Part shown: piece by piece, positions 1-32,016 of the stretch | Layout of the letters: every line of letters starts with the position of its first letter | Numbering within the stretch: position 1 is the stretch's first letter | NCBI GenBank assembly: GCA_002480925.1 | Contig: DLDA01000005.1 | Location: 1-32,016 of the forward strand | Direction: 5' to 3' | Source: Lachnospiraceae bacterium UBA7784 | GTDB lineage: Bacteria > Bacillota > Clostridia > Lachnospirales > Lachnospiraceae | DNA: 32,016 bases | Notes under the pieces: model-generated | Told to the model about the DNA's origin: nothing | Databases searched by the model: none | Seen by the model: the letters and a program-made list of their open reading frames with translations, nothing else | Position numbers and translations under genes: made by a program

Positions 1-966
1 CAGGACTATCTGTTCATCTGCACGGCGCTCGGAATGTTCTCGCTGCTCTTCTCTATTTTTGAAAAAATGCTCCAGTCCACCGGCAAGACCATCTATTCGA
101 CGGTCGCACAGGTCTGCGGAGCGCTCACAAATATAGTCATGGACCCGATCATGATATACGGACTCTTAGGCTTTCCGAGACTCGGGGTAAAAGGTGCAGC
201 TTATGCGACGGTTCTCGGACACGCGGTGTCATTTATCATCGCGATCGTGCTCCAGATCACGAGAAACAGAGAAATCTCAATCAGTCTGAAATACTGGAAA
301 CCGAATCTGAAGATCATCGGAGGCATCTATTCCATCGGAGTCTCAGCCATCATCATGCAGGCGCTCATGAGCTTCATGACCTATGGGGTAAATATCATCT
401 TCGGCCGCGTCTCGGCGAGTGCTGTCACGGCATACGGCATTTTCTACAAGATCCAGCAGTTCGTGTACTTCGCAGGCTTCGGCCTCAGGGATTCGATTAC
501 ACCGCTTGTATCCTATAATTATGGAAAAGGTTCCTACAAGCGTGTCCGTGAAGGCGTGAAATGGGGCATGATAGATACGACAGTTGTGATGATAATCGGA
601 GTAGTGATCCTGGAGCTCTTTGCTCATCCACTGGCGCAGATCTTCGGACTCACGGCAGGCACAGAGCATCTGTGTGTGCTTGCAATGCGTATCATAGCTA
701 CCGGATTTATTTTTGCAGGAATCAATATTGCATCGCAGGGAGTCTTCCAGGCACTGATGTCAGGAAACAGCTCTCTGATAGTCTCATTCCTGAGACTTCT
801 TGTGATCCCGCTTCCGCTCGCCTACGCATTTACATTTCTCAATAATGCTACAGACGTGATGTGGTGGGCCTTCCCGATAGGAGAAGCAGTAGCAGCGGTA
901 GCAGCAGTTCTTCTATTGAAACGAATCTATCGACTGAAGGTCGAACCGATGAAGGACTGGAAATAG
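1..966 (+). CDS. MATE family efflux transporter, 3' part (5' end outside window)
   Basis: This is the C-terminal part of a multidrug and toxin extrusion (MATE) antiporter of the inner membrane. The reading frame is open from base 1 (QDYLFICTALG...), so the internal ATG at 34 is not the start. About 321 residues are visible of a usual 440-460. It has repeated hydrophobic membrane segments, the early motif MLQSTGKT followed by NIVMDPIMIYGLLGFPRLGVKGAAYATVLG (typical of MATE half-repeats, with NxxxDPxxI and GxxGAAxAT), and the second-half motif RDSITPLVSYNYGKG. It is expected to export cationic drugs or metabolites using a Na+ or H+ gradient, but the substrate cannot be read from sequence. It converges on the ATPase gene. 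A second, separate MATE gene lies at 13007-14353. Confidence 0.93.
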   Translation, partial: QDYLFICTALGMFSLLFSIFEKMLQSTGKTIYSTVAQVCGALTNIVMDPIMIYGLLGFPRLGVKGAAYATVLGHAVSFIIAIVLQITRNREISISLKYWKPNLKIIGGIYSIGVSAIIMQALMSFMTYGVNIIFGRVSASAVTAYGIFYKIQQFVYFAGFGLRDSITPLVSYNYGKGSYKRVREGVKWGMIDTTVVMIIGVVILELFAHPLAQIFGLTAGTEHLCVLAMRIIATGFIFAGINIASQGVFQALMSGNSSLIVSFLRLLVIPLPLAYAFTFLNNATDVMWWAFPIGEAVAAVAAVLLLKRIYRLKVEPMKDWK

Positions 967-987
967 AACTGATTGTCAGTATGAATG

Positions 988-1070
988 TAGACACATTTCG
1001 CATCAAAATGTGTCTAAACGCTTATTTAAAATATCGATTTAGACACTTTATACCTTGAAATATGTCTAAA
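988..1070. repeat. Two tandem palindromes sharing TTTAGACA/TGTCTAAA half-sites
   Basis: The convergent gap between the MATE and ATPase genes holds two inverted repeats. The first is perfect: TAGACACATTT (988-998) and AAATGTGTCTA (1006-1016) around a 7-nt loop. The second pairs TTTAGACA (1038-1045) with TGTCTAAA (1063-1070) around 17 nt. The four half-sites share one core in alternating orientation. They could form bidirectional terminator hairpins (AT-rich, no long T run), paired operators, or the end of a mobile repeat. No matching half-site was seen at the other side of the ATPase gene. Confidence 0.7.
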
Positions 1071-1094
1071 TATTGGTAGATAAAGTGCCAAAGC

Positions 1095-2267
1095 TCATCC
1101 TCTTTTCCTGATCAGGAACTCATCAAACTTCGGCACTGTAAAGTCGATCTCTCCATATTTCGCTGCGTATATGAGTCCTTTGTTGATGAGCTGTGCGCGG
1201 ATCGGGGAGATCTGAGTGACCTGTTTCTGCATATTCTTTGCGACATTGGAGATCGTGCATGGCAGCTCACCACAGTCGACCATGGCATACATGAAGTTCT
1301 TCTCACGGTCGGTGCAACGTTCGAATCTCACCATGAAGAAGCCATTGTCGAGAGTTTCAATGTACTGCTTTTCAGAACCTTTCACATCTTTGAGAGTGAT
1401 AGTGTCTCCGTCGGCATTGTTCCAGACCTGGTAGCAGAATTCCTGGATGAAATATGGATATGAGCCGGTTTCCCTAATGATCTCATCAACGGCAGCAGGC
1501 TCATATTTTTTGCCTTCCTCCTCGGCGGGTACGACAATAGCATCACGAGCTTCATCATCGGTAAGCGAATCGATTTCCTCGTATCTGAATATTCTCTCAG
1601 CGTAAGTCCTCGCATTCCCTATGAACTGGAATACCTTTGGCAGGCCGGCGCCAATGAGCATCAGAGGATATCCCTTCTGACTGACACGGTGCAGCGCACA
1701 GATCAGCGCAGAAATGTCTTCTTTTCTCATGTACTGAATCTCGTCAATGAAAAAGCAGATAGACTGACAGGCTTCTTTTGCAATGCTTCCCAGTGATTCA
1801 AAAAGTTCTGTAAATGTCTGTTCGTAATCAGTAGAGTAGTACATCTCTTTTTCTTCAGCGGTGATCTGAAAAGTGACGTCACCCGGTGAGAAGGAGATGG
1901 TGAGAGTCTTGATAGCGTCGAGAACCTTGTTGATATAATTCTTTAGCTTTTCCTTTGAAGACAGATTCCGTAAGAACCGGTTCGCAGCTGTGGTGATAGC
2001 TGGTATGAAACGGAGGCTGTCGGTAATCTCTATATGCTGATAGTAGATAGCCTTCTGATCACAGATATTTTCGAACTCATTGAGCAGCACAGTCTTTCCG
2101 ACACCACGGAGACCGTAGTAGATGACAGAACGCTGACTGATGCCACGCTTCAGGGCTTCGAACATGACTGATACAGCTTCAATCTCTTTTTCACGGCCGG
2201 CCAGATACTTCGGAGAAGAACCGGCACCAGGATTGTATGGATTTGTAAAAATATTATTCTCTGACAT
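1095..2267 (-). CDS. AAA/STAND-like ATP-binding protein with C-terminal winged helix
   Basis: A 390-residue ATPase of the archaeal-ATPase/Orc1-Cdc6-like class found in many copies in Clostridia. The N-terminus carries an NPYNPG...YLAGREKEI motif (the 'GRE' box). Walker A is GLRGVGKT at residues 52-59 and Walker B is FFIDEIQ at 172-178. A sensor-like stretch MLIGAGLPK follows, and the C-terminal ~90 residues (after DREKNFMYAM) look like a winged helix, with residues resembling the ISPIRAQLINKGLIY type. The start is set by GGAGGT eight bases before the ATG. The cellular role is unknown. Relatives are usually annotated only as ATP-binding proteins, and a DNA- or membrane-associated regulatory role is possible. 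It is monocistronic here, with its 3' end facing the palindromes at 988-1070. Confidence 0.85.
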   Translation of the reverse strand: MSENNIFTNPYNPGAGSSPKYLAGREKEIEAVSVMFEALKRGISQRSVIYYGLRGVGKTVLLNEFENICDQKAIYYQHIEITDSLRFIPAITTAANRFLRNLSSKEKLKNYINKVLDAIKTLTISFSPGDVTFQITAEEKEMYYSTDYEQTFTELFESLGSIAKEACQSICFFIDEIQYMRKEDISALICALHRVSQKGYPLMLIGAGLPKVFQFIGNARTYAERIFRYEEIDSLTDDEARDAIVVPAEEEGKKYEPAAVDEIIRETGSYPYFIQEFCYQVWNNADGDTITLKDVKGSEKQYIETLDNGFFMVRFERCTDREKNFMYAMVDCGELPCTISNVAKNMQKQVTQISPIRAQLINKGLIYAAKYGEIDFTVPKFDEFLIRKRG

Positions 2268-2322
2268 CAGACGACCTCCTTCGTGTATTTCAAGTGTATC
2301 ACGTCATAATATGGAAATCAAC

Positions 2323-2351
2323 AGTATAATACGATGCACAGGGCTTTTAAA
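2323..2351 (-). promoter_or_regulatory. Candidate sigma-A promoter of the ATPase gene
   Basis: On the minus strand TTTAAA (2346-2351) is followed after 17 nt by TATACT (2323-2328), about 55 nt before the ATPase start. An inverted repeat ATACGAT/ATCGTAT (2329-2335 and 2353-2359) overlaps the spacer and flanks the -35, so a repressor site is possible. The -35 match is weak. Confidence 0.35.
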
Positions 2352-2387
2352 AATCGTATAAATGTCATAATGGACAATCCCTTTCTT

Positions 2388-3446
2388 TCAGTCAAGTTCT
2401 TCCTCAAACCAGGAGATCAGGGCGTTCAGGTTCAGATCTGAGTGCTCGACCTCGCGAGAGAAGAGGTAAACAGTCTCTTCAGGGGTGAGCGAAGAGGCTG
2501 CGCTTATCATCATGATCCATCTGACAGTCATAACCGCTATCATGGCTCTGGCGTAGATCTGGCCGCAGTAGATGCTACCGCAGAAATAGGTAAAAAGCAA
2601 AGACCCTAGCATTTTCTCACAGATGAAGGAAACGGCGCGGCCCGGGTACATGGCCTGCTGCCACTCGGCGGATGAAGCTTTATGCACCCTCCAGTATTCA
2701 GTAGATGCGCGAAGGGTGTCAGACCAGGATGGCTCTAGAATCTCCAGTCTGTCGAGAAGGCCAAGGCTCTCGCACATATATCCATAGGAAAAAGCAAAGC
2801 CGCTCCTTCGCCCGTTCCGCGGCGGCAGAGCCGAGGTGCATGAAAGCTGATCCATATCTGATATATCGCCGCTGTCGAAAAGCTCCTGGAGTCTGAATGC
2901 GTATGACGCGATCAGGTCCATTTTTTCCTGGAGAGGAAGACTGCCGGATGAGAGGTCAAGCATCCTCTCACGCGCATAGCAAAGCCTGTCGAAAAGAAAA
3001 AAGTCAAAATCCTCGTAATCATCATAGTCTTCAGTCTTTTCGTCCTCAGATTCCCTGAATGACAGATGGGAATCAGAGGCAAAAAGCATCCTGACAGCTT
3101 CAGGACAGGACAGTGACAGCGAATACTCGCGCAGATCAGGGAACTCTTCGGTATGCCTCGGGTACTGCCTGCAGGTATCGCAGAGAAAATCTTCGCCAAG
3201 ACTTGACTGCAGGTCGCAGAGCCAGCTGTCTGAGAGCATGCTGCATCTGCCGTCAGTCTGCCTGAAACAGGATTCTTTATAGTCTATTCCGCTGCGGAGT
3301 CTGTCCTCAAATTCTCCGTTCCAGGATCTGTATCTGTCAAGGCTTTTTTTATCTATTACTATCTGCCAGCCGCTGCAGCAGTTCATCGGGCAGCGGTCAG
3401 CAATACATGAAAAATCGTAAAAATCACTCTGGCTTCTGTAAATCAT
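2388..3446 (-). CDS. fliB: FliB-like flagellin lysine-N-methylase family protein
   Basis: A 352-residue protein with the cysteine layout of the FliB family: CIADRCPMNCCSGW near the N-terminus (Cys16, 21, 25, 26), then paired cysteines ending in LCDTCRQYPRH (the CRxYPR signature). Characterised FliB proteins methylate lysines of flagellin, and the cysteines are thought to hold a metal or Fe-S cluster. It is slightly shorter than many homologues, with an acidic low-complexity patch (EDEKTEDYDDYEDFDFF) in the middle. A GGAG six bases before the ATG supports the start. No flagellin gene lies in the window, so the substrate is inferred from the family only. The C-terminal half is poorly conserved and I cannot assign it. 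Confidence 0.8.
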   Translation of the reverse strand: MIYRSQSDFYDFSCIADRCPMNCCSGWQIVIDKKSLDRYRSWNGEFEDRLRSGIDYKESCFRQTDGRCSMLSDSWLCDLQSSLGEDFLCDTCRQYPRHTEEFPDLREYSLSLSCPEAVRMLFASDSHLSFRESEDEKTEDYDDYEDFDFFLFDRLCYARERMLDLSSGSLPLQEKMDLIASYAFRLQELFDSGDISDMDQLSCTSALPPRNGRRSGFAFSYGYMCESLGLLDRLEILEPSWSDTLRASTEYWRVHKASSAEWQQAMYPGRAVSFICEKMLGSLLFTYFCGSIYCGQIYARAMIAVMTVRWIMMISAASSLTPEETVYLFSREVEHSDLNLNALISWFEEELD

Positions 3447-3483
3447 CGAATACTCCGGTCATCAGATCTTAAGGATTTTATCT

Positions 3484-3512
3484 ATAGTATACTATTTAAA
3501 GATGACATGCAA
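3484..3512 (-). promoter_or_regulatory. Candidate promoter of the fliB-like gene
   Basis: On the minus strand TTGCAT (3507-3512) is followed by TACTAT (3484-3489) at 17 nt, or by TATACT (3486-3491) at 15 nt, roughly 40 nt upstream of the ATG. The alternative -10 boxes overlap. Confidence 0.45.
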
Positions 3513-3607
3513 TACGGTTCAGGACGCAGAAATCCCGCCGGCCAGCTCGAAGCCCTTCTTTGCAGCCAACACGGCTCTGCCGAGAGAGTATTGCAGACTC
3601 TTTTTAC

Positions 3608-3636
3608 TTGATTTATCCGCTCTCAAGTCATATACT
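3608..3636 (+). promoter_or_regulatory. Sigma-A promoter of aroF
   Basis: TTGATT (3608-3613) and TATACT (3631-3636) are separated by exactly 17 nt, 34 nt upstream of the aroF ATG. The short leader then has AAAGGAG before the start. There is no room for a T-box or peptide attenuator between this promoter and aroF, so feedback control is more likely allosteric. Confidence 0.7.
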
Positions 3637-3670
3637 TTAGGAAGTTTGAAAAAGCAAAGGAGACTACATA

Positions 3671-4708
3671 ATGGAAATGCAGATGGAATTCGTAAGGAAG
3701 CTTCCGACGCCGCAGGAGATCAAGGAACAGTATCCTCTGAAGGAGGAGACAAGGACCCTTAAGGAAAAGAGGGACCAGGAGATCTTTGATATCTTTACAG
3801 GTAAGGATAAGGAGCGGATACTCCTTATCATTGGTCCGTGCTCTGCGGACAATGAAGACTCGGTGCTTGACTATATGACAAGGCTTGCCGGTCTTCAGGA
3901 GAAGGTAAAGGATAAGATCTTTATAATACCGCGCGTCTATACCAACAAGCCGCGTACCACAGGACTTGGCTACAAGGGGATGTTTACCCAGCCAGACCCG
4001 GAGAAGGGAGCCGATCTGCTCGGAGGAATAATAGCCATCCGTCATATGCATATGAGGGTTGTCGAGGAGACAGGCTTCACCTGCGCAGAGGAGATGCTTT
4101 ATCCGGGGAATCACAGATATCTTTCTGACCTGCTTTCCTATGTGGCGATCGGTGCCAGATCTGTCGAGAATCAGGAGCATCGTCTGACGGCGAGCGGGAT
4201 AGGTATACCTGCAGGAATGAAGAATCCTACCAGCGGCGATATTTCCGTTATGATGAATTCCATAATCGCGGCTCAGAACCCTCATACCTTTATCTACAGA
4301 GGCTGGGAGGTCCATACGACCGGCAATCAGTATACTCATGCCATAATGAGAGGATATGTGGACAAATTCGGAAGGAATCACGCCAATTATCACTACGAGG
4401 ATCTGAAGGATGTATGCGGACTCTATGAGAAGCATCCTGAGCTGAAGAATCCGTCTATCATCGTCGACTGCAATCATTCCAATTCAGGTAAGAAATATCT
4501 GGAGCAGATCCGCATAGCAAAGGATGTGATGAACAGCAGAAGGCTTTCAGCCGAGATCGGCAGAGTGGTAAAGGGCCTTATGATAGAGTCATATATAGAG
4601 GACGGCGCCCAGAAGATCGGCGAAGGAGTCTATGGAAAGTCGATCACAGATCCATGCCTCGGATGGAAGAAGACCGAGAGATTAGTGCAGGAGTTGGCGG
4701 AGAGGTAG
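3671..4708 (+). CDS. aroF: 3-deoxy-7-phosphoheptulonate synthase (DAHP synthase, class I)
   Basis: This enzyme condenses phosphoenolpyruvate with erythrose-4-phosphate, the first step of the shikimate route to aromatic amino acids, in the cytosol. The 345 residues match the short AroFGH-type class I enzyme: IIGPCSADNEDSVLDYMTRLAGL, IPRVYTNKPRTTGLGYKG (PEP/E4P binding RxxxxKPRT), ENQEHRLTASGIGIPAGMKNPTSG, and IVDCNHSNSGK for the metal-binding Cys/His set. The start at 3671 follows AAAGGAG. The N-terminal extension of about 45 residues, typical of the feedback-regulated group, is present. Which aromatic amino acid inhibits it cannot be told. Its stop codon lies inside the first unit of a heptanucleotide repeat array, so the last codons (GAGAGGTAG) already have repeat sequence. 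Confidence 0.95.
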   Translation: MEMQMEFVRKLPTPQEIKEQYPLKEETRTLKEKRDQEIFDIFTGKDKERILLIIGPCSADNEDSVLDYMTRLAGLQEKVKDKIFIIPRVYTNKPRTTGLGYKGMFTQPDPEKGADLLGGIIAIRHMHMRVVEETGFTCAEEMLYPGNHRYLSDLLSYVAIGARSVENQEHRLTASGIGIPAGMKNPTSGDISVMMNSIIAAQNPHTFIYRGWEVHTTGNQYTHAIMRGYVDKFGRNHANYHYEDLKDVCGLYEKHPELKNPSIIVDCNHSNSGKKYLEQIRIAKDVMNSRRLSAEIGRVVKGLMIESYIEDGAQKIGEGVYGKSITDPCLGWKKTERLVQELAER

Positions 4709-4873
4709 GGGAGGAAGGTTAGAGGTGAGAGGTTAGAGGTGCGAGAGGAGGAAGGTTAGAGGTTAGAGGTTAGAGGTGCGAGGAGAGGAAGGTTAGAGGT
4801 GAGAGGTTAGAGGTACGAGGGGAGGAAGGTTAGAGGTGCGAGGGGAGGTAGGTTAGAGGTTAGAGGTGCGAGG
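4702..4873 (+). repeat. Heptanucleotide array, GGTTAGA/GGTGAGA/GGTGCGA type
   Basis: A purine-rich tandem array starts at the aroF stop codon. Units are mostly GGTTAGA, GGTGAGA, GGTGCGA and GGTACGA (equivalently GAGGTNN), broken by GGGGAGGAA-like spacers that create a higher-order repeat of about 30-40 bp. On the aroF mRNA every unit offers GAGGU, which resembles a Shine-Dalgarno core. The array is followed at 4887 by an array of opposite polarity, so the two can pair as a long imperfect hairpin. Confidence 0.9.
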
Positions 4874-4886
4874 AATGTGATACTTA

Positions 4887-5082
4887 GGACCTCGGATTTA
4901 ACACCTCAGACCTCGAACCTCACACCTCAGGCCTCAGGCCTCAGACCTCAGACCTCGGACCTCAGACCTCGCACCTCACACCTCAGACCTCAGACCTCAG
5001 ACCTCAGACCTCGCACCTCACACCTCAGACCTTACACCTCAGGCCTCGGACCTCGCACCTCGGACCTCAGACCTCGCACCTC
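4887..5082 (-). repeat. Heptanucleotide array, 28 units of NNACCTC
   Basis: Twenty-eight consecutive 7-bp units in perfect phase (196 bp), nearly all of the form NNACCTC (AGACCTC, ACACCTC, GCACCTC, GGACCTC) with rare variants AGGCCTC, AGACCTT and GGATTTA. Read on the minus strand, the sense of aspA, each unit is GAGGTNN. The aspA reading frame enters the array from the right and ends inside it at 5039. The stretch 4709-5038 contains no gene. It is filled by this array and the preceding one. Confidence 0.93.
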
Positions 5083-6460
5083 CCCCTACCGCCTTCGACA
5101 GATCGAGCAGGCTGTCAAGCTCCTTTTCTGTGAAGCAGCCTGTCTTTTTGGCCTCCTCGCGGACTGATGTCCCGTTGTGGAGGGCGGACTTTGCTATAGC
5201 GGCAGCCCTCTGATAGCCTATCTTAGGGCTTAATGCAGTAGCGATACCTGTAGAGCCCTCGGCCAGTGAGAGGCAGTGGTCCTTATTGGCGGTCAGATCA
5301 AGGATGCAGTTGTCGACAAGAGTCTTTATAGCGCCGGTTACTGAGGTGATCGACTCGAAGAGCTGGTAGAAGGTCACAGGTTCAAAGGCGTTGAGCTCCA
5401 TCTGTCCGGCTTCCGCAGCCATCATTATGGTAGCGTCATGGCCAGCCACGAGGAAGGCGACCTGAGTCACGACCTCAGGAATGACAGGGTTTACCTTGCC
5501 AGGCATTATAGATGAGCCGTTCTGTCTGGCGGGAAGATTGATCTCATGAAGGCCGCATCTCGGGCCGCTTGATAGGAGGCGCAGATCGTTGCACATCTTT
5601 GAGATCGACATCATGCCGGCCTTTATGGCTCCTGAGACAGCCACGAAGCCGTCAAGATCCTCTGTTGCATCAAAGAGATCATCGGATTGTCTTAGAGAAA
5701 GACCGGAGACCTTCGACAGGATAGGTACTATATTGTTCACATAATAGCCGGATGCGTTTATGCAGCTTCCAATGGCAGTTCCGCCCATGTTTACGGATTT
5801 CATTTCATCAAGAGACTTCTCGATCCTTGAAGCAGCACGCTTCACCATAGTAGCATAGGCATGGAAGGTGTCTCCTAAAGTCATAGGGACAGCATCCTGA
5901 AGCTGGGTACGCCCCATTTTTATCACATCTGAGAATTCAAAAGCCTTTGCCATAAGAGCACGATACAGGCGTCCGAGCTGATCTAACATAGGACGGGAAA
6001 GGGTAAGTACAGTCATCTTTCCGGCAGTAGGAATAGTGTCGTTTGTAGACTGCCCCATGTTTACATCATCGTTGGGATGAACGAAATATTTATCACGGCC
6101 GCCTCCGAGGATCTCAGTGGCCCTGTGGGCAATGACCTCGTTCATGTTCATGTTTGCTGAGGTGCCGGCACCGCCCTGGACGGGATCTACGATGAAGGCC
6201 TCCATCAGATCTCCGGCGATGATCTGGTCGCAGGCGCTCATTATGGCCCTGGCCTTTTCGGAAGTAAGGTCACCTGTATGAGAGTTGGCAATGGCAGCAG
6301 CCTTTTTTATTATAGCAAGATTACGAAGGAACTCCTTGTTCATCTGCTGGCCTGTGATCCTGAAATTGACTTTTGCGCGGAGAGCCTGTACTCCATAGTA
6401 TGCATCTGCCGGGATCATCATGCGCCCGATTGAATCTGCTTCGAGTCTTGTGTTTACCAT
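5039..6460 (-). CDS. aspA: Aspartate ammonia-lyase (aspartase)
   Basis: Catalyses the reversible deamination of L-aspartate to fumarate and ammonia. The 473 residues show the fumarase/aspartase fold: VNTRLEADSIG and PADAYYGVQALRA at the N-terminus, GGAGTSANMNMNEVIA, GRTQLQDAVPMTLG (the aspartase rather than the fumarase version, which has THLMDATPLT), and the flexible catalytic loop GSSIMPGKVNP at residues 315-325. The last ~14 residues (GGARSEVRGARSEA) are encoded by the heptamer array, so the natural C-terminus has been replaced or extended by repeat-derived sequence. It is divergent from an Lrp/AsnC-type regulator, which makes amino-acid-responsive control plausible. A terminator-like hairpin precedes the start. 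Confidence 0.92.
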   Translation of the reverse strand: MVNTRLEADSIGRMMIPADAYYGVQALRAKVNFRITGQQMNKEFLRNLAIIKKAAAIANSHTGDLTSEKARAIMSACDQIIAGDLMEAFIVDPVQGGAGTSANMNMNEVIAHRATEILGGGRDKYFVHPNDDVNMGQSTNDTIPTAGKMTVLTLSRPMLDQLGRLYRALMAKAFEFSDVIKMGRTQLQDAVPMTLGDTFHAYATMVKRAASRIEKSLDEMKSVNMGGTAIGSCINASGYYVNNIVPILSKVSGLSLRQSDDLFDATEDLDGFVAVSGAIKAGMMSISKMCNDLRLLSSGPRCGLHEINLPARQNGSSIMPGKVNPVIPEVVTQVAFLVAGHDATIMMAAEAGQMELNAFEPVTFYQLFESITSVTGAIKTLVDNCILDLTANKDHCLSLAEGSTGIATALSPKIGYQRAAAIAKSALHNGTSVREEAKKTGCFTEKELDSLLDLSKAVGGGARSEVRGARSEA

Positions 6461-6489
6461 GTTTTACCTTCTTCCTGAAATAATGCTAC

Positions 6490-6530
6490 AAAAAAAGCGC
6501 ACGGCCTGCGTTTTCCGTAAGCCGATGCGC
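6490..6530 (-). terminator. Terminator-like hairpin in the aspA leader (possible attenuator)
   Basis: On the minus strand, arm GCGCATCGGC (6521-6530) pairs with GCCGTGCGC (6497-6505) with one bulged base and a ~15-nt loop, followed by seven T (6490-6496). It ends about 30 nt before the aspA start codon. No minus-strand gene lies upstream that it could end, so it sits in the aspA 5' leader. An attenuator or a 5' stability hairpin are the options. Confidence 0.6.
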
Positions 6531-6615
6531 CTTTGCATCAATCACTTTGTTTCTCTGAGCTGTATTCTAGTACAATTCCACTGGGATTAAAAGACGTAAA
6601 ATAAAAAACAAAGCA

Positions 6616-6644
6616 TTGACAAAAATTACCCGATATAGCAAAAT
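6616..6644 (+). promoter_or_regulatory. Candidate promoter of the Lrp/AsnC gene
   Basis: A perfect TTGACA -35 (6616-6621) is followed after 17 nt by CAAAAT (6639-6644), about 50 nt before the ATG, in an AT-rich stretch. The -10 is imperfect. Confidence 0.5.
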
Positions 6645-6694
6645 AAAATAAAAATATATGGCCCTAAACTTTAAAATGTTTTGCAGGAGGAAAA

Positions 6695-7147
6695 ATGGCA
6701 GAGAACAGCTATGTGCCTGACGATACAGATAAGAGGATCATTTCACTTCTTATGGAGAATGCCAGGATGTCTGTAAAGGATATAGCAAAGGAGCTCTATC
6801 TGACATCACCTACGGTTTCGGCCCGGATCAAAAGACTCCGGGAGAACGGGGTGATCACAGGCTTCCATGCACAGGTGGACACATCATGTTTCGGTTATAA
6901 TATAAAGGCATTCGTAAATCTCGAGGTGGCTCCAAAGGACAAGAGCGATTTCTATGATTTCATCGAGCGGATACCAAACGTGATAGAGTGCAACTGCGTG
7001 ACGGGCGATTACTCTATGATCATAGAGGTAGTCTTCAAAAGGACAGAGGAGCTCGATCATCTGATCAATGTACTTCAGAAGTACGGACACACAAAGACCC
7101 TGATAGTTTTCTCGACATCGGTCGAGCACAGGTCGGTACCAGTATAA
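6695..7147 (+). CDS. Lrp/AsnC family transcriptional regulator
   Basis: A 150-residue feast/famine regulator. Residues ~8-60 form the helix-turn-helix region (DDTDKRIISLLMENARMSVKDIAKEL...SPTVSARIKRLRENGVI) and ~68-145 form the RAM ligand-binding domain (NVIECNCVTGDYSMIIEVV, matching the family pattern V..c..vtG.yD). Such proteins form octamers that bind DNA in response to amino acids. The start follows AGGAGG. It is transcribed divergently from aspA and is 22 bp upstream of the glycosidase gene, so it may regulate aspA and itself. The effector is unknown. Confidence 0.93.
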   Translation: MAENSYVPDDTDKRIISLLMENARMSVKDIAKELYLTSPTVSARIKRLRENGVITGFHAQVDTSCFGYNIKAFVNLEVAPKDKSDFYDFIERIPNVIECNCVTGDYSMIIEVVFKRTEELDHLINVLQKYGHTKTLIVFSTSVEHRSVPV

Positions 7148-7169
7148 GCTTTTAGGAGATAAAAGGATA

Positions 7170-9455
7170 ATGAGCGAGGAAAAGGTTTTGGAGCTTGCGC
7201 AGGGGATTTCTGCGGAGGTAGTGGGGGATAGGTACAACACACCGGGAATGGCGGATGCCATAAGAAGGGCAGGAGCAGAGGGCATAGTCCTGCTAAGAAA
7301 TGATGACGATGTGCTTCCGGTCGGAGATGAGAGACTGGCCCTGTTCGGGAGATGCCAGGTGGACACCTTTTATGTGGGCTACGGCAGTGGCGGTGATGTA
7401 AAGGCGCTTCATAAGGTATCTGTCCTAGACGGACTGGAGGCAGCAGGCCTTAGACTTGATAAGGAGCTTTCCCGCAGCTACCGTGACTGGTGTGGGGCTA
7501 ATCCGGTAAGCGCCGGTGAATGGGGCAGATGGGCTTATTCCTACCCTGAGATGCCCCTTGATGAAGAGCAGATAAGGCGGGCTGCAGCAGAAAATGACAA
7601 GGCCATAGTCGTCATAGGAAGAGCAGCAGGCGAGGACGGAGACCTGTCCTTAAAGGAGGGCGAATACTATCTGAGTCAGGATGAGAGAGAGCTTCTTAGC
7701 CAGATAGATAAAAGCTTTGAACAGGTGATCGTTCTGTTAAACATAGGAAATATCATAGATCTCTCATGGCTTTCTGACTACAGCCATATAAAGGGAGCTA
7801 TGATAATCTGGCAGCTGGGGCAGGAGATGGGACATGCGGTGGCTGATGTGGTGACTGGCCGTATCTCTCCGTCAGGACATCTGACACAGACCATAGCCAG
7901 GCGTTATGAGGACTATCCTTCATCTGCATATTTCGGAGATCCGGACAGGAATGAGTATAAGGAAGGCCTTGATGTAGGTTATCGCGGGCTTTACAGGACG
8001 CCGGAGAGGATCCTCTATCCGTTTGGATACGGACTTTCCTATACCACCTTTGAGATCACAGGCAGGGGTCTTTCCGAGGCGCATGGAGGCTTTGTGATGG
8101 GAGCAGAGATAAGGAATACAGGAAGGCGCTCAGGTAAGGGCCTGGCCCAGGTCTATCTGAAGAAGCCCAACCGAAGTCCCGAGCTTGCAGCCTTTGCCAA
8201 GTCGGATGAGCTTGCTCCGGGTGAGAGCGAATATGTGGAGCTTTTCATAGAAAAGGACCAGCTTGATGTATTTGATCCGGATTCATGCAGCTATATCCGC
8301 GAGAAGGGCGACTATGGATTTTTCCTTGGGAACTCTCCGATAGATCTCTATTCACGTCAGGGAAGTATCTGTATAGACAGAAGGCAGATAGTTAAAAAAT
8401 GTGAAACGATCACTGAAAGCTCCGATCAGCTTAAGCAAAGGATCATAGACAATATGCCGGATGAGATAGGGACTGCTTCGGATCAGAGGATCGATTTTTC
8501 TTCTGTTATAAAGGGAGAGAAGAGGCTATGCGATTTTGTCGCACAGTTAAGCCCAGAGGAGCTTTCTGACCTGTCGAGAGGCGAGGGGCCTATGGACTCC
8601 TCTCTTTCTGTAAAGGGAAATACCGGAGTGTTCGGAGGTATCACGGAAAGGCTCAGAAGCAGGGGAATACCGGTCGTGAATACATCTGACGGCCCGTCGG
8701 GACTCAGGATCAACTATTACTGCGCCCTGCTTCCTATAGGAACGGCGCTTGCAGCAAGCTACAATCCGCTTCTTGTAGAGCAGATGTATGAAAGAGAGGC
8801 CGATGAGATGAAGCACTACGGTGTCGATATCTTCCTGGGCCCCGGTATGAATATACAGAGGAATCCTCTCTGCGGCAGGAACTTCGAATATTATTCAGAG
8901 GATCCCTATCTGACCGGTAGGATAGCATCGGCAGCAGTGAGAGGACTCGAGCGTCACGGGGCAGCAGCCTGCATCAAGCATTTCGCCTGCAATGATCAGG
9001 AGACAAACAGGAACAGAAATGACAGCTGCGTAGATGAAAGAACCCTGCGTGAGATCTATCTTAAGGCCTTTTATATGGTGATAAGGGATGCCCATCCTAA
9101 GTGCATAATGACAAGCTATAATAAGGTGAACGGGGTCTGGTCGCATTATAATTACGATCTTGTGACAACGCTTCTCAGACGCGAATGGGGCTTTAAGGGG
9201 CTTGTGATCACAGACTGGTGGATGCAGATGGCAGAAAGCCCTGAGTTCCCCGGAGTACGTGACAATGCCTACAGGGTAAGAGCCGGGGTCAATGTCCTTA
9301 TGCCGGGAGGACTTGGCGTAGACGTGGCCTCCTTTATCCATGATGACAATATAGAAAGGACGCTTACTCTAGGAGAGTTGCAGAAAAACGCAGCAGAGGT
9401 GCTTGGTTTTATAAGAGACCTTAAAAGGGATCAGGATTATGGAAGCTGTTTATAA
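7170..9455 (+). CDS. Family 3 glycoside hydrolase with permuted domain order (beta-glucosidase-like)
   Basis: A 761-residue retaining glycosidase without a signal peptide, so probably cytoplasmic. The domain order is reversed relative to most GH3 enzymes. The GH3 C-terminal alpha/beta sandwich comes first (GAEGIVLLRND..VLPV at ~35-52, possible acid/base region GEDGD near residue 155, YPFGYGLSYTTFEI at ~290), then a fibronectin-III-like domain (~300-400). The TIM-barrel catalytic domain is last (DGPSGLR, GPGMNIQRNPLCGRNFEYYSEDP, KHFACNDQETNR). The catalytic nucleophile is predicted as Asp682 in VITDWW. Permuted GH3 beta-glucosidases are known from rumen Clostridia. The substrate (beta-glucoside, xyloside or other) is not determined. 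The start follows GGAGATAAAAGG. It overlaps birA by 17 nt. Confidence 0.9.
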   Translation: MSEEKVLELAQGISAEVVGDRYNTPGMADAIRRAGAEGIVLLRNDDDVLPVGDERLALFGRCQVDTFYVGYGSGGDVKALHKVSVLDGLEAAGLRLDKELSRSYRDWCGANPVSAGEWGRWAYSYPEMPLDEEQIRRAAAENDKAIVVIGRAAGEDGDLSLKEGEYYLSQDERELLSQIDKSFEQVIVLLNIGNIIDLSWLSDYSHIKGAMIIWQLGQEMGHAVADVVTGRISPSGHLTQTIARRYEDYPSSAYFGDPDRNEYKEGLDVGYRGLYRTPERILYPFGYGLSYTTFEITGRGLSEAHGGFVMGAEIRNTGRRSGKGLAQVYLKKPNRSPELAAFAKSDELAPGESEYVELFIEKDQLDVFDPDSCSYIREKGDYGFFLGNSPIDLYSRQGSICIDRRQIVKKCETITESSDQLKQRIIDNMPDEIGTASDQRIDFSSVIKGEKRLCDFVAQLSPEELSDLSRGEGPMDSSLSVKGNTGVFGGITERLRSRGIPVVNTSDGPSGLRINYYCALLPIGTALAASYNPLLVEQMYEREADEMKHYGVDIFLGPGMNIQRNPLCGRNFEYYSEDPYLTGRIASAAVRGLERHGAAACIKHFACNDQETNRNRNDSCVDERTLREIYLKAFYMVIRDAHPKCIMTSYNKVNGVWSHYNYDLVTTLLRREWGFKGLVITDWWMQMAESPEFPGVRDNAYRVRAGVNVLMPGGLGVDVASFIHDDNIERTLTLGELQKNAAEVLGFIRDLKRDQDYGSCL

Positions 9456-10206
9456 ATATTATGATACCATTGATTCGACAAATCTGGAGGCTAAGAGGCT
9501 TGCCCATGCAGGAGCTAAGAATTTCACTGTGGTCTCGGCAGGAGAGCAGACGGCTGGCCGGGGAAGGAGCGGACATTCATGGATATCTCCTGAGGGAGTG
9601 TCGGTAGCGACATCAATGCTCATCTATCCTGAGGGAATAGCTATGGACCATCTGCCCAGGCTTACTATTCTGGCAGGCGTTTCTGTTGCAGAGGCCGTAG
9701 AGGAGCTGTATGACCTTGCCACCCAGATCAAGTGGCCCAATGACGTCCTGATCGGAGGGAAAAAGATCTGCGGCATACTGACAGAGCTTGAGGCAGATAA
9801 GGGTGTCGCAGAGAACGTGGTCGTGGGGATAGGTGTGAATGTCCATCACAGGAAGGATGATTTCGCTCCGGAGATAAGGGATATGGCTACCTCGCTGGAT
9901 CTGGAGCTTGGCGGGGCGCGTGCTTCGAGGAAGGCAGTCGTAGAGGCTATATGGAGACATTTCCTTTCCCACTATCAGGCCTTCGTAAGGGACGGAGGCC
10001 AGCTGGGAGATATCCTGCCAGTCTATAACAGCAGGCTTATAAATAAAAACAAACGTGTCAGGGTGATCCATCAGATAAAGGATTTCTGCGGGGTGGCCCT
10101 GGAGATGGATCCGGAAGGGAAGCTTCTGATAAGAAGGGATGACGGGACAGTTACCGCGGTTGACTCAGGTGAGGTCCATGTCAGGGGTCTTTATGGATAT
10201 GTTTGA
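9439..10206 (+). CDS. birA: Biotin--[acetyl-CoA-carboxylase] ligase, monofunctional
   Basis: Attaches biotin to carboxylase carrier proteins through biotinyl-AMP. The 255 residues start directly with the catalytic domain (YYDTIDSTNLEAKRLA), so the N-terminal DNA-binding domain of repressor-type BirA is absent. Diagnostic motifs are GRGRSG at residues 40-45, KWPNDVL at 98-104, GKKICGIL and VVGIGVNVH, followed by a small C-terminal SH3-like cap. It starts 17 nt inside the glycosidase gene, which implies translational coupling. No functional link between the two genes is evident. Confidence 0.94.
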   Translation: MEAVYKYYDTIDSTNLEAKRLAHAGAKNFTVVSAGEQTAGRGRSGHSWISPEGVSVATSMLIYPEGIAMDHLPRLTILAGVSVAEAVEELYDLATQIKWPNDVLIGGKKICGILTELEADKGVAENVVVGIGVNVHHRKDDFAPEIRDMATSLDLELGGARASRKAVVEAIWRHFLSHYQAFVRDGGQLGDILPVYNSRLINKNKRVRVIHQIKDFCGVALEMDPEGKLLIRRDDGTVTAVDSGEVHVRGLYGYV

Positions 10207-10210
10207 AAAA

Positions 10211-10237
10211 TTAGCACTCACCTATTGACAGTGCTAA
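10211..10237 (+). promoter_or_regulatory. CIRCE operator (HrcA binding site)
   Basis: TTAGCACTC (10211-10219), nine spacer bases, then CAGTGCTAA (10229-10237), against the consensus TTAGCACTC-N9-GAGTGCTAA: 17 of 18 positions match. It overlaps the -35 box of the clpB promoter, the usual arrangement for HrcA repression of heat-shock genes. Confidence 0.92.
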
Positions 10238-10253
10238 CAATCCGTGATATAAC
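10225..10253 (+). promoter_or_regulatory. Sigma-A promoter of clpB
   Basis: TTGACA (10225-10230), a 17-nt spacer and TATAAC (10248-10253). The -35 lies inside the CIRCE spacer and right arm, so HrcA binding would block RNA polymerase. The expected transcription start is near 10260, directly before a leader hairpin. Confidence 0.85.
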
Positions 10254-10267
10254 ATATATGTCGAAAC

Positions 10268-10302
10268 AAAAAGGTGCGCCTGGTATTCCGGCGCGCCTTT
10301 TA
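10268..10302 (+). terminator. Hairpin with short U-run in the clpB leader
   Basis: AAGGTGCGCC (10271-10280) pairs with GGCGCGCCTT (10290-10299) with one G-U pair, around a 9-nt loop, and is followed by a short T run ending at 10301. It lies at the extreme 5' end of the predicted clpB mRNA, before the AAGGAGGA ribosome binding site. It may act as a leader attenuator or as a 5'-end stabiliser. The U-run is short, so termination would be partial at best. Confidence 0.5.
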
Positions 10303-10326
10303 TGATAACGGGAAGGAGGAAACCCT

Positions 10327-13017
10327 ATGAATATAAGCAAGTTCACGCAGAAGAGCATGGAGGCAGTTCAGGATGCCGAGAAGCTCTCAAGCGACTATGG
10401 GAACCAGCAGATCACAGAGGAGCATCTGCTTCTGGCTCTTATGCGTCAGGAGGAAGGGCTTATCCCTAAGCTCTTCGAGAAGATGGACATAGATGTAGGC
10501 TATTTCACGAATGACGCGACGATGATGGTGCAGAACCTGCCGAAGGTATCGGGAGCAGGTCAGCAGTATGTCGACAGATATTTAAATGATACGCTTTTAC
10601 ATGCCGAGGATGAGGCTAAGAAGATGGGAGACGATTATGTCTCTGTAGAGCATATCTTCCTGTCACTTATCGATCACCCGGATGATAAGATAAAGGAAAA
10701 GTTCAGGGAGTTCGGTATCACAAGAGACAGATTCCTTCAGGCATTATCAACTGTAAGAGGCAATCAGAAGGTCACAAGTGATAATCCTGAGGATACCTAT
10801 GACTCTCTGGAGAAGTACGGAGAGGATCTGGTCGCCAAGGCCAGGGATCAGAAGCTTGATCCTATAATAGGACGTGATGACGAGATCCGTAATGTGGTCC
10901 GTATCCTGAGCCGTAAGACCAAGAACAACCCGGTCCTTATAGGCGAGCCGGGAGTAGGAAAGACCGCAGTGGTAGAGGGACTTGCCCAGAGGATAGTAAA
11001 GGGCGATGTGCCTGACAATCTGAAGGACAAGAAGATCTTTTCGCTTGATATGGGTTCCCTCATTGCCGGAGCCAAGTACAGAGGAGAGTTCGAGGAGAGG
11101 CTTAAGGCTGTACTTAATGAGGTGAAGAAGTCCGAGGGCCATATCATACTTTTCATAGATGAGCTGCATCTGATCGTAGGCGCCGGAAAGAGCGAGGGCG
11201 CAATGGATGCCGGCAATCTCTTAAAGCCAATGCTTGCGAGAGGAGAACTGCACTGCATAGGGGCAACCACTCTCAATGAATACAGGGAATATATAGAAAA
11301 GGACGCAGCCCTTGAGAGACGTTTCCAGAGGGTGATGGTGGATGAGCCGACAGTCGATGAGACCATCACTATCCTTCGTGGACTCCGTGAGAATTACCAG
11401 ACCTATCACGGAGTGAGGATCACAGACAATGCCCTTATAGCGGCAGCTGAGCTTTCGAACAGATATATAACAGACAGATTCCTTCCGGACAAGGCCATAG
11501 ACTTAATAGATGAGGCCTGCGCCCAGATCAAGACAGAGAAGGAGTCCAAGCCTGAGGAGATAGATGAGTTAGAGCATAAGAATATACAGCTGCGTCTTGA
11601 TGAGATGTCTCTTGAAAAGGAGACGGATGAGATGAGCAGGGCCCGTCTTGATGAGGTAAAGAAGGAGCTTGCTGAGAATAATGAGAAGCTTACCAGCCTG
11701 AATGCCGAATGGGAAAATGAAAAGAATGCAGTTGACCGTCCGGCTAAGCTGCGTGAGCAGATAGCTGACATCCATAAGCAGATCGAGCGCGCAGAGCGTG
11801 AGGGCGATTACAATAAGATGGCCGAGCTGCAGAACGGAAAGCTACCTGAGCTTACAAAGGAGCTGAATCAGGAGGAGAGCAAGGTAAAGAGCGATGACTT
11901 AAAGCTGGTCCACGAGGCAGTCGATGAGGATGAGATAGCAGCTATCGTAAGCCGCTGGACAGGAATCCCTGTGACAAGACTTAATGAATCGCAGAGGAAC
12001 AAGATACTGCATCTGGGAGACGAGCTCCATAAGAGAGTAGTCGGACAGGATGAGGCAGTCGAGAAGGTTACCGATGCTATCCTTCGTTCGCGTGCAGGTA
12101 TAAAGGATCCTAACAGACCTATAGGCTCATTCCTCTTCCTGGGACCTACAGGAGTAGGAAAGACAGAGCTTGCAAAGACGCTTGCCGAGTCGCTTTTTGA
12201 TAATGAGAACAATATAGTCCGTATCGATATGACCGAGTATATGGAGAAGTATTCAGTCTCACGTCTCATCGGAGCTCCTCCAGGATATGTGGGCTATGAT
12301 GAGGGCGGTCAGCTGACAGAGGCAGTCCGCAGGAAGCCGTATTCTGTAGTGCTCTTTGATGAGGTGGAAAAGGCTCATCCGGATGTCTTCAATATCCTGC
12401 TCCAGGTGCTTGATGATGGACGTATAACGGATTCTCAGGGCAGGACAGTTGACTTCAAGAACACTATAATAATACTTACCTCAAATCTCGGTTCCCAGGA
12501 GCTTCTGGGAGGGATAGAGGCTGACGGAACTATATCTGAGAGAGCGAGAGCAGCTGTAGAGGGTGAGCTCAGGAAGGCCTTCAGACCGGAGTTCCTGAAC
12601 AGGCTTGATGAGATAATAATGTTCCATCCTCTGACCAAGGACAATATAAGCCATATAGTAGGACTTCTGATGAGGAGATTAAACAGCCGTCTCTCAGAAA
12701 GGGAGCTCAAGGTAGAACTGACTCCTGAGGCGACTAAGTATATCATAGATCATGGCTTCGATCCGGTATACGGAGCAAGACCTTTGAGGAGGTTTTTGCA
12801 GAAGCATGTCGAGACTCTTGCTGCAAGGATAATCCTTGAGGGCAAGGCCGGAAAGGGCGATACCATAATGATCGACAAGAAGGCTCCGACGGTTCACGAG
12901 GAGAAAAAGGCAGATGCGGATGACCTTTTCACAGAGGATTCTCCATCTGCAAATACCCTTGACTCTCTTACTGGCGGTGCAGCTACAGAGGAGCTTTACG
13001 CTTACGTCAGGAGGTAA
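10327..13017 (+). CDS. clpB: ATP-dependent disaggregase ClpB
   Basis: Hexameric Hsp100 chaperone that extracts polypeptides from aggregates together with DnaK. The 896 residues contain the N-domain (1-~150), NBD1 with Walker A GEPGVGKT at 206-213, a coiled-coil middle domain (~410-530, rich in E and K), NBD2 with Walker A GPTGVGKT at 606-613 and Walker [14 protein letters not shown], and the C-terminal oligomerisation part ([11 protein letters not shown]). The final ~45 residues form an acidic, low-complexity extension ([17 protein letters not shown]...) longer than in E. coli ClpB (857 residues). The long M-domain separates it from ClpC. The start follows GGAAGGAGGA. Its 3' end overlaps the convergent MATE gene by 11 nt. 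Confidence 0.97.
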
Positions 13018-14353
13018 AGGAGAGTTTTTTTCTTACCACATATGCACAGATCAGGCTTGAATATATGGTCGCTGTGATCCATGCCGCCTGATCTGTAAAG
13101 CATATGACTATGAAGCCGTAGGCGGGAGCGAAGCAGAGAGCCATTACTGAGCGGGCAGCCATTTCTATGACTCCGGAGAATATGGCCAGATTCGAATAGC
13201 CGAGAGCCTGGACAGCCAGACGCACGACGTTTAGTATGCCGAGTGACCAGTAGAAGAAGCCGGAGCACTTTAGGAAGAGGGCAGAAGCATCAAGGATTCT
13301 TGCGGTCACTCCTCCCTTGTCCGAAAGGAAAAGGGTAGAGAGATCCCGTCCGAAGAAGATCAGGACAAGCCCTATGGCTATACCGTAGACCACTCCGGCA
13401 GAAGCGCCCTCGAGTATACCTCGCTTTATCCGCTCACGCTTTCTGGCTCCGTAGTTCTGCCCTACGAAGGTCGAAACGGCAGAGGCTATAGCGTCAAATG
13501 GACACATAGCCATCTGCTTGATACGAAGTGATGCTGAGAAGGCTGATGTATAAAGCGAGCCTAAGGAATTGTTTGCGGACTGCATGACCATGGATCCGAT
13601 AGCTGTGATCGAGAACTGCAGCCCCATGGGCAGAGCCATATACAGAAGCTTTCCGGCCTTTTTTTTATCGAAATATCTCTCCTCTGGCCTTATGCTAAGG
13701 ATGGGATATTTTTTTCTCATATAAAGGAAGCAGAGCACTGCCGATACGGCCTGAGAGGTGATAGTCGCAAGCGCAGCTCCCGGAACTCCCAGATGCAGGA
13801 TGAGTATACAGAAGAGGTCCAGGAAGATGTTTAAGCAGGCGCTTATCACAAGAAAGATAAAGGGAGTTGTCGAGTCTCCTACAGCCCTGAGGATAGACGA
13901 CAGAAGGTTGTAGGAGAGAGTTGCCGGTATCCCTAAGAATATGATCAGAAGGTAGAGATAGGTCTCATGAAAGATCTGGTCTGGTGTGCGGAGCACATGA
14001 AGGATGGGACTGCATAAAAGCGCAGTGACTGTCGTTATGATAAGCATGGAGATCCCGGTAAGGATGTAGCTGTTGTAGATGAATCTGCGCATGTCAGCGT
14101 GGTCTCCTGCTCCGAACCTCTGGGCCACAGGGACAGCAAAGCCTACGCACATGCCTATGCAGAGGCCGAGGACCAGGAACTGTACGCTGCTTGTAGCACC
14201 AACGGCTCCGAGAGCGTTGGCACCAAGAGAACGCCCTACTATCACCGCATCCATCATATTGTAGGTCTGCTGGACTATATTACCCAGAAGAAGAGGGATG
14301 GAAAATTTCAGGATCTGAGGCAGAATGGGCCCGTCAGTCATAGTTTTTGTCAT
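13007..14353 (-). CDS. MATE family efflux transporter
   Basis: A 448-residue, twelve-segment Na+/H+-coupled exporter of the inner membrane. It begins MTKTMTDGPILPQILKFSIPLLLGNIVQQTYNMMDAVIVGR, a classical MATE N-terminus, and contains GAVGATSSVQF, GVPGAALATITSQ and the second-half FVGQNYGARKRERIKRG. I chose the ATG at 14353 because GGAGG precedes it by six bases. A longer open frame to 14410 has no ribosome binding site and would overlap the promoter. Its stop codon lies inside the end of clpB, with no terminator between the two genes. The substrate is unknown. Confidence 0.94.
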   Translation of the reverse strand: MTKTMTDGPILPQILKFSIPLLLGNIVQQTYNMMDAVIVGRSLGANALGAVGATSSVQFLVLGLCIGMCVGFAVPVAQRFGAGDHADMRRFIYNSYILTGISMLIITTVTALLCSPILHVLRTPDQIFHETYLYLLIIFLGIPATLSYNLLSSILRAVGDSTTPFIFLVISACLNIFLDLFCILILHLGVPGAALATITSQAVSAVLCFLYMRKKYPILSIRPEERYFDKKKAGKLLYMALPMGLQFSITAIGSMVMQSANNSLGSLYTSAFSASLRIKQMAMCPFDAIASAVSTFVGQNYGARKRERIKRGILEGASAGVVYGIAIGLVLIFFGRDLSTLFLSDKGGVTARILDASALFLKCSGFFYWSLGILNVVRLAVQALGYSNLAIFSGVIEMAARSVMALCFAPAYGFIVICFTDQAAWITATIYSSLICAYVVRKKLSFTS

Positions 14354-14381
14354 AATAAGCCTCCAACGTTGAATTATCTCA

Positions 14382-14410
14382 ATAGTAAATACAAATGCGA
14401 CAATAGTCAA
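14382..14410 (-). promoter_or_regulatory. Sigma-A promoter of the MATE gene
   Basis: On the minus strand TTGACT (14405-14410) and TACTAT (14382-14387) are separated by 17 nt, about 28 nt upstream of the chosen MATE start codon. This supports the start at 14353. Confidence 0.6.
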
Positions 14411-14443
14411 ATGAAGATTCGATTAAACTGACCAGATGCGGTA

Positions 14444-14471
14444 TAAAGTTCTGGACAGGCATTACCGATAT
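14444..14471 (+). promoter_or_regulatory. Candidate sigma-D (FliA-type) flagellar promoter
   Basis: TAAA (14444-14447, extending as TAAAGTTC) and ACCGATAT (14464-14471) are separated by 16 nt. The Bacillus sigma-D consensus is TAAA-N14-16-GCCGATAT, so 11 of 12 defined bases match. No good sigma-A promoter was seen in the same gap. It lies ~60 nt upstream of the DUF6033-like gene. Confidence 0.6.
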
Positions 14472-14489
14472 AAAGAATAGACATAGTAG

Positions 14490-14513
14490 AGCGCATGGAG
14501 GCGCTGGTTTTTT
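14490..14513 (+). terminator. Small GC hairpin plus T6 in the leader of the DUF6033-like gene
   Basis: AGCGC (14490-14494) and GCGCT (14501-14505) flank a 6-nt loop and are followed by GG and six T (14508-14513), then by the AAGGAGG ribosome binding site. With only five stem pairs it is a weak terminator candidate. Its interest is the same position as the hairpins in the aspA and clpB leaders. Confidence 0.4.
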
Positions 14514-14529
14514 ACAAGGAGGTTTCTTA

Positions 14530-15477
14530 ATGGCTATCGGAAATATCGGAGGCTATGGGAATATCAATACATATTCCTACAGGCCTAAGACCACAGGAAA
14601 GAAAAAGACAGACGAGACGGACAACTCCAAGGATCAGGTGAATAAAGGAAGCAATGCAGCCCAGACTGCAAAGGACACTGATCCGGCAGGCACTGACAAG
14701 AAGGTGACAGCTGCAAAGGATGCCGATGATCAGGAGCTCTATACAAAGGGAAGGACAATCGGCAAGCCGACTCTTTCAAAGAAAGCTGCTGAGTATTATG
14801 AGAAGCTTCAGAAGAAGTTCGGCAATATGCAGTTTATCCTGGTATCGGAGGATCAGAAGAAGTCAGCTGAAGCCAATGCTGCAAGCTTCGCTTCAAAGAC
14901 TAAGACCACAGTCCTTATAAATGAGGACAAGATCGAGGAGATGGCAAATGATGAGAACGTCGCAAAGAAGTACGAAAGCATCATTGCCAATTCCGAGAAG
15001 CAGCTTCCGGATCTGAAGAAGCAGCTTGAGTCAGCAGTTGGCTCATCCAATCTCAAGGGCATAGGCATGCAGATCAATGATAATGGGGCAGTAAGCTTCT
15101 TTGCGACTGTCCGTGATCAGGGAGCCGCAAGCGCAAAGGCTCTGAAGGAGAGACAGGCAGCCAAGAAGGAGGCCAGGAAGGCCGCTGAGAAGAAGGCAGC
15201 CAGGAAGGAGGCAAAGGAGAAGAAGGAGGAAGCTCTTAAGGAGAAGCAGAAGGATCAGAAGACTGATCAGACAGATACTTCTAAGAAGACCTCTGACGAC
15301 GATTATGTGGAGAAGGATCCGGACAGCGATCAGACCGGAGAAGTCACTCCATGGGATATGTATGGCACGAAGACTATATATGCTTCTTCGATAGATGATC
15401 TTATAAAGGCAGTAAAGAGCTTTTCGGCAGGATCATCTGCCTATGCATCTGGTAATTCAATAAACTATGAGGGCTGA
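14530..15477 (+). CDS. DUF6033-like lysine-rich protein, possible flagellar-regulon member
   Basis: A 315-residue protein of unknown function. The N-terminus (MAIGNIGGYGNINTYSY) is glycine/tyrosine-rich. A polar linker (residues ~20-75, K/D/T/A-rich) follows. A conserved-looking core spans ~80-200 (AEYYEKLQKKFGNMQFILVSEDQK... TVLINEDKIEEMANDENVAKKYESIIANSEKQL... IGMQINDNGAVSFFATV). A charged helical segment at ~205-250 is almost pure K/E/A/R (coiled-coil-like), then a short acidic C-terminus. The core resembles DUF6033 proteins of Lachnospiraceae as I remember them, and a profile search would settle it. There is no signal peptide or membrane segment. The start follows AAGGAGG. The sigma-D-type promoter suggests co-expression with flagellar genes. 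Confidence 0.65.
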   Translation: MAIGNIGGYGNINTYSYRPKTTGKKKTDETDNSKDQVNKGSNAAQTAKDTDPAGTDKKVTAAKDADDQELYTKGRTIGKPTLSKKAAEYYEKLQKKFGNMQFILVSEDQKKSAEANAASFASKTKTTVLINEDKIEEMANDENVAKKYESIIANSEKQLPDLKKQLESAVGSSNLKGIGMQINDNGAVSFFATVRDQGAASAKALKERQAAKKEARKAAEKKAARKEAKEKKEEALKEKQKDQKTDQTDTSKKTSDDDYVEKDPDSDQTGEVTPWDMYGTKTIYASSIDDLIKAVKSFSAGSSAYASGNSINYEG

Positions 15478-15489
15478 TAAGCCCTCATA
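15466..15489 (+). repeat. Perfect 10-bp inverted repeat at the end of the DUF6033-like gene
   Basis: TATGAGGGCT (15466-15475), a GATA loop, and AGCCCTCATA (15480-15489). The stop codon TGA lies at the loop edge. No T run follows, and the nifH-like start is 13 nt downstream. It is unlikely to be a full terminator. It could limit read-through, protect the upstream mRNA's 3' end, or mark an RNA processing site between the two genes. Confidence 0.7.
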
Positions 15490-15502
15490 AGGCAAAGGAT
15501 TT

Positions 15503-16246
15503 ATGTACAAGCTTGCAATATACGGAAAAGGCGGCATCGGGAAGTCTACAATGACTGGCAATCTCGCGGCTGCCTTTTCCTTTTTAGGAAAAAAGGTAAT
15601 ACAGATAGGCTGTGATCCGAAGGCTGATTCGACAATGAACCTGCTCGGAGGCAGACCACTGGTCCCGGTAATGGATCTTTTGAGGGACGATAAGGATATA
15701 GATTCGATAGAGGACGTGTCTGCGGTAGGATACGGTGGAGTCGTCTGCATAGAGACAGGCGGCCCTACTCCGGGTGTGGGATGCGCCGGAAGAGGGATCA
15801 TAGCTACGTTCAATATACTTAAAAGCCTTGAACTTGTTGATCAGATAAAACCCGACGTTATCCTTTTCGATGTGTTGGGAGATGTGGTCTGCGGAGGCTT
15901 TGCGGCACCCATACGCGAGGGCTATGCGGACGAGGTCATGATAGTCACATCCGGAGAGAAGATGGCTCTTTATGCAGCCGACAACATAAACCGGGCCGTT
16001 AAGAATTTCCAGGACAGGAGCTATGCCGGTGTCAGAGGCATTCTGTTGAATAAGAGAAATGTCCCTGATGAGGATGAAAAGGTAGCTGCCTTTGCAAGGG
16101 AAAGGGATCTGTCTGTTGTAGGAAGGATACCGCGCTCCGATGATATAAACCGCGCCGAGGAGGAAGGAAAGACAGTAATAGAGATGGATCCGACACTTGA
16201 GATCAGCCGTGATTTCATAGAGCTTGCAGAGAGGCTTTTGAAATAG
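15503..16246 (+). CDS. NifH-like Fe protein (nitrogenase-like reductase component)
   Basis: A 247-residue member of the NifH/BchL/ChlL/CfbC ATPase family, which donates electrons one at a time to a component-1 partner while hydrolysing ATP. The P-loop is GKGGIGKST at residues 8-16 and the switch motif is GCDPKADST at 37-44 or so. The two cysteines that hold the intersubunit [4Fe-4S] cluster are present: Cys94 in GVGCAGRG and Cys130 in [15 protein letters not shown]. It is shorter than NifH (about 290) through loss of the C-terminal extension, close to the CfbC length. AAAGGA lies close to the ATG. It is followed 19 nt later by the two-domain component-1 gene, its probable electron acceptor. 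The reduced substrate is unknown. Confidence 0.93.
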
Positions 16247-16265
16247 GAGCTTGAAAGGAAATCAG

Positions 16266-18554
16266 ATGTCAGCACTTATGTACAGGGCGGGGGAGCTTTT
16301 TTCAGAGATAAAAAGGGACAGGAGGGACTGGGTCCCGGAGGAGTTTAGGACCGGGAACGGACTTGTTTACTCGTCACCGGCCACTCTTGCATACAATTCT
16401 CCGGGGGCCGAGGGCTTCGGGGTGAAGCGCGCGGCCCTTTCTGTGCCTGAGTCCGTCGAACTTATCATATCGCCAGGCTGCTGTGGCAGGAATACATCAG
16501 AGATCTCATCTATGGATGGCTATCAGGACAGATTCTACTATCTGACCATGGATGAGGCAGACATAGTAAGCGGCAGATACTTAAAGAGGATCCCAAAGGC
16601 CCTGAAGCGTATATTAAGCGACAGGAGCAGAATGTCCCTTCCCCTCCCGCGGGTCGTCATGCTTGTCACCACCTGTGTCGATGCCCTGATGGGGACCGAT
16701 ATGGACAGGATAGCCGGTATCTGTGAGAGAGAATGTGGTGTGGCAGTAAGACCGGCCTATATGTATGCGCTGACCCGTGAAGGAGTGAAGCCTCCTATGG
16801 TCCAGGTGGGAGAAAGTATTTTTTCCCTGCTGGAGAAAAGAGATAAGGATCCTCTGGCGGTAAATATTCTGGGCTCATATGGAGGCCTGCTGCCTGCTTC
16901 ACTGGCAGAGCTTAGGGATATACTCTCATCAGCAGGGCTATGCCGCTGCCGTGAGCTTAGTGACTGTGCGGATTTTGATGAATTCATGAAGATGTCTGAG
17001 GCATCCCTTAATATACAGGTCTATCCTGATGCAGTAGGAGAGGCGGAGGAGATGAACAGGCGCTTCGGCACAGGCTATGTCGAATTGCAGAGATTTTACG
17101 GCATTGAGAGGATCACATCCCAGTACAGAGCCCTGCTTTCCTATCTGGGAGCAGATGACCAGATCCTTACGACATACAGGGACAGGGTAGTTAAAGATAT
17201 TGAACCTATAAAAGAGGCGGTCTCGATAGGGGAATGCATAAACGGAAATCCGGCTGAGCTTGCACTCTCCCTGATGGAATGCGGATATAAGGTAGCAGAG
17301 GTCTTTACAGCCCTGTCTGCAAACGATGCTTACTACATTGCCCGTATAGCGGCAATAGATCCTGATGTGAAATTCTATTTCAACCAGCATCCGTCCATGG
17401 TTGACTTTGAACCGGATAAGGATGCAGGTCTCTGCCTTGGCAGGGATGCCTCATGGTATTACAGGGACAGTGATGTAGGATGCATTGACAGCTCAAGCGA
17501 GGCTGAGCCCTTCGGCTACTCTGGACTTGAAAGGCTTATAAGGCAGATATCAGGAGATGTCCCGGTGAAAAAGACCACAAGGGTCACATCCGTGACTCCG
17601 CGATCAGAAGAGCCCATCCAGGGAGAGGTGCTTCGCGGCTACCGCAGGGCCCTTACACCATTTGCGCCTGACCAGTCAGGTGCCGTGGAGGTCTTAAGGC
17701 AGATCGAGGGGATGATGGTAGTGGTCCTTGATGCCGGAGGCTGCACAGGAAATATATGCGGCTTTGACATAAGGGACTGGGAGCAGAATCCTTCTATGAT
17801 CTTTTCCGCCGGACTCAGGGATATGGATGCGGTCTTCGGCAGAGACGAAGAGCTTATCAGAAAGATAAAGAAGGCAGCAGGCCTGCTTGATCCGGCATAT
17901 ATAGCTCTTGTCGGGACACCGGTTCCATCTGTCATAGGAACAGACCTTAACGGACTTTCCATTCAGGTCGAAAGGGCCTGCGGGATAAGGACCATATCAG
18001 TAGATACAAATGGCTGTGACTATTATGACAAGGGAATGGAAAAGGCCTACAGCAGGATCCTTGCAGATCACATAGGCGAGGATGGCCTGCTCCCCGGCCT
18101 TAGCGCACTTGACTATACGGACAGCGAGATCGCATCTATCAGGGAAAGGAATCCTAAGCCGGCAGCATTCTCCGTGGCAGGCCTTGAGGCAGCAGGTGGC
18201 AGGGTGGCTGCGTCGGAGCTTATGGTATCTGAGGAGATACAGCAGAAGCTTTCTATTGCAGCGGATAAGAAAAGGATCCTTATAATAGGAGAGCAGCTCT
18301 ATTCAAATGCTCTCCGCGAGCTTATTGAGAAAGAAAACAGTAAGGCCAGGGTCATGGTCGCGGATTTTTTCACTATGAAAAAAGAGCTTAAAAGGCAGGA
18401 TGATGTAAGGCTTGGCTCAGAGGATGATCTGATACGTCTGCTATCTGAATATGACCCTGATCTGATAGCCGCTGACCCGATCCTTAGGGAGCTTGTGCCT
18501 GGATACAGCGGAGAGTGGATAAACAGGAGACATTTCGCTCTGTCAGGACGGTGA
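16266..18554 (+). CDS. Two-domain nitrogenase component-1-like protein (NifD-NifK-like fusion)
   Basis: A 762-residue single chain that appears to contain two tandem oxidoreductase/nitrogenase component-1 domains. Domain 1 (~35-430) has ISPGCCGRNTS (Cys72, Cys73), LTMDEADIVSG (compare the NifD/K DxxExDIVxGG pattern) and VVMLVTTCVDALMGTDMD (Cys137). These positions resemble P-cluster cysteines. Domain 2 (~470-762) has LDAGGCTGNICGFD (Cys493, Cys498), AGLRDMDAVFGRDEELI and IALVGTPVPSVIGTDL, but Thr551 stands where domain 1 has Cys137. The two domains would form the heterotetramer half that NifD and NifK form as separate proteins. I chose the ATG at 16266 after AAAGGA. An upstream TTG at 16251 is unlikely. 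The substrate is unknown, and it is not a canonical N2-fixing nitrogenase. Confidence 0.85.
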   Translation: MSALMYRAGELFSEIKRDRRDWVPEEFRTGNGLVYSSPATLAYNSPGAEGFGVKRAALSVPESVELIISPGCCGRNTSEISSMDGYQDRFYYLTMDEADIVSGRYLKRIPKALKRILSDRSRMSLPLPRVVMLVTTCVDALMGTDMDRIAGICERECGVAVRPAYMYALTREGVKPPMVQVGESIFSLLEKRDKDPLAVNILGSYGGLLPASLAELRDILSSAGLCRCRELSDCADFDEFMKMSEASLNIQVYPDAVGEAEEMNRRFGTGYVELQRFYGIERITSQYRALLSYLGADDQILTTYRDRVVKDIEPIKEAVSIGECINGNPAELALSLMECGYKVAEVFTALSANDAYYIARIAAIDPDVKFYFNQHPSMVDFEPDKDAGLCLGRDASWYYRDSDVGCIDSSSEAEPFGYSGLERLIRQISGDVPVKKTTRVTSVTPRSEEPIQGEVLRGYRRALTPFAPDQSGAVEVLRQIEGMMVVVLDAGGCTGNICGFDIRDWEQNPSMIFSAGLRDMDAVFGRDEELIRKIKKAAGLLDPAYIALVGTPVPSVIGTDLNGLSIQVERACGIRTISVDTNGCDYYDKGMEKAYSRILADHIGEDGLLPGLSALDYTDSEIASIRERNPKPAAFSVAGLEAAGGRVAASELMVSEEIQQKLSIAADKKRILIIGEQLYSNALRELIEKENSKARVMVADFFTMKKELKRQDDVRLGSEDDLIRLLSEYDPDLIAADPILRELVPGYSGEWINRRHFALSGR

Positions 18555-18560
18555 AGGATT

Positions 18561-20972
18561 TTGCAGTATTATCTTATAAATATATATGGAATAGTGCAGG
18601 GGGTGGGCTTCCGCCCCTTTGTAAGCAGGCTTTTTTCAAAAAAAGGAATAAAAGGAAGCGTGAAAAATACCGGCTCTTGCGTAGAGATACTTCTGGCAGG
18701 AGATATAGCAGGAGACGGACTTTTGGACAGGATAAGGGAGAAGGCGCCTTATAGGGCTGATATTGTAGAGATAAGCCTGTCTCCTGTCACTGAGGATGAA
18801 TACGAGAAGAGGATAAAAGGAGATATACCCGTTGCAGGTGAGGAGGGTAAGGACTTTTTTATAGCAGAAAGCCCGGAAGGGGACATTGAGGATGCTCCGC
18901 TTTTTATCCCTCCTGATATAGCTATCTGTGACCAGTGTGCTTTGGAGCTTTATCAAAAGGGCTCGCGCAGATATCTGCACCCCTTCATTAACTGTACCCA
19001 GTGCGGGCCGAGGCTAACTATAATAGATTCACTTCCATATGACAGGAAACGTACTTCCATGAAGGATTTTCCTATGTGTCCCTCATGTGAGAAGGAATAC
19101 AGGGATCCATCCGACAGGAGATACGATGCCCAGCCGGTCTGCTGTAATGACTGCGGTCCCCTTCTTTATTTCCTTGAAAAGGATGACGGCGGCGGATTCG
19201 CTGAGACAGCCCGGAGGACAGATGCCATAACAAGGGCCAGACAGACTATAATCGACGGAGGTATAGTCGCAGTAAAGGGAATAGGGGGCTTTCATCTATA
19301 CTGTAATGCATGTGACAGTAAGGCAGTCGGGAGATTAAGAGAGCTAAAGGACCGGCCGGCAAAGCCGTTCGCCCTTATGGTATCATCTCTTGAAAGAGCA
19401 GGAGAGATCTGTGATCTGGAAGGAAGCTTCATAGCGGATCCATCCGAAAGAGAGGCATATCACAGGACGGCCATAAGGCTTCTTACAGGACACAGGAAGC
19501 CTATAGTGCTTTTAAGAAAAAAGTCTTCAGACCTGCCTGATATAATAGCACCTGATAATCCCTCACTTGGGATAATGCTTGCATATGCGCCGGTCCAGCT
19601 GCTTTTGTTTTCCTGTCCTGACGGACTTGACAAGGCCATGCCGGATGTCCTTGTCGCGACAAGCGCCAACAGGAGGGGCGGAGTCATATGCAGGGAAGAG
19701 GCCGATGTCATGGAAACCCTTGGCGGGGTCTGTGACGGTATACTTTCAAACGACAGGCCCATACTTACGAGAGCAGATGATTCTGTAGTCGATATATACA
19801 GGGGAGAGCCGTATATGATAAGGCGGTCGAGAGGCTATGCTCCTCTGCCTGTCGTTATTGAGAGGACCCGGACGGGGCCGGATGTGCTGGCGTTCGGAGG
19901 AGAGCTTAAGAATGCTTTTTGTATAGGAAGAGGATCCTTTATGTATCCCTCATCCTATATAGGGGATCTTTCGGATGTAAGGAGCACTAAGGCACTTGAT
20001 GAGACAGTGGATAGATTTATTGCCATGCTTGATGCAAGACCTGAGATCATAGTCGCAGACAAGCATCCGGGCTATATGAGCAGGGCAGCGGCCGAGAGAT
20101 ATCAAGCCGCCCATCAGGGCACAAGGCTTTATTATATCCAGCATCATTATGCCCATGTGCTTTCTGTAATGGCAGAAAACCATTATTATGACCAGACTAT
20201 CGGGATCTCCTTTGATGGCACAGGATACGGAGATGATCAGACCATCTGGGGTGGAGAGATATTTCTCTGCGATAGCAGGGACTACCGGAGAAAGGCCCAT
20301 ATAGCGCCGTTTATCCAGTCAGGAGGAGACATGGCAAGCCGGGAGGGATTTCGTATAGCTCTTTCAATGCTGTTTGACAGATATGAAGAAGGAGAGATAT
20401 GTGATATAATAAAAAGAACCGGCTTCTGTCAGGAGAAGTATCTGAGACCGCTTATGGCCATGCACGAGCGGAGGATAAATTCTGTATCTTCCACAAGCTG
20501 CGGCAGACTCTTCGATGCGGTAAGTGCTATCCTTGGTATAAGGGAAAGCTCAACCTTCGAGGGAGAGGCCTCTATGGCCCTTGAGTTCGCGGCAGAGAGA
20601 TATCTGAAGGAAAACCCGGGAGGAGGTTTTCCGTCAATGGAATTTACTGAAAGGCCAGGTATAATGCCGACCGATCAGCTCTTTTACCGGATAACAGAGG
20701 AGAGACTTTCCGGGAGAGATAAGGGAGAGCTTGCCTTTCTTTTCCATAAGGTCTTAGCCGAATTTACGACAGCTATGGCAGAGCGTATAAGAGAGGAAAG
20801 CGGATGCTCTGTCGCAGCTCTTTCAGGAGGCTGCTTTCAGAACAGGCTTCTTCTCTCGCTCACAGAGGACGGATTAAAGGAAAAAGGATTTAAGGTTCTG
20901 CGCGCCCATGAGATACCGCCGAATGACGGAGGAATAGCTCTCGGGCAGTGTTTGTATGGAAAGGTATTATAA
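18561..20972 (+). CDS. hypF: Carbamoyltransferase HypF
   Basis: Converts carbamoyl phosphate and ATP to a carbamoyl group on the C-terminal cysteine of HypE, the source of cyanide ligands for Fe(CN)2CO. The 803 residues show all expected domains. An acylphosphatase domain comes first (GIVQGVGFRPF at ~10-20). Then come four CxxC zinc-finger pairs (CDQC, CTQC, CPSC, CNDC), a YrdC-like domain (KGIGGFHLYCNA... RPAKPFALMV), and a Kae1-like domain (FGGELKNAFC, IQHHYAHVLSVMAE with the metal-binding HxxxH, ISFDGTGYGDDQTIWGGE, ALSGGCFQNRLL). No ATG fits. The start appears to be TTG at 18561, six bases after the previous stop codon, which keeps the usual distance to GIVQGVGFRPF. It is in the nif-like operon. 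Confidence 0.95.
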   Translation: MQYYLINIYGIVQGVGFRPFVSRLFSKKGIKGSVKNTGSCVEILLAGDIAGDGLLDRIREKAPYRADIVEISLSPVTEDEYEKRIKGDIPVAGEEGKDFFIAESPEGDIEDAPLFIPPDIAICDQCALELYQKGSRRYLHPFINCTQCGPRLTIIDSLPYDRKRTSMKDFPMCPSCEKEYRDPSDRRYDAQPVCCNDCGPLLYFLEKDDGGGFAETARRTDAITRARQTIIDGGIVAVKGIGGFHLYCNACDSKAVGRLRELKDRPAKPFALMVSSLERAGEICDLEGSFIADPSEREAYHRTAIRLLTGHRKPIVLLRKKSSDLPDIIAPDNPSLGIMLAYAPVQLLLFSCPDGLDKAMPDVLVATSANRRGGVICREEADVMETLGGVCDGILSNDRPILTRADDSVVDIYRGEPYMIRRSRGYAPLPVVIERTRTGPDVLAFGGELKNAFCIGRGSFMYPSSYIGDLSDVRSTKALDETVDRFIAMLDARPEIIVADKHPGYMSRAAAERYQAAHQGTRLYYIQHHYAHVLSVMAENHYYDQTIGISFDGTGYGDDQTIWGGEIFLCDSRDYRRKAHIAPFIQSGGDMASREGFRIALSMLFDRYEEGEICDIIKRTGFCQEKYLRPLMAMHERRINSVSSTSCGRLFDAVSAILGIRESSTFEGEASMALEFAAERYLKENPGGGFPSMEFTERPGIMPTDQLFYRITEERLSGRDKGELAFLFHKVLAEFTTAMAERIREESGCSVAALSGGCFQNRLLLSLTEDGLKEKGFKVLRAHEIPPNDGGIALGQCLYGKVL

Positions 20973-20973
20973 A

Positions 20974-21183
20974 ATGTGTGTTGGACTTTCAGCAAAGGTT
21001 GTAAGAAAAGATAAGGATGGGATCATAGTGGATTCCGGCGGAGCAAAAAGAAGGGTAAGGGACGATCTGCTCATGGACCTGCGTCCGGGAGACTATGTGA
21101 TGGTCCATGCGGGAGCAGCCATTTCAAGGATCACGGAAACCGATTCTAAGGAGGCTGCCTCTGTCTGGGAGTCATTCAAATGA
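20974..21183 (+). CDS. hypC: Hydrogenase maturation chaperone HypC
   Basis: A 69-residue protein that carries iron and CO2-derived ligand with HypD during Fe(CN)2CO assembly. The invariant Cys2 is present (MCVGLSAKV), provided the ATG at 20974 is used. The in-frame ATG at 20956 would bury that cysteine and lies inside hypF. The family motif MCxxxP has Ser at position 6 and no proline. The OB-fold core VDSGGAKRRVRDDLL..LRPGDYVMVHAGAAISRI is normal. GGAAAGG precedes the start, one base separates it from the hypF stop codon, and its TGA overlaps the hypD ATG. Confidence 0.93.
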   Translation: MCVGLSAKVVRKDKDGIIVDSGGAKRRVRDDLLMDLRPGDYVMVHAGAAISRITETDSKEAASVWESFK

Positions 21184-22226
21184 GCGCCCTTGAGGAGGCC
21201 CGTTCATTCCTCAGTGGATATAAGGGCAGAAGACTCAGGATAATGGAGGTCTGCGGAACCCATACCCACGAGATAGCCAGAGACGGGATCAGGAATATCC
21301 TCTCACCTGACATAGAGCTTATATCAGGTCCGGGCTGCCCGGTCTGTGTGACTCCGGCAGGATATATAGACGAGGCTGTTCTTCTGGCTCTTGATAAGGG
21401 CTGTACCATTACTACCTTCGGTGACCTGGTAAGGGTGCCGGGCTCAGAAAAGTCCTTGGCTGATGCCAGGAGAGAGGATGCCCGTATACAGGTGGTATAT
21501 TCTCCGGTCGATGCGGTTTCCTATGCCAGAGAGCATCCTGATGAACAGGTCGTTTTCCTTTCTGTTGGCTTCGAGACCACTACTCCGTCCGAATGTCTGG
21601 CTGTGCAGGAGGCTGATAGGGAGGGTATTTCCAATTTTTCCCTTCTTACTGCCAATAAGACCATGCCAGAGGCCTATCTGGCAATGAAGGATTCTACGGA
21701 CGCGTTTCTCTATCCGGGGCATGTCCACGCTATTACAGGTATGTCGATCTGTGAGGACTTCCGCGACAGATACCAGATAAGCGGAGTCATAGCAGGCTTT
21801 ACACCTGAGGAGCTTGTAGTGGCGATAGCTCTCTGCGTAAAGGGCCTTATAAAGGGTCAGCCGTTTGTTATAAATGCATATCCGAGGGTCGTGCGTCCGG
21901 AAGGGTCTCCTAAGGCAGTTTCTCTTATTGAGAAATATATGGAGCCTGTGGACGCCGTATGGCGCGGTATAGGAGAGATAAAGGGATCGGGCCTCGCCTT
22001 AAGGGAGGAATATGCTGCCTTTGACGCAAGGAAGAAATTTTCCCTGCCGGTTATAGAGGGACGTGACAACCCGGCCTGCCGGTGCGGAGAGGTCCTTCAG
22101 GGGAAATGCAGCTCTACGGAATGTCCTCTTTTCGGAAAAGTCTGCACTCCTGAGCATCCTGTTGGTGCCTGCATGGTCTCCTCAGAGGGAGCCTGCTCTG
22201 CCTTCTATCTCTATCGGAGGAAATAA
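21180..22226 (+). CDS. hypD: Fe-S protein HypD, Fe(CN)2CO assembly
   Basis: Scaffold on which Fe receives two CN and one CO, working in a complex with HypC and receiving cyanide from HypE. The 348 residues contain EVCGTHTHEI (Cys25), GPGCPVCVTP (Cys53 and Cys56, the thiol pair) and FGDLVRVPGS, then SVGFETTTP, YPGHVHAITG and the C-terminal cysteine-rich part (Cys at 300, 302, 310, 315, 322, 331, 339) that includes the four [4Fe-4S] ligands. All catalytic cysteines I expect are present, so it looks functional. ATGA overlap with hypC and TAATG overlap with the next gene show translational coupling. Confidence 0.96.
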   Translation: MSALEEARSFLSGYKGRRLRIMEVCGTHTHEIARDGIRNILSPDIELISGPGCPVCVTPAGYIDEAVLLALDKGCTITTFGDLVRVPGSEKSLADARREDARIQVVYSPVDAVSYAREHPDEQVVFLSVGFETTTPSECLAVQEADREGISNFSLLTANKTMPEAYLAMKDSTDAFLYPGHVHAITGMSICEDFRDRYQISGVIAGFTPEELVVAIALCVKGLIKGQPFVINAYPRVVRPEGSPKAVSLIEKYMEPVDAVWRGIGEIKGSGLALREEYAAFDARKKFSLPVIEGRDNPACRCGEVLQGKCSSTECPLFGKVCTPEHPVGACMVSSEGACSAFYLYRRK

Positions 22227-23521
22227 TGCTTGAATTCGGAATGCCGGTTCACGAGAGCTGGAACATAGTACATATAGCCATGCAGGTGCCCGGATCCCAT
22301 CAGATCTATGTGGCCCCTGACAACTGTCTTCGCGGAGTCGTGATGAGCGCCTATGAGATGGATGCAGGAGACAGGTTTTCATGCGTGGCTGTAGATGAAA
22401 GAGACCTTCTTACCGACAGCCTTGAGACAGTGACTGTAGAGGGCTGCTCGGAGGTAATAGATGAGCTTATAGCCGGAGGAAACAAGCCTTCGGTGATATT
22501 TCTTTTCACGGTCTGCTCCCACAGGATGCTTTCATGTGATTTCACCTATGTATTTGATACGATAAGGGAGAGATATCCCGACATCATTCTTGCTCACGGA
22601 TATATGGACTGTATTTCGCAGAAGGAGGAGGCTTTCCCGGACCAGAAGCTAAGACGTGAGATGTACTCATTTATTCCGGCAAAAGACCCGGTACGTGCAG
22701 TGAATCTGATCGGCAGTGAGGTCACAGCGACAGCAGTAAATAACGACCTGCTGGCCATATTTTCTGCGGCAGATATTCCGGTAAGGCAGCTTTCGGGCAT
22801 AAGGACCTTTGAAGGATATATGGACCTTGGAAATGCTTCGCTTAATATCTGTACATATATGGCCGGAGACATGGGAGTATCTGCCTTTTCAGAAAGGACA
22901 GGGATCCCCTATCTATACGCACTTCCCTTCTGGGATGACCGCTCGCTTATCGATCAGCTGACAAGACTTAAGGAAATGTTTCCTGATCAGAGGCTTGCTG
23001 TGGCGGTGGAGGGCTTTCTGTCTGATCTGGACAGGGCCTCCGCCTCAATGCTTGCAGAATACCGGAGATTTGCAGAAGAGATAAAAGGAGTGCCTGTAGC
23101 AGTTGATAATCTGGGATGCAGCTGTCCTTATTCGCTGGCCTTCTATCTGCTTGAGGCAGGATTTGATGTCAGATGGGTGATCTCCCCGGGCCCTATGGAT
23201 CATGAAATGGCTATCTATCAGAGGCTTATGGACAGGTATCATATCATCTCGATCGATCCGGCTGATCCGGCCTTACGCGAGCTTTCATACAGGAGGAGCC
23301 TTATCGGAGAATCGGAAAGGATCCTTGCGAGCGGGCCACGTGCGGCCTGGATCTTTGACAGTCCTTACTTTGTCGATATGATAGAGGATGACGGAGCCTT
23401 CGGGATAGCCGGCAGGAGGGCCCTTCTTATGAAACTCCGGGAGGCCATGGCAAATCCGAAGGATACAGCTGCCATAATAAGGAAAAAGGCCAGAGGACTT
23501 ATAAGCTGTATCGCTCAGTAA
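22226..23521 (+). CDS. Nitrogenase component-1-like protein (second, single-domain)
   Basis: A 431-residue protein of the oxidoreductase/nitrogenase component-1 type. The N-terminus HIAMQVPGSHQIYVAPDNCLRG (Cys34) is followed by Cys53 and by SVIFLFTVCSHRMLSCDF (Cys97, compare the family pattern of strand-T-C-...-D). This three-cysteine spacing resembles a cluster-binding site. Later, VDNLGCSCPYSLAFYLLEAGFDV (Cys298, Cys300) resembles the P..g...t..fL..lGf strand-helix unit. It is divergent from both domains of the 762-residue protein. It is the last gene of the operon, starting one base inside the hypD stop codon, which ties it to the Hyp proteins rather than to NifH alone. It may be a scaffold (NifEN-like) or a second catalytic component. 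Confidence 0.75.
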   Translation: MLEFGMPVHESWNIVHIAMQVPGSHQIYVAPDNCLRGVVMSAYEMDAGDRFSCVAVDERDLLTDSLETVTVEGCSEVIDELIAGGNKPSVIFLFTVCSHRMLSCDFTYVFDTIRERYPDIILAHGYMDCISQKEEAFPDQKLRREMYSFIPAKDPVRAVNLIGSEVTATAVNNDLLAIFSAADIPVRQLSGIRTFEGYMDLGNASLNICTYMAGDMGVSAFSERTGIPYLYALPFWDDRSLIDQLTRLKEMFPDQRLAVAVEGFLSDLDRASASMLAEYRRFAEEIKGVPVAVDNLGCSCPYSLAFYLLEAGFDVRWVISPGPMDHEMAIYQRLMDRYHIISIDPADPALRELSYRRSLIGESERILASGPRAAWIFDSPYFVDMIEDDGAFGIAGRRALLMKLREAMANPKDTAAIIRKKARGLISCIAQ

Positions 23522-24308
23522 AGTCGCCTCTTATGGCAGCGCCGTGGTCCATTGGGCCGCTGCCCTGACCCAGGTCGAGGCCTGCACTTATTATAGTGCT
23601 TATATATTCCTTGGCCAGACGGACAGAGGCCGTAAGTGAATTACCCTTTGCCAGGTTTGCTGCTATGGCCGAGGACAAGGTACAGCCTGTGCCGTGGGTA
23701 TTCGGATTGTCTATATGAAGCCCCGGGAATGATACGGTTCTTTTTTCGCTGACCAGATAGAGATAGTCGGATGGGACTGACAGATGCCCTCCCTTTACAA
23801 GGACATTTGTCTGATACTTATCTCCGATCAGTCTGGCAAGCCAGGAAGGGCTCTCCTCCTCCCCTGCCAGAGAGATGGCTTCAGGGTAGTTGGGGGTTAT
23901 TAGCAGGGCCATAGGAAGCAGGTGAAAAAGGGCTTCTCTGGCCTCATCAGACAGGAGAGGAGTGCCGGAGCTTGAGATCATGACCGGATCTATCACGACG
24001 GGAGATCCGATAAGACGGATGCATTCTTCTACGGTCCTTAACAGAGGCTTGGTCCCGACCATACCGACCTTTATAGCAGCTGGATGTATATCATCCGCTG
24101 CGGTCATGATCTGCTGCTTTAAAAGCCCGGCCGGGACAGGCTCCACGGCTTTTACACCTGTGGTATTCTGGGCTGTGATATTTGTCACGGCTCCCATTCC
24201 ATAGACTCCGTTTGCCAGAAGGGTTTTTATATCTGCAATGAGTCCGGCGCCGCCTGACGGATCGAGGCCGGCTATTGACAGGACTGCAGGGATCTTTGTG
24301 AACTTCAT
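23499..24308 (-). CDS. thiD: Hydroxymethylpyrimidine/phosphomethylpyrimidine kinase ThiD
   Basis: Phosphorylates HMP and HMP-P for thiamine synthesis or salvage. The 269 residues contain VLSIAGLDPSGGAGLIADIKTL, NITAQNTTGV, IKVGMVG, VVIDPVMISSSGTPLL, ITPNYPEA, VLVKGGHL and HGTGCTLSSAIAANLAKG (anion hole and catalytic region), all typical. GGAGG lies six bases before the ATG. No TPP riboswitch fits between it and the divergent rimI gene. Its last 23 nt overlap the end of the convergent nif-like gene, so it interrupts the hyp cluster without obvious functional relation. Confidence 0.96.
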   Translation of the reverse strand: MKFTKIPAVLSIAGLDPSGGAGLIADIKTLLANGVYGMGAVTNITAQNTTGVKAVEPVPAGLLKQQIMTAADDIHPAAIKVGMVGTKPLLRTVEECIRLIGSPVVIDPVMISSSGTPLLSDEAREALFHLLPMALLITPNYPEAISLAGEEESPSWLARLIGDKYQTNVLVKGGHLSVPSDYLYLVSEKRTVSFPGLHIDNPNTHGTGCTLSSAIAANLAKGNSLTASVRLAKEYISTIISAGLDLGQGSGPMDHGAAIRGDFTERYSL

Positions 24309-24355
24309 TTATTACCTCCATGACTTTTATGGTTTATGGATATATGATAGCATTT

Positions 24356-24790
24356 ATGACAGTAAAAGTTGCAGAAAAAAATGATTTTGGGGCTCTGGCG
24401 GCTATTTCTCTGGCCTCCATGAGTGAGCCCTGGAGCGAGGCAGATTTTGTGGCAGCCAGCGAGAATCCATTTGCTATCGTACTTAAGGCAGAGGATGAGA
24501 ATGGCCCTGCCGGATATGCGGTAGGATATTTTGCGGCTGACGAGGCCGAGCTTCCATCTATAGCTGTAAAGGCCTCCTGTCGCGGACGGGGGATTGGCAG
24601 CAGGCTTTTATCGGAGCTTTCTGATGCGGTGAGAGAAAAGGGAGCATCTAAGCTCTTTCTCGAGGTCAGGGAGTCAAACGAGGCTGCGCTGGCTCTTTAT
24701 CAGAAGAATGGCTTTATCACAGCCGGAGTAAGAAAAAGGTTTTACAGGGATCCCGATGAGGATGCCTTTGTTATGATGAGATTATTATAA
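24356..24790 (+). CDS. rimI: Ribosomal-protein-alanine N-acetyltransferase-like GNAT enzyme
   Basis: A 144-residue GNAT acetyltransferase close to RimI: SMSEPWSEADF (the RimI PWS box), DEAELPSIAVKASCRGRGIGSRLL (acetyl-CoA binding RGxGIG), LFLEVRESNEAALALYQKNGF and RKRFYRDPDEDAFVMM. RimI acetylates the N-terminus of ribosomal protein S18, and related proteins modify other N-termini. The start is uncertain. I prefer the ATG at 24356 (MTVKVAEK), because the frame upstream to 24320 adds a hydrophobic stretch not seen in the family, but no strong ribosome binding site precedes either. It is 14 nt upstream of hypE. Confidence 0.85.
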   Translation: MTVKVAEKNDFGALAAISLASMSEPWSEADFVAASENPFAIVLKAEDENGPAGYAVGYFAADEAELPSIAVKASCRGRGIGSRLLSELSDAVREKGASKLFLEVRESNEAALALYQKNGFITAGVRKRFYRDPDEDAFVMMRLL

Positions 24791-24804
24791 GGTTAGGAGA
24801 CGAA

Positions 24805-25800
24805 ATGACAGAAAAGGTTACCCTTGCCATGGGCGGAGGCGGAAAGGCCACTGGAGAGCTTATTGAGGAGGTATTTGCGAAGGAGCTAAAAAATAAATAT
24901 TTCACATCGGATGATGCTGCGGTGCTTCCGACCCCTGCCGGAAGGATGGCTATGTCAACGGACGGCTTTATAGTAAGTCCGGCCATCTTTCCGGGCGGAA
25001 ACGTCGGTAAGCTGTCTGTATGCGGTACTGTAAACGATCTGGCCTGCATGGGAGCCCGTCCTCTCTATCTGACCTGTTCATTCGTGATAGAGGAGGGCTT
25101 TCCTATAGCTGATCTGAAGCTCCTTGTTTCCTCGATGGCAAGGACAGCCAGAGAGGTGGGTGTCATGGTCGTGGCAGGTGATACCAAGGTCGCCCGCCGG
25201 GGTCAGGCTGACGGCTGCTTCATCACTACTGCCGGAGTCGGAGAGATAATGCCTGGTGTCTCTCCTGCAGGAAACAGGGCAAGGCAGGGAGATACCATAA
25301 TTGTCACAGGAGATATAGGCCGTCATGCGGCTGCTATAGCTGTCGCAAGAGATGAGTTCGGCATAGAGTCGGATGTGACCTCGGACTGCGCCCCGCTCTG
25401 GAAGCCGGTCGAGGCTGTGCTTAAGGAAGTGCCGGATGTCCATGTGATAAGAGATGCGACAAGGGGAGGGGTCGGGACCGTTCTGCACGAGATAAGCCGT
25501 GAGAGCGGTGTCGGCATAAGAGTTGACAGGGATCGGATCCCGGTAGACCCCAAGGTCCAGGGAATCTGCGATATGTTAGGCTTTGATCCTCTGAACCTGG
25601 CCTGCGAGGGCCGTATGGTCATAATTGCAGAAAAGGAAAGAGAAGAAGAGATCATAAAGATCCTCCATGGCTTTGAGTATACATCCGGCGCCTGCGCTAT
25701 CGGAGAGGTAAGAGGAGACTCAGTGACCGTAAGGACCCCGATCGGGACAGAGACCTATCTGCCGGAGGCCTCGACAGAGCTGTTGCCGAGGATTTGTTAG
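24805..25800 (+). CDS. hypE: Carbamoyl dehydratase HypE
   Basis: Dehydrates the thiocarboxamide on its own C-terminal cysteine to thiocyanate, then gives cyanide to HypCD-bound iron. The 331 residues belong to the PurM/AIR-synthase fold: MGGGGKATGELIEEVF, DDAAVLP, TDGFIVSP, VCGTVNDLACMGARP, VAGDTKVARRG, RDATRGGVGTVLHEI and CEGRMVI. It ends exactly with PRIC, the C-terminal cysteine needed for carbamoylation. The last glycine/alanine-type positions are normal. AGGAG precedes the ATG. It is separated from hypFCD by thiD and rimI but is probably part of the same pathway. Its stop codon runs straight into a GAGGT heptamer array. Confidence 0.96.
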   Translation: MTEKVTLAMGGGGKATGELIEEVFAKELKNKYFTSDDAAVLPTPAGRMAMSTDGFIVSPAIFPGGNVGKLSVCGTVNDLACMGARPLYLTCSFVIEEGFPIADLKLLVSSMARTAREVGVMVVAGDTKVARRGQADGCFITTAGVGEIMPGVSPAGNRARQGDTIIVTGDIGRHAAAIAVARDEFGIESDVTSDCAPLWKPVEAVLKEVPDVHVIRDATRGGVGTVLHEISRESGVGIRVDRDRIPVDPKVQGICDMLGFDPLNLACEGRMVIIAEKEREEEIIKILHGFEYTSGACAIGEVRGDSVTVRTPIGTETYLPEASTELLPRIC

Positions 25801-25871
25801 GTGTTAGGTGTGAGGTGAGAGGTGAGAGGTGAGAGGTGCGAGGTGAGAGGTGAGAGGTGTGAGGTGAGAGG
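25798..25871 (+). repeat. Heptanucleotide array (GAGGTGA) after the hypE stop codon
   Basis: Starting at the hypE TAG, about nine or ten units of GAGGTGA, GAGGTGC or GAGGTGT follow (the first as TTAGGTG-type variants). It is the same consensus GAGGTNN as at 4702-5082, again with the purine-rich strand as the sense strand of the upstream gene. It passes directly into the 68-bp repeats. Confidence 0.9.
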
Positions 25872-26071
25872 CCGAAAGCTTCGAGATGAGAGCAAGCCAA
25901 AGGCGAAGCTCGAATCAGAAGCGAGGTCGTTCTGTGAGGCCGAAAGCTTGTAGGCGAGAGCAAGCCGAAAGCGCAGCTCAAGCCACAAGCGAGGCCGCTG
26001 TCTGAGGCTGAAAGTTTCGAGGTGAGAGCAAGCTGAAAGCGCAGCTCGAACCCGAAACGAAGCCGTTCTTT
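25868..26071. repeat. Three tandem 68-bp repeats
   Basis: Units at 25868-25935, 25936-26003 and 26004-26071 have exactly equal length and begin GAGGCCGAAAG, GAGGCCGAAAG and GAGGCTGAAAG. Shared blocks are GAGAGCAAGC at unit positions 21-30 and a CAGCTC/AAGCTC block near position 40. No spacer-like unique sequence separates them, so they are not a CRISPR array. Confidence 0.9.
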
Positions 26072-26299
26072 GAGATTAATGAGAGCGAACCATAGGCGCA
26101 GCTCGAATTTAGCGAAAAGAACTTCCTTGTTAATGAGACCGAGCTGATAAGCGAAGGTCGAACCTAGCGAAGAGAACTTCCTTATAGGCGAAGCTTGAGC
26201 TTAGCGAGCAGAACTTCATTACTATCAAGAACGAGTCGAAGACGAAGTTCGAGCTTAACGAAGACAGATTCCTTATTAACGAAAACAGCATCTTTGTGG
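26072..26299. repeat. Degenerate repeats continuing the 68-bp family; no gene
   Basis: Shortened, diverged copies follow, recognisable by recurring TAGCGAA-GAACTTCCTT blocks (AACTTC near 26120, 26175 and 26212, and a GATTCCTT variant near 26268) and GGCGAAG/GGCGCAG-CTCGA blocks. Unit spacing falls to about 37-55 bp. I see no credible reading frame on either strand, no tRNA and no recognised RNA. The 631 bp between hypE and mutS2 contain only repeats, one terminator and the mutS2 promoter. Confidence 0.75.
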
Positions 26300-26332
26300 C
26301 AGATCCATTGGTTTTGGATCTGTCCTTTTTTA
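26300..26332 (+). terminator. Rho-independent terminator downstream of hypE
   Basis: CAGATCCA (26300-26307) and TGGATCTG (26315-26322) form a perfect 8-bp stem with a 7-nt loop, followed by TCC and six T. It implies a ~500-nt 3' UTR for rimI-hypE made of repeats. Confidence 0.85.
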
Positions 26333-26416
26333 TTATAGATCAGATACTTTAGAACAGTCACACTCCACTAGCCCCTAAGCCCTCTACCCTAACCCCTTTC
26401 ACCTTTCTCTTGCCTA

Positions 26417-26432
26417 TGCTATAATACCCCTA
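26417..26432 (+). promoter_or_regulatory. Extended -10 promoter giving a leaderless mutS2 mRNA
   Basis: TGCTATAAT contains a perfect TATAAT (26420-26425) preceded by the TG motif of extended -10 promoters. Only six bases separate it from the mutS2 ATG at 26432, so transcription should begin at or next to the start codon. No Shine-Dalgarno sequence is present and no good -35 was found. Confidence 0.65.
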
Positions 26433-28822
26433 TGAATAACAAGGTATTACACACTCTGGAATTTGATAAGATAACAAGCCGCCTTGCTGATAAGGCGACC
26501 TCACAGAAGGGTAAGGAGTATTGCCGGCTGATAAGGCCGGTCAGTGATCCGGAAAAGATAAGGACAAGGCTTAAGGAAACCGGTGATGCTCTGCACCGTA
26601 TCTACGCTAAGGGGCCTCTTTCCCTTTCTGGTATAAATGACCCCCATGTCTTTACGAAAAGACTTGATATAGGAGGTACGCTTAATGCAGAGGAGCTTCT
26701 TGATATAGCCTCCCTCCTGCAGGTGGCTTCTAGGGCGAAGGGGTATGGAGAGGACGATGGTCAGGAGGCGTCTGACAGCCTGAGCCGTTATTTTGATGGT
26801 CTTGATCCGATCGATCCGCTGAGAAATGAGATCAGCCGCTGCATAATAAGTGAGGACGAGATCTCATCTGATGCCTCGCCAGCTCTGCGCTCGATCAGAC
26901 GGCAGCTGTCACTTATGGGTGAGCGTGTCAGGTCCAAGATGACAGAGATAATGAATGCCAGGAGAGAGTGCCTTTCTGATGCGGTAATTACCATGCGTGA
27001 TGACAGATACTGTCTGCCAGTAAGAGCCGAGTACAAGAACAGCCTGCCCGGAATAGTCCATGATCAGTCAGGATCAGGAGCCACGATCTTTATAGAACCG
27101 TCAGCTGTCGTCTCTCTTAATAATGAGGCCAGGGAGCTCGAGCTTAAGGAGCAGGAGGAGATAAGACGGATCCTTGCGGATCTTTCAGCCAGGGTAAATG
27201 AGGCCTCAGGTGCTGTAATAGAGGATTTCAAGATACTTTCGGAGCTTGACTTTATTTTCGCAAAGGGATCTCTTGCCTGGGAGGAGAATGCTTTTGCACC
27301 GGTTCTTAATACAGAGGGCCGGATAGATCTGAAAAAAGCCAGACATCCGCTTCTCGATCCAGAGAAGGTCATGCCTATTGATGTAAATCTGGGTCAGAGC
27401 TTCGATCAGCTGATCATCACTGGACCAAATACTGGAGGAAAGACAGTCTCCCTAAAGACAGTCGGGCTTCTTACCCTTATGGCCTGCGCCGGGCTCTATA
27501 TACCTGCGGCCGACAGGTCGGAGATTGCAGTTTTTAATGATGTATATGCTGATATAGGGGACGAGCAGTCTATAGAGCAGTCACTTTCCACATTCAGCTC
27601 TCATATGACAAATATAGTCGAGATCCTGCGTCAGGTAGGTCTGCCGCAGAAGGGAGGACGCAGCGCACTGGTGCTTTTCGATGAGCTCTGTGCCGGAACG
27701 GATCCGTCCGAGGGGGCAGCACTTTCGGAGGCTATCCTAAGTGAGCTCCACCGGACCCATATCAGGACCATGGCAACTACCCACTATCCGGAGCTAAAGG
27801 CATATGCTCTTACGACAGATGGGGTTGAGAATGCCTGCATGGAATTTTCCATGGAGACACTTTCTCCGACCTACAGGCTCCTTATCGGGATTCCGGGAAA
27901 GTCCAACGCCTTTGCCATAAGCAGGAAGCTGGGGCTTTCTGACAGTATAATAGATGATGCAGCCTCCCGGATGAAGCAGGAGGATACGGATTTCGAGGAT
28001 CTGGTCACAGACCTGGAGATAAAGCACAGCGAGGCAAGCCGTGCCAGGGAGGAGGCAGGCCGTGCCAGAAAGGAGGCAGAGCGTCTCCTTCGCTCGGCTA
28101 AGGAAAAGGAAGCCGCACTAAGCGACAGAAGGGATGATATTATCTCAAGGGCCAATGCCGAGGCTGCAGAGATCCTGAAGCGCGCCAAGGACGAGGCCGA
28201 CCGGGTTATTAGAAATTTCAACAAATATGGATCAGCAGCTCCGGATATGGCTGCTATGGAGAAGCAGCGTAGCGCGATAGGAGAATCGATAAAGGCTCAT
28301 CAGGGGAAAGCGGCGCTAAAGCCGAAGAAGTCAGTGTCGGTAAAGGCAAAGAAGCCGGACGCAAAGAAGCTTCGGATCGGTGACGATGTGATCGTCCTCT
28401 CAATGAATCTAAAAGGAACAGTGCATACTCTTCCGGATGCCAGGGGTAATCTGACCGTCCAGATGGGTATAATGCGTTCAAAGGTAAATATTGACGACAT
28501 AGCTCTTGTAAATGAGGATCAGACCAGGTCGAAAAAGCAGTCAGGCTCAAGCCGCCGGTCCATGAGCAAGGCCGGCTCCATGTCAGCCGAGCTCATGCTT
28601 ATAGGTATGAATTCTGATGAGGCCATCCGGACCCTTGACAAGTATTTGGACGATGCCCGCCTCTCTCATCTCTCGACTGTCCGCATAGTCCATGGCAAGG
28701 GAAGCGGTATCCTGAGAAAGGCCGTCCATGACTACCTGTCCCGCCAGAAGGACATAAAGGATTACCATCTGGCTGCCTATGGCGAGGGAGATACCGGAGT
28801 GACAGTGGTGGAGCTGGGATAA
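26432..28822 (+). CDS. mutS2: MutS2 family ATPase/nuclease
   Basis: A 796-residue MutS paralogue that in Firmicutes acts on branched DNA and, in some species, on collided ribosomes. It lacks the mismatch-recognition domain. The N-terminus NNKVLHTLEFDKITSRLA is typical and fixes the start. The ATPase domain has ITGPNTGGKTVSLKTVG (Walker A), ALVLFDELCAGTDPSEGAAL (Walker B/signature) and TTHYPELKAYA. A long charged coiled coil follows (~510-620, rich in A, R, E). The KOW-like segment (IGDDVIVLSMNLKGTVHTLPD) comes next, and the C-terminal Smr nuclease domain (ELMLIGMNSDEAIRTLDKYLDDA... VRIVHGKGSGILRKAVHDYL) is complete. The predicted mRNA is leaderless. Confidence 0.96.
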   Translation: MNNKVLHTLEFDKITSRLADKATSQKGKEYCRLIRPVSDPEKIRTRLKETGDALHRIYAKGPLSLSGINDPHVFTKRLDIGGTLNAEELLDIASLLQVASRAKGYGEDDGQEASDSLSRYFDGLDPIDPLRNEISRCIISEDEISSDASPALRSIRRQLSLMGERVRSKMTEIMNARRECLSDAVITMRDDRYCLPVRAEYKNSLPGIVHDQSGSGATIFIEPSAVVSLNNEARELELKEQEEIRRILADLSARVNEASGAVIEDFKILSELDFIFAKGSLAWEENAFAPVLNTEGRIDLKKARHPLLDPEKVMPIDVNLGQSFDQLIITGPNTGGKTVSLKTVGLLTLMACAGLYIPAADRSEIAVFNDVYADIGDEQSIEQSLSTFSSHMTNIVEILRQVGLPQKGGRSALVLFDELCAGTDPSEGAALSEAILSELHRTHIRTMATTHYPELKAYALTTDGVENACMEFSMETLSPTYRLLIGIPGKSNAFAISRKLGLSDSIIDDAASRMKQEDTDFEDLVTDLEIKHSEASRAREEAGRARKEAERLLRSAKEKEAALSDRRDDIISRANAEAAEILKRAKDEADRVIRNFNKYGSAAPDMAAMEKQRSAIGESIKAHQGKAALKPKKSVSVKAKKPDAKKLRIGDDVIVLSMNLKGTVHTLPDARGNLTVQMGIMRSKVNIDDIALVNEDQTRSKKQSGSSRRSMSKAGSMSAELMLIGMNSDEAIRTLDKYLDDARLSHLSTVRIVHGKGSGILRKAVHDYLSRQKDIKDYHLAAYGEGDTGVTVVELG

Positions 28823-28833
28823 GGGACTTATCT

Positions 28834-29061
28834 TCATAGTTTTATAGGGAGTGCTTGAAGAATCTTCTCCAGAACAGATTCGTTCAGATAATTTGGGTTA
28901 AGGTCTTTTTTGGAGTAAGCCAGATATCCATCTGCAGATATCCGGATCAGATAATCAGTGAAGTATCTCTCCCAGCTGAAGTATAATCTGCTCTCGATGA
29001 AGTCAGAAGGATCTTCAAGCATGGTTCTTAGCTCTTTCCCGGTAAAGACAGAAGCTTTCAA
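28834..29061 (-). CDS. Small hypothetical protein, third gene of DUF4869 trio
   Basis: A 75-residue soluble protein (FTGKELRTMLEDPSDFIESRLYFSWERYFTDYLIRIS...) I do not recognise. The only available start is TTG at 29061, ten bases after the preceding gene's stop codon, with a weak GGAG about 17 bases upstream. An internal start at MLEDPSDF is possible. Its position at the end of a tightly spaced minus-strand trio supports it being real. The last 15 bases approach the mutS2 stop codon, where GATAAG/CTTATC (28818-28832) forms a small hairpin shared by the two convergent genes. Confidence 0.5.
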   Translation of the reverse strand: MKASVFTGKELRTMLEDPSDFIESRLYFSWERYFTDYLIRISADGYLAYSKKDLNPNYLNESVLEKILQALPIKL

Positions 29062-29071
29062 AATGAGCTAT

Positions 29072-29527
29072 TCAAATATCTCCATAAATCCTGTAGAATT
29101 CGTTATATTCCTGTCTCAGGCTTCCGTACCGACCAGAATAATGAATGCCGTATATTTCCTCAACGCTGTATGGAAGGGCCGGAAGGCTTTCCCGGGTAAT
29201 GATCACATAGTAGTTATCAGTAGCAGCAATAGCTCTGGCAAAATCGACTGACGATACAAAGTCATTTCCTTCATCGATAAAAACGATGCTGCCTGAAATA
29301 CCGGATAGAGTTGCCTTCCAGAGACTTCCTTCAAGTACAGCACATGGGACATCGCTGATGACGGTAACAGGGCTTCCTGAAGGGTTATCTACATACTGTC
29401 TTATCATATCTACAAGCGTTGTTTTCCCTGTCGCGCTGTCACCACGCACTATAGTCAGATTTCTCCTGATAGTGAAGTCGAACCGTATCCTTTTGGCCTG
29501 GACGGATATTTTTACACTGCCTTTCAT
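29072..29527 (-). CDS. Small P-loop ATP-binding protein
   Basis: A 151-residue protein with Walker A GDSATGKTT at residues 29-37 and a Walker B-like strand IVFIDEGND at 81-89, resembling a stripped-down AAA or kinase-like NTPase without the usual helical domains. I chose the ATG at 29527 because GGGAGG lies six bases before it. The frame extends to 29545 but then overlaps the upstream gene. It follows the DUF4869-like gene by 10 bp. No family name can be assigned from the sequence alone. Its size and neighbours suggest it acts together with the two flanking small proteins. Confidence 0.75.
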   Translation of the reverse strand: MKGSVKISVQAKRIRFDFTIRRNLTIVRGDSATGKTTLVDMIRQYVDNPSGSPVTVISDVPCAVLEGSLWKATLSGISGSIVFIDEGNDFVSSVDFARAIAATDNYYVIITRESLPALPYSVEEIYGIHYSGRYGSLRQEYNEFYRIYGDI

Positions 29528-29537
29528 ATCTGCCTCC

Positions 29538-29975
29538 CTAAACAAAAAGTCCTGCTATTGGAACCAGCTCGGACATCGAGCGGACGATATCACCGGTGTT
29601 TAGGATCTTGATCTCAAATGGGTCCGATCCGAAATCCATCAGATGTCGGAGGTTTATGGTCCGATCTTCGTTTTCGGCTATTCTAAGCAGCCATCTGGCA
29701 CAGTTGTCACCGCAGGTGGAAGCATTGAAGATTTTGTCCTTTTCGAATCTGACCAGGATCAGGGTCTTGACTCCGCCAGAGAGCTGCACCGGAGGAATCT
29801 TCCCGAGGACGGGGCTGTCTATGACACCGCTGTCTAGGACACAAGACTTGTCGATGTCCCTTATCATCTCTCTTGTGATGGGATCAGTGATCCATGAGTC
29901 CTCGTAATCGTATTGGAAATATGCAGATGTGTTATAGATGGCATCAGCCATCTGACCAAAAAAAACAGAAAGCAT
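29538..29975 (-). CDS. DUF4869-like protein
   Basis: A 145-residue soluble protein starting MLSVFFGQMADAIYNTSAYFQYDYEDSWI, with IDSPVLGKIPPVQLSGGVKTLILV and the conspicuous FNASTCGDNCARWLLRIAE (Cys-x3-Cys in the TCGDNCA motif). This pattern matches my memory of DUF4869 proteins from Lachnospiraceae, which are uncharacterised. The ATG at 29975 follows GAGGAG. It is the first gene of the trio 29975-28834. The asparagine, serine and cysteine motif could be catalytic or bind a metal, but this is a guess. Confidence 0.75.
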   Translation of the reverse strand: MLSVFFGQMADAIYNTSAYFQYDYEDSWITDPITREMIRDIDKSCVLDSGVIDSPVLGKIPPVQLSGGVKTLILVRFEKDKIFNASTCGDNCARWLLRIAENEDRTINLRHLMDFGSDPFEIKILNTGDIVRSMSELVPIAGLFV

Positions 29976-30059
29976 ATTGTCTCCTCTCAATCTCCTGATT
30001 ATACAGGTTTTGGTCCGGATTGTCCAGATGAGGGCGCCTGGATGATCGTATTTACCGGC

Positions 30060-30088
30060 TTGAAAAAGGCATTTTCATGTGTTAATCT
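30060..30088 (+). promoter_or_regulatory. Candidate promoter of the Rpn-like gene
   Basis: TTGAAA (30060-30065) and TAATCT (30083-30088) are separated by 17 nt, about 107 nt before the ATG at 30195. The leader holds a second purine-rich ribosome-binding-like site before a 44-codon frame at 30125. Confidence 0.4.
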
Positions 30089-30194
30089 GTAGATAGAAAC
30101 AATGAACAGGAGACAGAGGAGAGTATGAAGAATAGAAACGAAGACGCCACAGGTATACTCCTTTTGTCGCCATATGTGCAACGAAAGGAGAATT

Positions 30195-30812
30195 ATGAAC
30201 GAGAAAGAGACTTTGCCTGTAGAAGAAGATCAGGAAAATTCCAGCAACACCCCGTATGACGACGTTTTCAGGACAATGATGGGCAAGAGCGGTAGCCTTA
30301 GAGTTGCCTTTCTGAATGAGATGTTTCATCCGGCTAAGCCTATATCTACTGATGCCAGGATAGTAGAGGCAGTAAACGAGTATTTCTCAGAGGAAGGGAA
30401 CGGGGCTCAGCACAGGCTGATAACAGATGATGTGATCCGCATTGACGGCAAGACGTTTCATATCGAATGCCAGTCGCTTCCTGACGGGACGATACTTGTC
30501 AGGATGTTTGAGTATGATATGGCGATAGCACTTAAGGATAGCAGATATGAGGATTACCACCTGACAATCGATATTCCGGTTTCCGGCGTTCTGTTTCTAC
30601 GGTCTACGAAAAGCATACCGGATGAGATGGAGGTTACTATAAATGCAGCCGGAGAGAGTCTCAATTACTCAGTAGTGACAATGAAGCTGTCAGACTATAC
30701 GCTGGATGACTTGATAAGGAAGGATCTCATATTCCTCTTCCCATTTTATTTATTTAAGCAATCGGGCGGGAATTCTCGGGAACTTGTTCCCGAGATGAAA
30801 GCCCGTAAATAG
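30195..30812 (+). pseudogene. Rpn/PD-(D/E)XK nuclease family protein, probably truncated by the downstream insertion element
   Basis: The 205-residue frame shows TPYDDVFRTMMGKSGSLRVAFLNEMF at the N-terminus and DGKTFHIECQSLPDGTILVRMFEYDMAIAL, resembling the (D/E)XK core (IECQ with an upstream Asp) of Rpn recombination-promoting nuclease/putative transposase proteins. Family members usually have about 280-320 residues and continue after a LPFYxF segment. Here FLFPFYLFK is followed at once by SGGNSRELVPEMKARK, which is encoded by the hairpin end of the adjacent transposon. The start follows AAAGGAG. The truncated product keeps the nuclease core, so residual function is not excluded. Confidence 0.65.
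30764..30806 (+). repeat. Left-end hairpin of the insertion element
   Basis: CTCGGGAA (30776-30783) and TTCCCGAG (30788-30795) form a perfect 8-bp stem with a CTTG tetraloop, enclosed by an outer CGGGC/GCCCG pair (30764-30768 and 30802-30806). Such subterminal hairpins are recognised as single strands by TnpA of the IS200/IS605 group. Confidence 0.75.
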
Positions 30813-30880
30813 TGCTTATCTGAAGCAAATAAGAATAGAATGTACGTTTTCTTATTGGTTCAGATATATTATAAATCATT

Positions 30881-32016
30881 ATGAACAAAGCATACGTTTA
30901 CAGGCTGTATCCTACAGCCGACCAGAAAATCTTATTTGCAAAAACGTTCGGCTGCTGCCGTAAGATATGGAACCTTATGCTTGGCGACCGTATCGACGCC
31001 TACAACGATTATGGGATAACCCTGCTTCCGACTCCCGCATGGTACAAGTCGGATGACAGGTATTCGTACCTCAAAGAAGTAGACTCCCTCGCACTTGCAA
31101 ACGTACAGCTGGCATTGCAGAAAGCTTACAAAGCATTCTTTGATGGTATAGTAGAGTTCCCGAAATTCAAGTCAAAACGCCGTGCAAAACTGTCATACAC
31201 TACCAATAACCAGGGCGGGACCATCTCTGTTGCGGATAAGTCTGTCCGCCTTCCCAAAGTCGGCATGGTAAAAGCCAAGATTCATAGAAATGCTCCTTCC
31301 TATATGGTGTTAAAATCCGCTACTATATTATGCGACAAGTGTGGCAGATACTATGTTTCCATACTTTATGAGTATGACAGGGCTGATACAGGGATCGCGG
31401 ATACAGTCTCTGAACCTGAGAAAATTCTCGGCCTTGACTATAAGTCAGACGGACTGTACGTCGATTCCGAGGGCAGGTGTGCTGATATGCCACACTTCTA
31501 CCGTAAGGCTCAGAATAAGTTAAAACACTTACAGCGTGGGCTGTCCCGTAAGACCGGCTCAAAGAAAGGTGAGATGCCTTCCCACAACTTTGAAAAGCAG
31601 CTTGCCAGAGTTCGTAAGCAACACAGACATGTGGCAGACCAGAGACGCGACTATCTCCAGAAGCAGTCAACCGCCCTTGCTGATGAGTACGACCTTATCG
31701 GGGTAGAAGACTTATCACTCAAAGGAATATCATCTTCCAAAGGACTGGGGCTGGGGAAAGCAACAAACGATAACGGTTTTGGTATGTTTGTACAGATGCT
31801 TGCCTACAAAATGGCTGATAGGAACAAAAGCCTCATAAAGGTAGGCAGGACTTTTCCGTCAAGCCAGTTGTGCCAGTGCGGATATAAGAATCCGATAACC
31901 AAGGATCTCTCTGTCCGCAGGATCATCTGCCCGATGTGTGGCCGCACATACGACCGTGACATCAACGCCGCTATAAACATCAGGAACGAAGCTTACCGCA
32001 TCTTCCGATGCGGGGA
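30881..32016 (+). CDS. tnpB: TnpB RNA-guided nuclease (partial at window edge)
   Basis: The frame is open for 378 codons to the window edge. TnpB, the ancestor of Cas12, is an RNA-guided DNA endonuclease that promotes retention of its transposon. The helix-turn-helix-like N-terminus is MNKAYVYRLYPTADQK. RuvC residues are intact: Asp186 in LGLDYKSDG, Glu276 in IGVEDLSL and Asp360 in YDRDINAAINI. The zinc finger has CxC at 331-333 and CPMC at 350-353. No Shine-Dalgarno sequence precedes the ATG. A TATAAAT at ~30868-30876 suggests a very short leader. Only a few C-terminal residues are probably missing, judged by the usual ~370-400 length. The guide RNA normally overlaps the 3' end and right end, which lies beyond the window. 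Confidence 0.92.
   Translation, partial: MNKAYVYRLYPTADQKILFAKTFGCCRKIWNLMLGDRIDAYNDYGITLLPTPAWYKSDDRYSYLKEVDSLALANVQLALQKAYKAFFDGIVEFPKFKSKRRAKLSYTTNNQGGTISVADKSVRLPKVGMVKAKIHRNAPSYMVLKSATILCDKCGRYYVSILYEYDRADTGIADTVSEPEKILGLDYKSDGLYVDSEGRCADMPHFYRKAQNKLKHLQRGLSRKTGSKKGEMPSHNFEKQLARVRKQHRHVADQRRDYLQKQSTALADEYDLIGVEDLSLKGISSSKGLGLGKATNDNGFGMFVQMLAYKMADRNKSLIKVGRTFPSSQLCQCGYKNPITKDLSVRRIICPMCGRTYDRDINAAINIRNEAYRIFRCG
31997..32012 (+). other. Small hairpin at the tnpB 3' end
   Basis: CGCATC and GATGCG enclose a TTCC tetraloop at the last bases of the window, within the tnpB coding end. This is where the omega-RNA scaffold or right-end hairpin of such elements is expected, but the window stops here. 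Confidence 0.4.

Follow-up and report, generated by a model that had tools for sequence, protein, structure and literature searches.

The Fe(CO)2CN unit is known to be made by HydG, the enzyme to which the CO and CN ligands of the H-cluster in [FeFe] hydrogenases are attributed. The units assembled by the Hyp proteins carry two CN ligands and one CO, whereas the H-cluster synthons carry two CO and one CN. The window analyzed here, a stretch of 32,016 nucleotides from Lachnospiraceae bacterium UBA7784, contains a gene cluster that can be compared to both maturation systems. As in HydE-HydF-HydG maturation, the genome encodes HydE, HydF and HydA, and in relatives, the cluster lies with TM1266, HydF and HydE at the usual HydG site; however, HydG is absent, and Hyp proteins (type A) or an importer (type B) are found instead, together with nitrogenase-like proteins. 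As in HypABCDEF maturation of [NiFe] hydrogenases, HypF, HypC, HypD and HypE are present and intact, score above the NCBIfam cut-offs and retain the key cysteines, but the genome has no match to the [NiFe] large subunit (PF00374), and the operon partners are nitrogenase-like, joined in relatives by HydE and HydF. We observe these genes, their kept order, their linkage to TM1266, HydE and HydF (in a few loci, HydA) and a near-complete exclusion of HydG. It seems likely, with a probability of roughly three in four judged from sequence comparison, that Hyp and nitrogenase-like reductases replace HydG in H-cluster assembly.

The genes of the window were assigned by ORF calling and by Pfam and NCBIfam profile matches (Table 1), which bear out the preliminary description of a run of six NifH-like, component-1-like and Hyp genes with hypE just beyond. 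Two junctions within the run are gaps of 4 and 6 nt and the remaining ones are overlaps; thiD and rimI sit between C1x and hypE, which lies 1.3 kb past the run. The aspartate ammonia-lyase of the window might supply ammonium for the bridge of the H-cluster, although at a distance of 9 kb the link is uncertain. The gene aspA adjoins HydF in three relatives (L060, L063, L064), and its location near hyd operons has been reported (PMC11736057, in excerpt).

Table 1 Genes of the window, with the profile matches that support their assignment
Feature	Coordinates	Strand	Profile match
NifH-like ATP-dependent reductase, nifH1 type	15503..16246	+	Fer4_NifH 286.6 bits
D1-K1 fusion, two-domain nitrogenase component-1-like	16251..18554	+	Oxidored_nitro 140 bits
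hypF, carbamoyltransferase	18561..20972	+	TIGR00143 703 bits, above cut-off
hypC, chaperone	20956..21183	+	TIGR00074, above cut-off
hypD	21180..22226	+	TIGR00075 393 bits, above cut-off
C1x, second component-1-like subunit	22226..23521	+	Oxidored_nitro 37 bits, above Pfam cut-off
thiD, interrupting, outside the module	23499..24308	-	TIGR00097, above cut-off
rimI, interrupting, outside the module	24320..24790	+	TIGR01575, above cut-off
hypE	24805..25800	+	TIGR02124 395 bits, above cut-off
aspartate ammonia-lyase	5039..6460	-	NF008909 622 bits, above cut-off; aspA equivalog TIGR00839 546 bits, below cut-off

The nitrogenase-like proteins of the window fall outside the characterized families. The NifH-like protein scores below the nifH, CfbC and bchL equivalog cut-offs; its cysteines C37, C82, C94 and C130 are kept in all 46 aligned copies. 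No component-1 protein of the window scores above the nifD, nifK, nifE or nifN equivalog cut-offs, and the best NCBIfam model for the D1-K1 fusion is nifE, at 84 bits against a cut-off of 505. NifE is nonetheless the nearest solved sequence to both D1 and C1x, and the best fold match of the D1-K1 model (pLDDT 85.9) is the fused NifEN (9i0g_A, E 5.7e-21), whereas the cluster cysteine pattern differs from that of the NifEN scaffold and there is no nif operon here. The AlphaFold model of C1x (pLDDT 88.1) has the fold of component 1 of nitrogenase, NifEN and DPOR; by these models, both proteins have the component-1 fold. In D1-K1, C77, C78, C142, C498 and C503 are invariant across 40 aligned rows. 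Three cysteines are found in 16 of the 17 C1x proteins tested and one in all 13 C1y proteins, a pattern resembling a single predicted [4Fe-4S] cluster at the subunit interface with 3+1 ligands, as in DPOR. The similarity to DPOR (BchN-BchB) and CfbCD extends to the pairing of a NifH-type reductase with component 1, but the proteins scanned miss all equivalog cut-offs, and the context is that of the H-cluster rather than of tetrapyrroles. The C1x of the window retains C34 and C97, with C30 replaced by Ala, and by sequence the cluster copy in the window appears divergent. In a weak alignment, neither D1 nor C1x of the window has a cysteine at what is presumably the cofactor-ligand position of NifE and NifD. 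Gene context and the exclusion of HydG point to component-1 proteins that would act as reductases or scaffolds on the way to the H-cluster.

Conservation is also pronounced in the Hyp half. The zinc-finger cysteines of HypF (the C123-C198 set) are 100% conserved in 55 aligned copies, as are C8 and H51 of HypC (64/64), C25, C53, C56, C300, C302, C315, C322, C331 and C339 of HypD (66/66) and the C-terminal C331 of HypE (65/65). Given the lack of a large subunit in this genome, we reject the explanation that the Hyp genes are leftovers of a [NiFe] hydrogenase, the very enzyme that the preliminary description had named as the finding that would count against it.

The general order of the cluster is nifH1-D1-K1-hypF-hypC-hypD-hypE-(nifH2)-C1x-C1y, of which the window carries a local form. 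The cluster is kept in many Lachnospiraceae, in other Clostridia, and in Sharpea and Olsenella, and the gene order of the window is common to most of the 80 related loci that we fetched. The arrangement is therefore beyond chance and is no lineage oddity, which disposes of the reservation in the preliminary description that the order might be conserved in no relative. Beyond that description, D1 and K1, fused in the window, are separate genes in most relatives, C1x is mostly paired with C1y (none lies beside C1x in the window), and the cluster is often next to TM1266, HydF or HydE. Within the fetched stretches, many of which end at contig ends, which affects the counts, TM1266 occurs in 59 of the 80 named C1x loci and HydF or HydE in 45 (37 HydF, 24 HydE); neither these three genes nor a C1y pair were seen within the stretches of the window and of L003-L007. 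The neighboring maturation genes score above the NCBI cut-offs in the examples scanned. In Sharpea (L018, L022), a single strand carries HydA-nifH-D1-K1-hypF-C-D-E-C1x-C1y-HydF-HydE-HydA, so that the cluster is flanked by two [FeFe] hydrogenases, and in L152, a HydA of group A6, above cut-off, is directly upstream; such linkage to HydA is found in only a few loci. Among 20 regions around HydE of HydG-containing genomes, HydE, HydG and HydF are together in 18, with HydG between HydE and HydF in 16; TM1266 is present in 12. In C1x genomes, nifH2, C1x and C1y lie between TM1266 and HydF. The C1x trio is apart from the Hyp half in G071 and G091, and alone in the stretch read in G551.

The genome of the window encodes HydE (TIGR03956, 526 bits, contig C36), HydF (TIGR03918, E 4.3e-157) and a group B1 [FeFe] hydrogenase (TIGR04105, 577 bits, above cut-off) with the TSCCPAF and EGMACPGGCVGG motifs. 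No HydG scores above cut-off in this assembly (97.7% complete, 54 contigs), the best TIGR03955 match being 180.8 bits against 312. An [FeFe] hydrogenase is present in 49 of the 50 named C1x genomes. Anaerobutyricum hallii DSM 3353, described as H2-producing (PMC5593888, in excerpt), yields five HydA matches, no HydG above cut-off and no PF00374 match in searches for these three.

We traced the exclusion of HydG in two samples of genomes, one of the family and one of the class, with slight overlap (G000 is in both; G124 and G192 have identical coordinates). Strong C1x matches were defined by a gap in scores (at least 391 bits versus at most 295), the threshold being set after the gap was seen. 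In the family, 73 of 150 genomes have HydG above cut-off, against none of the 10 with strong C1x, all of which have HydE; in the class, HydG is found in about 237 of 381 genomes (236 by a second tally) and in none of the 16 with strong C1x, all of which have HydF. The association, uncorrected for relatedness, has Fisher p values of 9.6e-10 among HydE-containing genomes and 5.9e-18 among those with HydF (257-258 class genomes in two tallies). Only one of the 50 named C1x genomes, that of Oliverpabstia (L060), has HydG above cut-off and hence both systems. Switches occur within genera: six species of g212 have C1x and no HydG versus three with the reverse, and the same split is 2 to 1 in g292 and 1 to 1 in g344. 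A HydG hidden as a weak match can be rejected: the best matches in the named C1x genomes are at 55-206 bits, apart from a single match at 936 and a genome that yields no match, versus 335-959 for HydG above cut-off in the family genomes. HydE itself scores 81-93 bits against the HydG model, and we infer that the weak matches are HydE and ThiH. The converse does not hold, that is, loss of HydG alone does not require C1x: strong C1x is lacking in 13 of the 29 class genomes with HydF and no HydG, including five with a completeness of 90% or more (G359, G478, G481, G530, G563), and in 5 of the 15 family genomes with HydE and no HydG (G011, G048, G086, G128, G142). HydE and HydF are nearly alike in genomes with and without HydG, which speaks for the proposed replacement; their comparison yielded one diagnostic column each and taught us no mechanism.

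In type B, an ABC importer of the corrinoid/siderophore class lies beside nifH2-C1x-C1y, and the Hyp/D1K1 half does not adjoin. All seven strong-C1x genomes without a D1 match are of this type (G117, G134, G268, G341, G426, G565, G573), where no match means that the C1x profile found no D1 as its second match and, in the class search, which scored at most four candidates per genome, D1 can have been missed. The operon includes HydE and/or HydF in five of the seven and TM1266 in five; none of the seven lacks all three. No Hyp genes lie near C1x in type B genomes, and HypD, sought in the family sample, is absent from both type B genomes there; thus, Hyp is dispensable in some cases. For the importer, NCBIfam models (B12, heme and Fe-siderophore) score below cut-off, and its binding protein matches none. 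The two types interleave in the C1x clade, where well-supported branches force at least two changes of form. Replacement of the Hyp/D1K1 half by an importer hints that the Hyp-made unit could be importable. Tentatively, the Fe-CO/CN precursor might be diffusible, made in type A by HypCDEF and NifH1-D1-K1 and taken up in type B, with nifH2-C1x-C1y as the committed HydG-replacing step in both; we hold this to be doubtful.

The conserved order and co-occurrence strongly support the view, advanced in the preliminary description, that both machineries, Hyp and nitrogenase-like, work toward a single product. Neither a reductase holding an Fe-CN/CO group nor a scaffold elaborating the Hyp unit, the two readings offered there, identified the target, which gene context and HydG exclusion indicate to be the H-cluster; the scaffold version came closest. 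In the proposed pathway, HypF and HypE would convert carbamoyl phosphate to cyanide on the C-terminal cysteine of HypE, as in [NiFe] maturation, and the cyanide would be loaded on iron held by HypC-HypD to give an Fe-(CN)x-CO unit. Because the ligand counts of the Hyp unit and the H-cluster synthon differ, an extra conversion step is required, which speaks against the proposal. NifH1 with the NifEN-like D1-K1 may supply ATP-driven, low-potential electrons to reduce and re-ligate this unit, and C1x-C1y, which resembles DPOR and putatively binds one cluster through 3+1 cysteines, may drive the same kind of reaction with NifH2 (or NifH1). Re-ligation, for example by CO supply or CN loss, would yield a low-valent Fe-CO-CN-thiolate form accepted by HydE, after which HydE and HydF would complete the H-cluster in the usual way. 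The genome of the window would possess a derived version, with fused D1-K1 and C1x without a neighboring C1y.

Instead, along the lines of the first reading in the preliminary description, a new nitrogenase-like enzyme might keep the Hyp-made Fe-CN/CO unit as its own cofactor and catalyze some reduction that has nothing to do with hydrogenase. With two component-1 pairs and one or two NifH, each cluster resembles catalytic machinery, and there are stand-alone nifH-D-K operons with Peripla_BP_2, FecCD and ABC genes (L090, L129-L132) that share the protein families and the importer type of the type B operons. Two of the five genomes with these operons have HydG, as do three of four class genomes with similar C1x scores (loci known by score alone). 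These operons do not adjoin HydE or HydF, and their D subunits group apart from C1x and D1 (85/88 support). Such an enzyme, which leaves unexplained both the linkage to TM1266, HydF and HydE (in a few loci, HydA) and the exclusion of HydG, appears unlikely.

Alternatively, the Hyp genes could serve an Ech-type [NiFe] hydrogenase, with the nitrogenase-like genes doing something else and the pairing due to chance operon packing. Indeed, Ech-like PF00374 matches occur in 9 of the 50 named C1x genomes, including three of the five of L003-L007 (G150, G153, G154), and Hyp could serve [NiFe] there too. But 41 of the 50 have no match, as is the case for the genome of the window. A [NiFe] match occurs in just one of the 10 strong-C1x family genomes, G069, where a second HypD adjoins it, and across these 10, HypD and the D1 match are jointly present in eight and jointly absent in the other two, making this explanation very unlikely. 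In favor of the proposed replacement of HydG, 15 of the 23 family genomes with HypD have a [NiFe] match and seven of the other eight have strong C1x. It is also conceivable that, with HydG lost, environmental CO and CN suffice for HydE and HydF, and that the C1x cluster makes another ingredient, such as the bridging dithiolate, or repairs or reduces the cluster. HydE and HydF alone reach about 1% activation in vitro with stray diatomics (PMC9431212, in excerpt), and some genomes with HydF lack both HydG and strong C1x. Yet HypFCDE is a dedicated CN/Fe machine in the same operon, and C1x occupies the place of HydG and excludes it rather than being an addition, so we consider this option quite unlikely.

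In the open-licence PMC articles listed by our searches, the titles and abstract openings link neither nitrogenase-like nor Hyp proteins with HydG-less [FeFe] maturation. According to the excerpted text of PMC9431212, HydG is undetectable in five of eight Clostridium acetogens, and explanations are suggested there, including an atypical HydG, without a firm choice; the excerpted text of PMC10268494 does not mention HydG. The parts belong to known families; it is the pathway for which these sources provide no precedent. If the proposed replacement of HydG is correct, common gut bacteria, such as Blautia, Coprococcus comes and Anaerobutyricum hallii, would have a second, unrelated CO/CN route, so that two supply lines would have evolved for one cofactor, and one pathway would unite the assembly machineries of [NiFe] hydrogenase (Hyp), nitrogenase and [FeFe] hydrogenase. 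HydG-less hydrogenase producers would be explained, and tyrosine-independent maturation of [FeFe] hydrogenase would become available to biotechnology. The role of some uncharacterized nitrogenase-like clusters becomes directly testable. If the precursor is importable, gut microbes may exchange this organometallic compound or scavenge it for their hydrogenases.

Our main reading of the cluster is that its Hyp and nitrogenase-like proteins would stand in for HydG, the usual maker of the H-cluster CO and CN, in the maturation of [FeFe] hydrogenase. All the genes that the preliminary description named in the window were recovered where it had placed them, in the ORF list and family scans (see the table). 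HypC, HypD, HypE and HypF pass their NCBI cut-offs, and their key cysteines are conserved in the alignments, including the last residue of HypE. The nitrogenase-like proteins score over the Pfam cut-off and under every NCBI equivalog cut-off. A DUF6033 gene (14530-15477) ends 25 nt ahead of nifH and is immediately upstream in two related loci (L003 and L004) as well; it lies outside the wider module. Arrays of 7-base units (AGGTGAG, ACCTCAG), with other tandem repeats, occupy 4707-5082 and 25806-25871, and further tandem repeats occur at 25868-26221.

Features of the window that bear on the cluster
Feature	Position	Strand	Remarks	Evidence
Aspartate ammonia-lyase gene	5039-6460	minus	opposite strand to cluster, 9 kb off	
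NifH-like gene (nifH1)	15503-16246			ORF and family scan
Component-1 fusion (D1-K1)	16251-18554			ORF and family scan
hypF, hypC, hypD	between component-1 fusion and C1x			family scans
Second component-1 gene (C1x)	22226-23521			ORF and family scan
hypE	24805-25800		past thiD (minus strand) and rimI	family scan

A search of named genomes by alignment of the C1x protein yielded 235 relatives, and the 80 best went into the comparison. The co-occurrence in relatives to which the preliminary description had looked is borne out, with one main gene order across these best 80 of 235: in the loci read, nifH1, the first component-1 pair (D1, K1), hypF, hypC, hypD, hypE, often a second nifH (nifH2), C1x and its partner C1y. 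Among the 80 loci and the window, many of the stretches ending early, there are 81 C1x, 73 hypE, 71 C1y, 70 hypD, 66 hypC, 64 hypF, 52 D1, 51 nifH1 and 45 K1 genes. The window and some relatives (e.g., L003, L008, L066) have D1 and K1 as one fused gene. Within the stretches of the window and of loci L003-L007, we saw no C1y, nifH2 or TM1266-family gene, apart from a weak, distant component-1-like match in L005. Elsewhere, a single ORF of ~698 aa that scores as nifH2 (L144:8709-10805) takes the place of nifH2 and C1x, an apparent fusion, and protein P0154 likewise has both Pfam domains.

When the other genes of the loci were clustered, the commonest neighbours were the TM1266-family protein (59 of 80 loci), HydF (37) and HydE (24), with HydF and/or HydE in 45; examples of each score over their own NCBI cut-offs. 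The entire set lies on one strand, flanked by two [FeFe] hydrogenase genes, in Sharpea azabuensis and S. porci (L018, L022), and L152 has an [FeFe] hydrogenase of group A6 immediately upstream. Of the 119 loci screened for HydA, just 5 had it (these three, L064 and L100). In 20 regions around HydE of HydG-carrying genomes, HydE, HydG and HydF are together in 18, HydG is central in 16, and TM1266 is nearby in 12. The nifH2-C1x-C1y trio is placed between TM1266 and HydF, the expected position of HydG. An aspartate ammonia-lyase gene, reported near hyd operons in an excerpt of PMC11736057, adjoins HydF in L060, L063 and L064, and is a possible source of ammonium for the H-cluster bridge.

In the family and class samples, genomes with a strong C1x (profile score of at least 391 bits vs at most 295 for the rest) lack HydG. 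Among 150 Lachnospiraceae genomes, 73 have HydG over the cut-off, 85 HydE, 23 HypD and 10 a strong C1x; all ten of the latter carry HydE and none HydG. Likewise, among 381 Clostridia genomes (HydG in 237, HydF in 257), all 16 with a strong C1x carry HydF and none HydG; one genome (G000) is common to both samples. HydE and HydF are nearly alike in the HydG and C1x sets. HydG was over the cut-off in 1 of 50 genomes from the 80 named C1x genomes, Oliverpabstia intestinalis, which has both systems. Genus g212 is divided into six species with C1x and without HydG and three with HydG and without C1x, and genera g292 (2 vs 1) and g344 (1 vs 1) are divided too. The control group was made up of genomes whose C1x score was intermediate: of five in the family, two have HydG, one (G048) has HydE without HydG and two have neither; three of the four class genomes, assigned by score, have HydG. 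The five family loci (L090, L129-L132) are stand-alone nifH-D-K operons with Peripla_BP_2/FecCD/ABC genes, a separate nitrogenase-like system.

The window's genome has no PF00374 ([NiFe] large subunit) match and no HydG; it carries HydE at a contig end, HydF and a group B1 [FeFe] hydrogenase in which both H-cluster motifs were checked. The absence of [NiFe] large subunits, for which the preliminary description had proposed to look in related genomes, holds here. Of the five L003-L007 genomes, three (G150, G153, G154) have Ech-like matches, so Hyp may play a double role in that lineage. Among the 23 family genomes with HypD, 15 have a [NiFe] match, all but one just short and Ech-like (about 40-54 bits); of the other eight, seven have a strong C1x and G051 does not. 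Anaerobutyricum hallii DSM 3353 (L061, G187) has a complete nifH-to-C1y cluster and five HydA matches, and its draft genome lacks both a PF00374 match and a HydG over the cut-off; E. hallii is described as producing H2 in PMC5593888, a study that used DSM 3353.

The cluster comes in two forms. Seven strong-C1x genomes have no D1 match (family G117, G134; class G268, G341, G426, G565, G573), and in these a Peripla_BP_2/FecCD/ABC importer adjoins nifH2-C1x-C1y where the Hyp/D1K1 half would stand. The run includes HydE and/or HydF in five (G117, G134, G268, G426, G573) and TM1266 in five (G117, G134, G341, G426, G565); NCBIfam models gave no name for the importer's cargo. HypD and a D1 match are both present in eight of the ten strong-C1x family genomes and both missing in two, and four class genomes (G320, G357, G408, G515) were seen to carry the Hyp/D1K1 half. 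The trio is separate from the Hyp half in G071 and G091, and alone within the stretch read in G551. In a maximum-likelihood tree of 40 rows, all C1x form one group (100/100), and D1 forms its own (100/100), but on a long branch flagged by the program. The two forms intermix inside C1x, and well-supported branches require two or more switches between them. C1x therefore stays constant, and the half upstream of it has been swapped.

A strong C1x does not account for every HydG-less genome. Of 15 family genomes with HydE and without HydG, five lack a strong C1x (G011, G048, G086, G128, G142), as do 13 of 29 class genomes with HydF and without HydG; eight of the 13 are below 90% complete and five are not (G359, G478, G481, G530, G563). 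Such genomes may use a third route, carry a HydG that escaped detection or have dead systems. In G359, with neither HydG over the cut-off nor a strong C1x, a B12-binding radical SAM-like gene comes after TM1266-HydE-HydF (L146:6047-10298), possibly a third solution. Divergent pairs of nifH and a component-1-like gene on very long branches occur in L149 and L151, from HydF-carrying genomes without HydG (G478, G563). The HydE/HydG/HydF region of G265 appears to be in several broken pieces (L155:5054-7696).

AlphaFold models of C1x (pLDDT 88.1) and the D1-K1 fusion (85.9) both show the component-1 fold. Among solved structures, C1x is closest to MoFe/Fe/V nitrogenase, NifEN and DPOR, and D1-K1 to fused NifEN. 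DPOR holds a single interface cluster, and three cysteines kept in 16 of 17 C1x tested, with one in 13 of 13 C1y, would fit such a cluster. The one exception is the window's copy, which has Ala at the first Cys position, and we therefore regard it as divergent and not the best copy to study.

The chemistry of HypF, HypE, HypC and HypD is established from [NiFe] hydrogenase and, judging from the intact residues, would act here as well. From family chemistry, gene order and the swap with HydG, we infer that NifH with D1-K1 and NifH with C1x-C1y would reduce and re-ligate the Hyp-made unit for HydE. We found no description of such HydG-free [FeFe] maturation in open-licence PMC papers. The Hyp-made unit carries two CN and one CO (excerpt of PMC9431212) and the H-cluster side one CN and two CO (excerpt of PMC11736057). 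This mismatch is the main chemical gap, and the reductases may be what solves it.
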